Assembly: GCF_004795835.1 (NCBI RefSeq)
Contig: NZ_CP039249.1
Span: 2,517,001-2,581,000, forward strand
Direction of reading: 5' to 3'
Length of the DNA: 64,000 nt
DNA from: Sphingomonas sp. PAMC26645
Lineage (GTDB): Bacteria; Pseudomonadota; Alphaproteobacteria; Sphingomonadales; Sphingomonadaceae
Below the pieces are notes generated by a model. That model was given only the letters and a program-made list of their open reading frames with translations, did no database searches and was not told the origin of the DNA. The first letter of the stretch is position 1. Every line of letters starts with the position of its first letter. Made by a program: the position numbers and the translations under genes. Shown one piece after another: positions 1 through 64,000 of the stretch.

Positions 1-121
1 GAGGAAAACGGCAAACCGACCGAGACGACGCGAAACCATTGGCGATCCAATTCCTGTATGTGCGTGGGTGACGCCACGGTCCGGCCGGAACCGCACCTGC
101 CCGGGCATATTTATGACGATG

Positions 122-628
122 TCAGCGCTTCAGCGGCGCGAACGAGAACAGTCCGCTTCGGTAGTTCATCACCACCGTCGTCGGCGTGATGCCGGCATGC
201 GCGACGACCCGCGCCGCCTCCGCGCTCGGTTTGGAATGGCCGAGCCGCGGATTGCCGGCAAAACCGATGCCGTCGTGGAGCAGGCTGAATCCGTGCCCGC
301 CGCTGCGGGCATGGACGACGCTGAGCGCATACGCACCCTCGCCAGGAACCCGCAGGCACAGCCGCGCCGGACCTGATGCCGGAACCGGGATCACCGCGCG
401 GCGAAACGTCTTGCCCTGCGCCACCAGCACATTGTCGTCGGCCAGGAACTCACCCTCGACCGCGGGATAAATCTCGGCACGCAGGTTGCCCACGCGGTCC
501 TTCAGTCCCTCGACCGTGACGACGATCGCCGGGCCCGTCTCGTGCGGCCGGCACTGCGCCGCCGCGGTCCCCAGCGCAGGGGTCGACGCGATTGGCGTTG
601 CGGCGAGGGCCAAGAGCGCGACGATCAT
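122..628 (-). CDS. DUF2141 family periplasmic protein
   Basis: The 168-residue product begins with a hydrophobic signal-like segment ending near an AAA-Q cleavage site. The rest matches the DUF2141 pattern: an early VTVEGLKDRVGNLRAEIY strand region and a late stretch with GFAGNPRLG. The family is exported and its biochemical role is unknown. The start codon overlaps the stop of the membrane-protein gene upstream (ATGA, 625-628), so the two are probably translated from one message. A second DUF2141 gene lies at 22648-23145, also next to an ECF sigma/FecR/TonB-receptor module. That repeated association suggests an envelope role tied to the receptors; this is an inference. Confidence 0.8.
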   Translation of the reverse strand: MIVALLALAATPIASTPALGTAAAQCRPHETGPAIVVTVEGLKDRVGNLRAEIYPAVEGEFLADDNVLVAQGKTFRRAVIPVPASGPARLCLRVPGEGAYALSVVHARSGGHGFSLLHDGIGFAGNPRLGHSKPSAEAARVVAHAGITPTTVVMNYRSGLFSFAPLKR

Positions 629-1548
629 TGATTATGCTCCGGATTGAGAAGTTCGACCGCGGTCAGCGCCGCGCCGAGCAGGAGGTGCGTGACTAGCCAC
701 AGCGCCGCGATCATCGTCAGCATCGCGGCGACGTTGGAGGCCTGCCCGACGGTGAACGCGACGAGGCCGGCAAAGACGATGTCCTTGTTCGGCAACAGCG
801 GCAGGCGGGAGACGAGCAGCCGCAACGTCGCCAGCACCAGCCACCAGGCGAGCGGCGCGGCGGGCAGTGCGACTGCCCAAAGCGCGGCGGCGAAGACCGT
901 CGTCGTGACGATCCGCAACAGGTGGATGACCGCGATCCGGCCGAGCTCATCGCGCGGCAGCGTGAAGAGCCGCTTGCGCATCACGAGCGCGACGACCGAC
1001 GGCAACGCGATGCTCGCGGCCGATACGATCATCACCTTGGCATCGGTGCCGAGGTTCAGCGCAACCAGCGACTGCCAGCTGACCGCGGCGAGCGCGAGTG
1101 TGCAGACGTTGGCGACGACCGCGGACAGGATCGACACGTCCTTGATCGCGCCGAACGGAGTGCCGACCAGCGAAGCATGCCGCCGCGCCCAAGCATAGAA
1201 GTACAGCTCGCCCGAATAGCCTGCGATGATCTCGTTGCTGATCCGCTTGCGCAACAGCGCGAGGAATCCGCGCGGCGGCAGGGTCCACAGGCGGCGATAG
1301 ATCAACCACTCGCTCGCCGGCAGCGCGAGATAGCCGGCCGCGAACAGCAGCCAGAACAGCGGCGAGCGCGGCACCATCGCGATCACGCCGCGGACGTCGA
1401 GATAGCGCAGCTGCCACAACGCCGCGATCAGGATCGCCGCGGACAACAAAGGCGTCAGCCCGCGCGCGACGATTCCCTTGCGGACTTCGATCGTCTTCAG
1501 CGGAAGCTTGGGGGCGGGCAGGGCCGCCGGGTTGAGGGCGTTACTCAT
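625..1548 (-). CDS. Polytopic inner-membrane protein, flippase-like (UPF0104-like)
   Basis: An ATG at 1548 gives about 307 residues with roughly seven to eight hydrophobic segments; a longer upstream extension is open but looks noncoding and crosses the divergent promoter region. The middle contains NEIIAGYSGELYFYAWARR between membrane helices, reminiscent of the membrane domain of lysylphosphatidylglycerol synthase / UPF0104 flippase-like proteins. No soluble synthase domain is present. It is divergent from the DUF2334/GT4 operon (1776 onward) and overlaps the DUF2141 gene downstream. A role in moving a lipid or glycolipid intermediate is plausible from context but not shown. The family assignment is tentative; the membrane prediction is firm. 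Confidence 0.65.
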   Translation of the reverse strand: MSNALNPAALPAPKLPLKTIEVRKGIVARGLTPLLSAAILIAALWQLRYLDVRGVIAMVPRSPLFWLLFAAGYLALPASEWLIYRRLWTLPPRGFLALLRKRISNEIIAGYSGELYFYAWARRHASLVGTPFGAIKDVSILSAVVANVCTLALAAVSWQSLVALNLGTDAKVMIVSAASIALPSVVALVMRKRLFTLPRDELGRIAVIHLLRIVTTTVFAAALWAVALPAAPLAWWLVLATLRLLVSRLPLLPNKDIVFAGLVAFTVGQASNVAAMLTMIAALWLVTHLLLGAALTAVELLNPEHNQ

Positions 1549-1775
1549 GCCGCCCTGCGCCGTACGGCGACCGGGACGGCAATCTGATTTCCATGACGCA
1601 GCGATGCCGCGACGGCGGGGGAGCCGGGATGTGTCATGGGTTCTGGACGTCACCGCATCGCAGCATCCGCAGCCCGAAATATTCGCCACAAAAAATAATC
1701 TTGGCGGACTGCGGTTCGGATCGCGCGGTGCCGTCTCCGGGGCATGTGTGTGCCCAAGCTGCTCGACCTTCTGTC

Positions 1776-2591
1776 GTGAACGCCCTGCCAAAGGCCGTGC
1801 GTCCGCCGTCACCGGACCGGCGCCTCATCGTGTCGATCCACGATGTCTCGCCGGCATTCGCCGATCCCATCGAGCGACTGGTCGAAATGATCGGCGCGAT
1901 CCTGGGCGGGCCGCGGTTCGCGATGCTGGTCGTCCCCGATCACTGGGGCGCGGCGCCGCTCGACCGGACGCCGGCGTTCGCGCGCCGGTTGCGCGAATGG
2001 GCCGATGCGGGCGTCGAGATGTTCCTCCACGGCTGGTTCCACCGCGACACGAGCGCACACAGCAGCACGGCGGCGACGATGAAGGCGCGCTACATGACCG
2101 CGGGCGAGGGCGAGTTTCTCGGACTCAGCGCGGACGAGGCCGAATACCGGATGCGCGCCGGACGCGATATGGTCGAACAGGCGATCGGCGGCCCCGTCGC
2201 CGGCTTCATCGCGCCGGCCTGGCTCTACGGCCCGGGCGCGATATCGGCGCTGAAGGCATGCGATTTCGCGCTCGCGGAGGACCATCTCCGGGTCTGGCGT
2301 CCAGTCAACAACGCGGTCGTCGCGCGCGGTCCCGTCGTCACCTGGGCAAGTCGCTCCCGCGCGCGCACCGCCAGTTCGCTCGCAGTCGCCGCCGCCGCGC
2401 GCATGCTCCCGGACTGGCTCCCGACGCTGCGGGTGGCCGTGCATCCCGGTGACGTCACGAAGGAGTCGCTTATGACCAGTATCGATCGGACCATCCGGGG
2501 TCTGGCGGGCCGCCGCACGGTTGCCCGCTACGCGGATCTGTTGCCGGGCGCAGCTATGTCGGAAGGGGAGGGCCGTCATGAAGATCGTTGA
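1776..2591 (+). CDS. DUF2334 polysaccharide deacetylase-like protein
   Basis: The product has the hallmark LIVSIHDVSPAF near its N terminus and FLHGWFHRD further in, the metal-ligand motifs of the DUF2334 branch of the polysaccharide (NodB-like) deacetylases. I chose the GTG at 1776 (271 residues) because the signature starts about 19 residues after it; the in-frame extension back to 1593 has no domain character and runs opposite the divergent gene. Its 3' end overlaps the glycosyltransferase start at 2578 by 14 bases, indicating a common operon. It probably removes acyl groups from an envelope glycan or glycolipid made by the neighbouring GT4 enzyme. The substrate is unknown. Confidence 0.75.
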   Translation: MNALPKAVRPPSPDRRLIVSIHDVSPAFADPIERLVEMIGAILGGPRFAMLVVPDHWGAAPLDRTPAFARRLREWADAGVEMFLHGWFHRDTSAHSSTAATMKARYMTAGEGEFLGLSADEAEYRMRAGRDMVEQAIGGPVAGFIAPAWLYGPGAISALKACDFALAEDHLRVWRPVNNAVVARGPVVTWASRSRARTASSLAVAAAARMLPDWLPTLRVAVHPGDVTKESLMTSIDRTIRGLAGRRTVARYADLLPGAAMSEGEGRHEDR

Positions 2592-3753
2592 TGTCTGCGC
2601 CTTCTACACGCCGAGCGGCGGCGGGGTCCGGACCTATGTCGACCGCAAGCTCGTCGCCTTTGCGGAACGTGGGCATGAGATGGTGGTCGTCGCACCGGGC
2701 GAGCGCGACGGCGAGGAACGTCGTGGACCGAACGCGCGCATCCGCTGGGTGCGCTCGCCGCGGTTTCCCCTCGACCGGTCCTACCGTTATTTCTCCAATC
2801 GCTCGGCACTTCACCGCGTGCTTGATGAGGAAGATCCTGACTTGGTCGAAGTCTCGTCGCCCTGGCGCAGCGCGTCGATGGTCGCGGACTGGAAAAGCGA
2901 ACGCGGCGCCCGGGCGCGGCTCGCGCTGATCGCTCACGCCGATCCGCTTGCGGCCTATGCGTATCGCTGGTTCGGCGGCGTGGCATCGACGCAGACGATC
3001 GATCGCGCGTTCGACTGGTATTGGCGCCACTTACGCCGCCTCGACGAACGCTTCGACATGATCGTCAGCGCAAGCGACAGCCTGAGCGAACGGCTGCGGG
3101 AGGGCGGCCTGCAAAAAGTGCTGACCGATCCGATGGGCGTCGAACCCGGCCAGTTCTCTCCAGCGCTTCGTGACATGACCGTGCGTCGCGAGATGCTGGC
3201 GCTATGCGGGCTCCCGGAAGATGCGATGCTGCTGATCGGCGTCGGCCGCCACGCACCGGAAAAGCGCTGGCCGATGGTGGCGCAGGCGGCGACCATGGCG
3301 GGGGCGCAGGCGCCGGTAGGTCTCGTCATCGTCGGTGGCGGATCACGCCAGCGTCCCGTGATCGAGGCGATCGACGGCAATCCCCACGTTCGCCTGCTCG
3401 AACCGACCACCGATCGTGCGGCACTAGCGCGGATGATGGCGAGCGCGGATGCCTTGATCCACGGGTGCGAGGCGGAAACCTTCTGCTTCGTCGCCGCCGA
3501 GGCGATCGCCTCCGGCCTGCCGCTGATCGCCCCCGACCGGGGCGGCGCTGCCGACCTCGCGCGAAAATCCGGTGGCGTCCTCTATCGGTCCAGCGACGCG
3601 CTGGCGGCGTCCGAGGCGATCCTTTCGGTTGCACGCAACTGTCGTACGCCACGCGCGGCAGCCCCGGTCCGCACGATGGACGATCACTTCGACGCGCTGC
3701 TGGCACTGTACGCGAACGAGAATCTGGTGAGGAGAGAAGGATCATGTCGATGA
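2578..3753 (+). CDS. Glycosyltransferase family 4 (GT-B fold)
   Basis: The 391-residue product starts MKIVDVCAFYTPSGGGVRTY, the glycine-rich N-terminal acceptor loop of GT4 retaining transferases. The C-terminal half carries GVGRHAPEKRWPMVAQAA and the EX7E motif in ETFCFVAAEA, followed by SGLPLIAPDRGG, which binds the nucleotide-sugar donor. The ATG at 2578 aligns with the family start and lies inside the end of the deacetylase gene; an in-frame start at 2521 would add 19 residues without family character. Its stop overlaps the next small gene (3744). It likely transfers a sugar onto a lipid-linked acceptor at the cytoplasmic membrane; donor and acceptor cannot be told from sequence. Confidence 0.85.
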   Translation: MKIVDVCAFYTPSGGGVRTYVDRKLVAFAERGHEMVVVAPGERDGEERRGPNARIRWVRSPRFPLDRSYRYFSNRSALHRVLDEEDPDLVEVSSPWRSASMVADWKSERGARARLALIAHADPLAAYAYRWFGGVASTQTIDRAFDWYWRHLRRLDERFDMIVSASDSLSERLREGGLQKVLTDPMGVEPGQFSPALRDMTVRREMLALCGLPEDAMLLIGVGRHAPEKRWPMVAQAATMAGAQAPVGLVIVGGGSRQRPVIEAIDGNPHVRLLEPTTDRAALARMMASADALIHGCEAETFCFVAAEAIASGLPLIAPDRGGAADLARKSGGVLYRSSDALAASEAILSVARNCRTPRAAAPVRTMDDHFDALLALYANENLVRREGSCR

Positions 3754-4016
3754 CCGCGACCCATTTCGCCCTGCAACCGATACACGTCTCGGATCACGAT
3801 CCGGTCTGGGGAGCCGAGCCGCCCGAAGCGGCGGTGCCGCTCTGCGATTTTCGGGGCGACGGACGCCTGATCGATGCCATCGTCCACCCGCGCTCCGCCT
3901 GGCGCTGTCCGCTGTTCTACCTTGCCATTCCGGCGTATGCGGTCCTGGCCTTTGCTGCCGCGGCGATCCGCCTGTGCGACCGTGTCGGGATTGTACCGAA
4001 CCACTCAGCGCGCTGA
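3744..4016 (+). CDS. Small single-span membrane protein, unknown function
   Basis: A 90-residue product with a strong Shine-Dalgarno (GGAGAGAAGG, 3731-3740) ahead of the ATG at 3744, which lies inside the 3' end of the glycosyltransferase gene. The first half is polar and acidic. One hydrophobic helix (LFYLAIPAYAVLAFAAAAI) sits near the C terminus. I do not recognise a family. The strong RBS and the tight overlap argue that it is a real third member of the deacetylase/GT4 operon. Its end overlaps the only standard start codon of the sigma-factor gene that follows. Confidence 0.6.
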   Translation: MSMTATHFALQPIHVSDHDPVWGAEPPEAAVPLCDFRGDGRLIDAIVHPRSAWRCPLFYLAIPAYAVLAFAAAAIRLCDRVGIVPNHSAR

Positions 4017-4663
4017 CCCGACGCCGACGGTCTTATTTTTCAGGGCGACATCCCGGACGGGCAGGAGCAAGACGCTCTTCCAGCGACGATGAGCCTCGGA
4101 GGAATGCCGTAGCCGACCCCGATACAATACCTTCCGCGGGCCAGTCCCAAGGCCTGTCCGCCGTACTCGCTGCCAACCGTGGCCGGCTTGTCCGGTTCTT
4201 TGCGGCGCGGACGGGCAGCGTCGCGGAGGCCGAGGACGTCGTGCAGGAAATCTGGCTCCACACGGCGCAGCCGTCGCTGGGACAGGCAACGGGACCGATC
4301 GCCAATCCGCTAGCGTATCTGCACCGCGTCGGCATGAACATCGTGCTCGACCGTGTCCGTGCGAATGGCCGTCGTCAGCGTCGCGACATTGGCTATGTCG
4401 ACGCGACGACGTCGATCGTCGGTGTAGAGGCGGTCGACGATGCGCCCTCCGCGTTCGACGCGGTCGCCAGCCGCGAGCGGTTCGATCGGCTGGCCGCTGC
4501 GCTGTCCGGCCCTCCCGAGGGTGCGATGCGCGTCTTTCGTCGCCACCGTATAGACGGCGTGTCCCATGCCGACATCGCCACCGAACTCGGCATCTCGCGA
4601 AGCGCTGTCGAAAAACACATCGCCGTCGCTCTCCGACATCTGAGAAAGGCGTTGGATGAATGA
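3974..4663 (+). CDS. ECF-type RNA polymerase sigma factor (FecI-like)
   Basis: The product shows region 2 (GSVAEAEDVVQEIWLH, then NPLAYLHRVGMNIVLDRVR) and region 4 (HADIATELGISRSAVEKHI) of an ECF sigma factor of the FecI group. FecR and TonB-receptor genes follow, so it should direct transcription of the receptor module. The start is uncertain. The sigma homology begins near 4150, but I find no ATG, GTG or TTG in this frame between the GTG at 3974 and the conserved core. Either the GTG at 3974 gives a long unstructured leader, or a non-standard codon is used. The gene overlaps the small membrane gene by 43 bases under the long model. Confidence 0.8.
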   Translation: MRPCRDCTEPLSALTRRRRSYFSGRHPGRAGARRSSSDDEPRRNAVADPDTIPSAGQSQGLSAVLAANRGRLVRFFAARTGSVAEAEDVVQEIWLHTAQPSLGQATGPIANPLAYLHRVGMNIVLDRVRANGRRQRRDIGYVDATTSIVGVEAVDDAPSAFDAVASRERFDRLAAALSGPPEGAMRVFRRHRIDGVSHADIATELGISRSAVEKHIAVALRHLRKALDE

Positions 4664-4803
4664 TTTAGGGGGAGGGGTGCGGTTCGATCCGCGCCGCGGC
4701 GTCTATCAAGCGGTCCGATATTCATCGGGAGAGGTTTGCAGGATGGGCGCGGGTTGCGTCGATCCTGACGCAGGCGGGGGGCATCCGCCGGAAAGGGGGA
4801 CGC

Positions 4804-5802
4804 ATGACTGACACGCACGCTGCGACGGATAGCGCGGTCGAAGCCGCTGCGACGTGGCATTCGCGGCTCGACGCGCCGGATATGGACTGGGACCGGTTTG
4901 GCGAGTGGCTGGCGGCCGACCCGGCCCATCGCAATGCCTATGATTCGATCGCGAGTCTCGATGCGGAGTTCGTCGCTGCCGCACCGGCGATCGCCGCGCG
5001 CCTGCCGGCGAATGACGACAATGCAGACATCGCCGACCAAGACGTCGTACCCCGCGCAGCAGCGCGCGGTCGCCGGTGGCAGTGGGCGGCGCTCGGTTCC
5101 AGTGGAGCGCTTGCCGCAGGGCTGGCGTTGATGTTGGTCGCGCCGTCGGGCGACGACGCGGCGCAGGCCTATGAGACGGGTCGCAGCGAAACCCGGTCGG
5201 TGACGCTTGCCGATGGCAGTCGCATGCAGATCGATCGCGGCTCTCGCGTGTCCGTCAGCGGCGGCGGTAGTCCGGTGATCGAGATCGCACAGGGTGCGGC
5301 GAACTTTGCCGTCCGGCACGATCCTTCGCGCGTCCTGATGGTACGCGCGGGCGGATACGAAGTACGCGATCTCGGCACGACGTTCGATGTCGTCAGTGCG
5401 CGTGGACGGGTCGCCGTCACCGTCGCCGAGGGTATGGTGAGCGTCACGCCCGTCGGTGGCACGCCATCCGACGCAACGACGCTGCACGCGGGCCAGAACC
5501 TGGATATCACGCAGGACAAACAGATTGCCGAACGGCGGAAGGTCGATCCTGCGCGCGTGTCCGACTGGACCGACGGCCGGCTCGACTATGACGGCGCCCC
5601 ATTGCCACTGGTTGCCGCGGATATCGCGCGGTATGCGGACAGCCCGTTGACCGTTGACGCATCGGCGGCGAACCTGCGCTTTTCCGGGGTATTGACGATT
5701 GGTGACGGATCGCGGCTCGTCGATCAGCTACAGGCAGTGTTGCCGATACGCGTTCGTCGGGTTGCTGGCGTCGTGCATCTGGGTGCCGCCGGCGGACGCT
5801 GA
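4804..5802 (+). CDS. FecR-family anti-sigma regulator
   Basis: This 332-residue protein has a DUF4880-type N-terminal cytoplasmic segment (about residues 10-55, with FGEWLAADPAHRNAYD), one membrane helix at about 94-113, and a periplasmic FecR domain with VTLADGSRM (133-141) and DLGTTFDVV (189-197). FecR proteins hold the partner sigma factor and relay the state of the TonB receptor across the inner membrane. The ATG at 4804 follows a purine-rich AAGGGGG. The 140-base gap from the sigma gene shows nothing obvious. The last 100 bases overlap the TonB-receptor reading frame, so sigma, FecR and receptor form one unit. Confidence 0.9.
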   Translation: MTDTHAATDSAVEAAATWHSRLDAPDMDWDRFGEWLAADPAHRNAYDSIASLDAEFVAAAPAIAARLPANDDNADIADQDVVPRAAARGRRWQWAALGSSGALAAGLALMLVAPSGDDAAQAYETGRSETRSVTLADGSRMQIDRGSRVSVSGGGSPVIEIAQGAANFAVRHDPSRVLMVRAGGYEVRDLGTTFDVVSARGRVAVTVAEGMVSVTPVGGTPSDATTLHAGQNLDITQDKQIAERRKVDPARVSDWTDGRLDYDGAPLPLVAADIARYADSPLTVDASAANLRFSGVLTIGDGSRLVDQLQAVLPIRVRRVAGVVHLGAAGGR

Positions 5803-8065
5803 ACGGGCTCCACCGGCCAGGCGTTCGATTACGATCCCTGCGGGACCGTTACGGTCTGCGCTCGAGTCGCTCGCAAGCCAGACCGGGATCTCGATCGGGA
5901 TGGCCGGTGGGTTGCCGGATCTCGTCGTCAAGCGGGTCGACCATTCAACTGACGTAGCGCAGGCCGTGCGCCGCATGTTGGCCGGCAGCCGGCTGCGGGC
6001 GGTGCAGGTCGATGCGACCACGTGGCGGATCGAGGCTATTCCGGCAAAACCACCGCGCGCGTTGGCGCGTCGCGCTGACGCCGCAGGGACGCTGATGACC
6101 GGCGATATCGTCGTAATCGCCAGCAAGCGCGACGAACGGCTGTCCGATCTTCCCGCCTCGATCAGCATCGTCGGCGCACCTAGCTTGGGTCGGCTGGCGG
6201 GACGGCGTGGACTGACGGACGTAATGACGACGACCGACGGGGCATTTTCCACGAACCTGGGCCCGGGCCGTGACCGGATATTTCTCCGCGGGGTTGCCGA
6301 CAGCGCATTCAACGGCACCAGCCAGTCGCTCGTAAGCCTGTATCTGGACGATGCGCGGATCGGCTATTCGTCGCCCGATCCCGACCTGCGGCTCGTCGAT
6401 GTGGACCGGATCGAGATATTACGCGGACCGCAGGGCACGCTCTACGGCACCGGTGCACTCGGCGGGGTCGTTCGTGTCGTGACCGCCGCGCCGGACCTGG
6501 ATCGGCGCGCGGGCGGCGTCGCGGTCGAGGGAACGGGCATCAACAACGGTGCGGTCGGTGGCGCGGTCGAGGGGATGCTCAACCTCCCGATCGTCACCGG
6601 GACGGTCGCGCTACGAACATCAGCTTGGGCCGAGACGATCCCCGGCTGGATCGACGATACCGGGCGCGACCGGCGCGACGTAAACCGCACGCGGCGGGTC
6701 GGCGGCCGTGCCGCGCTGCGCTGGTCGATCGGCGAGGGGTGGTCGGCGACCTTGAGCGGCGTCGCCCAACGCATCGACGCGCGCGACAGCCAATATGCGA
6801 CCAGCGGCCTCTCGCGCGCCACGCGGATCGCCGAGCCGCAGGACAACGACTTCACATCCGGAGCGCTGACTGTGCGGGGGCCGATCGGCAAGCTCGAGGC
6901 GCAGGCCACGACGGCCTATGTCGACCAGGAGTTCGGAAGCACCTATGATGCGAGCATTCTGGCATCGTCGCTCGGCGTCGCATCGCCGGTCGCCTATATC
7001 GAGGATCGCTCCGCGCGGTTGCTGTCGCAGGAGGTCCGGCTGAGTGACCCGACCGCGCGCCATCCCTGGATCATCGGTGCGACCATCCTGCATTCGACCA
7101 GTCTTCTGAAGGGGCGCTTCACGTCGGTCGGCGACGACACCATCGACGTGCGACGCGACGAGGAGGACGTCACGGACCTCGCCGTGTTCACCGAGGGTAC
7201 GCAGCGCCTCTCGAGCGCGCTCGATTTCAAGCTCGGGCTGCGGGCCTTCTCGACGTCGAGCCATCTCGAACAACAGGCACCCGGCCGCGTTCGCGCCAAC
7301 CGTATCGGCATTACCCCCAGCGGAACGCTTAGCTGGCATCGTGACGATCTCGGCCTCGTCTGGCTTCGCTATGCCAGCGCCGTGCGTCCCGCGGGGATCA
7401 GCCGGACAGCCGATCCGACCAATCTCCGGATCCCCGGCGACGAACTCCAGAGCCTGGAACTCGGCTGGCGCATCCGCGTCGCACGTGACCGGCTGGCCTT
7501 CCACGGTGCCGTGTTTGGTTCGGCGTGGCAGCATTTGCGCAGCGATACGGTCGGCCCCGACGGACTTCTCGGTACAGTCGATGCGGGCAATGCAGTAAAC
7601 TACGGCGTCGAACTCGGCGGCGTCCTGAACCTGTCCCCGATCACGATCGATTTCGGGACCACGCTGCAACGCGCCCGTCTGACGTCGCCGTCGTCAAACA
7701 CCGGCCTCGATCGCGACGATCGGCGCCTGCCGGTCGTTCCCGACATATCGTCTCGACTGACGGCATCGCGAACCCTCGTCGCGTTCGGCTCGCCCGCGTC
7801 GGTTTACGGTGTCGCGCGCTATACCGGTCGCACGCGATTGAGCTTCGATCCGTTGCTGGATCGCCCGGCGGGGAACTACGCGACGATCGACGCCGGCGCG
7901 ACGATCGACCGCGGGCCGTGGCACTGGTCGATCGCCGTCGACAACCTGCTCGACAGCCGCGGCAACAGTTTCGGCTTCGGCAATCCGTTCACGCTGGCCA
8001 CGAGCACGCAGACCGTTCCAATCCGGCCGAGAACCATAACCCTGCGCGCCACGATCGGGCTGTAA
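5699..8065 (+). CDS. TonB-dependent transducer receptor with STN domain (module 1)
   Basis: A 788-residue outer-membrane receptor. A signal peptide ending VPPADA (about residue 34) is followed by an STN signalling domain (about 45-100, ITIPAGPLRSALESLASQTG), a TonB-box-like DIVVIAS, the plug with LRGVADSAFNG and EILRGPQGTLYGTGALGG, and a C-terminal barrel. The start is TTG 5699 or GTG 5702, both inside fecR; only these give a complete signal peptide. The STN domain marks it as a transducer that signals to the upstream FecR and sigma. It resembles the receptor at 20250-22643. The ligand is unknown; the plug is not of the siderophore-receptor subtype, and the linked glycan genes make an oligosaccharide plausible. 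Confidence 0.88.
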   Translation: MVTDRGSSISYRQCCRYAFVGLLASCIWVPPADAERAPPARRSITIPAGPLRSALESLASQTGISIGMAGGLPDLVVKRVDHSTDVAQAVRRMLAGSRLRAVQVDATTWRIEAIPAKPPRALARRADAAGTLMTGDIVVIASKRDERLSDLPASISIVGAPSLGRLAGRRGLTDVMTTTDGAFSTNLGPGRDRIFLRGVADSAFNGTSQSLVSLYLDDARIGYSSPDPDLRLVDVDRIEILRGPQGTLYGTGALGGVVRVVTAAPDLDRRAGGVAVEGTGINNGAVGGAVEGMLNLPIVTGTVALRTSAWAETIPGWIDDTGRDRRDVNRTRRVGGRAALRWSIGEGWSATLSGVAQRIDARDSQYATSGLSRATRIAEPQDNDFTSGALTVRGPIGKLEAQATTAYVDQEFGSTYDASILASSLGVASPVAYIEDRSARLLSQEVRLSDPTARHPWIIGATILHSTSLLKGRFTSVGDDTIDVRRDEEDVTDLAVFTEGTQRLSSALDFKLGLRAFSTSSHLEQQAPGRVRANRIGITPSGTLSWHRDDLGLVWLRYASAVRPAGISRTADPTNLRIPGDELQSLELGWRIRVARDRLAFHGAVFGSAWQHLRSDTVGPDGLLGTVDAGNAVNYGVELGGVLNLSPITIDFGTTLQRARLTSPSSNTGLDRDDRRLPVVPDISSRLTASRTLVAFGSPASVYGVARYTGRTRLSFDPLLDRPAGNYATIDAGATIDRGPWHWSIAVDNLLDSRGNSFGFGNPFTLATSTQTVPIRPRTITLRATIGL

Positions 8066-8180
8066 AGTCCCGAACGCACGACCAACCACCGCAATTGCCG
8101 ACCGAATCGCAGTTTGGATTTCGGATTCCGACGTAACCTTTTCGCGCAGCAGATCGCTGCTTGTAAAAAAGGACGTCGCA

Positions 8181-9104
8181 ATGACCTTCGAACATTCCCC
8201 CTTCATACCCTCCGAAAGGCACCAAGAGCTTCACGAGGCCTCAATTCATTCCTTGAGCGCGGTGCCCAGCCGGCGCCCGTTCGAGTTCGTCGATCTGGAA
8301 ACGCATTTCGACGCCGAACTCGAAACCCTCTGGACCTATATGCGCCAACGCAGCCGGCCAAGCTTCAACCCTGGTTTGCTCGCCGAGTTCACTCAGTGGC
8401 AGAACGACATCGCAGCCGCACGGTCGTCGGCTACCATGCCGATCCGGTATGTCGTCCTCGGATCTCGTTTTCCCGGCGTGTTTTCCCTGGGCGGTGACCT
8501 CGATCTCTTCTCGGCGCACATCCGCAACGGCGATCGGGAGGCACTCGTCCGCTACGGCCGTGCATGTGTCCATATCCTGCACCGCAACATGCTGAGCCTC
8601 AATCAACCGATCATCACGATCGGACTGGTGGAAGGCGATGCGCTGGGGGGTGGGTTCGAGGCGCTGTTGTCGTTCAACGTCGTGGTCGCCGAACGCGGCA
8701 CGCATTTCGGCCTGCCCGAAACCAATTTCGGTCTCTTTCCCGGCATGGGGGCGCATTGCTTCCTGTCCCGGCGCCTGGGCGCGGCGCGGGCGGAGCAGAT
8801 GATCCTGAGCGGCCGGTCGTACACCGCCGAAGAGCTGTACGATCTCGGCATCGTCCACGCGCTCGCCGATCCCGGCATGGGCCGTGCCGAAGTCGAGCGC
8901 TATATTCGCCAGAACCGCCGCCGGCATAGCGGGCACTGCGCGATCTACGAGGCGTCGAGGTCGGTCAATCCGCTGCCACTCGGGGAACTGCAGGCGGTCG
9001 TGGATCTGTGGGCGGATGCCGCGCTCAGGCTTAGCGAGGCGGACCTCAAGCTGATGCGCCGCCTGGTTGGTGCGCAGACGCGGCTGTTGGACAAGGCAGC
9101 GTAG
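8181..9104 (+). CDS. rpfF: RpfF-like DSF-family signal synthase (crotonase fold)
   Basis: The 307-residue product is a crotonase-family protein with RpfF character rather than a general enoyl-CoA hydratase. It has the long N-terminal extension and the motifs EGDALGGGFEALLSF and FGLPETNFGLFPGMGA. The glutamates at 160 and 180 correspond to the two catalytic Glu of DSF synthases (Glu141/Glu161 in Xanthomonas RpfF), which act as acyl-ACP dehydratase and thioesterase to release cis-2-unsaturated fatty acid signals. A good RBS (AAAGGACG) precedes ATG 8181, and a short 5-bp hairpin lies at 8148-8161. It follows the receptor by 115 bases on the same strand and converges on a GGDEF-EAL gene 8 bases away. 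No rpfC or rpfG is in the window. Confidence 0.85.
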   Translation: MTFEHSPFIPSERHQELHEASIHSLSAVPSRRPFEFVDLETHFDAELETLWTYMRQRSRPSFNPGLLAEFTQWQNDIAAARSSATMPIRYVVLGSRFPGVFSLGGDLDLFSAHIRNGDREALVRYGRACVHILHRNMLSLNQPIITIGLVEGDALGGGFEALLSFNVVVAERGTHFGLPETNFGLFPGMGAHCFLSRRLGAARAEQMILSGRSYTAEELYDLGIVHALADPGMGRAEVERYIRQNRRRHSGHCAIYEASRSVNPLPLGELQAVVDLWADAALRLSEADLKLMRRLVGAQTRLLDKAA

Positions 9105-9112
9105 CGTCCCGC

Positions 9113-11074
9113 TCAGGAGCGGCCTAACGCCTTGACGTCTTTGCCGGCAAGCATCGTCATGACCATGCTTGCCGGCATAGGATGTGCCAGCAGAAAACCC
9201 TGCACCGCATCGCAGCGGGTACGGCGCAACTGTTCGAGTTGCGCCTGCGTCTCGACCCCTTCGGCCACCGTATGCATACCCAGCTTGGCTGCCAGTTCGA
9301 TCACGGTCTGGACGATCGCAACCGATGCCGGGCTCTGCTCGAGGTCCGTGATGAACGATCGGTCGATCTTCAAAGTCTGGAAGGGAAACTTGGTCAGGTA
9401 GCTAAGTGAGGAATATCCCGTCCCGAAATCGTCTAGCGTGGTCCGGACATCAAGGCGGTTGATCGCGTCCAGCGCCGCCAGCGACGCATCAATATCCTCG
9501 AGAAGGACTGATTCTGTCACCTCCAGCTCAAGGCGGTCCGCTGCCAGGCCACTGGCGGCCAGCGCGCTCATGATGACGGTCGGCATGTTCGCCGATCGCA
9601 GCTGGATCGGTGACAAGTTGACGGCGACGGTCACGTCCTTAGGCCAGTCGCTGGCGGTCCGGCACGCTTCCCGAATCACCCAGTCACCGATCACGACGAT
9701 CAACCCATTCTCCTCGGCGATCGGTATGAACTCGGCGGGCGAAATCGCGCCGTAACGGCGGTTGGTCCAACGCAGCAGCGTCTCGCAGGACAATATGCGC
9801 TGTCCGGTCAGGTCGAAGATCGGCTGGAACATGAGATGGAACTCGCCGCGCTTCAGCGCGCCCTGCATCTCTGCGCCCAGATCGCGCGTCCGTTCGATCT
9901 TCTCGTCCATCAGCGGCTCATAGAACCGCATCTGGCCACGGCCGCTCTCCTTTGCGCGGTACAAAGCGAGATCGGCATTTTTCAACAACGTGTCCGCGTC
10001 GATGCCGTCGGATGGTGCGACCGCGATGCCAAGCGATGCCCCGACGCACAACGCGCGGCCGTCGTGATGGACTGGTTGCTCGACGAGCGCGATGATCCGC
10101 TCGCCCTTCGCGACGGCTTCTGTTTGCGAGACGACGTCGCAGATCACCGCGAACTCGTCGCCACCCAGCCGGGCTACGATCCCGGTTGCGCCGAATTCGG
10201 TGTCGAGCCGCTGTGCCACCCCTGCCAGCAGCGCATTGCCGGCCAAATGCCCGAACGAGTCGTTGATCTCCTTGAACCGGTCCAAATCAATCCAGAAAAT
10301 GGCGAGGCGTCGGTTGCCGTGACCTAAAGCCTGCAACCGCGACTCGAACTGTTCGCGGAACGCCGTCCGGTTGGCGACGCCGGTCAGGTCGTCGCGGCGG
10401 GCGACGGCAGCATGATGTTCGGCGAGCGCCGCCTTCTCGCGGGATACCAGCGTCGCCTTCAAGATGACGCCATAAGTCTGTAAGGTGATGTCCATCATCG
10501 CCACGACGAACAGGACGATCACCGCAGCCAGTGCCATCTTCAACGGCTGCATCGAAACGACCAGCCCCACGGTCAGGGGCAGCGAGGCGAAGCATAATTG
10601 GGACAGCGCTATCCAGGGCCGCCCGGCGTTGCGACCCGCAATCCCTGCAGCGTATCCGATCGTCGTCGTCACCGCGAGCAGCTGAAGAACGCCGTCGTCG
10701 CTATGGACAAGCGTCAAAAGCCCGAACGTGCCGAGCAGCGCCGAATACCCCAGTGCGCCCGACCGATAGATAAATTCCTGCCGTGCCGCCCAGCCGTTTT
10801 TCGATGATCTTGTCCGAGCAGCCCGACCCGGTCGCTTCAGCGCATCGATCATTCGTATTCCCGCAACCAGCGCGATCGCCAAGGCGCAGACGACCAGCCA
10901 ATGATTGCCACTGACGTAGGCGACGATGCCCGTAATACCGCTGCTGGTAATCGCGCCGATGATCAGCGATTGAGGGGATGCGTATAGCGACTCCAACAGG
11001 GTGGCACGAACCGACGCGGCGATCGCCTGGTCAGAATGCCGTAGCTGTCTGAGACGAGAGATTAAGCCACTCAT
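9113..11074 (-). CDS. Membrane GGDEF-EAL cyclic-di-GMP protein
   Basis: The 653-residue product has an N-terminal region with about five or six membrane helices (roughly residues 35-200), then a GGDEF domain (DDLTGVANRTAFREQF; RLGGDEFAV with GGDEF at 304-308) and an EAL domain. In the EAL domain the signature reads ETLLRW at 421-426 and DDFGTGYSS (538-546) and AEGVET are intact. The Ala-to-Thr change in EAL is common in active enzymes, so both synthesis and hydrolysis of c-di-GMP are possible. There is no PAS or RpfR-type FI domain, so it is not a classical RpfR, although it sits tail to tail with the rpfF-like gene. The membrane region may sense a hydrophobic ligand; that is speculation. Confidence 0.9.
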   Translation of the reverse strand: MSGLISRLRQLRHSDQAIAASVRATLLESLYASPQSLIIGAITSSGITGIVAYVSGNHWLVVCALAIALVAGIRMIDALKRPGRAARTRSSKNGWAARQEFIYRSGALGYSALLGTFGLLTLVHSDDGVLQLLAVTTTIGYAAGIAGRNAGRPWIALSQLCFASLPLTVGLVVSMQPLKMALAAVIVLFVVAMMDITLQTYGVILKATLVSREKAALAEHHAAVARRDDLTGVANRTAFREQFESRLQALGHGNRRLAIFWIDLDRFKEINDSFGHLAGNALLAGVAQRLDTEFGATGIVARLGGDEFAVICDVVSQTEAVAKGERIIALVEQPVHHDGRALCVGASLGIAVAPSDGIDADTLLKNADLALYRAKESGRGQMRFYEPLMDEKIERTRDLGAEMQGALKRGEFHLMFQPIFDLTGQRILSCETLLRWTNRRYGAISPAEFIPIAEENGLIVVIGDWVIREACRTASDWPKDVTVAVNLSPIQLRSANMPTVIMSALAASGLAADRLELEVTESVLLEDIDASLAALDAINRLDVRTTLDDFGTGYSSLSYLTKFPFQTLKIDRSFITDLEQSPASVAIVQTVIELAAKLGMHTVAEGVETQAQLEQLRRTRCDAVQGFLLAHPMPASMVMTMLAGKDVKALGRS

Positions 11075-11327
11075 TCAATCGTCCATGGACGTCGAAGATT
11101 TAAAAGAAACGAATGAAGCGAGATTTGCCACCGTTCAGTACGTGAGTCAGGAATGTCGAAGACACCGTGATGGAGCCCCTGCGCGTCCGCAGAACACGCG
11201 TGGTCAAGCGGATCGTTAGTGCGCTCCGCATATGCGTCAGACCGATAAGCCAATGGCGACAAGAGTCACCGACCCCGAGTGAAGTCGAACGACCGGTTCG
11301 GACAGCGACCCTTGACGCCCAACCGCA

Positions 11328-11912
11328 TCAGATCAGCCCCTCATGCTGCATCGCCGTCTGGACGGCCGAGCGCGCTTTCATCCGTTCCCGGAATGCTTCC
11401 AGTGGCGCCGGCACGTCGATCTGGTTCTTCGCCGCCCACAACAGCATCACGAACAGGTAGCAGTCCGCCACGCTGACGGCGTCCCCGAACAGATAGTCGC
11501 CCTCCATAGTATTGGCGAGATAGCCCATCCGCTTGACGATCGTCTCGCTGGCCTTGGCCTTCTCCTCATCGCTCCCGCCGGAGAAGAACGGCTTGAAGCT
11601 CTTGTGGATCTCGGTCGAGATGAAGGCGAGCGCCATGAGCAGGTGCGTGTGCCCCATCGCTCCGCTTGGTTTCAGCGCACTGTCCTGATGCGCAATCCAG
11701 TCGAGGATGGCTATGTTCTCCGTCAGCGTCTCGCCCGAGTCCAGGGTCAGGGCGGGGACGTATCCCTTCGGGTTGATCGTCGTATAGTCGGTGCCGCTCT
11801 CGGTCCGCTTGGCCTTGAGATCGACCTTCTCGTGTTCGAACGAAAGCCCGGCTTCGTGCAGCGCGATGTGATCTGCGAGGCTACAAGCGCCGGGGGAATA
11901 ATAGAGCTTCAT
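11328..11912 (-). CDS. Glutathione S-transferase, beta class-like
   Basis: A 194-residue GST. It starts MKLYYSPGACSLADHIAL with Cys10, the residue that replaces Tyr/Ser in bacterial beta-class GSTs. The thioredoxin-fold half ends with NPKGYVPALTLDSG and ETLTENIAILDWI, the glutathione-binding cis-Pro and Glu-Asn region. The helical domain carries the usual SVADCYLFVML. The start is at 11912; the open frame upstream is antisense to the SirB1-like gene. The 253-base gap to the GGDEF-EAL gene shows no clear element beyond a short hairpin near 11288-11302. It may conjugate glutathione to electrophiles or bind xenobiotics; no partner gene is evident. Confidence 0.88.
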   Translation of the reverse strand: MKLYYSPGACSLADHIALHEAGLSFEHEKVDLKAKRTESGTDYTTINPKGYVPALTLDSGETLTENIAILDWIAHQDSALKPSGAMGHTHLLMALAFISTEIHKSFKPFFSGGSDEEKAKASETIVKRMGYLANTMEGDYLFGDAVSVADCYLFVMLLWAAKNQIDVPAPLEAFRERMKARSAVQTAMQHEGLI

Positions 11913-12020
11913 CGATGGTCTCCGCGTTGATCCTCCTGAACGCGCAAGCGCGGCAATAGCTGCGACCGCCACCCCGACCGCCGCTATTGCAGCATCGCTA
12001 CGCGCACCCATCTCCGGTCG

Positions 12021-12824
12021 ATGAACGACAATTTGATCCGCCTCGGTCTCCTCGACGAGGACGACATCATTCTCGATGAGGCCGCGCTTTCGCTGGCGCT
12101 GCTCGATCATCCAGACACCGACCCGATACCCTATCGCGCTCTGATCGACGCCGTGGCGACACGTCTCGAGGCGGTCGGCCGAGGCGCCGGTACCGCTGAA
12201 GAGCGCGCCGATGTCCTGTCGGAAGTGCTGGGCGAGGAGTTCGGCTTCGTCGGCGACCGCGAGACCTATGACGACCCCGCCAATGCCGACCTGATCCGTG
12301 TGATCGACCGGCGCCGCGGCTTGCCGGTAAGCCTGTCCATTCTCTACGTGGGTGCGGCACGCCGGATCGGATGGGCGGCCGACGCGCTCGATGTTCCCGG
12401 GCACGTACTGGTGATGGTCGGGGCCGAAGCGGCACCCGTGATCGTCGATCCGTTTCGCGGCGGGATGCGAGTCGACCGCGAGGCGCTGGCCGCTTTGGTG
12501 CTGGCGTCCAACACTGGACCTGCCGAAGCCGTGTCCCACATCGCGACGATGCCAAATCGCGCGATCTTGGTGCGGCTGTTGCTGAACCAGGCGACGCGCG
12601 CCGAGCAGGCGGGGCATGGCCGACGCGCGCTGGAACTCTATACGCGAATGACTTTGATGGCGCCTGCCTACGGGCACGCGTGGTGGGAGCGCGCGCGCCT
12701 GGAACTGGTCGACGGCGACGTGACGGCCGCGCGTGGCAGCCTGAGCGCGATGTTGGAGATCACGCGCGATCCCGATTTGCGACGGCGCGTGACGGATACG
12801 CTGGGGTCTCTGCCTCCAACCTAG
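12021..12824 (+). CDS. SirB1/transglutaminase-like family protein
   Basis: The 267-residue product matches the SirB1 (YchA-like) family. It has an N-terminal transglutaminase-like region with the typical RRGLPVSLSILYVGAARRIG and PGHVLVMVG, followed by a TPR-like helical tail (about residues 180-265, HGRRALELYTRMTLMAP). The conserved Cys of active transglutaminases is not obvious, as in other family members, and the function is not established. It starts 109 bases from the divergent GST gene and ends 82 bases before the glycosyltransferase cluster. I see no functional link to either side. Confidence 0.8.
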   Translation: MNDNLIRLGLLDEDDIILDEAALSLALLDHPDTDPIPYRALIDAVATRLEAVGRGAGTAEERADVLSEVLGEEFGFVGDRETYDDPANADLIRVIDRRRGLPVSLSILYVGAARRIGWAADALDVPGHVLVMVGAEAAPVIVDPFRGGMRVDREALAALVLASNTGPAEAVSHIATMPNRAILVRLLLNQATRAEQAGHGRRALELYTRMTLMAPAYGHAWWERARLELVDGDVTAARGSLSAMLEITRDPDLRRRVTDTLGSLPPT

Positions 12825-12906
12825 CTCTCCTCTTTCGTGTCGGGGCACGGGGTCCCGCCCTAACAAAGCTTGGCGTCGGCGCGCTGTCGGCGCTAACCGC
12901 GCGGGA

Positions 12907-13989
12907 ATGGCCGCGCTGTCGATCCTTATCGTCCTCCATGATTTCGCGCTGGGGGGCACCGAACGCGTTGCCGTGCGGCTCGCTGAAGCGTGGGCGAAGC
13001 GGGGTGCCGCGGTCACGATCTTTGCCGGTTCGGACGCCGGGCCGCTTCGGGCGTTGGCCGGCGAAGCGGTCGAGATCGTCGTTGCCGAGCCTTCGATCAC
13101 ACGTAGATCGGGCTCACGCAGGCGGTTGGCGCAGGCCGCGCGCGCGTTCGTCGAGCAGCGACGGTTCGACGGCGTCTTCATTCCCGGTAATTTCCATTGG
13201 CCGGTCGCCGCCGCGCTGGCTGGATCGGGCATACCCGTGGTCGCGCAGGTCAGCGCAGCGCTCGACAAGCCGCAGCGCGGTCGGCTGCGGCAATGGGCGT
13301 TCGAGGTTCGGATGCGATACCTTCTTCGCGGGGTGCAAGCCGTGGTCGCGCTGTCGGACGTCGCGCGCGATCAGGCCGACCGGATCCTGCGCCGTCCCGT
13401 GACGACGACGATCGCGTTGCCCGCACTGAGCGAAGACGCCTCGCCGCCATTGCCGATCCCCGAAACGAAGCCGCCGGTCATACTCGCCGCGGGGCGACTG
13501 GTCCCCGAAAAGGGGTTCGCGCGATTGATCGAGGCCTTTGCAAAACTGCGGGACGTCAAGGCGCGACTTGTCATCGTCGGGGACGGCCCGGAGGCGGATG
13601 CGTTACGTCGGCAGAGCGAGACGCTGGGTCTGGCCGATCGGGTAGAGCTTGTCGGGTATGTCACGGACATCCGGCCGTGGCTCGATACCGCGCGGCTGTT
13701 TGTGCTGGCGTCGGATTTTGAAGGCTATCCGGCGGTCCTGGTCGAAGCTCTTGCAGCGGGGCGGCCGGTGGTCGCGACCGACTGTACCCCGGCGACCCGT
13801 CTGCTCGATGCGTCGGGCGCGGGCATGGTCGTGCCTCTGGGCGACAGCGAGGCGTTGGCGTGCGCGATCGCGGCAATGCTCGCGCAATCTCCGCCCGATC
13901 CGGAAGCACTGGCGGCGTTGGTCGCACATCATCGGATAGGTGCGGTCGCGGCCGAGTATCTCGAACTGTTTGCGGGGTTGCGCGCGTGA
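12907..13989 (+). CDS. Glycosyltransferase family 4, first of glycan cluster
   Basis: The 360-residue GT-B enzyme starts with VLHDFALGGTERVAVRLAEA, the acceptor-side glycine loop of GT4 enzymes. The donor half shows LAAGRLVPEKGFARLIEAF, VIVGDGPEADALRR and the EX7E motif in EGYPAVLVEALAAG. The start at 12907 places the first beta strand right after the initiator. Its stop overlaps the next GT gene by four bases (GTGA at 13986-13989). It is the first of five genes (12.9-18.7 kb), on both strands, for an envelope polysaccharide or glycolipid. Sugar specificity cannot be read from sequence. Confidence 0.9.
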   Translation: MAALSILIVLHDFALGGTERVAVRLAEAWAKRGAAVTIFAGSDAGPLRALAGEAVEIVVAEPSITRRSGSRRRLAQAARAFVEQRRFDGVFIPGNFHWPVAAALAGSGIPVVAQVSAALDKPQRGRLRQWAFEVRMRYLLRGVQAVVALSDVARDQADRILRRPVTTTIALPALSEDASPPLPIPETKPPVILAAGRLVPEKGFARLIEAFAKLRDVKARLVIVGDGPEADALRRQSETLGLADRVELVGYVTDIRPWLDTARLFVLASDFEGYPAVLVEALAAGRPVVATDCTPATRLLDASGAGMVVPLGDSEALACAIAAMLAQSPPDPEALAALVAHHRIGAVAAEYLELFAGLRA

Positions 13990-15068
13990 CCGATCGCCCG
14001 ATGCGGATCGCCTATGTGATCAACTCGGTCGAGGGCGGCGGGGCTGCTTCCCCCGTGCCCGCGGTGCTCGACGTGTTGCGCGACGGCCGTGCGGAGGTGG
14101 CGGTTTTCGCGCTGACCGCACGCGATCGTCGCGGCGAGACGGCGATGCGCGCCGCCGGGCTCGACGTGCATGTGCGCGACGGCGGCGAGACCGATCACGC
14201 CGCCGCACTCCGCTGGCTCGACACGACTCTCAAGGACTGGGCGCCGACGCATCTCTGGACCTCGCTCACCCGTGCGACCCTGCTCGGCCAGATCGTCGGC
14301 GTCCGGCGGGGATGGCCTGTGGTCAGTTGGCAGCACGCCGCCTTCCTCAAGCCGGCCAACCGCATTTTACTACGCGCGATGCAGCGCCTGTCGCGGCTGT
14401 GGGTCGGCGACTCCACCGCAGTGACGCGACTGACCGCGGAACGTCTGCACGTTCCCCCCGAGCGTCTAGTCCAATGGTCGATCTTCCGCGCGGATCCCGA
14501 AGCGCTTCAAGCGACGCCGTGGCGGCCGGGCCAGCCCATTCGGATCGGTAGCCTGGGCCGTCTGCACCGCGTGAAGGGCTACGACGTACTGGTCGAAGCG
14601 CTGGCGCTGCTCGATACGTCGACATCGTACGAGATGGTGATCGCGGGGGACGGCGCAGAACGGGACGCTCTCAAAGCTCGCGCGAACGCTCTCGGCATAA
14701 AGACGCTGCGGTTCGCGGGCTATGCGGCTGACCCCGCGGCATTCCTGGCAAGCTGCCATCTCTACGTGCAGCCATCGCGCTCCGAAGGCCTTTGCGTGGC
14801 AGCGCACGAGGCGATGCAGGCGGGGCTGCCTGTGATCGCTTCGGCGGTCGGCGAACTCCCCGGTAGCATCGTCGACGGCGAGACCGGCTTCACCGTCCCC
14901 CCGGGCGATCCGGTTGCACTCGCCGCCGCGATGTCGCGCGCGCTCGCCAAGCCGGCGCAACTGGGAGCGATGGGGCAGGCGGGTCGCGAGCGCGTTCTCG
15001 CGACATTCGGGCCGGACCGGTTCGCCGCGACCGGTATTGCTATCCTCGAACGGATTCGCGCCTTCTAG
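13986..15068 (+). CDS. Glycosyltransferase family 4, second of glycan cluster
   Basis: A GT-B glycosyltransferase of 360 residues starting at a GTG that overlaps the previous stop (GTGA), so the pair is translationally coupled. It shows MRIAYVINSVEGGGAASPVP at the acceptor side and GSLGRLHRVKGYDVLVEAL, VIAGDGAERDALKA and the EX7E motif in EGLCVAAHEAMQAGLPV at the donor side. The last 29 bases overlap the end of the opposite-strand propeller gene. It probably adds the next sugar after the upstream transferase; acceptor and donor are unknown. Confidence 0.9.
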   Translation: MTDRPMRIAYVINSVEGGGAASPVPAVLDVLRDGRAEVAVFALTARDRRGETAMRAAGLDVHVRDGGETDHAAALRWLDTTLKDWAPTHLWTSLTRATLLGQIVGVRRGWPVVSWQHAAFLKPANRILLRAMQRLSRLWVGDSTAVTRLTAERLHVPPERLVQWSIFRADPEALQATPWRPGQPIRIGSLGRLHRVKGYDVLVEALALLDTSTSYEMVIAGDGAERDALKARANALGIKTLRFAGYAADPAAFLASCHLYVQPSRSEGLCVAAHEAMQAGLPVIASAVGELPGSIVDGETGFTVPPGDPVALAAAMSRALAKPAQLGAMGQAGRERVLATFGPDRFAATGIAILERIRAF

Positions 15069-15960
15069 GACGCAATTTTTTGATCTCTCGGACCGCTTCG
15101 ATAGAGAGACCATGCAACGACAATTCGGTACGTTTCATATCCACCAGCGTCACCGGCCCCGCCGCCGACAGCGTGTGAAACCCTTCGACGAACGGCGCGG
15201 AAGAGGCCGGCGGGACCATCGCGTCGCCCACCTCGGCCTCGAACCGTTCGGTGGTCAAAACGGTCATCGTCAGCGGCCGAATCGCGCCACCGTAGGTCCG
15301 GCTGCAATCCTGCACCGGCAGCACGATCCGGCCATCAATCACCAGCGGCATCCCGCCCGGTCGCGCGCTGGCGACATCGACCCGCACAGGGTTCATCGGA
15401 TGCGGCGTCCACGGTCCCGCCAGCCGGTCCGCATAGGCGACGTGCAGCGCGCTCATCTTGTCCGGCTCGCGGTCGGCCGAGGTGTAGAACAACCACCACC
15501 GCCCGTCGTGAAACACCGGCGTCGCGTCGACCGCGACGTGATCGAGTTCGATCACGTGCGCGGGCTCCCACCGGGTCGGGAAGTCCACCGCACGATACAG
15601 CCTCAGCCGGTTCGAACGATGCGCCTCGGGCAGCATCCACGTCTCGCCCTCCGCCTCGAACACTAGCGGATAGGAAAGGTGCCAGGGCTCGTTCAGCACC
15701 GGCTGACGGTCGACCAGGCGGAAGTCGGCGTCATAGACCAGCACTTCGATCGCGCCGATCCGGACTCGGTAGTCATAGGTCTCGACGAACACGTACAGCC
15801 GCCCGTCGCGCCACAGCCCGAACGGGTCGGCGAGAAACTGGAAGCTGCCCATCGGCGGCAGCCACATCAGGGGGAACCCCTCGATCGAGCCGCGCGCGAC
15901 GATCGCCTCGGCAGTCGCCATCACGATCGCGGGGCGCCAGATATCCTTGCGTAGAGCCAC
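15040..15960 (-). CDS. GIPT1-N-like beta-propeller protein of glycan synthesis
   Basis: The 306-residue protein has repeated short motifs of a five-bladed, GH43-like propeller: GSFQFLADPFGLWRDGRLYV, WHLSYPLVFEAEGETWMLPE, DATPVFHDGRWWLFYTSAD. This is the pattern of the N-terminal domain of glucosamine inositolphosphorylceramide transferase 1 and related bacterial proteins in polysaccharide clusters. It lacks an obvious glycosidase catalytic triad. Sphingomonads build their outer leaflet from glycosphingolipids, so a link to glycosphingolipid or capsule assembly is attractive, but that is inference. It is convergent with the two GT4 genes and 64 bases downstream of nothing but its neighbour at 16025, whose orientation it shares. 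Confidence 0.7.
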   Translation of the reverse strand: MALRKDIWRPAIVMATAEAIVARGSIEGFPLMWLPPMGSFQFLADPFGLWRDGRLYVFVETYDYRVRIGAIEVLVYDADFRLVDRQPVLNEPWHLSYPLVFEAEGETWMLPEAHRSNRLRLYRAVDFPTRWEPAHVIELDHVAVDATPVFHDGRWWLFYTSADREPDKMSALHVAYADRLAGPWTPHPMNPVRVDVASARPGGMPLVIDGRIVLPVQDCSRTYGGAIRPLTMTVLTTERFEAEVGDAMVPPASSAPFVEGFHTLSAAGPVTLVDMKRTELSLHGLSIEAVREIKKLRPRRRESVRG

Positions 15961-16024
15961 GGTGGTCGATCGATCCCAAACGCCGCGTCCGACAGGGGCG
16001 CCGCGCGGGCCTTCTCGCGGCTGA

Positions 16025-17248
16025 TCAGGCTACGCGCAACCCCTGCGTTCCGGTGACCGTTTCGAGTTCGCGCTCGGGTAGCACTGTCGGGACGGTATCG
16101 CCGAGCACGCTCATCACCGCCCGCGCCGCACGGACCGCGGAGCGCTCCGCGGTCAGTTCGAAGCTGCGCTGAAACAGCGCGCGCTGCACGGGACGATAGC
16201 GATCATGCTGCGCCACCGCGCGGTCGAGCGCGGCGCCGAGGTCCTCGGTACTGGTGACGACTTCGCCCGCCTGCCAGTGCGCATAGTTCGCATCGCCGTC
16301 CCACGCCGTCGCATGCGCATCGAGGAACAGGCACGGGCGCGGCGTGTGGAGGAACTCGTACACCTGGCTGCTCACGTCGCCGAAATAGATGTCCGCCGCC
16401 GCGGTATAGGTCATGTCGGTCGATGCGGCCGATCCGAGATCGACATGGATGTTCGGCGCATCGAGGAAACGCTGCTCGATCACGCCCGCGCGGTCGATCC
16501 GGAACTTGTCGATCGTCAGCACGAACTTGCGGTGGAACAGCATGACGTGCGGCGCGAAGATCAGATTATAGCGGTCGTCGTGCAGGAAATGCTCGAGCAC
16601 CGCGCGGCCCTGCGCATACCAAGACGACAGATGCGGCGACGGGTGCGGGTTGTAGAGCACGGTCGGCTTGCCGTTAGCCTGGAACGGCAGGCGCGGCGCG
16701 GGCTCCGGCATCAGGTCGAACTTGGGATAGCCGATCAGGCTCATCCGGTTGAACGGCACGCCGGCCTCGCGGTGCAGGCGCTGGCGGATCTTGCTACCCG
16801 ACACGAGGACGTGATCGAACGTCGCGCTGTGCTTGTTGAAGCCGATCGCCCGGTCGCCCGCACCGTGGCGCGTATGGATGATCTTGAGATCGTCGAGGCC
16901 ATAGCGCGTCTTGAGCAGCAGCGACGTCTTCTCGGCGACCACCAGCGCGTCGAGCGACCGGAAGAAATCGAGATTGTCGCGGTAGATACCGATCTTGGTC
17001 ACCGGCAGCGCCCATTCGAGCGAGCTCGCCAGCGCGCGCGTCGATGCGCGACGCAGGCCCAGTTCGACCAAGGGAACGGTGACGCCGAGCCGCGCGCACA
17101 GGCGCCGCACTTCGTCGGTTAGCCGTGCGTTGGTGGTCGCGACGACGATCTCCGCATCGGGATAGCCCTCCGCCATCGCCAGGGCAGTCGGGAGAGCGTG
17201 CGCGACCTGATGAACCTGGTCGTGATTGAACAGAAAACCGATCTTCAT
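16025..17248 (-). CDS. CDP-glycerol glycerophosphotransferase-like GT-B enzyme
   Basis: ATG at 17248 gives 407 residues. The N terminus reads MKIGFLFNHDQVHQVAHALP. The middle has HTRHGAGDRAIGFNKH and VLVSGSKIRQRL. The C-terminal half has PTVLYNPHPSPHLSSWY and YFGDVSSQVYEFLHTPRPC, in the place of the TagB/TagF donor-site signature. This is the CDP-glycerol glycerophosphotransferase-like superfamily, which in Gram-negatives often makes capsule or glycolipid phosphodiesters. The frame continues far upstream but only opposite the flippase gene, so the start at 17248 is preferred. It is divergent from the flippase, with a 111-base shared promoter region. Donor and acceptor are unknown. Confidence 0.75.
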   Translation of the reverse strand: MKIGFLFNHDQVHQVAHALPTALAMAEGYPDAEIVVATTNARLTDEVRRLCARLGVTVPLVELGLRRASTRALASSLEWALPVTKIGIYRDNLDFFRSLDALVVAEKTSLLLKTRYGLDDLKIIHTRHGAGDRAIGFNKHSATFDHVLVSGSKIRQRLHREAGVPFNRMSLIGYPKFDLMPEPAPRLPFQANGKPTVLYNPHPSPHLSSWYAQGRAVLEHFLHDDRYNLIFAPHVMLFHRKFVLTIDKFRIDRAGVIEQRFLDAPNIHVDLGSAASTDMTYTAAADIYFGDVSSQVYEFLHTPRPCLFLDAHATAWDGDANYAHWQAGEVVTSTEDLGAALDRAVAQHDRYRPVQRALFQRSFELTAERSAVRAARAVMSVLGDTVPTVLPERELETVTGTQGLRVA

Positions 17249-17359
17249 GGCCGGTAGACGTTCCCGGCGCCGGGCATCCTCACTAAATATTTTGTCATCT
17301 GGCCGATCACGCGGAACTTTCCGTTCGTCGGCGCAACGCTCCGCGTCTAAGCGCTCGCG

Positions 17360-18724
17360 ATGCGTTCGCTTTTCCACCGTATGACGTCCCGGCAGGCGGA
17401 CTCCGCCAAAGCTGGGGCGGGACGCGGCGATCGGTCGGGGCTGTGGCTGGTGTTGGCGAACCTCGGTCACCTGCTCGGCGGCAAGGCGGCGGCGGGCATC
17501 ATGAGCCTCGTCTACCTCGTGCTGGTGACGCACCGGCTGGGTGCGGCCGATTATGGCGTGCTGGTGCTGGTCAACGCCTATGCCGTCCTGATCGGCAGCG
17601 TCCTCGCGTTCTCCGGATTCCACGGCGTGGTTCGGTATGGCGGGCTGGCGCTGGAGGCGGGCGATCGGGCCGGGTTCGCGCGGATCGTCCGGTTCATGGC
17701 GGTGATCGAACTCGGCTGCGGTGCCGCCGCGGTGGTCGTGGCGGCGCTGCTGGTGCCGCTGATCGGACCACGGCTTGGCTGGTCGCCCGACACGATCCGG
17801 ATTGCCATTCCCTATTCGCTCGCGGTGATCGCGACGGTGCGCGCGACGCCACAAGGACTGCTGCAGATCGCCGACCGGTTCGACCTGATCGGCATCCACC
17901 AGGCGGTGTCGCCGCTGATCCGCCTGGTCGGTGCGCTCGGGGTCTGGTTCGCGGGCGGGGGGCTGATCGGGTTCATCGCGGTCTGGCTGGTCGCCGCCGT
18001 CGCCGAGGGGCTGGCGATGTGGGGCTTCGGCTGGGTGGCGTGGCGCAAGCTTGCCGGGGGCGAACCATTGCGCGGACCTTGGCGCGGCACGGCGCGCGAT
18101 ACCGAGGGGCTCAAGCGCTTCATCCTCATCACCAACTTCGACATCACGGTCCGGGAGCTCGCGCCGAACCTCGCGCCGTTGACGGTCGGCTGGTTGCTCG
18201 GGCCGGCGGCGGCAGGATTGCTCGCATTGACGCAGCGCGCGACGTCGTTGCTCGCCCAGCCGACGGTGCTGCTGAGCCAGGCCAGCTACGCCGTGCTCGC
18301 CGCCCAGGTCGCGCGCGGTGATCTGAAGGCGTTGCGGCACACGGTCTGGCGCAGCGCGGGACTGGCGCTCGCAGTGGCGCTGCCGATCGTTCTGGTTCTC
18401 GCTTTTGCGGGCAACCGCCTGCTGGTGACGCTGGGCGGCGCGAGCTTTGAAGGCGGCACGGTCCTCTTGATCCTCATTGCCGGCGCGCGTGCCGCAGGGC
18501 TCGCAAGCGCACCAATGGCCTCGGGTCTGACCGCACTCGGACTGCCGGGCCGCTCGATGACCATCGGCCTCGTCACCAGTCTCGTGCTCTACCCGCTGCT
18601 GCCCGCGATGCTGTGGGCGTTCGGGGCCGACGGGGCAGGGTGGCACGCGCTGCTCCAGAACGGCGTCGCGATCATTGCGCTTGCGGTGCTGTTCCGCCGC
18701 GATGCGAAGGCCGACCCGGCATGA
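17360..18724 (+). CDS. Oligosaccharide flippase (MOP/Wzx-like)
   Basis: A 454-residue protein with about twelve to fourteen hydrophobic segments and the early GGKAAAGIMSLVYLVLVTHRLG typical, in shortened form, of polysaccharide-biosynthesis flippases (MOP superfamily). It should move the lipid-linked glycan made by the neighbouring transferases across the inner membrane. The start at 17360 leaves a 27-residue polar tail before helix one. Its stop overlaps the ATG of the ECF sigma gene (ATGA at 18721-18724), an unusual coupling of a glycan exporter to a regulatory module. No polymerase (Wzy) or chain-length regulator is in the window. Confidence 0.85.
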   Translation: MRSLFHRMTSRQADSAKAGAGRGDRSGLWLVLANLGHLLGGKAAAGIMSLVYLVLVTHRLGAADYGVLVLVNAYAVLIGSVLAFSGFHGVVRYGGLALEAGDRAGFARIVRFMAVIELGCGAAAVVVAALLVPLIGPRLGWSPDTIRIAIPYSLAVIATVRATPQGLLQIADRFDLIGIHQAVSPLIRLVGALGVWFAGGGLIGFIAVWLVAAVAEGLAMWGFGWVAWRKLAGGEPLRGPWRGTARDTEGLKRFILITNFDITVRELAPNLAPLTVGWLLGPAAAGLLALTQRATSLLAQPTVLLSQASYAVLAAQVARGDLKALRHTVWRSAGLALAVALPIVLVLAFAGNRLLVTLGGASFEGGTVLLILIAGARAAGLASAPMASGLTALGLPGRSMTIGLVTSLVLYPLLPAMLWAFGADGAGWHALLQNGVAIIALAVLFRRDAKADPA

Positions 18725-19278
18725 CCCTGGGCGGGCTCCGCGCCGTATTCCTCGCTGAGCGCGCGATGCTGCTGCGGCTGCTCGTCGCGCGACTGGGCAG
18801 CGTCGAGGAGGCGGAGGACGCGTTGCAGGATCTGTGGCTGAAGCTGGAGACGGTGACCGGCGGCCCGATCGCCGAACCGCTCGGCTATATCTGCCGGATG
18901 GCGAACAACATCGCGGTCGACCGTCGCCGTCGCGCGGCGCGGCGGGCGGACCGCGACACCGACTGGCTGGAAACGCAGGCGACCGCCGACGAGCATCCCG
19001 ATGCCGAACGCGCGTTGATCGCGCGCGAACGGCTCGGTAGGGTCGAGGCGACGCTCACCGGCCTGCCCGATCGCGTGGCGACCGCGTTCCGCCTCTACCG
19101 GTTCGAGGACCTGCCGCAGAAGGCGATCGCCGAGCAGATGGGCATAACCGTCAGTGGCGTCGAGAAACTGCTGCACCGCGCGTATCTGCGAATTCACTTG
19201 CAACGGGGCAATTCCGGTGCGGATATCCCGCAGGCAGGACGTCTCACTCATGAGGAGGACCAGCGCGATGGTCGATGA
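18721..19278 (+). CDS. ECF-type RNA polymerase sigma factor (module 2)
   Basis: The 185-residue product is a FecI-like ECF sigma factor. It has region 2 with GSVEEAEDALQDLWLKLE and YICRMANNIAVDRRRRAARR, then region 4 with LPQKAIAEQMGITVSGVEKL. The ATG at 18721 overlaps the flippase stop and the 3' end overlaps fecR by 11 bases, so flippase, sigma, FecR and receptor read as one chain of overlapping genes. Receptor-controlled sigma activity should raise receptor transcription; the target promoters, and whether glycan genes belong to the regulon, are unknown. Confidence 0.9.
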   Translation: MTLGGLRAVFLAERAMLLRLLVARLGSVEEAEDALQDLWLKLETVTGGPIAEPLGYICRMANNIAVDRRRRAARRADRDTDWLETQATADEHPDAERALIARERLGRVEATLTGLPDRVATAFRLYRFEDLPQKAIAEQMGITVSGVEKLLHRAYLRIHLQRGNSGADIPQAGRLTHEEDQRDGR

Positions 19279-20263
19279 GTGGGGCAAGGACGGCGATTAC
19301 GGCCCGGGTTACGGCGAACACGCCGCGGCCGAGGCGGTCGCGTGGCACATCCGTTTGCCGACTGCCGATGGTGGCGCATGGACGGCGTTTGCCGACTGGC
19401 TGGAGACTGACCCGCAGCATGCACGTGCCTATGACGCGCTGGCGGTATCGGACGCGGAACTGACCGACGCGCTGTCGCCGCCAGACTGGTCGCAAGCAAT
19501 ACCGCTGGTTGCCGCCAACGACGATCGACCGACACCGCGGCGGCGCTGGGTGCTGGGAACCGTCGGCGGACTGGCTGCGGCCGGGATCGTCGGCGTCATG
19601 CTGCCGCTCGAAAACCCATCGACGACGGCGGCGCGGATTATCGAGACACCGGCCGGGGTTCGCCGCAGCGTGACGCTCGCCGACGGCAGCCGTATCGACC
19701 TGAACGGCGGCACTAGGCTCGCGGTCGACGACGGCAATGCGCGGCTGGTCACGCTGGAACGCGGCGAAGCGATCTTCCGGGTCACGCACGACGTCGCCCA
19801 TCCGTTCGTGGTCCAGTCAGGGACGATGCGGTTGCAGGACGTCGGCACCGTATTCAACGTCGCTCGCGTCGGTACGCATCTCGGCGTTCAGGTTGCTGAG
19901 GGTGCAGTGATGTTCCAGCCCGAACAGGAGCGCATCATGCTGACCGCCGGTGCGGCGCTGTCACACGTCGATGGCGGCGCACCGCGGATGTCGGGTATCG
20001 CGATCGACGACGTCGGCAGCTGGCGTAAAGGCCGGCTGGTGTTCCAGCAGACGCCGGTTCGGCTCGTCGCCGCAGCTTTGGAACGCAGCACCGGTACGGT
20101 CGTCCGCGTCGCTCCCGGACTGGCGGAAACGCGGTTCACCGGATCGATCGGCGTGGCGGGCGGTGCCGACAGCCTGATCCCGCGCGCCGCAGCGCTGATC
20201 GGCGCTCGAGCGGAGCATGCTAACGGCCGCTGGCGTCTGGTTGGAGGCCATGCCGGTCCGTAA
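19268..20263 (+). CDS. FecR-family anti-sigma regulator (module 2)
   Basis: A 331-residue FecR protein: DUF4880-like N terminus (FADWLETDPQHARAYDAL), one membrane helix at about 93-113, and the periplasmic domain with VTLADGSRI (135-143) and DVGTVFNV (191-198). The start at 19268 is preferred because GAGGAGG lies 9-14 bases upstream; it overlaps the sigma gene end. The 3' end overlaps the receptor gene by 14 bases. It is similar in layout to the FecR of module 1 (4804-5802), supporting an old duplication of the whole module. Confidence 0.9.
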   Translation: MVDEWGKDGDYGPGYGEHAAAEAVAWHIRLPTADGGAWTAFADWLETDPQHARAYDALAVSDAELTDALSPPDWSQAIPLVAANDDRPTPRRRWVLGTVGGLAAAGIVGVMLPLENPSTTAARIIETPAGVRRSVTLADGSRIDLNGGTRLAVDDGNARLVTLERGEAIFRVTHDVAHPFVVQSGTMRLQDVGTVFNVARVGTHLGVQVAEGAVMFQPEQERIMLTAGAALSHVDGGAPRMSGIAIDDVGSWRKGRLVFQQTPVRLVAAALERSTGTVVRVAPGLAETRFTGSIGVAGGADSLIPRAAALIGARAEHANGRWRLVGGHAGP

Positions 20264-22643
20264 ACTCCGCCTGGCCGTATCGCTCCTCGCCGCCACCCTG
20301 ATCACACCGTCGCTGTCTACGCCTGCTCACGCAGCGGAGCGGCGGGCGATCGCCGTTGCGCCGGGGCCGCTCGATCGCGCGGTCGCGGTGCTTGCGCAGC
20401 AGGCGGGCGTCGATATCGGCAGTGCGGAGCCTGGCTTGTCGCGGGTCATGACGCGGGGGGCAAAGGGTCGACTGACCGCGGCCGCAGCCCTTGACCAAAT
20501 GCTCGCAGGCAGCCCGTACACCGCGCAGCGACTTGGCGGAGGCAGCTTTAGGATCGTTCGTCGCGCTGTCGTCCAGCAACCAGTTGCGCGCGGACGCCAA
20601 CCGAAACCGAGACTCCCGCTGACGCCGCCGCCGGTCGAAGTGTCTCCCGAAATCATCGTCACCGCGACCAAGCGCGCGACGTCGCGACTACGCTTTCCCG
20701 GCGCGCTCACCATCCTGCGACCGGCAAGCACCGTGAACATCCGCAACGATGCCGCGAACGGCATGGACGAGGCGATCGCCGCGACGCCGATCCTGCAGAG
20801 CACGGCGCTTGGTGCGGGTCGCAACAAGCTGTTCATTCGCGGGGTCGCGGACAGCAGCTTCACCGGACCGACGCAATCGACCGCCAACGTCTATTTTGGC
20901 GAGGTACCGGTCGCCTATAACGGTCCCGAACCGGGGCTGAACCTGTACGACGTCGACCAGGTCGAAGTGCTCGAAGGCCCGCAGGGCACGCTGTACGGCG
21001 CAGGCGCAATCGGGGGGATCGTCAGGCTGGTGCCGCACGCGGTCGATCTGTCGGGGGTGTCGGCCAATGTGTCGGGCGGCGTCAGCGCGACCAAGTCGGG
21101 CGATCCAGGCGGCGATATCGCCGGGATGGTCAACATACCGATCGAGACGGGCGTCGCTGGCGTACGCGCGGTCGGCTACCGGGTCGTCGAAGGCGGCTAT
21201 ATCGACGACGTGCGCCGCGGCCTGCGCAACGTCAACCGCGTGGCGACGACGGGCGGACGTCTGGACGTGCGCGTCGTTCCGGCGAGCGGGTGGACGGTCG
21301 ACGCGGGCGTCGTGATCCAGAATCTGACTGCCCCCGACCTGCAATATGCCGAGCGCGGAATGGGATCGCTCTCGCGCGCGTCCCTGCTGGCGCAGCCGTT
21401 CAGCCAGCAATATTTCCTCGGACGTGTCGTGGTCGACAGGCGTTGGGAGGACGGGCTGCACCTCGTCTCGGCGACCGGGTTCGTCCACCGCGATGCGGCG
21501 AGCCGGTTCGACGCCACGCGGCCGATCCGTCCGAACGCACCGATCGCCTATGACACCGACGAACGCAGCCGCTTGTTCTCGCACGAGACACGGCTCTCCC
21601 GCGCAAAGCCGAACGGCGCCGGTTGGCTGGTCGGCGTCGCACTGATCCACGCGCGCGACGCCTATGCGCGCAAATACGGCGCGCCCGACAACCTGCGCGA
21701 CATCGTCGGCGTCACCAATCGCACACTCGACGCAGCGGTGTTCGGCGAGGCGGGGATCGCGATCAGCCCGGCGTTGACCATCACCGCAGGTGCACGACTG
21801 ACGCATCAGCGCACCGACGGCGACCCGATCGCCAAGCTCAAGACGACGACATACATCCGCGGACTAAGTTCGACCCGACTTGATCCGACGCTCGGCGTAT
21901 CCTGGCTGCTGACCCCGACGCTGGCGGCGTATGCGCGCTACCAATCGGGTTTTCGGACCGGGGGGATCACCGTGGCGCCGGGCGTCGGCCGCGTTACCGA
22001 TCTCGTTAGCGATACAATCCACGTCGGGGAGATCGGCCTGCGCAGGGAGCGCCATGGACCGCTCGGGCTTTCCGCATCGATCGGTGCATCGCTGACCGAC
22101 TGGCGGCATATCCAGGCGGATCTGGTCGACAAATCCGGTTTTCCGTTCACCACCAATCTCGGCAACAGCCACATCTATGGGCTTGAGGCGAGCGCCAACT
22201 GGGTGCCGCTGTCCGGCTTGAAGATCGACATGGCGATGTTCCTCAACGATACGCGTGTCGCCGATCCCGATCCGGCATTCCGTCGGCAGGTCGGCGCACG
22301 GCTGCCCAACACGCCGCCGTTCGCGGTATCGGGAAGCGTCGGCTATGAATGGTCGCTCAGCGCCGATACGCACGCCAGCGTCGACGCGGGTTGGCGCTAC
22401 GTCGGCCGGTCGACCGTCGGGACGCAGGCCCCGCTCGACGTGTCACAGGGGGAATATGGCAGCACGCACCTCGGCGGTACGTGGAGCAGGAACAACATTC
22501 GTCTGACCGCCACCGTCGAGAATGTGTTCGACGTGAAGGGAGACCGCTTTGCGGGCGGCAACCCGTTCGCGCTGGCGGCGCGTAACGAATACACGCCACT
22601 GCGCCCGCGCACGTTCCGGCTGGGCGGCGCGATCGGCTGGTGA
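20250..22643 (+). CDS. TonB-dependent transducer receptor with STN domain (module 2)
   Basis: ATG 20250, preceded by GGAGG at 20244-20248, gives 797 residues with a clear signal peptide ending STPAHA. Next come an STN domain (IAVAPGPLDRAVAVLAQQAG), a TonB box-like EIIVTATK, a plug with IRGVADSSFTGPTQS and EVLEGPQGTLYGAGAIGG, and a barrel that ends in GW. The shared RGVADS and DVD...GPQGTLYG blocks and equal length show it is a paralogue of the receptor at 5699-8065. The STN domain means it signals to the FecR/sigma pair directly upstream. Its ligand is unknown; the flippase-sigma coupling hints at a glycan-related cue. Confidence 0.9.
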   Translation: MPVRKLRLAVSLLAATLITPSLSTPAHAAERRAIAVAPGPLDRAVAVLAQQAGVDIGSAEPGLSRVMTRGAKGRLTAAAALDQMLAGSPYTAQRLGGGSFRIVRRAVVQQPVARGRQPKPRLPLTPPPVEVSPEIIVTATKRATSRLRFPGALTILRPASTVNIRNDAANGMDEAIAATPILQSTALGAGRNKLFIRGVADSSFTGPTQSTANVYFGEVPVAYNGPEPGLNLYDVDQVEVLEGPQGTLYGAGAIGGIVRLVPHAVDLSGVSANVSGGVSATKSGDPGGDIAGMVNIPIETGVAGVRAVGYRVVEGGYIDDVRRGLRNVNRVATTGGRLDVRVVPASGWTVDAGVVIQNLTAPDLQYAERGMGSLSRASLLAQPFSQQYFLGRVVVDRRWEDGLHLVSATGFVHRDAASRFDATRPIRPNAPIAYDTDERSRLFSHETRLSRAKPNGAGWLVGVALIHARDAYARKYGAPDNLRDIVGVTNRTLDAAVFGEAGIAISPALTITAGARLTHQRTDGDPIAKLKTTTYIRGLSSTRLDPTLGVSWLLTPTLAAYARYQSGFRTGGITVAPGVGRVTDLVSDTIHVGEIGLRRERHGPLGLSASIGASLTDWRHIQADLVDKSGFPFTTNLGNSHIYGLEASANWVPLSGLKIDMAMFLNDTRVADPDPAFRRQVGARLPNTPPFAVSGSVGYEWSLSADTHASVDAGWRYVGRSTVGTQAPLDVSQGEYGSTHLGGTWSRNNIRLTATVENVFDVKGDRFAGGNPFALAARNEYTPLRPRTFRLGGAIGW

Positions 22644-22647
22644 TCGA

Positions 22648-23145
22648 TCAGCGGATCGGTTGCAACGATCCGCCTTGCAGGTAGGTGAGGGTGACCGGCA
22701 CGACCGTCGTGCCCGATCCGACCCGCACCTGGACGATCTTCGGATCGGGCTTGCGTGAGAACAGCATGTCGAACAGCGTGACATGCGGATTGCCCGACGC
22801 CCCGCCGCCGTCACTGCGGTCGGTCTTGTCGTTGGCGTTGATGTCGTGGCGCACGTCGACAGCATAGACGCCCGGCCGATCGACCGGCATGCAGATGGCG
22901 ACCCGGCCTTCGCGCGGCGTCGGAACTTCGGTGCGCAACAGCGTCTTTTTCTTGTCAAAATAGGTCGAGGGCGCCCCCCCGAACGTGCGGACACGAACGG
23001 TTCCGGTGCGCGCCTTGAACCCCTCGACGATCACCAGCATCGCCGGATGGGTGCTACCCACTGTGCATTTCGCAGCGTCGGGACCGATCGGTTTCAAGGC
23101 GGCATTGGGCGTCATCGACAACGCCGCGAGATACAGGGCAATCAT
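22648..23145 (-). CDS. DUF2141 family exported protein, second copy
   Basis: A 165-residue DUF2141 protein with a short hydrophobic N terminus, the strand motif MLVIVEGFKARTGTVRVRTF, and a late DVRHDINANDKTDRSDGGGAS, typical of the family (in other members a D-x-N-x-N-x-D-like segment resembling a calcium loop). It converges on the TonB receptor of module 2 with only four bases between stops. The other copy (122-628) is near module 1. Function unknown. The 233 bases upstream, between this gene and the divergent small gene at 23379, hold no clear element. Confidence 0.8.
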   Translation of the reverse strand: MIALYLAALSMTPNAALKPIGPDAAKCTVGSTHPAMLVIVEGFKARTGTVRVRTFGGAPSTYFDKKKTLLRTEVPTPREGRVAICMPVDRPGVYAVDVRHDINANDKTDRSDGGGASGNPHVTLFDMLFSRKPDPKIVQVRVGSGTTVVPVTLTYLQGGSLQPIR

Positions 23146-23378
23146 GGTTCGTGGCTTTCGGTTCTTTCGGATCGGGATGCAACGCCGGCGCGTCGTACCC
23201 CGGATCAGTGGATGTGCCGCTCGTTACAGGACTACCGCATCTTCAATATCTTATGGCGGACAGTTCGTATCGTTGGAGAGAACCTCGCGCATGTCGAACA
23301 TGACGAATTTCTCACGGAACACGGTGGCGGCTTGAACGGTATTTCAGGTCTTGCTGCAGTGCTTTCAAGGATACCACC

Positions 23379-23600
23379 ATGCGCTTCATTCCCCTTCTCG
23401 CTCTTCCGCTCCTCGCGATGACGGCGTCGCCCGTGTTGGCGAAGGGCTGCATCCGCGGCGCTGCTGCCGGCGGCGTTGGCGGGCATTTCGTCGGTAAGGG
23501 ACACGCGGTTGCTGGTGCCGCCATCGGGTGCGTCGTTGCACATCACCACTACGCCAAGCAGGCACGCGCGCAGAAAGCCGCTGCCCGCACCCACGGCTGA
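23379..23600 (+). CDS. Small secreted Gly/Ala-rich protein
   Basis: The 73-residue product has a textbook signal peptide (MRFIPLLALPLLAMTASPVLA) and a mature part of about 50 residues, rich in Gly, Ala and His (GAAAGGVGGHFVGKGHAVAG, then VAHHHYAKQARAQ). The glycine-zipper-like pattern suggests a membrane-interacting peptide; the HHH run could bind metal. I do not recognise a characterised family. The signal peptide supports a real gene. No strong Shine-Dalgarno is visible upstream (GGATACCACC). Confidence 0.6.
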   Translation: MRFIPLLALPLLAMTASPVLAKGCIRGAAAGGVGGHFVGKGHAVAGAAIGCVVAHHHYAKQARAQKAAARTHG

Positions 23601-23646
23601 TGATCAAGGGTCGCGGACGGTACGCCGCTCGCGACCTTTCTCGTGG

Positions 23647-24543
23647 TCAGCGGCTATAGCGTCCGATCAACGCGCGCCGCAGCATGCGGTCCTCGAGCGA
23701 ATAATAGAGTGCGATCCGGTCGCCTTCGGCGACGGTAGATGCCGCGAACGCGATATCGGTGGCCTCACGGCTCAGCGCAGGTGGCGGCACAAGCAGCGGT
23801 TCCAACCCGCGCCCCGTGACCCGCGAGAGATCGGGACTGAAGCTGATCCAGCCGATCCGCCACCGTGCATCATGCGTCGCGCCGTTGTAGAACATTACCG
23901 GGTCGGCGCCCTCAGCCTGCCAGATCGGCCCGGTCGACAGATGCCAATTGTCCCAACTGTCCTCGCGTATCCCGAACGGATCGGGCAGCACGGTCCACGG
24001 TCCCTTTGCAGTGGGTCCGCCCGCCATGCCGATCCGCGACGCGCCATCCGCGGCGTATTCGTAGAACAGCCGCCAGTCGCCAGCACTCGTCTGCACCAGC
24101 GTGGCTTCCTTGATGTTGCCCTCGCCCGGCGGCGCCTTGAGCACCAGATCCTCCTTGACCAGCGCCGTCAGGTCGCGGCCGGCGGCGAGGATCATGCAGC
24201 CCTGCGAGCGGTCCGCATCGACGCCGGTGTAGTAGATCAGATATTCGTGGTCGGGCGTCGTCAGGACGGTGGGATCTTCGCACCCACCCATGTCCTCCGC
24301 GCCGGGGCCGGGGGTTATCGCTAAGCCCGGATCCATCGTGAACGACAGCCCGTCGCGGCTTTCGCCGCGGGCGATGATCCCGGTCGGGTCGTGCGGTCCG
24401 AGCGGATGGGGAACACCGCGGACCATGATCCGGTAGAGGCCGCCTTCCTTCCAGACGAACGGGCTCATCAGATCCATGCCATCGATCACCGAATTGGCCG
24501 AGATCGCGACGGTGTCGAGCTGCTCGACCGCGTAGGTGACCAT
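23647..24543 (-). CDS. GH130-like glycosidase/phosphorylase
   Basis: A 298-residue five-bladed propeller protein with ADPF-like and EDP-type blades: MDLMSPFVWKEGGLYRIMVR, GAEDMGGCEDPTV, YLIYYTGVD and EATLVQTSAGDWRLFYEY. The GCEDP element corresponds to the EDPR region of GH130 enzymes, which act on beta-mannosides by phosphorolysis or hydrolysis; here Thr replaces the usual Arg. The ATG at 24543 shares a base with the stop of the upstream SDR gene (TGATG), so the two are coupled. There is no signal peptide, so it is probably cytoplasmic. A related GH43/GH68-type propeller cannot be excluded. Confidence 0.7.
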   Translation of the reverse strand: MVTYAVEQLDTVAISANSVIDGMDLMSPFVWKEGGLYRIMVRGVPHPLGPHDPTGIIARGESRDGLSFTMDPGLAITPGPGAEDMGGCEDPTVLTTPDHEYLIYYTGVDADRSQGCMILAAGRDLTALVKEDLVLKAPPGEGNIKEATLVQTSAGDWRLFYEYAADGASRIGMAGGPTAKGPWTVLPDPFGIREDSWDNWHLSTGPIWQAEGADPVMFYNGATHDARWRIGWISFSPDLSRVTGRGLEPLLVPPPALSREATDIAFAASTVAEGDRIALYYSLEDRMLRRALIGRYSR

Positions 24544-25316
24544 CACGCGTCTTGCGCCACGGTCAACGACAGCGCGCCGTCGATCGTCACCGTCGTGCCG
24601 GTGATATAGTCCGCGGCGGGGGAGAGCAGGAACGTCACCAGCGACGCCACCTCGTCGGGCCGTCCGGCGCGCTTCCACGGGATCGCGGCCTCTTTGGCGG
24701 CGAGCTCCTGCGGATGATCGAGCGCGGACTGGTTCATCGGCGTCAGGATCATGCCCGGCGCGACACCGTTGACCGCGATGCCCTTCGGCGCAAGTTCGAG
24801 CGCCAGCGTCGCCGTCAGTTGCGACAGGCCGCCCTTAGCGGAGTCATAGTCGACGCCGCCGGGTCGCGGCGCACGTTCGTGGATCGACGAGATGTTGACG
24901 ATGCGGCCTTTGATGTTCTTGGCTTCGAGGGCGCGTACCATGCGGCGACAGGTGAGGAACGGGCCGTAGAGGTCGGAGCGGATCACTCGGTCGAACTGGG
25001 CCAGTTCCATATCTACCAGCATGACGCCGCTCATGTTGAGGCCCGCGGAGTTGACGAGCAGCGTAACCGTGCCGAACGCTGCTTCCGCCTGCGCGAACAA
25101 ATGTTCGATCGCGGTTTCGTCGCCGACGTCGGCCTGGACGGCGATCGCACGGTCGGTGCCGCCGATCGCCGCGCATACAGCCTGCGCCGCCGCCGCGTCC
25201 TTGAAATAGGTGATGACGACGCGCGCGCCGGCCTCGCCGAGCGCCTTGGCACAAGCAGCACCAATGCCGGATTCACCGCCGGTGACGATAGCGATTTGAT
25301 CGTTGAGGATGGTCAT
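24543..25316 (-). CDS. Short-chain dehydrogenase/reductase (SDR)
   Basis: A 257-residue classical SDR: cofactor loop TGGESGIG near residue 13, NSAG in the middle, the catalytic Ser-Tyr-Lys pattern in IVNISSIHERAP and DYDSAKGGL, and the GIAVNGVAPGMI segment after it. It resembles glucose 1-dehydrogenase-type SDRs. It is the first gene of a two-gene unit with the GH130-like enzyme, so it may oxidise or reduce a sugar released by that enzyme; the substrate is not evident. The stop of the LysR gene lies 69 bases upstream on the same strand. Confidence 0.88.
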   Translation of the reverse strand: MTILNDQIAIVTGGESGIGAACAKALGEAGARVVITYFKDAAAAQAVCAAIGGTDRAIAVQADVGDETAIEHLFAQAEAAFGTVTLLVNSAGLNMSGVMLVDMELAQFDRVIRSDLYGPFLTCRRMVRALEAKNIKGRIVNISSIHERAPRPGGVDYDSAKGGLSQLTATLALELAPKGIAVNGVAPGMILTPMNQSALDHPQELAAKEAAIPWKRAGRPDEVASLVTFLLSPAADYITGTTVTIDGALSLTVAQDA

Positions 25317-25385
25317 CCTTCCCCAACAGGCGATGCGACCCCGAGTTGCAGTAAATGGCGGGATGACGCGCTTTTCACCTCGTCG

Positions 25386-26294
25386 TCATGCAATCCGAAG
25401 TCCGCTGGTCAGTGCATCGAGCAGCGCATCAACCTTCGGGCTCAGTTGACGTCGCCGGGGCCAGACCAGATGCAGCGGAAGCCCCGCCGTCGCCAGTTCG
25501 GGAAGGACCTCGACCAGGTCGCCACGCGCGAGTTCGTCCTCGATCAACCAGGTCGCGAGTTGCGCGATACCGAAACCAGCCTTGACCGCGCCGACCTGGG
25601 CCTCCGCGCTGCCGAGGACGATCCGGCCATCCATCGCGCGCTCGTCGATGCGGCCAGCGCCGTCGGCAAAACGCCACTTGATCGTGCTGCCGTCGCCGCG
25701 ACCGTAGAGGATGCAGTCGAACCGCGCGAGATCGTCCGCCGCTGCCGGTGTCCCGCGCCGCGCGAGATAGGCAGGGGCGGCGCAGATTATCACGCGCTCG
25801 CTGCCGAGATAGCGATGGCCGAGATTGTCCGCCCATGGCTCCGACGCGCCGATCCGGATCGCGACGTCGATGCCCTCCTCGACGATGTCGATCTTCCGGT
25901 CGGTGAAGGTGATGCTCGGGCGTAAATTCGGATGGCGTTCGGCGAAGGCGAGCAACAGCGGCATCGCCTGCATCCGCCCGAACGCGATCGGTACGTCGAC
26001 CTTCAGCCGTCCGACGATCTCCGACCGGTGCGCTGCCAGTACCGCTTCGGCATCGGCAAGATCTTCGAGCACGCGGACGCAGGTCTCGTAGAAGGCGGCG
26101 CCGACGTCGGTCAGCGTCAGGCGACGAGTGGTTCGTTCGAACAGCCGGCTACCCAGCCGCGCCTCAAGCCTGGCGACGCTCTTGCTGACCGCGGAGTTGG
26201 TCAAGTTCAGCCGCACACCGGCCGCGGTGAAGCTGCCGGCGTCGGCGGTACAGACAAAAGCTTCGATGCCCTTGAGGCGTTCGGAGGGGATCAT
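25386..26294 (-). CDS. LysR-family transcriptional regulator
   Basis: ATG at 26294 gives 302 residues beginning MIPSERLKGIEAFVCTADAG, followed by the LysR winged helix (SFTAAGVRLNLTNSAVSKSV, ARLGSRLFERTTR). The C-terminal effector domain belongs to the CrgA/DmlR-like group (RLKVDVPIAFGR, VAIRIGASEPWADN). An upstream in-frame start (26345) would run into the intergenic region. It is divergent from an MFS transporter, with 100 bases between starts; by analogy it probably controls that transporter. I could not pick a convincing T-N11-A operator. Confidence 0.9.
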   Translation of the reverse strand: MIPSERLKGIEAFVCTADAGSFTAAGVRLNLTNSAVSKSVARLEARLGSRLFERTTRRLTLTDVGAAFYETCVRVLEDLADAEAVLAAHRSEIVGRLKVDVPIAFGRMQAMPLLLAFAERHPNLRPSITFTDRKIDIVEEGIDVAIRIGASEPWADNLGHRYLGSERVIICAAPAYLARRGTPAAADDLARFDCILYGRGDGSTIKWRFADGAGRIDERAMDGRIVLGSAEAQVGAVKAGFGIAQLATWLIEDELARGDLVEVLPELATAGLPLHLVWPRRRQLSPKVDALLDALTSGLRIA

Positions 26295-26394
26295 GCGACT
26301 CCATTCTGGAATTATTGTCCCGCCATACGCGAAAACATGCCGCAAGACGTCGCTTTTCGTCGCGCGTAGAGACGGCAGCTACAGGAGTTTGCCA

Positions 26395-27600
26395 ATGTCG
26401 TCCCCCGTTCGTCCCATTGCTGCTGCGCCGCCTGGTGCCAAGTCCGCAGGGCATGGCCTTGCCGTGCTGCTGCTGGCGATCTCCGCGTTCGTCATCGTCA
26501 CGACCGAGTTCATCATCGTCGGCCTGCTCCCGAGCCTGTCGCGCGACCTCGGCATCTCGATCACCGTCGCGGGGCAACTCGTGACGCTGTTTGCGTTCAC
26601 CGTGATGCTCGCCGGCCCGTTCCTGACCGCGGTGCTGTCGCATTTCGAGCGCAAAAAGCTGTTCGTCGTGATCCTCGTGATCTTCGCCGCCGCCAACGCT
26701 CTCGCCGCGGCCGCGCCGGATATCTGGGTGCTGGGCGTCGCGCGGTTCCTGCCGGCGCTCGCCCTGCCGGTGTTCTGGGGGACGGCAAGCGAGACCGCGG
26801 GCGAACTCGCGGGGCCCGAGAAGGCGGGCAAGGCCGTCGCCAACGTCTATCTCGGGATTTCCGGCGCGATGGTGCTCGGCATTCCGCTCGGGACGCTCGC
26901 ATCGACGGCATTCGGTTGGCGCGGTACGTTCTGGGGACTGTCGGGACTGTCGCTACTGATGGCAGTGCTGCTGCTCGTCGTGATGCCGACGCTGGCCCGC
27001 CCCGCGCGCGTCAAGCTGGCCGAACAGGCGCGCATCCTGAAGGACCCGTATTTCCTCGGCAACGTCGTGCTGTCGGTGATCGTCTTCACCGCGATGTTCA
27101 CGGCCTATACCTATCTCGCCGACACGCTGGAGCAGATCGCGCACATTCCGGCGGGGCAGGTGGGCTGGTGGCTGATGGGCTTCGGCATCGTCGGTCTCGC
27201 TGGCAACTGGCTGGGCGGACAGTTCGTCGGCCGCGGACCGTTGCTGGTGACGGCGATCACGTCGCTGGTGCTGGCGGTCGGCATGGCGGCAACGACGTTG
27301 GTCGCGGGCTCGCATGCCTGGCTCGCGGTGGCGCTCGCCGTCTGGGGCATCGCCAACACCGCGCTCTACCCGATCTGCCAGGTCCGCGTGATGCAGTCGG
27401 CGAGCCACGCGCAGGCACTGGCCGGGACGCTCAACGTGTCGATGGCCAATGCCGGCATTGGTCTAGGCGCGATCATCGGCGGCTCGGTGATCCAGCATCT
27501 CGGGCTCGGCGCGGTCGGCTATGTCGCCGCCGCGATCGCCATCCTCGCGGTGCTCGTCACGCCGGTGGTCAACCGGTTGAAGACCCGGAGCATCGCGTAA
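26395..27600 (+). CDS. MFS transporter, DHA1 family (drug/sugar efflux type)
   Basis: ATG 26395 with RBS ACAGGAG (26381-26387) gives 401 residues with 12 predicted helices. The sequence resembles AraJ/PbuE-type DHA1 exporters: TTEFIIVGLLPSLSRDLGIS in helix 1 and the loop, AGPFLTAVLSHFERKKLFV for motif A, and GFGIVGLAGNWLGGQFVGRG in the second half. The longer open frame from 26128 overlaps the LysR start and is rejected. Such transporters export sugars, purines or drugs; the cargo is not predictable. Expression is probably set by the divergent LysR protein. Confidence 0.9.
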   Translation: MSSPVRPIAAAPPGAKSAGHGLAVLLLAISAFVIVTTEFIIVGLLPSLSRDLGISITVAGQLVTLFAFTVMLAGPFLTAVLSHFERKKLFVVILVIFAAANALAAAAPDIWVLGVARFLPALALPVFWGTASETAGELAGPEKAGKAVANVYLGISGAMVLGIPLGTLASTAFGWRGTFWGLSGLSLLMAVLLLVVMPTLARPARVKLAEQARILKDPYFLGNVVLSVIVFTAMFTAYTYLADTLEQIAHIPAGQVGWWLMGFGIVGLAGNWLGGQFVGRGPLLVTAITSLVLAVGMAATTLVAGSHAWLAVALAVWGIANTALYPICQVRVMQSASHAQALAGTLNVSMANAGIGLGAIIGGSVIQHLGLGAVGYVAAAIAILAVLVTPVVNRLKTRSIA

Positions 27601-27691
27601 CGATCGGTTTTTGTGCGGGAATTAACGCACCCGTCTGGACCCCACATTCTGTCTCCGCGCGTTCGACCCTTCCGTCATCAGGAACCCAGCC

Positions 27692-28609
27692 ATGCCCAAA
27701 GTCTCGACCACGACCGACTATGCAGAGCGCGATGCCAGCATCGTCATCAACAGCTACACGACGGTGCTGCGCCGCCCCCGCGTGCCGCACGAGGTCTTCG
27801 CGACCTATTGGCGCGACGTCCACGGTCCGCTGTGTTCGCGCATTCCGGGACTGGGCTGGTACGTCCAGAACCATCTGAACCGCGAGCAGGACGCGCATCT
27901 CTGGCCGGTGATCGACGGTATCGCGCCGTTTGCGGACTATGAACTCGATGGCGGGGTCGAGATCGGCTTCGCCTCGAAGGCGGATCAGGACGTGTTCAAT
28001 GCCGCGAGCCACATCCTGTTCGCCGACGAACAGAACATGTTCGCCGCCACTGTCGCCTATGCGCTGCCGAGCGGATCGCGCACGCTGGTCGACCGGATCG
28101 CGGATCCGATCCCGAATGGCGACGACGGCTTCGACCGGATCCACGTCCATTTCGGCGCGGCGGGCGACGATGCGGACGCGTTTGGTACGTTCATGACCGA
28201 GTTTGCCCGGACGCTCGCCGCGGACCCTGCGGTATTGAAACTGCGGCTGCACTTGCCGGACCGCTACGACAACGCCGAACCCGCGCCGCCCGCACCCAAC
28301 GTCGACCACCTCGTGCTGGCCGAGCGTGCGCTGATCGCGGTGATCGAACTGGCCTTCGAGAGTCCGCTCGCACGCCGCGCTTTCTTCGAGTCCGACATTT
28401 TCGTCGCCACGCAGGGCGCGCAGAAGGCGAACATCGCGCATGTCCAGGCGTTCGCGGTGAGCGGCGTCTACACCTATGTCCGCGACAAGCAGCTGACGAC
28501 GGCCGGCCTGCGGGGCAGCCGTCAGGCGCAGTTGATCGAGCGGCTCGGCGCCAACAACCAGGTCGCGGACGACGTGCGTCACCTGATGCATACGGGCTCG
28601 ACCGAGTAG
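27692..28609 (+). CDS. EthD domain-containing protein
   Basis: A 305-residue soluble protein carrying the EthD signature in its first half (VFATYWRDVHGPLCSRIPGL, then YVQNHL) and a second related ferredoxin-like half with VAVSG-type strands near the end. EthD proteins are small dimeric alpha/beta-barrel proteins; some assist oxidative degradation, others are putative isomerases or cyclases. It stands 91 bases after the MFS gene and four bases before the bacteriophytochrome end on the other strand. No neighbour suggests a substrate. Confidence 0.8.
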   Translation: MPKVSTTTDYAERDASIVINSYTTVLRRPRVPHEVFATYWRDVHGPLCSRIPGLGWYVQNHLNREQDAHLWPVIDGIAPFADYELDGGVEIGFASKADQDVFNAASHILFADEQNMFAATVAYALPSGSRTLVDRIADPIPNGDDGFDRIHVHFGAAGDDADAFGTFMTEFARTLAADPAVLKLRLHLPDRYDNAEPAPPAPNVDHLVLAERALIAVIELAFESPLARRAFFESDIFVATQGAQKANIAHVQAFAVSGVYTYVRDKQLTTAGLRGSRQAQLIERLGANNQVADDVRHLMHTGSTE

Positions 28610-28613
28610 CGGA

Positions 28614-30781
28614 TCAGGCGTGCGGGAGGTCGTCGTTGATCGGCGCGCCGATGGTGACGCGGAGGCCGGGATCGTTGTCGGCCTCCTCGATCGTGCCGGA
28701 CAGCCGCGCGACCATGGACATGAGCATCCGCGACCCGAACCGGTCCCGGAACTCGCCTTGCCCCGACCGCGATCGGCGACGATCAGGCGAAAGCGGTTGC
28801 GATGCTGTTCTAGCGCGATCGTGATCGGTCCCGATGCGCCGGCATAGGCGTATTTGTTGGCGTTGATCACCAGCTCGGTCAGGATCAGTCCGACGCTGAC
28901 CGCGCGGTCGGTGGAGATCAGGATCGGCGCGAGTTCGAGTTCGATCTGGCCGCCCCATGACTTGTCCATCGTCGATTTGATCTCGGTACACAGGTCGCCG
29001 ATGTACCGCGCGAGATCGACCGCCTGGACGTGCTCGTCCGAGTGCAGTCGGCGGTGGACCATCGCGACCGCTGACGGCCGTCGCTGCGCCTCCGCCAGGT
29101 GCGCGGTCAGCACGTCGTCGCCGACTGCCCGCGCCTGAAGGCCGAGAAACGCGGAGACGAGCTGCAGGCTGTTCTGGACGCGGTGATGGACCTCCTTGAT
29201 GAGATAGTCCTTCTGCAGCAACAGGCTCTCATTGTCGGCGATCGTCGCGGTCAATTCGCGGTTCACCTCGAACAGGCGACGGTTCTGGCGCGCGTCGAAC
29301 ATCGTCCGCTTCAGCCGCCCGGCCGCCTCGATCTCGAACAACGTCCACGGTACCGATCGGCCGCGAACCGCCTCGCTCCAGCTTTCGAAGGAGGCGCGCG
29401 GTGTCAACGGGATGTGAGGATCGACGCCTAAATCCTTGTGCGGGTTGCCCGCCCAGTTCATCACCTCGATCTGCTCGGCACGAAACCAGATCAGGATCGT
29501 CGGCTCGTCGGTCGACATCGTCACCGCGAGAACGCCGCTGGCGAGATCCTGGAAACCGGTGGCTGCGGGCAGCTGTTCCGACAGCCGATCCGTCGAGAAG
29601 GGGAGCGCCCGGCCGAGATCGATGACATGATCGGCGACCGCGCGGATGTCGTCATGGCGCGGCGAGCGGCCGGCGACGAACAATTCGGTCCCGCGAACCG
29701 CCGCGAAACTGTCGGCGCCCAGCATCCGGCACATGTCGTCGCCCGCGGTCGCGAAGAAGCCGGCGAGCGATATGTCGCTGCCGAGCCGAAGCACGACCGC
29801 GTCCTCCGCGGTACGGAGGCGAATGCGCTCGCGGTAGAGCTCCGCATCCTCCTTCGCGCGGATCTGGCGGGCAAGGCTCCCGGCGAGCGCACGGCAGGCC
29901 ATGCGGACATGCAGTGGTAGGAACTTCGGTGTCGGATGGTGGCAGGCGACAAGGCCCCACAGCGCGCCGTCGCGGACGATCGACACCGACGCCGACGCCG
30001 CGACGCCCATGTTGGCGAGATATTGTAGGTGGACCGGCGATACGCTGCGCAGCGCGAGATCGCTCATGTCGAGCGGCGTCGCGCCTGCTGGACGTAGCAA
30101 TGCCGGTTCATAGGCGATGTCGGGAATGATGCGGACGCGGTTTCGCACGTACAGCGCGCGCGCCTGTTTCGGGATGTCGGACGCCGGGAAATGCTGGTTC
30201 AGGAAACTGCCGAGCGCGGGATCGCGGTCCTCGGCCAGGACGACCCCGGCGTCATCGTCGAGAAAGCGGTACAGCATCACCCGGTCGAAGCCGGTCAACT
30301 GGCGGAACGTTCTCGCCGCGCGCTCGCACAGTTCGCGTAAGCCAAACGCCTGTTCGAACGTTGCCGCGGCTTCCTCCATCTCCACCAGAACGTCGATCGG
30401 GGACGGCATCGCTAGGGGGGCGGGCTCGAGTTCGACGACGATGGTGTTCGATATGCGGTGTGCGATTGCGTCGAACGGCGTTTTGGTGCCGACCGCCCGC
30501 GTGAGCACAACCGTGCTGGCGTTGGGCTTGGCCGCGAGTTGCGCTGAGACGGGCTGGCCGAGAAGATCGTCGAGGTTCGCGCCGAGCCAATGCGGCGCAA
30601 GCAATTTTTCGATGTCGCCCGCGCCCGCCATGATCTTGAAGGTGCAGGCGTCGGCGACGAGGACGAGGCCGTGCGGCTGGATCGATCCTGGCCGGTGGAT
30701 CGGTTCGCGGTCGCAGGCGGAAACGTCCGGGCCGTGCGATCGTGCACCGCCATCTATCGCCTCGGGTAGAGAACCAGGCAT
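28614..30781 (-). pseudogene. bphP: Bacteriophytochrome histidine kinase with C-terminal frameshift
   Basis: The N-terminal 675 residues form a complete bacteriophytochrome. Cys23 in ACDREPIHRPGSIQPHG is the biliverdin-binding Cys of the PAS domain; the GAF domain has FPASDIPKQAR (198 on) and His261 in SPVHLQYLANMGV. A PHY domain and an HWE/HisKA_2-type kinase follow, with IKEVHHRVQNSLQ (phospho-His about 532) and the N box ELVINANKY (636 on). After GRGK (675) the frame is lost near 28755-28760. The rest of the ATPase domain (FGSRMLMSMVARLSG, ending INDDLPHA at 28614) is in another frame. Restoring one G would give about 722 residues. Unrepaired, the protein lacks the last ATP-lid motif and reads antisense through the EthD gene. 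It could be a sequencing error. Confidence 0.85.
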
Positions 30782-30826
30782 GGCGTGTGCAATCCAGACG
30801 GAGGCGATCCGACACCGTAATGGGCC

Positions 30827-30847
30827 GTATCGTTACGCTAACGATAC
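30827..30847. promoter_or_regulatory. Perfect palindrome upstream of bphP, candidate operator
   Basis: GTATCGTTA-CGC-TAACGATAC is a perfect 9-bp inverted repeat with a 3-base spacer, 46 bases upstream of the bacteriophytochrome start codon. Size and symmetry fit a dimeric repressor or activator site. It does not match the TGT-N12-ACA pattern of PpsR. No T-tract follows, and the arms are AT-balanced, so it is an unlikely terminator. The binding protein is unknown. Confidence 0.5.
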
Positions 30848-30964
30848 AGAAGCCGTCGGTAGGATCTTGTCAACGACCTGGATCAGCCGGAGGTAGTTAT
30901 TGCGTTGTCGATACCGAACTAGCGCCACAGTCTTGAGTTTCTATTATACGCTGGGATCGCTGGA

Positions 30965-31408
30965 CTATCGTGCGAAGCAAGCGTCCATCGCCACGATCCG
31001 CGCTGCACCGTCGGTATGCGTGGCGTCACCTGGATAGTAGCGCATCGTTACCGCGAGCTTCGCCAGTTCGTCTCCGGTGAGCCAGCCCTGGATCTTGCCC
31101 TGTTGTACCGCCCAGCAATCGGCGGCGGCTTCGCCCGGCCCGAAGATCTGGTGCGCGCATTCGTGCGTGTACCAGAAGAGTTGCTGTGCGCGCGGCAAGT
31201 CGAGGACGCGCGGGTGGAGGATGATGCGACCCTTGTACGCGGCGGCGATGTCGTTGATCGGCTGGATCATCGTGTCGACCGGTCCGCAGGTCGCGCGGTA
31301 GCCGGCGAGCAGGAGCGCGCCCGGCAATACCACCGTCTGCGCGGCCGAGGGTTGCGGGATGACTGCGAGGAACGCCGCGGCGGCGCCGGCGAGAAGATTT
31401 TTGAACAT
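30965..31408 (-). CDS. Secreted small HExxH-motif protein
   Basis: ATG 31408 gives 147 residues: a signal peptide (MFKNLLAGAAAAFLAVIPQ..., cleavage near SAAQ) and a small globular part. The part contains THECAHQIFGPGEAAADCWA, that is HECAH (HExxH) followed by Glu and Asp in a GEAAAD element ten residues later, the layout of a zincin with a downstream Glu/Asp ligand. Four Cys could form disulfides. This suggests a periplasmic metallopeptidase or a derived inactive form. At 147 residues it is very small for a peptidase. The start at 31408 is preferred over 31444 because the signal peptide begins there. Confidence 0.65.
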   Translation of the reverse strand: MFKNLLAGAAAAFLAVIPQPSAAQTVVLPGALLLAGYRATCGPVDTMIQPINDIAAAYKGRIILHPRVLDLPRAQQLFWYTHECAHQIFGPGEAAADCWAVQQGKIQGWLTGDELAKLAVTMRYYPGDATHTDGAARIVAMDACFAR

Positions 31409-31503
31409 GACTATCCTGGCCCCGCGAGGCGCGAGGACGAGCAAGAGCAGAATGGGGGACGTCGGTGGGTTGCGCTGGCGTTCAGCGCGCGACCCGCGAG
31501 CGG

Positions 31504-31695
31504 CTACCGAAAGCGCTCGGTCTCCCGGTTCTTGATCCGCTGCGAGACGCGCTGGTCCTGTGCTTCCGCGGCAACCGCCGTCGCCATCGCGCAGGCAGCG
31601 CCGCGCTGGAATGCGGCGGTCGAGCGCGGTCTATCCGCCAGGGGTGCGCGCGTGCCGGACCGCAGTCCCGCACCCACGAGATACCTCGTGTTCAT
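31504..31695 (-). CDS. Possible small ORF, low confidence
   Basis: A 63-codon frame beginning MNTRYLVGAGL has a good Shine-Dalgarno (GGCGGAGA about seven bases upstream of the ATG at 31695) and lies in an otherwise empty 533-base stretch between the HExxH gene and the oxygenase gene. The middle is arginine-rich and lacks a clean signal peptide, although MATAVAAEAQDQRVSQRIK looks like the end of one followed by a short mature peptide. It may be a decayed small secreted protein. Nothing else convincing was seen in 31409-31941. Confidence 0.3.
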   Translation of the reverse strand: MNTRYLVGAGLRSGTRAPLADRPRSTAAFQRGAACAMATAVAAEAQDQRVSQRIKNRETERFR

Positions 31696-31941
31696 GAATA
31701 ATCTCCGCCGATGTCGTTCAATCGCGTCACCCAAGGCTCACGCCGGCAGCGGAGCGGGGGATGTTCCCGAACTCTTCGGTAGGTGCGACTTATGCGCATC
31801 CATGAGGGCTGCGGTTCGCGATGTAGTCGCGCAACCGGCCTAACCTATGTTGGTCGTACAGGATAAACGTCGGTTGTCTGATAAGGATGCACGTTGTACG
31901 AAACTTAACCTGCTTTATAGATCCAAGTCACAATCCATATC

Positions 31942-32685
31942 GTGATTCTTGTGAGTATTGCGGACTTGATGACTAATATTGAAAGCCTGGGCGCCAATTC
32001 GTACGCACGATCCACCGATCGTCGCGATGGTCAAAGCGAAGCGCTTGGCAGGGCGAACTCTGCCGAGCAGGTGCGCGATCGGATCCTGTGCTATCCCGGC
32101 GCGGTCCGGATGCCGGCGAACGGCATGGAGCTTTATATCGTTCGCGATTTTCTCACGCTCGACGAATGCGCCGCGGTGATCGCGCTGATCGAGGCCAATC
32201 GCGTGCCGTCGCCGGTCGTCGGCGATGCCCCGGTGTCTCCGCACCGCACCAGCGAGACGTGCTACCTCTATCCCGGCCCCGCGCCCGTGACCGCGGTCGA
32301 GACCAAGCTCGACCTGCTGACGGGACTCGAGCCGCGCTACGGCGAGGCGTTGCAGGGGCAACGTTACGCGGTCGGGCAGGAGTTCAAGCCGCATCACGAC
32401 TTCTTCGATACCGAACAGCCCTATTGGCTGGATCAGGTGACGATGGGCGGCCAGCGGACCTGGTCGGCGATGACCTTCCTCAACGAACCCGAGGCTGGAG
32501 GGCGCACGAACTACCCGACCGCGGGGGTGATGATCGCGCCGAAAGCAGGCAACCTCGTGATCTGGAACAACATGGACGAGTATGGCGCGCCGAACTCGGG
32601 GTCGCTCCACCAGGGAATGCCGGTCGAGCAGGGCGTGAAGTACGTTCTGACGAAATGGTACCGCGAACGACCTTGGTGCCAGTGA
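31942..32685 (+). CDS. Prolyl-4-hydroxylase-like 2-oxoglutarate/Fe(II) oxygenase
   Basis: A protein of up to 247 residues with the full P4H signature: RTSETCYLY, RYAVGQEFKPHHDFF (Fe ligands H151-x-D153), MTFLNEPEAGGRTNYP, AGNLVIWNNMD and SLHQGMPVEQGVKYVLTKWY (third ligand H223, 2-oxoglutarate Lys233 ten residues on). Bacterial members hydroxylate proline in peptides. There is no signal peptide, so it acts in the cytoplasm. The start may be GTG 31942, GTG 31951 or ATG 31969; none has a clear RBS. It converges on the two-partner secretion locus, whose exoprotein contains about 95 Ala-Pro dipeptides and is the obvious local proline-rich candidate substrate (inference). Confidence 0.85.
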   Translation: MILVSIADLMTNIESLGANSYARSTDRRDGQSEALGRANSAEQVRDRILCYPGAVRMPANGMELYIVRDFLTLDECAAVIALIEANRVPSPVVGDAPVSPHRTSETCYLYPGPAPVTAVETKLDLLTGLEPRYGEALQGQRYAVGQEFKPHHDFFDTEQPYWLDQVTMGGQRTWSAMTFLNEPEAGGRTNYPTAGVMIAPKAGNLVIWNNMDEYGAPNSGSLHQGMPVEQGVKYVLTKWYRERPWCQ

Positions 32686-32696
32686 AGTAGGCCCTC

Positions 32697-32826
32697 CTAA
32701 TCCTCCCCCGCTAGGGGGAGGTGGCTGGCTTTTGCCAGACGGAGGGGGAGGAAAGGGCAACACCGGTTCCGTGTCCGCCCCCTCCGTCACCTGCGGTGCC
32801 ACCTCCCCCTGGCGGGGGAGGATTAG
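32697..32826. repeat. Nested GC-rich intergenic palindrome
   Basis: Two 28-base arms (32697-32724 and 32799-32826) are inverted copies with one mismatch, starting CTAATCCTCCCCCGC and ending GCGGGGGAGGATTAG. A third inner pair (GACGGAGGGGG at 32738-32748, CCCCCTCCGTC at 32778-32788) is nested inside. It sits between convergent genes and ends nine bases before the L,D-transpeptidase stop, so it may act as a bidirectional terminator. The architecture resembles dispersed palindromic intergenic units of sphingomonads. Confidence 0.8.
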
Positions 32827-32835
32827 CAAGATCCG

Positions 32836-33558
32836 CTACTTCTCGCTGACCGGAACCGCAAACACGCTTCGCAACGGCTTGGTCTCGGGCAAGATATAAA
32901 CAATCCCAACCGTGCCGGTGAACAACGGCTTTACCACCCCATCGTAAAATCCCGGCGGCACGTTTACGCAGCCATATGAGATCCGGTTGTCGCTCGGTGT
33001 CGCCGATGCGAGCCGTCCGGCGCGATCGTCGACGCGGCGACCCTTGATCACGCGGTGCAGCGACAGCGCAGCATCATAGTCGATCCACAGGATATCCTGT
33101 TCGAAATCGCGCCCGAGCGAGGCCTGGAAGCGCCCTGCCGGCGTGGTGCGCTCGGCTGGCGTGATCGTCGCTAGCTTGCGCTGGCCGATACCTGGCACGG
33201 TGGCGTCGCCGCGCGCCATCCCGAGCAACGCCGGCGCCCGCCCGCGTAAATTGCCGCTGCCATCGAACGCGAGCACGACTGCATTCACCTTGTCGATCAC
33301 GACGAACGGCAGCGCGTGATTGTCGTGCGACGTCGACACCCAGTTCACCGTGTCGCGCACGTCGTCGGACGTCGCCACGCCGCCGAAGCGGCCGGCATCG
33401 TCCGGCGAGGCGGTCGCGACAATAGCAGCCGGCACGGGGGACCCCGCGATGCCCGGTGCCGCCGCGCCGCTTGCAACGATGCCCCAGCCGAGCAGTGCCT
33501 GCCAGCGCGAAAACCAGCGAGCGGGCGCCGAGACGCCGCGCCGCGCGGTCCCGATCAT
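32836..33558 (-). CDS. L,D-transpeptidase (YkuD domain)
   Basis: A 240-residue exported protein. An N-terminal hydrophobic segment (about residues 20-48) is followed by a YkuD domain ending in SDNRISYGCVNVPPGFYD, where Cys197 is the expected catalytic thiol (family S-x-GC-x-N/R). The upstream His of the family is probably in SLHRVIKGRR. Such enzymes make 3-3 peptidoglycan crosslinks or attach proteins to peptidoglycan. The start codon is one base after the stop of the TpsA gene, so the two are almost certainly co-translated, suggesting a job related to the exoprotein. Confidence 0.85.
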   Translation of the reverse strand: MIGTARRGVSAPARWFSRWQALLGWGIVASGAAAPGIAGSPVPAAIVATASPDDAGRFGGVATSDDVRDTVNWVSTSHDNHALPFVVIDKVNAVVLAFDGSGNLRGRAPALLGMARGDATVPGIGQRKLATITPAERTTPAGRFQASLGRDFEQDILWIDYDAALSLHRVIKGRRVDDRAGRLASATPSDNRISYGCVNVPPGFYDGVVKPLFTGTVGIVYILPETKPLRSVFAVPVSEK

Positions 33559-33559
33559 C

Positions 33560-36436
33560 TCAATGACGCGCCTGCTTCCGCGGATAATTGGGCACGGCTG
33601 GCGTATTGGGCGGCGTAGGCTGCACGAACGGGCGTTCGACGACCGGTTGCACGACCTGCGGCGTTTCGGGTGTTTCTACGATCACGGTGCCGGGCCGTTC
33701 TGGCGTCGGATACGTCACGCCACCCTCGACGACCTCGATCGTCGGCGGCGTCGGGATACGCACCGTCACCGGCGGAACCTCCAGAAACGGCCGCGTAGCA
33801 TTCGGTAGGTTCGGAACCGGGGTAACGGGCGGTGTCGCGGTTGGGGGCGGCGCGAGTACTGGCGGAGGCGTCGGCGTTGGTGCCGGTGCCGGTGCCGGTG
33901 CCGGAGCAGGCGCTGGTGCAGGGGCGGGCGCTGGTGCCGGGGCAGGCGCAGGAGCCGGAGCTGGAGCCGGAGCTGGAGCCGGGGCCGGAGCAGGCGCTGG
34001 TGCTGGAGCAGGCGCTGGTGCCGGGGCAGGCGCTGGTGCTGGTGCCGGAGCGGGCGCTGGTGCCGGAGCGGGCGCTGGTGCCGGGGCAGGCGCCGGTGCC
34101 GGTGCAGGCGCCGGTGCTGGAGCGGGCGCTGGTGCCGGAGCAGGCGCCGGTGCCGGAGCGGGCGCTGGTGCCGGAGCGGGCGCCGGTGCTGGAGCGGGCG
34201 CCGGTGCCGGAGCGGGCGCCGGTGCTGGAGCGGGCGCCGGTGCTGGAGCAGGCGCCGGTGCTGGAGCAGGCGCCGGTGCTGGAGCAGGCGCCGGTGCTGG
34301 AGCAGGCGCCGGTGCTGGAGCGGGCGCCGGTGCTGGAGCAGGCGCCGGTGCTGGAGCGGGCGCCGGTGCTGGAGCGGGCGCCGGTGCTGGAGCAGGCGCC
34401 GGCGCCGGTGCTGGAGCAGGCGCTGGTGCTGGAGCAGGTGCCGCAGCCGTGATCGTCCCGGTCGTCCGGAACCCGGCGACGCAGCACGAACTCGCCAGCG
34501 CATATTGGTTCGCGTTCGCGCCGGTCAGCGTGTAGCCGCTGAAGCTGACGCCGATGCCCGTGCCTTCGCCAGTGCTGTCGAACGTCGCGGTCGCATTCGG
34601 GCCGGCGACCAGCGATACGCCGGTCGGCGTCCCCGAGGTGCCGTTGGTGTTGAACCCGCTCAGCACCGCCGCATTGGTGCCGTCGGCGACCTTCTGCGCG
34701 GTCGGGAACAACAGCATCCGCTGGGTGATCGCGGCGCCCTCGGTCAGGACGAACTCGGTCGAGAAGTCGGTCGGCGTGGTGTAAGAGACCGGGTTGTAGT
34801 TGATCGACACCGGCGCCGCGGTGACGGTGGTCGGTGGCGACAGCGCGGAGAACACGATCGTGCCGCCGTTGACGCCCGGCCCGGTGCCGTCCGACCCAGC
34901 GATCAGCGTGAGGCCTACCGGCAGGCCGAGGCTCTGCGCCGGAATTGTCGTGCCGCGAGTCAGCGTGACCGCCGCATCGATCATCACGTCATGGCCGGCG
35001 CACAAGGCGATGTTGCCGTCGGTTGTCGTGATCGCGTGAAACACCTGCACGTTCCGCCCGGCGTTGAGCAGGATGCTGCCGTTGGTGGTGGTCAGGTCCG
35101 CGTTGACGTTCACGTCGCGACCGCAGCAGGCGACGATGTTGCCGTTGGTCGCGGTGATCGGCGCGTTGATGTTGACGTCGCGAAACGCGTTCATCGTCAG
35201 CGTGGTCGGCACGCCCGACGCGGTCCAGGCTACCGCGTCGTTGACGAAGATGTCGCCATTGCCGGTGGTCGTGTCGCCCGCCGCGGGGATCGTGCTGATC
35301 GTGATGCTGGTCGTCACGAGCTGCGCCGACAGCGTCGCGCCCGAGATGTTGCCGCCCGCGCCGATAACGTAATCCTGCGGATCGATCAGCCACATGCCCG
35401 TCGCGCCGGACCGCGCGAAGGTCGACACCTTGGCGCTGTCCGCAACGTTGACGGTCGCCGCCGACGTCTCGATGAAGCCGCCATTGCCGCCGACCGGCGC
35501 GCTGGCGTCGAGCGTACCGGCCAGGCCGACCGTGCCGGTCTTCATGTCGCCGAGCAGCATGATCGTGCCGCCGCGGTTCTGCAACGTGCGTGCCTCGACG
35601 ATGCCGGTGTTGTTGACCGCGGTGTGGAGCAGATCGCCAGCCCCTTGCGCGGTCATCACGACCTTGCCGCCGTCGGCGCGAATCAGCCCGCCATTGCGGA
35701 CCAGCGCGCCGACCGCACCCTTGTCGACCGCGACGTTGAGCAGCCCGTCGCCCGCAACGTCGAGCGTGATCGCCTCGCCGCCCGCCAGCACGACCGTGCC
35801 GAAATTCGCCTTGATCGTGCCGCCGTTACCGACGTTCGCGCCGAGCAACGCGACATAGCCGTTCTTCGCAGTGATCGTGCCGTCGTTCTGCACGCTCGCG
35901 CCGCTCGTGCCCGCGAAACTGTTCTTGCCCGCGAGGAAATCAGCGTCGGAAATGTTCAGCGTCGAGGCCACCAGCCCGCCGACGTTGACGTTGGCCGTCT
36001 GGCCGAACAGAATGCCGTTCGCGTTGACCAGGAACACCTTCCCGTTCGCCGACAGATTGCCGAGGATCACCGAAGGGTCCGAGCCGAGCACACGGTTCAG
36101 CGCAACCGAGCTGCTGGTCGGCTGCTCGAAGACGACGCTCTTGCCCTTGCCGATCGAGAAGGACTGCCAGTTGATCGCCGCGCGGTCGCTGGTCTGCGTC
36201 ACGGTCAGCGAATTGGTACCGGTCGCGATGCTTGCCTGGCCCGCGACGACCTCACCGCCGGTCGGGAGCGTCTGCGCCTCGGCCGGACGCGCCGCCACCG
36301 TGCCCGCGAGGCTGAATCCGATCAGCCACGCGAACCGCGCAAGGCCGGTCGTGCCGAACAAGCCGCCGCGCTTGATGCGCGTGACGGTGGGAGCGGGGCG
36401 ACGGGTGTTTCTGATCGACGAAGGGATGGGGGTCAT
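33560..36436 (-). CDS. TpsA-type exoprotein with filamentous-haemagglutinin N domain and Ala-Pro repeat
   Basis: The 958-residue protein has a long signal peptide (cleavage near ARPAEA, residue 54) and a TPS secretion domain with VNANGILFGQTANVNVGGL (about 137-155; NPNG-like motif reads NANGILFG). A beta-helix-like part runs to about residue 660, with Cys-Cys pairs in IVACCGRDVN and ASSCCVAGF. An uninterrupted Ala-Pro run covers about residues 664-855, and a proline-rich tail ends NYPRKQARH. TpsA proteins are secreted by a cognate TpsB pore, here encoded 57 bases upstream (36494-38176). The Ala-Pro run should form an extended rod that could span the periplasm or cell surface. The L,D-transpeptidase gene follows after one base. 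Confidence 0.88.
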   Translation of the reverse strand: MTPIPSSIRNTRRPAPTVTRIKRGGLFGTTGLARFAWLIGFSLAGTVAARPAEAQTLPTGGEVVAGQASIATGTNSLTVTQTSDRAAINWQSFSIGKGKSVVFEQPTSSSVALNRVLGSDPSVILGNLSANGKVFLVNANGILFGQTANVNVGGLVASTLNISDADFLAGKNSFAGTSGASVQNDGTITAKNGYVALLGANVGNGGTIKANFGTVVLAGGEAITLDVAGDGLLNVAVDKGAVGALVRNGGLIRADGGKVVMTAQGAGDLLHTAVNNTGIVEARTLQNRGGTIMLLGDMKTGTVGLAGTLDASAPVGGNGGFIETSAATVNVADSAKVSTFARSGATGMWLIDPQDYVIGAGGNISGATLSAQLVTTSITISTIPAAGDTTTGNGDIFVNDAVAWTASGVPTTLTMNAFRDVNINAPITATNGNIVACCGRDVNVNADLTTTNGSILLNAGRNVQVFHAITTTDGNIALCAGHDVMIDAAVTLTRGTTIPAQSLGLPVGLTLIAGSDGTGPGVNGGTIVFSALSPPTTVTAAPVSINYNPVSYTTPTDFSTEFVLTEGAAITQRMLLFPTAQKVADGTNAAVLSGFNTNGTSGTPTGVSLVAGPNATATFDSTGEGTGIGVSFSGYTLTGANANQYALASSCCVAGFRTTGTITAAAPAPAPAPAPAPAPAPAPAPAPAPAPAPAPAPAPAPAPAPAPAPAPAPAPAPAPAPAPAPAPAPAPAPAPAPAPAPAPAPAPAPAPAPAPAPAPAPAPAPAPAPAPAPAPAPAPAPAPAPAPAPAPAPAPAPAPAPAPAPAPAPAPAPAPAPAPAPAPAPAPAPAPAPAPAPAPAPAPAPAPAPAPAPTPTPPPVLAPPPTATPPVTPVPNLPNATRPFLEVPPVTVRIPTPPTIEVVEGGVTYPTPERPGTVIVETPETPQVVQPVVERPFVQPTPPNTPAVPNYPRKQARH
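33870..34446 (-). repeat. Hexanucleotide (Ala-Pro) tandem repeat inside tpsA
   Basis: About 96 tandem GCN-CCN hexamers (read on the minus strand) encode Ala-Pro. Silent variation in the third positions gives a higher-order 18-base unit, clearest at about 34220-34400, where nearly identical copies follow one another. Length changes in multiples of six keep the frame. The array leaves several other frames open on both strands, producing long meaningless ORFs. Confidence 0.9.
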
Positions 36437-36493
36437 GTGCGGTATCCTCGGTGGCGGCCGATGGCCGCTGAATTTCGGGGGGTGCTGGTGCGC

Positions 36494-38176
36494 TCAGAAC
36501 GTCTTCGAGAGCTGGAACCAGGCGCGGCCCGACTTGTCGGGGGCCGACGTCGCGTCCTCGTCGCCGAGCTTTCGCGCATAGGTCGCCTTGGCGGCGATAC
36601 CGTACGGTCCCGCCCAGCTCAGCCCGGCGCCGTATGCGCTGCGCTTCGCGTGGTTCGATCCGTCGAAATACGGGTGCTTGACGTAATCGACCTCGCCGAC
36701 GTCGACGAACCCGAACAGCTGAAGCGCACCCGGCACGACCTGCGGCAGGGCCAGTCGCGCCTCGGCGGTGGCGACATAGCCCTGGTCGCCGTACGCCTCG
36801 CCCTCCGGATAGGCGCGCACCGCATAGGCGCCGCCCAGCTCCATCTTCTCGGAAATATCGAGGTTGCTGAACGCGATCTGCCCGCGGGCGGAGGCGAACA
36901 GCGACAGCGGCCCGGCGATCGTCTGCAATCGCGCGAAGCTGAACTGCACTTTCCCGTAGCTGCCGTCGGTGCGTGCGGTCAGCGCATCGACCGAGCGCTC
37001 ATAGGCGCCGCGAATGTCGAGATTGCCGACCGAATAGCTTAGTGAATACGCGCTCCAGCCGCCACCGAGCAGCGTGTCGTGCTCGTCGCCGCTCAGTCCT
37101 GCGGTGACGACCTGCGCGCGGCGGAAAGTGGTGACGTCGACGATGCCGATCTTGTCCTCGAACCATTTCACGTCGCCACCGAGCGTCACGTACAGATTGT
37201 TGTCGCGCGACCGGATCAGCGGATAGCTCGCATAGACGCTGGCGACGTCGGCGTTGCCGCTGCCGTCGAGGCTGTCAAATTCCTTGCCGAGCGAATATTC
37301 GAGATGCGCGAACGCGACGCCGAGCGTGACCTGCCCGATCGGTGCCTGGTACGACGCGCGACCATAGGCCAGCCCCGAGAACGAGGTCAGCGCGCGCAGG
37401 CTCAGCACGTCGCCCGAGCCGGTCGGGTTGTTCCAGTTGACCACGCCGCCGACGCGGTAGGCGCCGGTGTAGCGGTTGCCGGCGTTGTCGGCCTCGACAC
37501 TGCCGGTGATGCTCTGGCCGGGGGTGATCGCGACCAGCAGGTCCGACGTACCGACCGCGGTGCCGGGGCTCAGCGTCGATGATACGCGCACGCCGGGCAG
37601 GTCCGACAGCATCAGCAAGCGGCGCTCGAGCGGCGCGACCGCGACCGGATCGCCAACGTCGAGCCCGGCAAGGATGCCGTTCGCGACGCTGTCGGAAAGT
37701 CGTGACTCGTTCTTAACGCCGACCGCGCCGAAGCGTGCCTCGATGACGGCGATCGTCACTGCGCCGCTCCGTACGTCCTGTGCGGGCAGGTAGGCGTTCG
37801 CGACGAAGTAGCCGCGGCTGGTGTAATAGGCGGTGATCCGCGCGGCGAGCGTCTTCAGGTCGGACAGGTCGAGCTCGCTGTTCGGCGTGAACTGCGACGC
37901 GGCGATCAGGTCGGCCTCGGGAAACAGCGTCGCGCCGGTCACGCGCAGCGACCGCACGAGCGTCTTCGGGCCACCGGTCGCGGCAACGACGACGGGCGTC
38001 TTGTGCTCGAAGCCGAAGTCGGGTGCGGGCGTCTCGTTCAACGGTACGGGCGGGATCTGCTGTAGCTGTCCACCAGCGCCGACGGGCACCTGCGCCTGCG
38101 CCGATTGCGTCGAAATCAGCAAGGCAGCCGGGCTCACAGCCGCAAGCGCGGCCGCCCAAAGGGTCGACTTGTACAT
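36494..38176 (-). CDS. TpsB outer-membrane transporter (ShlB/FhaC/HecB family)
   Basis: ATG 38176 gives 560 residues: signal peptide to about SAQAQ, a proline-rich linker, a POTRA domain starting TLVRSLRVTGATLFPEADL and a second POTRA region with GVKNESRLSDSVANGILAGL. A 16-strand-type barrel follows, with SVEADNAGNRYTG and the L6 loop motif VRAYPEGEAYGDQG (VRGY family), ending in Phe. It should secrete the TpsA protein encoded directly downstream. The in-frame start at 38221 is rejected because the signal peptide begins at 38176. Confidence 0.92.
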   Translation of the reverse strand: MYKSTLWAAALAAVSPAALLISTQSAQAQVPVGAGGQLQQIPPVPLNETPAPDFGFEHKTPVVVAATGGPKTLVRSLRVTGATLFPEADLIAASQFTPNSELDLSDLKTLAARITAYYTSRGYFVANAYLPAQDVRSGAVTIAVIEARFGAVGVKNESRLSDSVANGILAGLDVGDPVAVAPLERRLLMLSDLPGVRVSSTLSPGTAVGTSDLLVAITPGQSITGSVEADNAGNRYTGAYRVGGVVNWNNPTGSGDVLSLRALTSFSGLAYGRASYQAPIGQVTLGVAFAHLEYSLGKEFDSLDGSGNADVASVYASYPLIRSRDNNLYVTLGGDVKWFEDKIGIVDVTTFRRAQVVTAGLSGDEHDTLLGGGWSAYSLSYSVGNLDIRGAYERSVDALTARTDGSYGKVQFSFARLQTIAGPLSLFASARGQIAFSNLDISEKMELGGAYAVRAYPEGEAYGDQGYVATAEARLALPQVVPGALQLFGFVDVGEVDYVKHPYFDGSNHAKRSAYGAGLSWAGPYGIAAKATYARKLGDEDATSAPDKSGRAWFQLSKTF

Positions 38177-38723
38177 GAACACCTCGAAAGTCACCGCGGA
38201 TGGAAGGCACGGGTCTCCCATCCGCAGCAGCGGGAGCCATGTTCAATGAATGTGGGGAGAGCGTCCGAAGCAAGGACGAAGCCTTCGAAGACACTGGAGC
38301 CCGATTATGATCGGGTCTCAAGAATCTGTATGCAAACAGGCGTCATGGGGCTGAAACGGTCCGTCGCGACGTTCGCAACGCTTGGCCTATTCCACCATAC
38401 TTGATCTATGTATGTTACTAAGATCAATTAAAAGATAAATGTATGCTTAATTGATCATTAATTTACAACTATTGCAGTAGAGTAGCAGTCGTGGGCGTGA
38501 CTGGGGCCTGTTACGTGAGCGTGTAGATGACGTTGACGTAAAGAGCAGGGGGATACTGTCAGTCGGGACGGTCGGCAGCGGTATGCTGTTGCTGGAAGTG
38601 GTTAGGCTGCCGCAGGCACGCGTCGTAATCGGCATCCCTCGCACGCGGGGACACGGTACGTCCGCCACCGATTGTTTCGCGGCCGTGGCGCATAGCGTGC
38701 CGCAGCTATCCTCGATCGTTCCG
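38177..38723. other. Intergenic region, AT-rich island with inverted repeat
   Basis: This 547-base stretch separates the PepSY gene (ends 38724) from tpsB. Most of it is unremarkable, but 38399-38475 is strikingly AT-rich for this genome. It contains a perfect 10-bp inverted repeat, GATCAATTAA (38422-38431) and TTAATTGATC (38447-38456). It probably holds the promoter of the secretion operon and a binding site for a regulator or xenogeneic silencer. The AT-rich stem is unlike an intrinsic terminator. No convincing gene was seen. Confidence 0.55.
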
Positions 38724-40106
38724 CTACCGCTTCACGGCAACGAGCAGGACCAACCGGTCGATCAGGAAGATCACGATCACCGACATGCCCAGGATCGGGA
38801 ATAGTATCCCGGCGAGAATCAGGATGGCGATGGCGCCCTTGATCCTCGTCGGGGAGACGCGCGCTGGCGCGGCGAGGCGGCCCGTCGGGCGGCGCTTCCA
38901 CCACATCACGACGCCGCTGATCACGAGCAGCACGATCGCGATGCACGTCGCCAACATCACGAGTTGGTTCGCGAGTCCGAAGTAATTGCCCATGTGCAGC
39001 TGGACGCCGAGCTCGATCGCCTTCGCCGCCCAGCCATAATCGGGGTAGCCGACCTCGCGGATCAGGGCGCCGGTCCAGCGATCGAAATACAGTGTACGCT
39101 GCCCCTGCGGCTGATCGGGATAGGTGTAGGCCGTATAGACGCCGGTCGGTCCGCTCGGCAGGAACAGGCGATACGCACCCGCGACGTGGTGATTGCGCGT
39201 CACCGAGTTTGCGATCCGGTCGATCCCGGCCACCGCTGCATCGTCGCGGACGGCCATGGTCATCTCGTGGCCAGAATGACCGGCATGCTCGGAAGCTGCC
39301 GTCGATGTTGGCATGGGCGCGAGTTCCATCGTCCACTGTGCTTCGCCGAGCGCGGTCTTCATCGGCACGCTCGCCGGGGCATTGTGGGTGCGGTTCGATG
39401 CCGGGTAGCCGATGCCGAGCGCCGCGGTGCCGCGGTTGAGCAGGTCGCCCTGGATGCCGGCCCAGGGGAGGCCGGTCAGCAGCAGGAACGCGATGAACGC
39501 GACGGACCAGACGCCGATCACCGCGTGCAGGTCGCGCCAGAACAGGCGCCCTCTCGCACCGAGCCTGGGATAGAGGATACCCCCGAACCCACCGCGACCG
39601 CGCGGCCACCACAGATACACTCCGGTCACGATCAGGACGAGCGCCCAGCAGGCGGCAAGCTCGACGATCCGATCGCCGACCGTGCCGAGCGTCAGCGATC
39701 CGTGCATCTCGTCGGCGAACCCTACCAGCGTGCGGGCGTAGATAGTCGAGCCGAGCACGCGGCCCGTTCCCGGATCGACGGCCACGCGGAGCGGCTCGCC
39801 GTGATCGGGGATGACGAAGACGACCGCCGAGCGGTTGGGCGCGCCCGGCAGGTCGATCCGGGTTGCAGCCCCCGGATGAGCCTTCAGCGCGGCATCGATC
39901 ATCCGCGACGGCGGCACCTGCGTTGCATGGACCGCGACGAAGCGCTGCGCCGGATACAGCGCATCATCGATCTCGTCGTTGAACAGATAGATCGAGCCCG
40001 TGACGGCGAGGATCAGCAGGAAGGGGGCGACGATCAGGCCTGCATAGAAGTGCCAGCGCCACAGCGCGCGGTATGCTTTCGGATCGACCGAACCGGTGAA
40101 TGCCAT
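38724..40106 (-). CDS. PepSY-associated membrane protein (first)
   Basis: A 460-residue PepSY-TM protein: N-terminal helix in YRALWRWHFYAGLIVAPFLL, a periplasmic PepSY-like part, helices around WALVLIVTGVYLWWPRGRGG, a second periplasmic loop, and C-terminal helices to IVIFLIDRLVLLVAVKR. The loop near residues 265-285 contains SEHAGHSGHEMTM, a likely metal-binding patch. Family members next to TonB receptors are thought to reduce or release metal from imported complexes in the periplasm. It follows the siderophore-type receptor gene by 14 bases and is the last gene of the train that starts at the cobalamin riboswitch. Confidence 0.88.
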   Translation of the reverse strand: MAFTGSVDPKAYRALWRWHFYAGLIVAPFLLILAVTGSIYLFNDEIDDALYPAQRFVAVHATQVPPSRMIDAALKAHPGAATRIDLPGAPNRSAVVFVIPDHGEPLRVAVDPGTGRVLGSTIYARTLVGFADEMHGSLTLGTVGDRIVELAACWALVLIVTGVYLWWPRGRGGFGGILYPRLGARGRLFWRDLHAVIGVWSVAFIAFLLLTGLPWAGIQGDLLNRGTAALGIGYPASNRTHNAPASVPMKTALGEAQWTMELAPMPTSTAASEHAGHSGHEMTMAVRDDAAVAGIDRIANSVTRNHHVAGAYRLFLPSGPTGVYTAYTYPDQPQGQRTLYFDRWTGALIREVGYPDYGWAAKAIELGVQLHMGNYFGLANQLVMLATCIAIVLLVISGVVMWWKRRPTGRLAAPARVSPTRIKGAIAILILAGILFPILGMSVIVIFLIDRLVLLVAVKR

Positions 40107-40120
40107 CTGGAAACCCCTGC

Positions 40121-42346
40121 TCAGAAATGCGTGGAAAGCGCGATTTCGACACTGCGTGGCGCGCCGATATAGACGTTGGTCGTCGGGTAGCCCGAATACT
40201 CGCCGTAGAACGCGTCGGTCAGGTTGCGGCCGCGGACCGAAACCGAGGCCTGCGGTGCGACCTGATAACTGATCGACGCATCGATTGTCGTATGCCTGCG
40301 GACGAAATAGCTGTTGGCGGTGTCGGTGTAGAAGCCGGACACGTGCCGTACGAACCCGCCGAGAGTCACCGGAATTGCCTTGATCGTATAGAGCGCCGAG
40401 CCGCTGACGGTGGTCGATGGCGTGTTGATCGGCCGGTTGCCGGCGCGGTCGATGCGGGCGCCGGCGATCAGTTCGCTTAATTGATCATATTGCGCATCGG
40501 TGTAGGCAGCGCCCGCCGATAGCGAGAGCGCGTTGGTCACCGCCGCGCCGATGTTGAGCTCGACGCCTTGGGACGATTGCTCGCCGCCTTGAATGGCTTG
40601 CTGCGGATTGTTCGGATCGCGCGTGAGGATGTTGGTCTGCTCGATCCGGTATGCGGCGCCGGTCATCGTCACCCGCTTGGCGAACGCGGAGGCCTTGAAA
40701 CCGACCTCGTACGAGCGGCCCTTCGTCAGCTTGTAGGTCGTGTTGACGATCGACTGGAGCAGGATCGAGGATACCGGCGTGACCGCGGTCGTGTATTGGC
40801 CGTACAAGGTGATGCCCGGCGTAAGGTCGTAGGTGGTACCGATACGCCACGAGAACGGATCATAGGTCGGCGTGCCCCGCGTGACCGCGCCGTTCGCGTT
40901 GAGGTTGGTGATGACGCGGGTCAGGTCGATGTGATCGTACCGCGCACCGCCGACCAGCAGCCAGCCCGGGGTCAGGTTGAGCGCATCCTCGGCGAACACC
41001 GACGCCGTCTTGAGCTTCGAGTCATAAACGACGTTGGTCGTCGAATAGGCGGCATCGCTGGTCGGGAAGACGCCGACGATTGGCGCGAACGGATCGACGT
41101 TCGCGATCCGCACAGCCGCATTGCCACCGACCGGGCTTTGCTGGCGCGGGTTGACGAAGTTCGTGTCGTTATATTCGCCGCCCAGGCTGAACCGGTTGCG
41201 CAGTCCTGCGATCACGCTGTCGTTGGTGATCACCAGCCGCTCGTTCCAGAACTTGTGGTCGTGGTAGATCCGCTGGACCGACCGCGCGAAGCTGCCATTG
41301 GGGAAGGCGGCTGTGGGGGCGGTGAAGTTCTGATCGCCGCTCAGCACGAAGTCGCGCTTGGCGTGATACCAGGTGATGTCGTTCGCTACCGACCAGCCGC
41401 CGCCGATCGCATAATCGATCCGCGACCGCAGCGTCGTGTCGCGTGCGCCGGAATAGGCACCGTACGGATTATAGTTGCGACGGCGCAGTGCCTTGTCGAG
41501 CACCATGCCGTTCTGGCTACGCAATGCGTCACTCGGATCGCGCGCGACGGCGGCGGAGACGAACGGCAGCCCTTGATAGCTGCTGTCGTATCGGTCCTCG
41601 TAATGGTCGACGGCGAAGAGCAGGCTCAGGTCGGCCGACGGCTTGAACAGGATGCTGCCCGTCAGGCCGACCGAGCGCGTCGCATTGTCGTCGACGTCGT
41701 ACAGGCTGGCGGAATGCATGTAGCTCGCGTCCGCGCGGACTGCGACGGTGTCCGACAGTTTCAGGTTTACGCCGCTGGCTGCGGTCACCGTGTCGAAGCT
41801 GCCGACGCTCAGCAATCCATCGAGGTGGTCGCCGTCGAACGTCGGCTTGCGGGTGACCTTGTTGATGACGCCAGCCAGCGCGCCTTCGCCGTAGAGCACC
41901 GAGGCTGGCCCCTTGATCACTTCGATCCGGTCGAAATGCCACACATTGGTATCGCGCTGGACCACGGTCGAGGTAGAAATACGGACGCCGTCCTGCAGGA
42001 TCGAGACGGCGCCGCCCGAAAACCCGCGCAACGTCACGACCGCGGGGTTGCCGGGGACGTTGCCAGCGATCGCGCCGACGACGCTGTTGAAGGCCTCGCG
42101 CGCGGTGCGCAGCCCCTGCACCTGCATGTCCGCCTGCGTCAGCGTCTCGACGGTCGCGGGTGTCTCGCGCACCGACAGGCCGAGCCGGCTGCCGGTATCC
42201 GATTTGCGATCGAGCTTCAGCTGGTCGCGCTGGCCGGTGACGACGATCTCGGCCTTCTTGTCGATCGCTTCGTCCTTGTCAGACGCGTGGGCGGTCCCCG
42301 AGAACGCGACGATCGATGCCGACGCGAAGACTATGGTTTTGAACAT
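40121..42346 (-). CDS. TonB-dependent siderophore-type receptor
   Basis: ATG 42346 gives 741 residues: signal peptide ending GTAHA, TonB box EIVVTGQ, and a plug of the siderophore-receptor subtype (SVRETPATVETLTQADMQ, VTLRGFSGGAVSILQDGVRI, EVIKGPASVLYGEGALAG). The barrel ends in STHF. No STN domain is present, so it does not signal to a sigma factor. RBS-like AGGG lies upstream of the ATG. The gene is fourth in the leftward train and is coupled by a 14-base gap to a PepSY protein. The ligand could be a ferric siderophore, another metal chelate or a corrinoid; sequence alone does not decide. Confidence 0.9.
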   Translation of the reverse strand: MFKTIVFASASIVAFSGTAHASDKDEAIDKKAEIVVTGQRDQLKLDRKSDTGSRLGLSVRETPATVETLTQADMQVQGLRTAREAFNSVVGAIAGNVPGNPAVVTLRGFSGGAVSILQDGVRISTSTVVQRDTNVWHFDRIEVIKGPASVLYGEGALAGVINKVTRKPTFDGDHLDGLLSVGSFDTVTAASGVNLKLSDTVAVRADASYMHSASLYDVDDNATRSVGLTGSILFKPSADLSLLFAVDHYEDRYDSSYQGLPFVSAAVARDPSDALRSQNGMVLDKALRRRNYNPYGAYSGARDTTLRSRIDYAIGGGWSVANDITWYHAKRDFVLSGDQNFTAPTAAFPNGSFARSVQRIYHDHKFWNERLVITNDSVIAGLRNRFSLGGEYNDTNFVNPRQQSPVGGNAAVRIANVDPFAPIVGVFPTSDAAYSTTNVVYDSKLKTASVFAEDALNLTPGWLLVGGARYDHIDLTRVITNLNANGAVTRGTPTYDPFSWRIGTTYDLTPGITLYGQYTTAVTPVSSILLQSIVNTTYKLTKGRSYEVGFKASAFAKRVTMTGAAYRIEQTNILTRDPNNPQQAIQGGEQSSQGVELNIGAAVTNALSLSAGAAYTDAQYDQLSELIAGARIDRAGNRPINTPSTTVSGSALYTIKAIPVTLGGFVRHVSGFYTDTANSYFVRRHTTIDASISYQVAPQASVSVRGRNLTDAFYGEYSGYPTTNVYIGAPRSVEIALSTHF

Positions 42347-42493
42347 GTGAATCCCTGCTGGACCCGTCCGCACATCGAGGTGCGGATCGGATACCGTCAT
42401 CCCCGCGGACTTGCCGCGCGTGTCGAAACCGGTCCGCCGACGTGGTGGACCAGTCGAAGCATCGTGATCGCGCGCGGTCCGAAGACCGACGGA

Positions 42494-42919
42494 TCACGCG
42501 GCGGGGAAGGGCGGGGGGCCTCGTAAGGGTGGCCGAAGATAGGCTCGCGCGGTGATCGGTACCGCGGTTCTCACGCGGAAGACGAGGCCGACGATGAACG
42601 CGATTGCGATCGCCAGCAGCACCGGATCGACCGCTGCCAGCGACGGCGCGGTCAGGCCGGAAAAGGCGCAGGGCATTTCCCGCTCCTGATGATCGGACTT
42701 GCCCGGATGATGCGCCATGCCCGGCATCGGCATCGCCATCATCGGTGCCATCACTTTCTGCGCGGGCGCGATGCCGCCGCAGATCTCGATCGTCACGCGC
42801 CCCCCGGAGACGACCGGCATGAACCCGGCGGGCACCAGGATTTTCATCACCAGCGCGCACGCAAGCACCCAAGCCGCCAGCTGGCGATGGTTCAAGAGAA
42901 GGCGACGGAGTGCTGCCAC
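42494..42919 (-). CDS. DUF2946-like membrane protein with His/Met-rich segment
   Basis: A 141-residue protein with an N-terminal helix (AAWVLACALVMKILVPAGFMP), the family element EICGG, a Met/His-rich stretch (MMAMPMPGMAHHPGKSDHQ), a MPCAFSG element and a C-terminal helix. This is the layout of DUF2946 proteins, which often accompany copper or other metal uptake receptors. The Met/His-rich segment and the two Cys suggest metal binding on the periplasmic side. It lies 64 bases after the second PepSY gene and 147 bases before the siderophore-type receptor. Confidence 0.75.
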   Translation of the reverse strand: MAALRRLLLNHRQLAAWVLACALVMKILVPAGFMPVVSGGRVTIEICGGIAPAQKVMAPMMAMPMPGMAHHPGKSDHQEREMPCAFSGLTAPSLAAVDPVLLAIAIAFIVGLVFRVRTAVPITARAYLRPPLRGPPPFPAA

Positions 42920-42983
42920 GACGCACGACTACGCGCTCGCGGTGGCGCTGTCACGTGGACGAAACGTCCCGTTAAAGCCTGGA

Positions 42984-44426
42984 TCAGAAGCGTCTCAACC
43001 GCTTCCAGCCGAGCCAGATGCCGCTGACCGACGTCACCAAGCCAACCAGCGAGAACAGCCAGATCAGCAGGTCCCACGCCGGCCGGTGCCGCGTCAGTAT
43101 GGTCAGATCCCATTTGTGCAGCAGGTCGAACGCCCAGCGGTATGTCCGCCTGCGTCGATCGATCCTGGCCAGCACGTCGCCGGTCGCGGGGTCGATATAC
43201 AGCCACGTCGCGGCGGGATCGTCGAAGCGCAATCGGAGCATCGGCAGGCGAGGGAGACCACCGGAATCGTACCAATATGCGTCGGCCTCGGTCAACCGGT
43301 CGATCGCGACCGGCTGCGTGCTAGCGACGAGCACCCGTGCGGCGACAACGATCGCATTTGGCTTTGGTTGGGACGGCACGAGCGTCGCCGCGTCTAGGAT
43401 CCGACGTCGACCATCCAGATACTCGAGCACCACGAGGGGTGTCGCCGCATAGTCGGTAATCCTCGCGCGGACGGCTCCCGCACCGACATGGCGGAGCCGG
43501 TCGAGGGAGACGGCCGGCATCAGGCCAGCGGCAGCGTAGGCACGCACCGCCCGCGCATCCGGTTCCGTACTTCGGAACAGGTGCCAGGGATCGACCGACA
43601 ACCATCCGCTGAAGATCCACGCGATCAGGAAACCGCCGCCGACCAGCCCCGCGACATGATGCCACAGCATCCACCCGCGATAGGGCGTCATCCGCCCACC
43701 CTTGAACCGGCGTGTGCCGATGCGTGCGCGGAGGATACCGATCCAGATGCCCGCGAGTGCCGCGGCGATACACGGCCCCGAAACCCACGTGACAACCTGT
43801 CGCCAGGCGGCGTTGTCCTGGCGCAGCACGGTCGGATACAGCCAGTGCGGCACCGATCCCAGCCAATTCCAGAACCGCTCGGTCCGGTCGGTCGACTGGA
43901 CGATCCCGCCGGTCGAAGACGACACGTAGAGATTGGTGCCGCCCTCGTCCTTAAATGTTGCTTTCCACAGCGGGCGATGTCGGTCGAAACCACCCGACAC
44001 CGTCCACTGATCCCGCATGATCCGCTCGACATTCAGGACGTGTGCTCGCCCGAAACGGCTTGCGACGCGGACGGCATAAGCTGCGTCAGCCGGAGCCAGA
44101 TGCCGGCCCTTGCTTGCGGGAATGGTATGCCGCTCGTCGTCCCAGCCCTGGCTTCGCCAGACCGGGACGCCGTCGCGCATCTCGAGCAACTGCTCTTGCG
44201 GCATTCGCCCCCCATCGAGCGGTGGCGGCACGGTCACGGCGGACCAGTCGATCGCCTCGGCTCTCGCCAGAGTCTCGGTTGGTGAGAGCGAAGGATAGGG
44301 CACGTACAGCATCACGAGGCCCGACCCGAACCACATCGCGAAGAACAGGCAACTGGCAATGCCGACCCATCGGTGCACGAGGTACAGCCACCGGCGCGCG
44401 AGCCTGCCGGCGTTAGAAACCGGCAC
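42984..44426 (-). CDS. PepSY domain membrane protein (second)
   Basis: The GTG at 44426 gives 480 residues and overlaps the receptor stop by 14 bases; upstream in-frame sequence is antisense-like receptor code. Helices: ARRWLYLVHRWVGIASCLFF at the N terminus, QVVTWVSGPCIAAALAGIWI and HHVAGLVGGGFLIAWIFSGW in the middle, and LIWLFSLVGLVTSVSGIWLG at the C terminus. PepSY-like periplasmic domains lie between them, with ATWLYIDPATGDVLARIDR near the end. The paired HRWVG, HHVAG and LLHKWD histidines could ligate haem, as in PepSY reductases. It probably assists use of the substrate imported by the receptor encoded just upstream. Confidence 0.88.
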   Translation of the reverse strand: MPVSNAGRLARRWLYLVHRWVGIASCLFFAMWFGSGLVMLYVPYPSLSPTETLARAEAIDWSAVTVPPPLDGGRMPQEQLLEMRDGVPVWRSQGWDDERHTIPASKGRHLAPADAAYAVRVASRFGRAHVLNVERIMRDQWTVSGGFDRHRPLWKATFKDEGGTNLYVSSSTGGIVQSTDRTERFWNWLGSVPHWLYPTVLRQDNAAWRQVVTWVSGPCIAAALAGIWIGILRARIGTRRFKGGRMTPYRGWMLWHHVAGLVGGGFLIAWIFSGWLSVDPWHLFRSTEPDARAVRAYAAAGLMPAVSLDRLRHVGAGAVRARITDYAATPLVVLEYLDGRRRILDAATLVPSQPKPNAIVVAARVLVASTQPVAIDRLTEADAYWYDSGGLPRLPMLRLRFDDPAATWLYIDPATGDVLARIDRRRRTYRWAFDLLHKWDLTILTRHRPAWDLLIWLFSLVGLVTSVSGIWLGWKRLRRF

Positions 44427-46593
44427 GAAGCGACACGTCCAAGGCGCGTGGCCGCCCCAGCACCCATTGCTGCACGCCGTAGCTGTTGATCGCATAATCC
44501 TTGTCGAACAGATTGTAGACATGCACGTCGACCACGACCCGCGGCGTCACCGCGTAGGACAGCGTCGCGTCGACCGTCGCATAGCCCGGAATGCGGAAAA
44601 CATTGGCGTTGTCGGAGAATCTTCGCCCGACATAGCGAAGTCCGGCGCGCGCCTGGACTGCCGGTGTCGCGGTCCAGCTAAGCCATAGGTTCGCTGTCGT
44701 CCCGGGGACGTCGGGTGGCGTGTTGCCCGCAAAACTCCTTTCGCCCGAGACGAAGTCGTCGAACCGCGCCTCCAATACACTACCGTTGGCATCGATCCCG
44801 AACCCTGCAGGCAAGTCCAGCGACACCGCGGCCTCGATACCCTTCGCGGATCGCTGCCCGACCTGCTCGATCGGGCTCGTCGGCGTCAGTTGCGACAACA
44901 GTCCTTTCTTGACGATGCGATAGGCGGCGATCGTCGCGGTGCCGCGGCCACCCAGGAACACGGCCTTGGCCCCCGCCTCGACCTGATCGCCCGTCGCGTT
45001 GCTGAACTGGACCTGCCCGGTGGTGTAGGTCGTCAGCGTCCCCAGCGGATCGACCCCGGTGGCATATTGCGCATAGAACGAGACCGTCGGGACTGGCTGA
45101 TACACCGTCCCGACCCGCCATGTCGTGTTGCCTAGCCGCTTGTCGAGCGCGAAGCTTTCGGTCGGGACGGCGACAGTCGAGTCGATCGTCCAGCGCCGTA
45201 TCCGATCGCACTCGTAGCGAATGCCGCCGACGATCGAGACATGCTCGCCAACCTTCAGCCGGTCCTCCGCGAAGATCGCATATTCGTTCGTCCGCGTGCG
45301 ATACCGCGGCGCGATCCCCTGGGTGTCGACGATCACGCCAGGATCGAACACGAACGGATCGACCACCGAGACTTGCGGGTCGGCGCCGAAATTGTGCGAA
45401 TAGGTGAGCTTGACGAGGTTCACATCGAACCCCGCGACGACATCGTTGGTCACGCCGTCCGCGATCCGCGTCTTGAGCGTAACGCCACCCTGGTCGCCCC
45501 ATTGCGTCTGATCGTGAACGATCCCGGTCATGTCGGTGCGATAAATGCCCCCGGGCGTGGCGCGCACGTCATTCGCGCCATTGGGGCAGAAGCCGTCCGC
45601 CGCCAGCCAGCAATAGCTTTCGAGGTTGAGCCACTCGCGCTTGGAGGTGAGCCGATAGGCTTGGTTGCTGACGGTGAGCGTCTCGCTCGGCTGCCAATCG
45701 ATCTGGAGGCTGGTCCGGTTGTCGCGGTAGCGGACATGGCCGTCGCGCGTGTTGTAGTTGCGGTCGCGATTGTCGTGGTCGAGCCGTCCGTCGATCAGCG
45801 GCGTGCCGAAATAGCGCATCGGGTTCTGGTTGCCATAATCATCGCGCACCGTGACGACGAGCCGATCGGTCGGTGCCCAGCGCAACGTCCCCGACAGCGC
45901 GTAGCTGCGCGACTGCCCGCGATCGACATATCCGTCGGACCGCCTGTAGCTGCCATCGACACGGTAGGAGAGATGCTCGTCGAGCGGTCCACCGGCACCG
46001 GCAGCGACGTGGAAACTGTCCTGCGATCCATAGCCGATCTCGCCGTCCACATCGGTGTGCCGTGTATTCGGCTTGCGCATCAGCACGTTGACCGCGCCGC
46101 CTAGCGCACCTTGCCCGTACAGGACGGAAGCCGGACCGCTGAGCACGTCGATCCGCTCGACCATCCACGGATCGCTCGGAAAGGTGATCGTGCCGGCCGC
46201 AGGAAAGAGGCGGATACCGTCGATCAGTTGCAACACCGAACCCTGACCGCTGAACCCGCGCGCGGCGAGCGCCGTGCCACCATTGCCGAGATTGGCGACG
46301 CTGGTGATGCCGGGCGCGCGGCTCGTCGCGTCGTTCACGGACACGTCGCCGCGCGCCCGGATCGTGTTGCCGTCGATCGTCGACAGCGTTGCCGGCGTTT
46401 CGAGCGGCGACAGGTTCAGGCGGCTGCCGGTCGAGTTCGGAACCGTAAGGTCGGCCTGATGGCGGCCAGTGACGAGGATATCGTCGGCGTTACCCGCCGA
46501 GCGATCCTCCCCAACCTGCGCGCTGGCCAGGGATGGTAGAAAGGTGACGAGCAACGACGCGGCAAACGCGGCGCACGGTGATGGAAACGACAT
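44413..46593 (-). CDS. TonB-dependent receptor under cobalamin riboswitch
   Basis: ATG 46593 gives 726 residues: signal peptide ending SLASAQ, TonB box DILVTGR, plug of the siderophore-receptor type (LSPLETPATLSTIDGNTI, ALAARGFSGQGSVLQLIDGI, DVLSGPASVLYGQGALGG), barrel ending SLRAGF. An extracellular loop contains a Cys pair (SYCWLAADGFCPNG). A cobalamin riboswitch lies in its 5' leader, so B12 should repress it; receptors so controlled usually import cobalamin or cobalt chelates. Its plug resembles siderophore receptors more than BtuB, and no btuFCD genes are nearby. Frame upstream of 46593 is leader RNA, not protein. Confidence 0.9.
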   Translation of the reverse strand: MSFPSPCAAFAASLLVTFLPSLASAQVGEDRSAGNADDILVTGRHQADLTVPNSTGSRLNLSPLETPATLSTIDGNTIRARGDVSVNDATSRAPGITSVANLGNGGTALAARGFSGQGSVLQLIDGIRLFPAAGTITFPSDPWMVERIDVLSGPASVLYGQGALGGAVNVLMRKPNTRHTDVDGEIGYGSQDSFHVAAGAGGPLDEHLSYRVDGSYRRSDGYVDRGQSRSYALSGTLRWAPTDRLVVTVRDDYGNQNPMRYFGTPLIDGRLDHDNRDRNYNTRDGHVRYRDNRTSLQIDWQPSETLTVSNQAYRLTSKREWLNLESYCWLAADGFCPNGANDVRATPGGIYRTDMTGIVHDQTQWGDQGGVTLKTRIADGVTNDVVAGFDVNLVKLTYSHNFGADPQVSVVDPFVFDPGVIVDTQGIAPRYRTRTNEYAIFAEDRLKVGEHVSIVGGIRYECDRIRRWTIDSTVAVPTESFALDKRLGNTTWRVGTVYQPVPTVSFYAQYATGVDPLGTLTTYTTGQVQFSNATGDQVEAGAKAVFLGGRGTATIAAYRIVKKGLLSQLTPTSPIEQVGQRSAKGIEAAVSLDLPAGFGIDANGSVLEARFDDFVSGERSFAGNTPPDVPGTTANLWLSWTATPAVQARAGLRYVGRRFSDNANVFRIPGYATVDATLSYAVTPRVVVDVHVYNLFDKDYAINSYGVQQWVLGRPRALDVSLRAGF

Positions 46594-46599
46594 ATAAAA

Positions 46600-46631
46600 G
46601 CCCCCGAGGCGTCGGACGAACCGGCAGGGGC
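46600..46631 (-). promoter_or_regulatory. Leader hairpin covering the receptor ribosome-binding site
   Basis: Read on the minus strand, GCCCCUG pairs with CGGGGGC (7 bp including one G-U), followed at once by UUUUAUAUG, where AUG is the receptor start. The 3' arm holds the only G-rich Shine-Dalgarno candidate. The hairpin can therefore hide the RBS, or act as an intrinsic-terminator-like stem with its short U run. It is the likely expression platform of the upstream cobalamin riboswitch. Confidence 0.6.
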
Positions 46632-46837
46632 CTGTCACCGAGCACGAGGCTCGAACGTGCGCCGGCGAGCGCGCCACGAGCGGATTGCCCGAGCACGTCC
46701 AAGCGAACGGGACCAGTCGTGCCCGACGGACGCCATCGCGACCGGCACGCCTGCCCATGCGGTCCCCACCGCACACATCGTCGCTCAGACGGAGTACCGT
46801 GCCTCGGCCATCCCCTGGACTAGGCAAGAGCGACCAC

Positions 46838-47046
46838 ACGCCGGCAGGTCTCCTGGCTCACGGGTCAACGCCCGATGCACAACCTTCCCAGACCGATCGG
46901 TCCAGTGGCTGGTGGCCGGGGACTTTGCCCGACCACGCACGTGCATCACGCTCGCCGCTTACAGTTGCAGGGACAGCCTCGGCATCAGGTGGACGAAGCC
47001 ACCCTCACCGCGTTCCCTATTAAGCTCCTCGCGGAGCACCGGTGCG
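46838..47046 (-). promoter_or_regulatory. Cobalamin riboswitch
   Basis: On the minus strand the conserved elements occur in order: UAAUAGGGAA (47022-47013), GGUGAGGGUGGC, the core GGCUGUCCCUGCAACUGUAA (within 46978-46951), CCACUGG (46918-46912), GGGAAGG (46889-46883) and the B12 box AGCCAGGAGACCUGCCGGCG (46858-46839). These are the signature blocks of the adenosylcobalamin riboswitch class. It ends about 245 bases before the receptor start. The rest of 46594-47148 is leader and, upstream of 47046, probable promoter; no gene was seen there. Confidence 0.95.
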
Positions 47047-47148
47047 ATCATGCCGACCCATCCGAGAACGGGCCGACGGGCAAGGTGTAGCGTGACGTTC
47101 CGACGCGGGCAATCGACGATCGCGTAACGATCTTGGCGATCCGTCGAC

Positions 47149-47450
47149 CTATCGTCGTCGCGTTGCGTCCAGGAACGCGGCGGGCCAGACGAGCGGGGCG
47201 TTCCAGTTGATCGCCACTTCGTTGACGGTGAACGCGCGGTAATCGTCGGTCCACCACGTTTGTGGTGCGCACCCCTTCATCGGGCCGGTGGGGGGGGGGC
47301 CGGATAGCGTCCGTCCGCCGCGGCGGCCCAGAAGCGGTGGTGCGGGTGCTGCATCGGACGCGTGCCGATGCCGGTGACGTAGGACCGGTCGAGCGGATTG
47401 CGGCCAAGGATGTAGTCGAGGCTCGCCACGACTGCATTGCGGTACGCTGG
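47149..47450 (-). pseudogene. GH9 glycoside hydrolase C-terminal remnant
   Basis: On the minus strand the frame directly after the CE2 stop reads PAYRNAVVASLDYILGRNPL, then VTGIGTRPMQHPHHRFW, and after a frame change at a run of ten C (plus-strand G, 47290-47299) TNEVAI-like VNEVAINWNAPLVWPAAFLD to the stop at 47149. DYxLGRN, HPHHR and NEVxINWNAPL are the C-terminal signatures of GH9 endoglucanases/exo-glucosidases. Only the last about 100 residues remain; the 400 or more upstream residues are absent. A deletion that joined the end of the esterase gene to the end of a GH9 gene explains the layout. The slipped homopolymer is a second lesion. Confidence 0.75.
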
Positions 47451-48544
47451 CTATCGCTGCGCCCACATCTCGGGATGCGCGTCGATATAGCCCGACAGGG
47501 CGGTCGTGATCCGCGCATCGTCGGCGGTCGACGGATGCGAATGGCATCCCGTGAACGCGAGCCCCGTGACGGGCACGAACGCGATATTGCGCTGCCCTTC
47601 CGCCTTCAAACGCGCGGCGACCTTGCCGACTTCCGCCGCGATCTCGCCCCCGGCCATGTCGGTTGCCCACAGGACGACATGTGCGTCCGGATCGCGGGCG
47701 CGGAGGCGTTTGACGAAGTCGACATAACGCAGCTCGTAATCGGCATGGAGCGCCTCGCGCGTCTTCCACGGCTCGCCGGGATGGAGCGGCGTGGTGAAGT
47801 CGTTGGTGCCGAGCGCGATCACGAACAGACGCGGGTGCCACGCCGGGTCGACGTAGCGCGTCGCCTTGTCGAACAGCGTGAAGGGATAGGCAACGGGAAG
47901 CGTGTCGGCCGCCATGCCATTGTAATTGCGGACGATCCCGCGGCCAGAGATGGTGTTGACCTGATAGTCCGCGCCGTACCGCCTCGCCGCGAGCGCCGGC
48001 ATGGCTTGCGAGGTATCGGTGGTCGCCCACACCTCCGCTTCGGTGCAGTCGCGCTTGGTCGAGACGTTGCCATAGCCGACGGTGTGGGAATCGCCGATAA
48101 ACTCGATCTGCCGCGCTCGGGCGGGGGCGGGCAACGGGCGCGTCCCGGACGCCGCGTAAAATCCGCCGAAGACGGTCGGTGCGGCCTGGCTCTCGCTGAC
48201 GACGTCGACGCGTATTGCGTGGCGCCCGTCGGCGAGGCCGGTGACGCGGTAGAGGCCTGGCTTGGGCTTGAAGAGCGTCGTCGGGGAGGACCGTCCACCG
48301 TGATAAGCAGGATGACATCCCCGTCGCCGATCTTCAGCAGGATGCCTGCGCCCCGAAAATTCGTCTCGAAATAGGTGCCCGGCCATTGGCGTCGATAGCC
48401 GTCCGGCGTCCGCTCGACCCGGCCGCCGATATGCATCGGAAGCGCGGCACCGGGCTTGCTCGATACCGCGGTGACGGTGATCGGCGTCGCGACCGCCGAT
48501 GTCGACAGCAGCGCTGCACCGAGCAGGCCCAGAACCGTACGCAT
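47451..48544 (-). pseudogene. CE2-like SGNH carbohydrate esterase, frameshifted
   Basis: ATG 48544 (GGAG eight bases upstream) starts a signal peptide (MRTVLGLLGAALLSTSAVA) and an N-terminal jelly-roll domain (GGRVERTPDGYRRQWPGTYF). After ILLITVDG the frame is lost near 48280-48295. It continues in another frame with LFKPKPGLYRVTGLADGRHA, then the SGNH domain: GDSHTVGYGN (catalytic Ser), GTNDFTTPL and GCHSHPSTADD (catalytic His). The domain order is that of CE2 acetyl-xylan/mannan esterases. The span is 1094 bases, one short of a multiple of three, so a single-base loss restores one 364-residue protein. It may be a recent mutation or a sequencing error. It follows the GH5 gene by 35 bases. 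Confidence 0.8.
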
Positions 48545-48579
48545 ACCATGTGCTCCAGTTCGATCCGACACGGCCGGCA

Positions 48580-49929
48580 TCAGAGCGCCGCCATTGCTGC
48601 GGCATGCGCCCGGATCACGTTTTGCGTCGAGGCGTCGCTGTCGAACACGCCGTACCAACCCTGCGGCTCGTGCGGCGGGTCACCCATATAGCCGAGGTCG
48701 CCGCGCTGGAACCGGTGGTCGGCATGCGGTGTCCGCGCCTCGCCGTTCCACGCCCAGAAGTTCGAGCCCGTGAGTGGTCCGCCGGACCTCGCATTGGCTT
48801 CGATCGCCGCATAGATCTGGCGATAGAAGCGATCCTTATAGACCGTCGTGATGGTCGGATCATAGGCGGTCTTCCCGTCGCGCGGATAGCCGAACTCCTC
48901 GATCACCAGCGGCTTGCCGAGCGTCGTGGCGAGCCGGATATGCGCGTCGATATAGCCGGCGACCTTGGCCGCGCCCGCGTCATAGGTACCGGCGAGATCA
49001 CCCGCGTCCATCCAGGTCCAGTTGTTGGGCCAGATATGCGTCGTGAGGTAATCGATCGACGGAGAACGGTGCGCGGCGAGCACGACGTCCTCGCGCTCGA
49101 TCGAACCCTTGAGCCCCTCCGAACCGGTCGAGACGAGGTGGTTGGGATCGAGCGTCTTGATGTACCGCGCGGTCTCGTCGATCCAGCGGTAGAAAGCAGG
49201 CAGGTTGGGTATGGCCACCACGGCGCCACCGGCGGGGCGTGGCTCGTTCGCCAACTGCCACGCCATGATCGTCGGATCCGCGGCGTAGGCGACGCCCGTC
49301 ACGGTGTTGGTCCGCGAGACGATCGCGCGGATATAGTCGCGGTACATCGCCTGCGCCTGGCCGTTGGCATAGAACGCGGTGTTCCAGTCGGCGAACGCGG
49401 GCCACGGATGCGCGGGGTCGTTCATGTTGATGAACTTGCCGCCGTTGACCCACGACAAATAGGTCATCATTCCGCCCGACCATTCCCAGAAGTTGGCCAG
49501 GTAGATCACCCCGGTCATGTCGCGCTTCGCCATCTCGGCGAGCGTCCAGTCGAGGCCCTTGAGCAAGTCTTCGTTATAAGTCGCGGTCTTGTCGCGGAAG
49601 CCGGGCGTAATAGAGTTCTTCAGCGGCGAGAGTTCCGCCGACCCGAGGATGCGGAGGTTGCGCACGCCGAGCGCCTTCAAGCGGTCGAGTTCACGGCCGA
49701 GACGCGCGCGGTTGCCGTATGCGGTCTCCGCGCCGAGCCACGCGCCGTACCAGATGTTGGCGCCAGCATAGCGGTAGAGCTCGCCGCCACGCCGAAAATG
49801 GGTTCCGTCGACCGTGACGAACGGCGATGCTGCGGGCAATCCAGCCAGCCGACCGTTGTTCGTGCAGCCAGCGGCCAGAGCAACGCCCCCCAGCAACGCC
49901 GCACGTCGACCGATCATCGCCTCGTCCAC
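48580..49929 (-). CDS. GH5 family mannan endo-1,4-beta-mannosidase-like lipoprotein
   Basis: A 449-residue glycoside hydrolase of GH5 (subfamily 7-like). A twin-Arg-bearing signal with lipobox ALAAGC (Cys22) points to an outer- or inner-membrane lipoprotein. The barrel shows RYAGANIWYGAWLG, WQLANEPRP with the acid/base Glu, DYLTTHIWPNNW, and VIEEFGYPRDG with the nucleophile Glu. GTG 49929 follows AAGGGGGG five bases upstream; ATG 49917 is the alternative. With the downstream CE2-like esterase it would deacetylate and cut acetylated mannan. The 269 bases to the divergent poxB gene show nothing clear. Confidence 0.85.
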   Translation of the reverse strand: MDEAMIGRRAALLGGVALAAGCTNNGRLAGLPAASPFVTVDGTHFRRGGELYRYAGANIWYGAWLGAETAYGNRARLGRELDRLKALGVRNLRILGSAELSPLKNSITPGFRDKTATYNEDLLKGLDWTLAEMAKRDMTGVIYLANFWEWSGGMMTYLSWVNGGKFINMNDPAHPWPAFADWNTAFYANGQAQAMYRDYIRAIVSRTNTVTGVAYAADPTIMAWQLANEPRPAGGAVVAIPNLPAFYRWIDETARYIKTLDPNHLVSTGSEGLKGSIEREDVVLAAHRSPSIDYLTTHIWPNNWTWMDAGDLAGTYDAGAAKVAGYIDAHIRLATTLGKPLVIEEFGYPRDGKTAYDPTITTVYKDRFYRQIYAAIEANARSGGPLTGSNFWAWNGEARTPHADHRFQRGDLGYMGDPPHEPQGWYGVFDSDASTQNVIRAHAAAMAAL

Positions 49930-50198
49930 GCCATCCCCCCTTATACCGCCACCGCGTCGAGCGTCTCCGCCGGACGATTGATCGACCGGTCGGATTGCCC
50001 AGCACCAGAGCCCTCGTCTTTAGGTTTGCATGACGCGGCGCGCTACCGGGATTTATCATACTTGAAGTCGAACACGTCGGACGTTCGCGGCTGGGGGATG
50101 ATGCACCTGCATTCCGTGCATCCCAATCGTACCAGAACGCGTTTGTCCTCTACCGTCTCGCTAGCCGAGTTAGGTCGCCATCACTGCCGGAGTTGCTC

Positions 50199-51947
50199 AT
50201 GTCCAAGACCATCATCGCCGACCTGTTTGCCGAGACGCTGCACCTGGCGGGCGTAGAGCGGATCTACGGTGTCGTTGGCGACAGCCTCAACGGCCTGACC
50301 GACAGTCTGCGACGGCAGGGCAAGATCGAGTGGATCCATGTTCGCAACGAGGAGGCTGCGGCCTTTGCGGCGGGTGCGGAGGCGCAACTTACCGGTAAGC
50401 TGGCGGTATGCGCCGGATCCTGCGGTCCCGGCAACATGCACCTGATCAACGGACTCTACGACTGCAACCGGACGCGCGTGCCCGTGCTGGCGATCGCGGC
50501 ACAGGTACCGAGCGGCGAGGTCGGCTCGAACTATTTCCAGGAGACGCGCCCGGAAGCGCTGTTCCGCGAATGCAGCGTCTATTGCGAGACGATCTCCGAT
50601 GCCGACCAGATGCCGCGAACGTTGGAGACGGCGATCCGGGCGGCGGTCGGGCATCGCGGTGTTTCGGTCGTCGCGATGCCGGGCGATGTAGCGCTTCGGT
50701 CGACGACGGGCACGCTGGCGCGGTCGAAGGGCGCACTCTTGCCGCCGCCTTCGGTGACGATACCGGCGGAGGCGGACATCGCCGAACTCGCTGCGCTGTT
50801 GAACGGTGCGCAGAAGGTGACGATCCTGGCAGGGCGGGGGTGCCGCACCGCGCATTCCGAGCTCGTCACGCTCGCTGGCGTGCTTCAGGCGCCAATCGTC
50901 CACGCGCTGGGGGGCAAGGAGTTCGTCGAATACGACAACCCCTATGACGTCGGCATGACCGGGCTGATCGGCTTTGCGAGCGGCTACGACGCGATGATGG
51001 CGTGCGACGTGCTGCTGATGCTCGGCACGGATTTCCCGTATCGGCAATTTTATCCGGAGAAGGCGAAGGTCGCACAGATCGACCTGATCCCGGAGAACCT
51101 CGGTCGGCGGACGGCGATCGATATCGGGCTGGTCGGCGATGTCTGCGCTACTCTTGCGGCGCTGATCCCGCGCGTGAAGACCGGGCGCGATGGCAGCTTC
51201 CTAAAATCAGCGATCGAGAATTACGCCGAGTCCCGCAAGGGGCTGGACGATCTTGCCAACGGGACGCCCGGCAGTGGCGTCATCCATCCGCAGCATGTCG
51301 CCCGTGTCCTCAGCGAGCAGGCGGCGGACGATACTGTCTTCGCCTGCGATGTCGGCACGCCGACCGTATGGGCTGCGCGCTACCTGAAGATGAACGGTCG
51401 GCGCCGGTTGATCGGATCGTTCAACCACGGATCGATGGCGAACGCGCTGCCGCAGGCGATCGGCGTGCAGGCGGCGTACCCGGAGCGGCAGGTCATGACG
51501 TTGTCGGGCGATGGCGGGCTGGCGATGCTTATGGGCGAGTTGCTGACCGTGCGCCAACTTGGTCTGCCGGTGAAGATCATCGTCTTCAACAACGGCACGC
51601 TCGGGTTCGTCGAGATGGAGATGAAGGCGGCGGGCCTGGTCGAGACCGGCGTCGCGCTCGACAACCCCGACTTTGCGGCGATGGCGCGGGCGATCGGGAT
51701 CCACGGCGTGCGCGTTACCGATCCGGGGGATGTCGAGGCCAGCATCCGGGAAGTGCTCGCGCATCCGGGGCCGGCGTTGCTCGACGCCGTCACCGCGCGC
51801 ACCGAATTGTCGATGCCGCCCAAGATTACGTTGGAGCAGATGAAGGGCTTCACGCTCTATATGGCGAAGGCGATCATCAGCGGGCGCGGCGACGAGGTGG
51901 TCGAGCTGGGCAAGACGAATGTCGGCTTGCTCAAACGTCTGTTCTGA
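50199..51947 (+). CDS. poxB: Pyruvate dehydrogenase (quinone)-like ThDP enzyme, PoxB
   Basis: ATG 50199 gives 582 residues of the ThDP-dependent PoxB/pyruvate oxidase group. [18 protein letters not shown] and the activating Glu in [12 protein letters not shown] open the PYR domain. A central FAD-type domain has [12 protein letters not shown] and [14 protein letters not shown]. The PP domain has the GDGG(28)N ThDP motif ([28 protein letters not shown]). It decarboxylates pyruvate to acetate and CO2, passing electrons to quinone at the membrane. The C-terminal helix ([17 protein letters not shown]) resembles the membrane-binding end of the family. It stands alone. Confidence 0.9.
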
Positions 51948-51977
51948 GCGAGCTCAGATCGGTCGTTGCCGGGTCCG

Positions 51978-52937
51978 TCAGAGCGAAAGACGGGCCCGCG
52001 CTGCGCGGTATTCGCGTTCGAGACGATCGACGCGATCGGCAACGCTCTCGACCTCGGTGACCGCGCCGATGCCCTGGCCCGAGCCCCAGATGTCCTTCCA
52101 CGCCTTGGGTTTGGAACCGTTGCCGCCGCCGAAGTCCATCGTCGTGAGGTCGCCCTCGGGCAGGTTGTCCGGGTCCATCCCGGCCGCCTGGATCGACGCG
52201 CGCAGGTAATTCCCGTGCACGCCGGTGAAGAGGTTGGAATAGATGATATCTGAGGCTTTGCCGGCGACGATGCCGTCCTTGTACGCCTGGTCCGCGTTCG
52301 CCTCGGTGGTCGCGATGAACGGCGAACCGATATAGCCGAAGTCCGCACCCATCGCCTGCGCGGCGAGGACGGCGTCGCCGGTTGCGATCGAGCCCGACAG
52401 CGCGAGCGGGCCGTCGAACCATTGGCGGATTTCCTGGATGATCGCGAACGGTGACAGCCGACCCGCATGACCGCCAGCACCGGCCGCGACTGCGATCAAG
52501 CCGTCGGCGCCCTTTTCGATCGCTTTCCGCGCGAACCGGTCGTCGATCACGTCGTGGAGCGTGATGCCGCCCCAGCCGTGTACCGCGGTGTTGAGATCCT
52601 CGCGCGCGCCGAGCGAGGTGATGACGATCGGCACCTGCCACTTCGCGCACGTCGCGAGGTCGCTTTCGAGCCGGTCGTTGGATTTGTGGACGATCTGGTT
52701 GACCGCAAAGGGCGCCGCCGGGCGATCGGGATTGGCGCGGTTATGCGCGCTCAGTTCCTCGGTGATCCGGTGCAGCCACTCGTCGAGCATCGCCTGAGGC
52801 CGCGCGTTGAGCGCGGGGAACGAACCTACGATACCCGCCTTGCACTGCGCGATCACCAGATCGGGGCCGGAAATGATGAACAGCGGCGAGCCGATGACGG
52901 GCAGGCGCAGGTTTTGTAGAATGGCGGGTACGGTCAT
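51978..52937 (-). CDS. Nitronate monooxygenase-like flavoprotein
   Basis: A 319-residue TIM-barrel FMN protein of the NMO/2-nitropropane dioxygenase family: LRLPVIGSPLFIISGPDL at the N terminus, GAREDLNTAVHGWGG, the flavin-phosphate motif VAAGAGGHAGRLSP, LSGSIATGDAVLAAQAMGAD and YIGSPFIATTEAN. Family members oxidise propionate 3-nitronate or reduce quinones. The stop faces the poxB stop, 31 bases away. The start at 52937 follows a 91-base gap after paoC. No operon partner is visible. Confidence 0.88.
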   Translation of the reverse strand: MTVPAILQNLRLPVIGSPLFIISGPDLVIAQCKAGIVGSFPALNARPQAMLDEWLHRITEELSAHNRANPDRPAAPFAVNQIVHKSNDRLESDLATCAKWQVPIVITSLGAREDLNTAVHGWGGITLHDVIDDRFARKAIEKGADGLIAVAAGAGGHAGRLSPFAIIQEIRQWFDGPLALSGSIATGDAVLAAQAMGADFGYIGSPFIATTEANADQAYKDGIVAGKASDIIYSNLFTGVHGNYLRASIQAAGMDPDNLPEGDLTTMDFGGGNGSKPKAWKDIWGSGQGIGAVTEVESVADRVDRLEREYRAARARLSL

Positions 52938-53028
52938 GCCAGTTTTCTAGCGCAACCTATTCGCGCGCGCCAGAGCCGGTTTTGCCCTCCACCCCGGCCC
53001 TCGATACGGCGGGGTGGAGGGCAGGGTA

Positions 53029-55221
53029 TCAGGCCATCTTGCCGATGACCTTGTCGAGCGTCAGCGGGTATTCGCGGATGCGGACGCCGCATGCGTTGTA
53101 GACCGCGTTGGCGATCGCCGCACCGACGCCGCACAGGCCGAGTTCGCCGATGCCCTTGGCCTTCATCGGCGAGGACTTCTCGTCGAGTTCGTCCATGAAG
53201 AACACGTCCTGCATCGGAATGTCGGCATGTGCGGGCACATGATATTCGGCGAGGTCGTGGTTGACGAAATAGCCGAACCGCGTGTCGACGATCGCGTCTT
53301 CCATCAGCGCGGCACCGACGCCCATCGTCATCGCACCGATCACCTGGCTGCGGGCCGATTTCGGGTTGAGGATACGACCGGCGGCGAACGCGCCGCTCAT
53401 GCGGCGGACGCGGATCTCGCCGGTTGCCGAGTCGACGCCGACCTCGACGAAATGCGCGCCGAACGTGGCCTGCGCGTACGTCTTGGTGAGGTCGCCGAAC
53501 TCGATCGAATCCTCCGCCGAGATGCCGGCATCGCCAGCAGCTTCCGACAGCGACACGCTGCGGTTGCCCGACTTCACCTTGCCGTCCTCGAACACGACGT
53601 CGGTCGAGTTGAAGCCCAGTTTCTGCGCGACCCGCTCGCGCAGCGCCATGCACGCCGCGTAGACGCCCGCGGTCGAGCTGTTGCCGCCCCACTGGCCGCC
53701 GGAGCCCGACGAAGCCGGGAAACTGCTGTCGCCGAGCAGGACGATGACCTTGTCCATCGGCACACCCATCATCTCTGCCGCGGTCTGCGCGATGATCGTG
53801 TAGCTGCCGGTGCCGATGTCGGTCATGTCGGTGGCGACGGTGACGACGCCCTTCTTGTCGATCCCGACGCGTGCGCCCGACTTCATCGTGACGTTGTCGC
53901 GGAACGCCGACGCCATCCCCATGCCGACCAGCCAGCGGCCGTCGCGAACTTGCCCCGGGACGGGGTTGCGCTTGTTCCAGCCGAAGCGTTCGACGCCGGT
54001 CTTCAGACAGCCGACGAGGTCGCGCTGCGAGAATTGGCGCGACGGCTTTTCCGGATCGACCTGCGTATCGTTGATGATCCGCAGCTGGACCGGGTCCATC
54101 TTCAGCTTCTCGGCCAGTTCGTCCATCGCGGCTTCGAGCGCGAGCAGGCCGACCGCCTCGCCGGGTGCACGCATCGCGTTGCCTTCGGGGAGATCGAGCA
54201 CGGCGAGACGCGTCGCGGTCATGCGGTTGGCGCCGGCGTAGAGCAGGCGGGTTGCATTAGGCGCGGTCTCGGGACCACCGCCGGGGAGATCGCCCGACCA
54301 GCTCTCATGCGCGATCGCGGTGATCTTGCCGTCCTTCTGCGCACCGATGCGCAGGCGCTGGATCGTCGCCGGGCGGTGCGTGGTGTTGTTCATCACCTGC
54401 GGACGCGCAAGCGCGAGCTTCACCGGACGCCCGCCGATCGCACGCGAGCCGAGCGCCGCCATGACCGCATCGCTGCGGACCCACAGCTTCGAGCCAAACC
54501 CGCCGCCGACATAAGGCGACATCACGTGGATACTTTCCTTCGGCAGCAGCAGCGTCTCGCTCATGTCGCCGACCGCCCAGTTGATCATCTGGTTAGACGT
54601 CCAGAGCGTGAGCTTGCCGTCCTTCCACGCCGCGGTGGTGGAGTGCGGCTCCATCATCATGTGGCTCTGGTCGGGCGTGGTGTAGCGCTCGTCGAGCTTG
54701 ACCGGCGCCTTGGCGAACGCACCGGCGAAGTCGCCGACGGCGGTGTCGGGCGTGCCGCTCTTGGGCTTGGTCGCCGAGGATTGCGATGCGGCGAGATCGA
54801 AGCGTCCGGCCGTCCGCGCGTAGTTGACGCGGAGCAGCTTGGCACCGGCACGGGCCTGCTCGAACGTCTCGGCGACGACGACCGCGACGGCCTGGTCGTA
54901 ATGCTGGACGTCCGGGCCAGCGAGCATTCGCGCCGTGTGGTTCTTGGCTTTGCCGAGCTTGCCGGCATTCTGGTAGGTGACGACCGCGAGCACACCGGGA
55001 GCGGCCTTCGCGTCGGCGTCGTCGATGCTCTCGATCCGGCCTTTGGCGATCGCCGAGCCTACAATGTATCCATAGGCGGCGTTCGGCGCAGCATCGTTGC
55101 GCTCATACGCGTAGTGCGCGGTGCCGGTAGTCTTCAGCTTGCCGTCGACGCGATCGAGCGGCTTGCCGAGCACCTTCATCCGGTCGGTCGGATTCGCCGT
55201 GGCGGGGGTATCGAACTTCAT
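53029..55221 (-). CDS. paoC: Aldehyde oxidoreductase molybdenum-binding subunit (PaoC-like)
   Basis: ATG 55221 gives 730 residues of the xanthine-oxidase-family large subunit: KPLDRVDGKLKTTGTAHYAY at the start, molybdenum-cofactor segments (SPYVGGGFGSKLWVR, GSGGQWGGNSST), and the C-terminal KGIGELGLCGVGAAIANAV, where the Glu is the catalytic base. It oxidises aldehydes or N-heterocycles with water as oxygen source. Its length and partners match the periplasmic PaoABC enzyme of E. coli. It is the last gene of paoA-paoB-paoC; no PaoD/XdhC-like cofactor chaperone gene is in the window. Confidence 0.9.
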   Translation of the reverse strand: MKFDTPATANPTDRMKVLGKPLDRVDGKLKTTGTAHYAYERNDAAPNAAYGYIVGSAIAKGRIESIDDADAKAAPGVLAVVTYQNAGKLGKAKNHTARMLAGPDVQHYDQAVAVVVAETFEQARAGAKLLRVNYARTAGRFDLAASQSSATKPKSGTPDTAVGDFAGAFAKAPVKLDERYTTPDQSHMMMEPHSTTAAWKDGKLTLWTSNQMINWAVGDMSETLLLPKESIHVMSPYVGGGFGSKLWVRSDAVMAALGSRAIGGRPVKLALARPQVMNNTTHRPATIQRLRIGAQKDGKITAIAHESWSGDLPGGGPETAPNATRLLYAGANRMTATRLAVLDLPEGNAMRAPGEAVGLLALEAAMDELAEKLKMDPVQLRIINDTQVDPEKPSRQFSQRDLVGCLKTGVERFGWNKRNPVPGQVRDGRWLVGMGMASAFRDNVTMKSGARVGIDKKGVVTVATDMTDIGTGSYTIIAQTAAEMMGVPMDKVIVLLGDSSFPASSGSGGQWGGNSSTAGVYAACMALRERVAQKLGFNSTDVVFEDGKVKSGNRSVSLSEAAGDAGISAEDSIEFGDLTKTYAQATFGAHFVEVGVDSATGEIRVRRMSGAFAAGRILNPKSARSQVIGAMTMGVGAALMEDAIVDTRFGYFVNHDLAEYHVPAHADIPMQDVFFMDELDEKSSPMKAKGIGELGLCGVGAAIANAVYNACGVRIREYPLTLDKVIGKMA

Positions 55222-55226
55222 GGGCG

Positions 55227-56177
55227 TCAGGCCTTCGCTTCTTCGAACACGGCGCCGATGGTGCGTTCGACCAACGGCAGCTTGAACGCGTTCTGTGATG
55301 TGGTGCGGGCGCCGGCGAGGACCGCCGATGCGGTCGCCTTGGCGCCATTCGGCATCTGAGCCTCGGCCGCTTCGACGCGCCACGGCTTGTGAGCAAGACC
55401 ACCGAAGGCGAGACGCCCGCGGCCACCCGGCTGGATCACGGCAGCGACAGAGATCAGCGCGAACGCGTACGACGCGCGATCACGTACCTTCTGGTAGATG
55501 TGCGTTCCGCCGATCGGCTTGGGCAGCCTGACCGCAGTGATCAGTTCACCAGGCGCCAGCGACGTCTCGATGTTCGGTGTGGTACCCGGAAGGCGGTGGA
55601 AGTCCGCAATCGGAATCGCGCGCGTCTGGCCCGCGGCGTTCACTGTCTCGACGGTTGCATCGAGCACGCGCATCGCGACGGCCATGTCGCTCGGGTGCGT
55701 CGCGATGCACGCGTCGCTCGTGCCCATCACGGCAAGGTTGCGGTTGAACCCGCCGATCGCCGCGCAACCGCTGCCGGGCTGACGCTTGTTGCAGGGCTTA
55801 GTGGTGTCGTAGAAATACGGGCACCGTGTCCGCTGGAGCAGGTTGCCCGCAGTCGTCGCCTTGTTGCGGAGCTGGCCCGACGCGCCGGACACAAGCGCGC
55901 GGCTGAGCACGCCATAATCCTTCCGCACGCGTGCGTCGGCGGCGAGGTCCGTATTGCGGACGAGCGCACCAACGCGGAGGCCGCCGTCGGAGGTCGGCGT
56001 AATCTTGTCGAGGCCGAGGCCGTTGACGTCGATCAGGTGCTGCGGCGTCTCGATCTGCAGCTTCATCAGGTCGAGCAGGTTCGTGCCGCCCGCGATGAAC
56101 TTCGCGCCTGGCGTGCGGACTGCAGCGCTGGCAGCTTCCTTTGCCGAGGTCGCGCGCTCGTAGGTGAAGGCCTTCAT
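55227..56177 (-). CDS. paoB: Aldehyde oxidoreductase FAD/4Fe-4S subunit (PaoB-like)
   Basis: ATG 56177 gives 316 residues with the FAD-binding motifs [15 protein letters not shown] and [19 protein letters not shown]. The Cys-rich insertion ([16 protein letters not shown], then [10 protein letters not shown]) is the extra 4Fe-4S site that distinguishes PaoB from other FAD subunits of the family. The CO-dehydrogenase flavoprotein C-terminal domain follows. The start overlaps the paoA stop by four bases and the end is five bases before paoC, so the three are one operon. Confidence 0.9.
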
Positions 56178-56818
56178 GCGGTGCGCTCCGTACCGGCGAC
56201 GTCGTGGATCGCGTCGATGATGTTCGCATAGGCACCGCAGCGGCAGATGTTGCCGCTCATCCGCTCGCGCAGTTCGTCGGTGGTCACCGTTGGCTGAGCC
56301 GAAATATCGCCAGTCACGTGGCTGGGGATGCCCGCCTTGATCTCGCCGAGCGTCGCGACGGCCGAGCAAATCTGGCCGGGGGTGCAATAGCCGCACTGAT
56401 AGCCATCATGCTTGACGAACGCGGCCTGCATCGCGTGCAGCTTCTCGGGGGTGCCGAGGCCTTCGATCGTCGTGATCTCTTCGCCTTCGTGCATGACCGC
56501 AAGCGTCAGGCAGCTGTTGATGCGCCGACCCTCGACGATGACCGTGCACGCACCGCACTGACCGTGATCGCAGCCCTTCTTGGTGCCGGTAAGCTTCAAA
56601 TTCTCACGCAGCGCGTCCAGAAGAGTGGTCCGCGTATCCACGGTGATCTTGGTCGTGCGACCATTGACCTTGAGCGTCACGGGCATAGTCGGCGGGGCCG
56701 CTTGCGCCGTACCCTGCGTCTGAGCCTGTACGGCGGGCGCCGCAACCAACGTAGCCGACGCAACACCGCCGGCGATCACGCTACGGCGCGACACCGGAAA
56801 ACCTTCATCCTGATGCAT
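56174..56818 (-). CDS. paoA: Aldehyde oxidoreductase 2Fe-2S subunit with Tat signal (PaoA-like)
   Basis: A 214-residue protein with a Tat signal ([20 protein letters not shown]; twin Arg at 11-12), a plant-type ferredoxin domain with [15 protein letters not shown] and a later INSC, and the helical second cluster domain with [11 protein letters not shown] and [15 protein letters not shown]. The Tat signal shows the folded complex goes to the periplasm, probably carrying paoB and paoC along. It is the first gene of the operon. The 109-base gap to the divergent small gene at 56928 should hold the promoter. Confidence 0.92.
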
Positions 56819-56927
56819 ATCAAATCCCTGTATCTGCTAGCGTAACGGGCGAGAGCGGGCAAAGTTGCGCTGCTTCACAATTGGTTCCGTGAATGTTACG
56901 TCATAAAATCTGCGATAGGGTATTGAA

Positions 56928-57128
56928 ATGCGGACAATTTCTTCCAGCGTGTCGGTGCGGCTGTATCATCTCGACGACAGCGGCGAGGGCGGGGCGGCAA
57001 CCACGCTGTTCTATGGTCCACTCGGCGAGGCCCTGACGATCGCAGCGCAGCAGGAAGAGGATGTGCAGGCGGGGCTGTATTTGGCCACGGAGAACGACGT
57101 CGTCGCGTATCTCGATCTGGAGGAGTAG
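56928..57128 (+). CDS. Small conserved-looking acidic protein, unknown function
   Basis: A 66-residue protein (MRTISSSVSVRLYHLDDSGE at the start, AYLDLEE at the end) with no signal peptide or helix, and a plausible AGGG 11-14 bases before the ATG. The sequence has good amphipathic character and balanced composition, unlike shadow frames. I do not recognise a family. It is divergent from paoA and followed by a palindromic repeat. Confidence 0.5.
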   Translation: MRTISSSVSVRLYHLDDSGEGGAATTLFYGPLGEALTIAAQQEEDVQAGLYLATENDVVAYLDLEE

Positions 57129-57175
57129 CGCCGAGGTAGCGACGGCTGTTTGCATGCGCCGCACTAGATTTCACT

Positions 57176-57275
57176 ACCCCGGCGAAGGCCGGGGCCCAGT
57201 TGGGAGGTATGTTTAACGGCGGGCTGCGATCGGTTATTGCCACCTTTCCAACTGGGCCCCGGCCTCCGCCGGGGT
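57176..57275. repeat. GC-rich intergenic inverted repeat
   Basis: Two 28-base arms, 57176-57203 (ACCCCGGCGAAGGCCGGGGC...) and 57248-57275 (...GCCTCCGCCGGGGT), match as an inverted repeat with one mismatch and a 44-base spacer. It lies between the small gene and the convergent reductase gene, so it may terminate both. The sequence is different from the repeat at 32697-32826, although the arm length and single mismatch are the same. Such units are commonly scattered in sphingomonad intergenic regions. Confidence 0.8.
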
Positions 57276-57297
57276 GGCACTCTATTAATTGGTTCGG

Positions 57298-58713
57298 TTA
57301 CGTCCCCGGCGTGAACCCGTCATCCCGATCCGGCGGGGTAGGCGCATGCACCTCGCTACATATCGAACGAAGCGCACCCTTCATCCCCTCCTCGAACGTT
57401 GGATGGTAAATCGGCAGGTCGAGCACTTCGGTCGCGGTCCATCCGCTCTGGATCGCCCACGCGATCAGATGCGCGCTATGCTCGACCGCAGGCCCCGCCA
57501 TCGTCGCACCGGTCAGGCGCCCGTCGCGGCGATCAGCGTAGAAGCGGACCAACCCGGCATTGCACGCCTCGACCTTCGCGCGGCCCTGATCGTCATACGA
57601 CGCGGTACCGATGACAGTGTCGGCATCGTCATCCTTGGCGATCTTGCCGATGACCGCGACGTTGGGATGCGTAAAGGTGATCGCGAACGGCACGGTACGC
57701 TTGCCCGGCGTCACCTCGGGGTAGCTCGCCGCGTTCCGCCCCGCGATCATGCCCTCCGCCGACGCCTCGTGCAGCACCGCGCGGTCATGGTCGGCGTCGC
57801 CCGCAATGAAGATCGGTGCCGTGCCGCACTGCATCGTCTCGAGGTCAAAGTCCGGCATGCCATGCTCATCGAGCACGAGGCCAGTCGTCTCCAGTCCGAT
57901 ACCCTTGATCCGCGGCGGCCGCCCGGTCGCAACGAGCAGATAGTCGAAGCGCTGCTCACTCGATGCGGAACCACTCCAAGCCAGCTTGACGCCATCGCCG
58001 TCCGGCTCGACCGTCAGTTCGACACCGAGCAGGATCGGCATCTCGCGCTCCAGAATCGCGTGGTAGGCCTCGGCGACGTGGGGGTCCTTCAACCCGCCGA
58101 TCGTCTCGCCCGTGTCGAACACCATCGTGTCGACGCCAAGCCGTGCCATTGCTTGCGCCAGTTCGAGGCCCAATGCGCCCGCGCCGATGACGCCGAGCGA
58201 CTTCGGAAGGTCGTTGAGATCGAAGATGCTTTCGTTGGTCAGCACGCGGTCGCGCACCGCGTCGAACATCTCGGGGATCGCAGGGCTCGATCCGGTCGCG
58301 ATCACCACCGACTTCGCGTGTACCTCGCGGCCGTCACTCAACGACAGAATCGTCGCACCCGCAAATTTGGCGCGTGCTTCGATTTTCACCTCCTCGGGCA
58401 GCTTATCGATCGATTTCTCGACACCCGCGACGAACGCATCACGTTCTTTCCGAACCCGCGCCATCACCGCTACGCCGTCGACCTTGCCCGACGCGTCGAC
58501 GCCGAACACCGACGCGTGCTCGACCGCGTGCATCGCGTTACCGGCCGCGATCAACAGCTTGGAGGGCATGCATCCCACGCTCGCGCAGGTCGTGCCGCCG
58601 AAGCCTTCGTCGATCAGCAGCGTCTTGGCGCCATTGCGTCGGGCGCTGCGCTCGGCGGCGAGGCCGGCGGTTCCGGCACCGATGATTGCCACGTCGCAGG
58701 TCAGCTTGGTCAT
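57298..58713 (-). CDS. Class I flavin disulfide reductase (dihydrolipoamide dehydrogenase-like)
   Basis: A 471-residue pyridine nucleotide-disulfide oxidoreductase: FAD motif AIIGAGTAGLAAE, redox pair in GGTTCASVGCMPSKLL (Cys43 and Cys48), NAD motif GVIGAGALGLELAQ, second FAD motif IFIAGDADHD, and dimer-domain IYHPTFEEGMKGALR with the active-site His. No dihydrolipoamide partner genes and no mercury-binding Cys pairs are near, so the true disulfide substrate is uncertain. Stand-alone homologues are annotated as dihydrolipoyl dehydrogenase. The GST gene diverges 102 bases upstream. Confidence 0.88.
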   Translation of the reverse strand: MTKLTCDVAIIGAGTAGLAAERSARRNGAKTLLIDEGFGGTTCASVGCMPSKLLIAAGNAMHAVEHASVFGVDASGKVDGVAVMARVRKERDAFVAGVEKSIDKLPEEVKIEARAKFAGATILSLSDGREVHAKSVVIATGSSPAIPEMFDAVRDRVLTNESIFDLNDLPKSLGVIGAGALGLELAQAMARLGVDTMVFDTGETIGGLKDPHVAEAYHAILEREMPILLGVELTVEPDGDGVKLAWSGSASSEQRFDYLLVATGRPPRIKGIGLETTGLVLDEHGMPDFDLETMQCGTAPIFIAGDADHDRAVLHEASAEGMIAGRNAASYPEVTPGKRTVPFAITFTHPNVAVIGKIAKDDDADTVIGTASYDDQGRAKVEACNAGLVRFYADRRDGRLTGATMAGPAVEHSAHLIAWAIQSGWTATEVLDLPIYHPTFEEGMKGALRSICSEVHAPTPPDRDDGFTPGT

Positions 58714-58815
58714 AAGTCTCTCCGTTGCCGGAGAATTCCGGAGCCGCGGTCAACGAAACCTTCGATGCCGCCCAGCCGTTCCGCGCTGCAGCACATTCCT
58801 AGTCGAAGGACGCTC

Positions 58816-59442
58816 ATGTTAACGCTCCACCACCTGAACTACTCGCGCTCGATCCGCGTACTCTGGCTGCTCGAAGAGCTCGGCATCGAATACGACCTCG
58901 TAAAATACGAGCGTGACGAGAATTTCCGCGCGCCGTCCGCATTGAAAGCGATCCATCCGCTCGGCAAGGCGCCGGTGCTGGTCGACGATGCGCTGACGCT
59001 CGCCGAGAGCGCGCCGATCCTGTCGTACATCGACGAGCGTTACGGTGACCGCCGCTTCTCGCCGCCGGTCGACAGCGATGCCGCCGCCGTGCACGACGAG
59101 TGGCTGCAATATGTCGAAAGCTCGGCGTCGTTGCCGATCATGATGACGTCGCTCGGCAAGCGGATGGGCGGTCTGCCCGACGGCCTTGCCAAGTTCACCG
59201 GACCCGAAGTGACCAAGACGCTCGACTATATCGGCGCGGGGGTTGGCGATGGCCCGTATCTGATGGGCGAGCAGCTGATGCTGGCCGATATCCAGATGTG
59301 CTACATCCTGGCGATCGCCGAGAGCGCCGGATTGCTCAAGGAGCACCCCGACGTCGCGGCGTATCTGGATCGCCTGCGCGCCCGCCCGGCGTTCATCGCC
59401 GCGACTGAAATCGGTGGCCCGCTGATGCCGGCCCGCCGCTAA
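58816..59442 (+). CDS. Glutathione S-transferase family protein
   Basis: ATG 58816 gives 208 residues: thioredoxin-fold half with LNYSRSIRVLWLLEELGIEY, HPLGKAPVLVDDALTLAESA (cis-Pro and the ES glutathione contact), then the helical half with GPYLMGEQLMLADIQMC. Ser10 is the likely catalytic residue. It is unlike the beta-class GST at 11328-11912. The long open frame running in from 57289 is antisense to the reductase gene and is not used. The cellular substrate is unknown. Confidence 0.9.
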   Translation: MLTLHHLNYSRSIRVLWLLEELGIEYDLVKYERDENFRAPSALKAIHPLGKAPVLVDDALTLAESAPILSYIDERYGDRRFSPPVDSDAAAVHDEWLQYVESSASLPIMMTSLGKRMGGLPDGLAKFTGPEVTKTLDYIGAGVGDGPYLMGEQLMLADIQMCYILAIAESAGLLKEHPDVAAYLDRLRARPAFIAATEIGGPLMPARR

Positions 59443-59471
59443 ACGCGATACGACAGGGGGTAGCGGCCGCG

Positions 59472-60041
59472 TTACCCCCCGAAGCTGCGACCACCAAAGC
59501 CGCCGCCGAAGCCACCGCGCGAGATCACCGAACTGCGCGACTGGACGCGGGCAGGGGCTCTGGCGGTTGTCGGGGTGAAGGCGTCGGAGCCTACGCGGGT
59601 GCGGCCGGTCACATAGTCGCGGTTGATCCGGCCACCTGCGCCGCCATAGTAATTGCCGTCGCGGTCGCGGTACATCGGTGCGCCGCGGTTGCCGAAGCCG
59701 CCGTTGAGCGCCTGCCCGACGAGGAAGCCGGTGAGCAGCGGGGTGAAGAAACTGCCGCCATTGCCGTTGTTGCGTGGCTCGCATTGCGCGGCGCCATATT
59801 GCTCCTCGCACGTCTGGCGGTCCTGAAACCGTGGCGCGGTCTTCGCGGCATCGGCCTTGGCCTGTTCGAACGCGGTGTCGCACTGGACGGCGGACAACGC
59901 GCCGGCCGCACGGCATTCAGCCACCGACGCGTAGCTCTGCGCCTCGACGGGCTTGCCGCCGACATCGCCATCGCAGGCGGTCAGCGAGATGCCCGATCCT
60001 GCGATCAGGCTGGTGAGGACGATCGATCTGGAACGCTTCAT
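59472..60041 (-). CDS. yjfM: DUF1190 lipoprotein (YgiB/YjfM-like)
   Basis: ATG 60041 gives 189 residues. A lipoprotein signal with lipobox SLTAC (Cys23) precedes a Cys-containing domain (VAECRAAGALSAVQCDTAFE, DRQTCEEQYGAAQCEP) and a Gly-rich low-complexity C terminus ending GGFGGGFGGRSFGG. This is the DUF1190 family (E. coli YgiB and YjfM). It is the last of three leftward genes (DUF2491, DUF350, DUF1190) that match the yjfK-yjfL-yjfM order. The family is genetically linked to glutathionylspermidine-synthase-like YjfC/YgiC; its function is unknown. Confidence 0.8.
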   Translation of the reverse strand: MKRSRSIVLTSLIAGSGISLTACDGDVGGKPVEAQSYASVAECRAAGALSAVQCDTAFEQAKADAAKTAPRFQDRQTCEEQYGAAQCEPRNNGNGGSFFTPLLTGFLVGQALNGGFGNRGAPMYRDRDGNYYGGAGGRINRDYVTGRTRVGSDAFTPTTARAPARVQSRSSVISRGGFGGGFGGRSFGG

Positions 60042-60052
60042 CGCTATGCCTC

Positions 60053-60466
60053 TCAGTTCGTCATGCAGGCGGCGTTGAGGATGCCGACGCACAGCGAGAT
60101 ACTGCCCATATAGGTCGCCGCCGCGATTTCACCGCGGACGATCCGGTCGTTGAAGTCGCGCATCACGAAATGCTGGACGATCAGGAACGTCACGATCTGG
60201 ATCACGCCCGCCAGCAACGCCCACACCGCGAACTCGAGCAGCGATACGGTATGCGTCAGCGCGGATGCGAGTGGCAGGACATAGCCGAGCAACGCCGCGC
60301 CGAGCGTGATTGCCGCGGCGGTGTTGCCTTCGCGGATGAGCGACTTCTCGTGATACGGCGTCGCGACCTGATAGACGATCTTGAACAGTATTGTGAACGC
60401 CCCCGCCGCGACGAACGCGATCAGGAAGGCGAGCGCGCTGGCGCCGAAGCTGTATTGGTCGATCAT
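60053..60466 (-). CDS. yjfL: DUF350 membrane protein (YjfL-like)
   Basis: A 137-residue protein with four predicted helices (LAFLIAFVAAGAFTILFKIV, AAAITLGAALLGYVLPLASA, FAVWALLAGVIQIVTFLIVQ, AAATYMGSISLCVGILNAAC), the DUF350/UPF0719 fold with two repeats. The start at 60466 follows the DUF2491 gene by 32 bases, and the end precedes the DUF1190 start by 11 bases. DUF350 proteins occur with PspA-like and YjfC-like proteins in stress-linked operons; the mechanism is unknown. Confidence 0.85.
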   Translation of the reverse strand: MIDQYSFGASALAFLIAFVAAGAFTILFKIVYQVATPYHEKSLIREGNTAAAITLGAALLGYVLPLASALTHTVSLLEFAVWALLAGVIQIVTFLIVQHFVMRDFNDRIVRGEIAAATYMGSISLCVGILNAACMTN

Positions 60467-60498
60467 GCTGGTTCCCCCGAAGCCGTTAGCGGCAGACG

Positions 60499-61140
60499 CT
60501 AGGCGCGGAACTCGCCGAGTTCCAGTGCCACGCCCAGCATGATCTCGAACGAGACGTCGCCGGACTCGGTCTCCATGTCGATCGCCAACAGCAATTCGCG
60601 CCCGTCGTCGCCCGGCAGGTCGCGGCTGAACAACATGCAGGTCTGGAAGATGCGGCGGTCGACGATCCCGTCGCGGTCGTCGTGGAGCTCCTCCCAGAAC
60701 GTCACGGGCTCCTGCTCGCTGGCTTCGGGGCCGAACCATGCGCGGCTGTATTCCGGCAGTCCCTCGGCGGTGAAGGTGCGCGCCTTGAGCCGGCTTTTCC
60801 ACGCCGGACGCTCGGCGGCCGACGACGGGTAGCTGCTGTCCCACGGTGCGAACAGCGTGACGTCCGTCACGTCCTGCCCGTCGCGGTCGTTCGACACGGC
60901 CTGGAACATGATGTCGTCGTCAGTGTAGAACCGGTGGACGAAGCCGCCCTCGTTGAGGTCAATCAGCCCCTGTGCGACGATCACCAGCGTGTCGCGGTCG
61001 AACGGAAACAGCAGTTCCGACCCGAACCGCCGCCACGCCAGCGGATCGACCGTCACCGTCCGCCCCAGCGTAACGTTGCGGACGACGGGTAGGGCGTTGC
61101 CGTCAAGCGCTGGCTTGCGGCCGAACAGGCGATCGAACAT
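60499..61140 (-). CDS. yjfK: DUF2491 family protein (YjfK-like)
   Basis: The 213-residue soluble protein carries the DUF2491 pattern: GRTVTVDPLAWRRFG, FDRDTLVIVAQGLIDLNEGG, HRFYTDDDIMFQ, then PVTFWEELHDDRD near residue 150. E. coli YjfK belongs here. It is first in the leftward yjfK-yjfL-yjfM unit and diverges from the yjfI-like gene across a 128-base promoter region (61141-61268). No signal peptide. Function unknown, but the conserved set suggests an envelope-stress or polyamine-thiol role. Confidence 0.85.
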   Translation of the reverse strand: MFDRLFGRKPALDGNALPVVRNVTLGRTVTVDPLAWRRFGSELLFPFDRDTLVIVAQGLIDLNEGGFVHRFYTDDDIMFQAVSNDRDGQDVTDVTLFAPWDSSYPSSAAERPAWKSRLKARTFTAEGLPEYSRAWFGPEASEQEPVTFWEELHDDRDGIVDRRIFQTCMLFSRDLPGDDGRELLLAIDMETESGDVSFEIMLGVALELGEFRA

Positions 61141-61268
61141 GCAATCCTCGCGTCTCTGTGGTTGGCGTGCCTCTTAGGCCAAAGCGCGGGCCGTCGCAAA
61201 GCGCCATTGGCGTGCCCTTCGCCTGCGCCTATGTGTCTGCGCGAGCGACAAGCACGGGAGTTCTTGCA

Positions 61269-61703
61269 TTGACCGACATCTGGACCGTCCGCAGCCTGAA
61301 AGCCGCGCTCGACACGTCCGAGCCTGCGAAAGCCGGCGAATTCACCGCACGAATCCTGGAGGGCGCGGACCCGGTGCTGCTGGTGACGATGCACCATCAC
61401 GGCGAGCTCGAACTGTTCGTCAACGTCAGCGAGGCGCAGATCGCGTGCTCGACGTTACTGTGGCCGTGCGACGAGCAGGAGCATCCGCTCGCGTTCAACA
61501 CCTTCCTGCTGAAATCGCAGAAGCTGGTGCCGCTGTCGAACTTCGGGATCGGCACGGTCGATGGCCGCGACTATTACGAGCTGTTCGGCGAACTCGCGAC
61601 GTCGAGCCGGCTCGATACCGTGATCATCGAACTGCGCACGCTTGCCGAGAATGCGATCGATGCGGCCACCGACCTGCGCCACGCGCAGATTCCCGCCGCC
61701 TGA
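61269..61703 (+). CDS. yjfI: DUF2170 family protein (YjfI-like)
   Basis: TTG 61269, with GGGAG about ten bases upstream, gives 144 residues: DIWTVRSLKAALDTSEPA, then EAQIACSTLLWPCDEQEHP and LLKSQKLVPLSNFGI, the DUF2170 pattern of E. coli YjfI. No ATG is available before the conserved region, so TTG is preferred. It lies 24 bases before the PspA-like gene. YjfI-type proteins accompany the PspA-like YjfJ, but their role is not established. Confidence 0.82.
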   Translation: MTDIWTVRSLKAALDTSEPAKAGEFTARILEGADPVLLVTMHHHGELELFVNVSEAQIACSTLLWPCDEQEHPLAFNTFLLKSQKLVPLSNFGIGTVDGRDYYELFGELATSSRLDTVIIELRTLAENAIDAATDLRHAQIPAA

Positions 61704-61727
61704 ATTGATACAAACGGAGAGACTGGC

Positions 61728-62477
61728 ATGGCCATCTGGAGCAAGCTTTTCACCCTCGGTCGCGCCGGCGCGCACGAAGCCGGAGCCGCGGTCGTCGATG
61801 CGAACGCGCTGCGCATCCTCGACCAGGAAATCCGCGATGCCGACAAGGCGCAAGGCAAGGCACGCGACGATCTCGCCGGGCTGGTAGCGCGTCGTCGTAT
61901 CCTCGAAACCGAGGTCGAGAGCTTCCGTGCTCAGGCGACCAAGTACGAGGCGTCTGCGCGGATCGCGGTCGAGAAGGGCAACATGGATCTCGCGCGCCAG
62001 GTCGCGCAACGGATCGCCGACCTCGAGCAGGACATCGCGCTGAAGTCCCCGCAGGTCGAGGACATGCGCGCCGCCGAGGAGCAGATCCATACCGCCGTCG
62101 CGCAGACCGATCGGAAAATCGAACAGCTCCGCCGCGAGGTCGAGGTCGTCAAGGTCAACGAGTCGGTGCAGAAGGCGCAGGCTTCGGTCGCGTCGGGCAG
62201 CATGGGTGCGGGCAACAAGCTCGGCTCGGCGGCGGACAGCCTCGCGCGTATTCGTGAACGCCAGGCGATCCGCGGCGAGCGGATCAAGGCTGCAGGCGAA
62301 CTGGAAGACCGCCGCACCGGTGCCGATCTCGACGAGAAGCTGCGGCTGGCGGGCATCGGACCGGGACAGTCGTCGGCGGATGACGTGCTCGCGCGCCTGA
62401 CGGCACCAAAGACGCCGCAGGTCGGCCAGACGCTGCAGATCGAGCAGCGCGACGACTCCAAGACGTCGGACTCCTGA
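61728..62477 (+). CDS. yjfJ: PspA/IM30-family protein (YjfJ-like)
   Basis: A 249-residue mostly helical protein. The N terminus (MAIWSKLFTLGRAGAHEAGA) resembles the membrane-binding helix of PspA. Long coiled-coil helices follow over about residues 25-145 (ILDQEIRDADKAQGKARDDL; LARQVAQRIADLEQDIALKS), then a variable tail. PspA/IM30 proteins form ESCRT-III-like polymers that stabilise the inner membrane. The stop overlaps the ATG of the YjfC-like gene (TGATG), so the two are translationally coupled. Confidence 0.88.
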   Translation: MAIWSKLFTLGRAGAHEAGAAVVDANALRILDQEIRDADKAQGKARDDLAGLVARRRILETEVESFRAQATKYEASARIAVEKGNMDLARQVAQRIADLEQDIALKSPQVEDMRAAEEQIHTAVAQTDRKIEQLRREVEVVKVNESVQKAQASVASGSMGAGNKLGSAADSLARIRERQAIRGERIKAAGELEDRRTGADLDEKLRLAGIGPGQSSADDVLARLTAPKTPQVGQTLQIEQRDDSKTSDS

Positions 62478-63646
62478 TGCGCCGGATCGCGGTCGACCCG
62501 CGCGGCGACTGGCGCGAACGGGCCGACGCGATCGGGTTCGTCTATCACGACACGGATGGCGAACCCTATTGGGACGAGGGTGCGGCCTACAGCTTCACGC
62601 TGGCGGAGATCGAGGACGACCTCGAACCCGCCGCCGAACAGCTGCACGCGATGTGCCTCGATCTGGTCGACGAGGTGGTCCGCGATCAGCAGCTGATGGA
62701 ACGTTTGGCTATCCCGCGCGAGCAGTGGAACTACGTCGCGGAGACGTGGCGGACGCGCCAGCCGTCGCTTTATGGGCGGTTCGACTTCGCCTATGACGGG
62801 ACCGGGCCTGCCAAGCTCTATGAGTATAACGCGGACACGCCGACCTCTGTGTTCGAATGCGCGACGTTCCAGTGGATGTGGCTCGAGGATCTGCTTGCCA
62901 GCGGTGCGTTGCCGGCCGGAACGGACCAGTTCAACAGCCTGTTCGACAAGCTGCGCGAACGCTTCCGCGCGTTGTTCCCGAGCGGCGGCTTCGTGCACTT
63001 CGCCGCGGACGCGTCGGCGATCGAGGACCGCCAGACGGTGCGGTTCTTCGAGGATCTGGCGTCGCAGGTCGGGATCGAGCCGAAGTTCGTCGAGATGAAG
63101 GACATCGGCCTCGCCGCCGACGGCCGCTTCATCGATACCGACGGCTTCGAGGTGCAGGCCGCGTTCAAGCTGTATCCGTGGGAGTTCATGCTTCGCGAGC
63201 CCTACGCGCCGAACCTGTCGCGCGCCGACGTGCGCTGGATCGAGCCGGCGTGGAAGTCGATCCTGTCGAACAAGGGCATCCTGCCGCTGCTGTGGGAGCG
63301 CCATCCGGAACATCCGAACCTGCTGCCGGCGTTCTTCGACAAAGATCCCGCCGCGAAGATCCTCGGGCCGAAATATGTGCGCAAGCCGCTGTTCTCGCGT
63401 GAAGGCGCCAACGTCGAGGTGATCGGCGATAGTGGCCACGCCGTGCTCGACCAGGGCTACGGCGCAGAGGGCGCAATCCGCCAGGCCTATGCACCGCCGC
63501 CGGTTTTCGATGGCCGGCATCCGGTGATCGGCGCATGGATGGTCGGCAACGAAGCCGCCGGGATCGGCGTTCGGGAGGACGACACGGTCGTGACGCGCAA
63601 TCTCGCGCGGTTCGTGCCGCATATCATCGAGGCGAATGGTGACTGA
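62477..63646 (+). CDS. yjfC: Glutathionylspermidine synthase-like ATP-grasp protein (YjfC-like)
   Basis: A 389-residue protein of the GspS ATP-grasp family without the amidase half: IGFVYHDTDGEPYWDEGAAY at the start, AKLYEYNADTPTSVFECATF, FLR-type EPAWKSILSNKGILPLLWE, and KYVRKPLFSREGANV with the ATP-binding Lys. This matches E. coli YjfC and YgiC, which are thought to ligate a peptide or thiol to a polyamine; their product is not proven. It is coupled to the PspA-like gene by TGATG, and its end overlaps the ankyrin gene by 11 bases. Confidence 0.88.
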   Translation: MRRIAVDPRGDWRERADAIGFVYHDTDGEPYWDEGAAYSFTLAEIEDDLEPAAEQLHAMCLDLVDEVVRDQQLMERLAIPREQWNYVAETWRTRQPSLYGRFDFAYDGTGPAKLYEYNADTPTSVFECATFQWMWLEDLLASGALPAGTDQFNSLFDKLRERFRALFPSGGFVHFAADASAIEDRQTVRFFEDLASQVGIEPKFVEMKDIGLAADGRFIDTDGFEVQAAFKLYPWEFMLREPYAPNLSRADVRWIEPAWKSILSNKGILPLLWERHPEHPNLLPAFFDKDPAAKILGPKYVRKPLFSREGANVEVIGDSGHAVLDQGYGAEGAIRQAYAPPPVFDGRHPVIGAWMVGNEAAGIGVREDDTVVTRNLARFVPHIIEANGD

Positions 63647-64000
63647 CGCGCCAGAGTTGCCGCCACTGCCGCCGATGGAGCGGCTGGTCGAGCTAATGTT
63701 CGATGCAGCCCGGACGGGGCGTGACGAGATGATCCCGGCGCTGCTGCAGGCGGGCGTCGATATCGAGGTGACCGACGCCAAGGGCTACACGTCGCTGGTG
63801 ATCGCCAGCTACAACGGCCAGGCCGAAGCCGCCGCGGCTCTCCTCGCAGCAGGCGCGCAGGTCGACGGCGCAGCAGATGCACGCGGCAACACCGCGCTGA
63901 TGGGCGTCTGCTTCAAGGGCTATACCGAGATCGCGCAGATCCTGCTCGACGCGGGCGCCGACGTGAACCGGCGCAACGGCGTGGGTCAGACCGCGCTGAT
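63636..64000 (+). CDS. Ankyrin-repeat protein, truncated by window end
   Basis: Starting at ATG 63636 (or GTG 63639), inside the end of the YjfC-like gene, about 121 residues are visible before the window ends. After a short Pro-rich lead (ELPPLPPMERLVELMF) there are three ankyrin units: LLQAGVDIEVTDAKGYTSLV, LLAAGAQVDGAADARGNTAL and LLDAGADVNRRNGVGQTALI. It is probably a small cytoplasmic or periplasmic binding protein of the same operon. The partner is unknown and the C terminus is not in view. Confidence 0.85.
   Translation, partial: MVTDAPELPPLPPMERLVELMFDAARTGRDEMIPALLQAGVDIEVTDAKGYTSLVIASYNGQAEAAAALLAAGAQVDGAADARGNTALMGVCFKGYTEIAQILLDAGADVNRRNGVGQTAL

Follow-up and report, generated by a model that had tools for sequence, protein, structure and literature searches.

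A cobalamin riboswitch, a TonB-dependent receptor and a PepSY membrane protein form a recurring unit that may import a cobalt chelate

What is imported by a gene train that is headed by a cobalamin riboswitch and encodes two TonB-dependent receptors, two PepSY membrane proteins and a DUF2946 protein? How trace cobalt passes the outer membrane in Gram-negative B12 makers is an open question. We analysed such a train in a window of 64,000 nt from Sphingomonas sp. PAMC26645 (NZ_CP039249.1, 2,517,001 to 2,581,000), and all positions given here are those of the window. The order on the minus strand is riboswitch, TBDR1, PepSY1, DUF2946, TBDR2 and PepSY2:

46826..47056, minus strand: cobalamin riboswitch aptamer (RF00174, full length, 94.1 bits; B12 box 46843-46859)
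46594..46825, minus strand: leader from the aptamer to TBDR1, a putative expression platform (sequence and fold)
44413..46593, minus strand: TBDR1, TonB-dependent receptor of 726 aa, siderophore-receptor type, CrtA-like (Pfam plug and barrel; presumed start)
42984..44426, minus strand: PepSY1, PepSY_TM membrane protein (PF03929, 46.6 bits, cut-off 28.8; presumed start GTG 44426)
42494..42919, minus strand: DUF2946 protein, CruR-like, His/Met-rich (PF11162, 28.0 bits, cut-off 23.7)
40121..42346, minus strand: TBDR2, TonB-dependent receptor of 741 aa, CrtA-like (Pfam plug and barrel)
38724..40106, minus strand: PepSY2, PepSY_TM membrane protein, CrpH/FoxB-like (PF03929, 256.8 bits)

The initial annotation had described a complete cobalamin riboswitch at the head of these five genes. 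Both the riboswitch and the gene assignments were confirmed, the five proteins all scoring above the curated Pfam cut-offs, and the same intergenic gaps of 64, 147 and 14 bases were found. TBDR1 probably starts at the ATG at 46593 and PepSY1 probably at the GTG at 44426, which overlaps the TBDR1 stop at 44413-44415; the PepSY1 proteins used in the analyses began at 44420 or 44402.

The aptamer matched RF00174 over model positions 1-189 (gathering cut-off 31.5 bits, E 4.1e-22; Rfam) and was the sole Rfam match at gathering scores in the window. The TBDR1 ATG lies 232 bases downstream of the aptamer. In the leader between them, folding revealed a C-rich/G-rich hairpin at about 46598-46632 that could hide a G-rich stretch 5' of the ATG. 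Both hairpin arms are kept in two other loci (L032 and L034), and a weak terminator-like match at 46616-46603 overlaps the hairpin. The hairpin was not more stable than shuffled sequences (z -0.8 and -0.3), and for this reason we only suggest that it acts as the expression platform. The presumed direction of regulation is that scarcity of B12 switches on TBDR1 and PepSY1.

The genes that recur behind the riboswitch were identified by comparing the loci of the best 79 of the 126 PepSY1 relatives found. The riboswitch precedes the receptor in 53 of these 79, spanning Sphingomonas, Bradyrhizobium, Cupriavidus and others; in 7 of the remaining 26, the upstream DNA was too short to tell if a riboswitch was present. 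Rfam confirmed the riboswitch in all seven loci submitted (L041, L054, L065, L072, L081, L090 and L094). Sixteen plasmid copies were found, and riboswitch, receptor and PepSY gene were present in each of the six examined. On a quick tree of the 79 PepSY1 rows, the riboswitch label was clustered, with 10 changes (at least 7 of them forced) compared to 21.5 in shuffles, an effect that near-copies also give; L037 and L072 sat on a suspiciously long branch, probably from a wrong reading frame. The conserved unit of the train is riboswitch-TBDR1-PepSY1.

The initial annotation had proposed a comparative search for riboswitch, PepSY and DUF2946 together. The first part of this combination recurs as described, but the full DUF2946-TBDR-PepSY trio follows the pair in only 7 of the 79 loci, all close relatives, and we therefore rejected a single five-gene B12 route as the main reading. 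One B12-controlled operon with one function would agree with the short gaps, with the gene order kept in the window and the seven close relatives, and with promoter- and terminator-like matches in the train that were no more frequent than in shuffles. It would also agree with two loci (L050 and L051) in which a DUF2946 gene and a gene for a 781-aa protein lie divergently beside the unit. In the remaining loci, however, the pair has other neighbours, and in L027 it is followed by DUF2946 and short frames only. Furthermore, the DUF2946 gene opens with a weak terminator-like match (42919-42902), and a riboswitch-less DUF2946-TBDR-PepSY trio is present elsewhere in the genome (C1:4001171), matching a copper operon in the literature. 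Collectively, we consider a common function of all five genes very improbable.

That copper operon is cruR-crtA-crpH of Bordetella, and DUF2946-TBDR2-PepSY2 looks like a separate copper-type set of the same kind. The order DUF2946 protein, TonB receptor and PepSY_TM protein is shared with the operon as given in the available text of its descriptions (PMC9426467, PMC12914433, PMC13038864). The best PDB sequence match of TBDR2 was CrtA (9rvq, 281 bits), with a His aligned to CrtA H358; CrtA Y130 and W265 had no aligned counterpart, so that the CrtA site is incomplete in TBDR2. PepSY2 matched the siderophore reductase FoxB (7abw) in sequence (E 1.1e-11), with His aligned to four FoxB His. The DUF2946 protein differs from CruR in that it is not first in its run and lacks the CXXC copper motif, having a CXXS (Cys84-Ala-Phe-Ser) instead. 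It has RGPP at 133-136 near its C terminus, where CruR has the RAPP arrest motif, and its spacing of 49 residues from Cys84 to Arg133 is that of the B. pertussis protein (C90 to R139). The 147-base gap behind its gene fits CruR, which heads its operon with a long spacing to the following gene, but PepSY1 lies only 64 bases ahead.

BtuB, like TBDR1, is a TonB receptor under a cobalamin riboswitch, and such control is a hallmark of btuB. We therefore weighed the reading that TBDR1 imports a corrinoid, namely a cobamide or precursor poorly handled by BtuB, and that PepSY1 reduces its cobalt and thereby eases ligand exchange. TBDR1 had no full-length BtuB match. It scored 97 bits against TIGR01779 (cut-off 599.7), its best stretch being residues 55-223 of 726, and at most 50.7 bits against BtuB in the PDB (residues 77-222), and the similarity is thus best in the plug region. 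For comparison, the receptor at L006, described below, scored 313 bits over 5-625 of 632 and is itself below the TIGR01779 cut-off. The best PDB sequence match of TBDR1, as of TBDR2, was CrtA (9rvq, 260 bits). By sequence, TBDR1 is closer to this copper-chelate receptor than to BtuB. The conserved CrtA site comprises Y130, W265, E337, Q356, H358 and R395, all six at these numbers in the 9rvq chain. E337 and H358 align with TBDR1 E325 and H360, which are kept in 100% and 94%, respectively, of 52 riboswitch-linked receptors; Y130, W265 and R395 had no aligned counterpart, the alignment at Q356 was ambiguous, and the full CrtA site is therefore not found in TBDR1. A PepSY_TM gene lies downstream of both window receptors, as it does at over 75% of CrtA loci according to the available text of PMC12914433.

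The AlphaFold2 model of PepSY1 had a mean pLDDT of 86.6, and its top Foldseek match was FoxB (7abw; E 3.7e-5), with loose superposition. In VIA-align, single-domain matches ranked above FoxB, and the PepSY1 sequence, unlike that of PepSY2, had no match in the PDB. PepSY1 His 16, 192, 254, 255 and 435 (numbered from 44420) are invariant in 33 of 33 aligned rows and occur in the same chain order as the His of FoxB, with which they pair by chain order and helix position only. The four FoxB His positions compared here are presumably haem ligands. PepSY1 is probably a FoxB-like membrane protein holding two haems, and it may reduce a metal chelate.

The rest of the genome bears on the choice between corrinoid and cobalt. 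Four further cobalamin riboswitches are present. One (L006) heads genes for a BtuB-type receptor, a periplasmic binding protein, a BtuC-like permease and an ATPase, identities that are best family matches under the curated NCBIfam cut-offs. The others head DUF1636-cobT-cobS (L007), a NicO/HoxN permease and a cobW-cobN-cobH run (L008). The absence of btuFCD and cob genes noted in the initial annotation thus holds for the train itself but not for the genome. Given that a riboswitch-headed btuB-type operon and genes for B12 synthesis are already present, corrinoid import is not an obvious need.

The unit is also concentrated in genomes with CobH (PF02570). Among relatives, CobH was found in 6 of 7 in which PepSY1 adjoins a riboswitch compared to 14 of 93 others (Fisher p 2e-4, kinship ignored), and, in a count drawn from 50 of the 79 named genomes, in 29 of the 32 with the riboswitch compared to 3 of the 16 without it (p 1.3e-6, kinship ignored). 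Many relatives carry cobalamin riboswitches but lack CobH, and the unit is not concentrated in these. In the sole CobH-less Sphingomonas with the unit (L059, genome G025), a contig end cuts the riboswitch-NicO-cobW-cobN run. No CobH was found in the two Cupriavidus genomes, and in B. jicamae and B. lablabi (L065 and L079) the unit adjoins a riboswitch-headed btuB-btuCD-like run, both of which would suit corrinoid import. On balance, we regard a corrinoid substrate as unlikely.

Neighbouring genes likewise point to cobalt. CbtA adjoins the unit in L065 and L079, CbiM in L080, L081 and L094 (with its own riboswitch in L094) and CobF in L081. In three of the four riboswitch-less cousins fetched (G023, G034 and G054:C6), the same run includes a NicO-family permease, joined in G034 by a CobW-type GTPase. 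NicO permeases also move nickel, TBDR1 exceeds the TIGR01783 siderophore-receptor cut-off (235 bits; cut-off 223.5), and in some Bradyrhizobium loci the unit has an amidohydrolase-like gene and one for a CobW-type GTPase nearby, a possible hint of zinc. These observations would fit import of another metal (nickel, zinc or iron) that the cell needs more of under B12 shortage, for instance to supply B12-independent isoenzymes. However, five loci with CbtA, CbiM or CobF next to the unit, together with its tie to CobH, point to cobalt for corrin synthesis, and another metal is in our judgement as improbable as a corrinoid. A sugar-type ABC set near the units of both L072 and L084 was taken as chance.

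The B12-controlled corrinoid or cobalt-chelate route proposed initially thus stands for the first two genes, with cobalt fitting better than a corrinoid, but not for all five. We consider it probable, with some reserve, that TBDR1 and PepSY1, under repression by B12, import a cobalt chelate and release the metal reductively in the periplasm, and that a copper-type trio is parked behind them. The train would consist of two modules head to tail, the first being the riboswitch, TBDR1 and PepSY1 and the second a CruR-CrtA-CrpH-like copper set. When adenosylcobalamin is scarce, the leader would permit production of TBDR1 and PepSY1. TBDR1, energised by TonB, would move a small cobalt chelate through the outer membrane, and the imported form of cobalt may be Co(III). 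In the periplasm, inert Co(III) would then be reduced by PepSY1 to labile Co(II), which a NicO-type permease (elsewhere a CbtAB- or CbiM-type one) would bring inward for corrin synthesis.

Riboswitch-controlled TonB cobalt receptors have been predicted before. In the available text of a 2021 review, no cobalt-specific outer-membrane receptor is described as confirmed, and a Novosphingobium aromaticivorans case is discussed (PMC7689651). As in our unit, a cobalamin riboswitch precedes a TonB receptor, and some genomes have cobalt transport genes close by. There, however, the receptor is followed by a NiCoT permease and CobW, whereas the recurring partner in our unit is a PepSY_TM protein. IcuA of Methylobacterium, by its description, is a TonB receptor associated with better cobalt uptake, for which the available text names no PepSY partner or riboswitch (PMC3621897). 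No PepSY partner of a riboswitch-headed TonB cobalt receptor was found in the literature searched. The riboswitch-TBDR1-PepSY1 unit is a defined candidate for cobalt uptake, recurrent and in part carried on plasmids, and it adds a likely redox step.

Module 1 carries a riboswitch in the place that CruR has in the Bordetella operon. It is conceivable, though we hold this only tentatively, that cobaltic chelates are imported by a dedicated pair of a TonB receptor and a haem reductase, the latter freeing periplasmic cobalt from its inert Co(III) chelate. One chassis would then be led by either a copper-sensing leader gene (cruR) or a cobalamin riboswitch, the swap of leader going with the swap of metal. 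Separately, two Achromobacter loci (L102 and L104) were considered as nickel loci, their upstream genes being taken as a nik operon. This was rejected, as a scan of L102 gave a branched-chain-amino-acid-type permease and DUF2946, and both loci look like a copper-type arrangement.

The window lies in a host genome assembled as a single contig of 4.28 Mb. The initial annotation had placed a cobalamin riboswitch at the head of two TonB receptors, two PepSY proteins and a DUF2946 protein, and this arrangement was borne out by Rfam for the riboswitch and by Pfam for the proteins:

Minus strand: full cobalamin aptamer (RF00174, 94.1 bits), upstream of TBDR1, PepSY1, the DUF2946 protein, TBDR2 and PepSY2 in turn

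The receptors TBDR1 and TBDR2 share 28% identity (E 1e-69), and the membrane proteins PepSY1 and PepSY2 show little likeness by blastp (best E 0.012). Between 38200 and 47400, one promoter-like and three terminator-like matches were found, neither in excess over shuffled sequences (means 1.7 and 4.5); one terminator-like match precedes TBDR1 and another lies at the start of the DUF2946 gene.

A PepSY1 search detected 126 relatives, of which the best 79 loci were collected; within these, the closest named relatives were Sphingomonas. A riboswitch was detected by the B12-box rule in 53 of the 79 loci, from Sphingomonas, Novosphingobium, Bradyrhizobium, further Bradyrhizobiaceae, Tardiphaga, Rhodopseudomonas, Filomicrobium and Cupriavidus. 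Gene maps place it directly 5' of the receptor in 52 loci; in the 53rd, L058, it lies at equal distance and PepSY1 is uncalled. The rule recovered all five riboswitches of the host genome, and Markov sequences (five per locus, both strands, without the second motif) gave 42 box matches in 7.45 Mb, equivalent to roughly 8 for each full set of the 79 loci. Rfam confirmed all seven riboswitch-bearing loci submitted. Among 24 of the 26 box-less loci (all except L102 and L104), it found an aptamer only in L101; seven of the 26 (L043, L060, L086, L089, L097, L101 and L103) extend less than 2.5 kb upstream of the match. In L101 (330-2943), from a Nitrospirales MAG, the order is PepSY1-like gene, cobalamin riboswitch, cob genes. 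With our own gene caller, a same-strand gene of >550 aa lies directly 5' of PepSY1 in 70/79 loci, and the TBDR1 cluster covers 72 of 80 clustered stretches, the window included; the loci outside these counts include cut loci and loci with PepSY1 uncalled.

The proposed joint search for riboswitch, PepSY and DUF2946 held for the first two, in the 53 riboswitch-bearing loci, but not for the third: a DUF2946 gene lies 3' of PepSY1 in 8/79 loci and the full DUF2946-receptor-PepSY trio in only 7, DUF2946 in L027 being followed by short frames only. The host genome has a second such set (G000:C1:4001171-4005181; L009:5226-9126), and the 14 kb fetched there contain no B12 box. In two Achromobacter loci (L102:7102-7518 and L104:7109-7519), a DUF2946 protein bearing both canonical CruR motifs (CPLC and RAPP) is encoded directly 5' of a PepSY1-type pair. 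In two Sphingomonas loci (L050 and L051, about 6940-7430), the riboswitch unit has DUF2946 and 781-aa genes divergently beside it.

The host genome has five cobalamin riboswitches, including that of the window. A second precedes a BtuB-type receptor, periplasmic binding protein, BtuC-like permease and ATPase (families best in class, yet below curated NCBIfam cut-offs). The others precede DUF1636, cobT and cobS; a NicO/HoxN permease; and cobW, cobN, cobH and further genes read as cob by eye. From these four gene sets, the host most likely makes B12 and already owns a corrinoid receptor. Among the matches listed and further fetched homologs, leaving out weaker matches (E about 1e-12) in G001, G003, G085 and G095, a riboswitch-adjacent PepSY1 homolog, one of only 37% identity, was found in 7 of 100 relatives: the window; G009, G025, G052 and G054, assigned by genome positions; and G024 and G058, whose positions equal those of box-bearing L028 and L030. 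No box was found within 4.5 kb upstream of further homologs in G023, G034, G043 and G054 (its second). CobH was detected in six of these seven vs 14 of the 93 others, kinship uncorrected. Similarly, in 50 of the 79 named genomes, partly common to both sets, CobH was present in 29/32 riboswitch-bearing vs 3/16 riboswitch-less genomes, again uncorrected for kinship and with the cut, CobH-less loci L043 and L060 left out of the 16. One CobH-less exception, L059 (G025 by positions), has a NicO-cobW-cobN run that ends at the contig end. The others, two Cupriavidus genomes also without detected CobK, keep BtuB-like and late cobalamin genes, with NicO or CbtA behind or near a riboswitch match.

Cobalt genes adjoin the unit in 5/79 loci: CbtA in L065 and L079, CbiM in L080, L081 and L094, and CobF in L081. 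Riboswitch-less cousins share a gene run with a NicO-family permease in three of four fetched loci; the two of these permeases compared with the HoxN and NicT models scored far below the cut-offs. The PepSY1 model (33 alignment rows, pLDDT 86.6) gave FoxB as its first PDB match by Foldseek, with a loose superposition. Five PepSY1 histidines are invariant, and four share the order of the FoxB histidines aligned with PepSY2, which we take to be the haem ligands of FoxB. As a matter of general chemistry, Co(II) chelates are labile and their Co(III) counterparts inert. TBDR1 probably imports a cobalt chelate, from which PepSY1 would release the metal reductively in the periplasm. FoxB holds two haems by conserved histidines and CrpH has similar ones, according to the available part of PMC13038864. 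Both receptors are nearest to 9rvq among PDB structures, an entry tabulated simply as a TonB-dependent receptor; in length and in six numbered site residues it agrees with the accessible portion of PMC12914433, and we take it as CrtA on that ground. TBDR1 has two of the six. Riboswitch-headed TonB cobalt receptors as such were already predicted (PMC7689651, in the portion available). No account of a PepSY-partnered one was found in the literature searched, which covered few subscription papers, nor any mention of the unit in the accessible parts of PMC4176598, PMC9426467 and PMC3621897.

PepSY1 homologs were also found in 16 plasmid records, and all six copies examined (H1-H5 and H9) have riboswitch, receptor and PepSY gene, the L125 receptor being an unannotated open frame. 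Two of these plasmids are typed as conjugative, one as mobilizable and three as non-mobilizable. One Bradyrhizobium copy has a divergent tonB-exbD-exbB upstream, and genes annotated as cation efflux adjoin the unit on pTomTYG46b. Near the S. paucimobilis unit lies a match to sul1 RNA (RF03058, 78.5 bits; L054:14611-14666). In the window, the region just upstream of the riboswitch (47451-49929) encodes a GDSL esterase together with a GH5-like protein, whose cellulase match of 21.4 bits falls below the 23.5 cut-off. The exoprotein encoded at 33560-36436 combines a TPS secretion domain with a long Ala-Pro repeat. It has a ShlB/POTRA secretion partner just upstream (36494-38221), and together they look like a two-partner secretion system.
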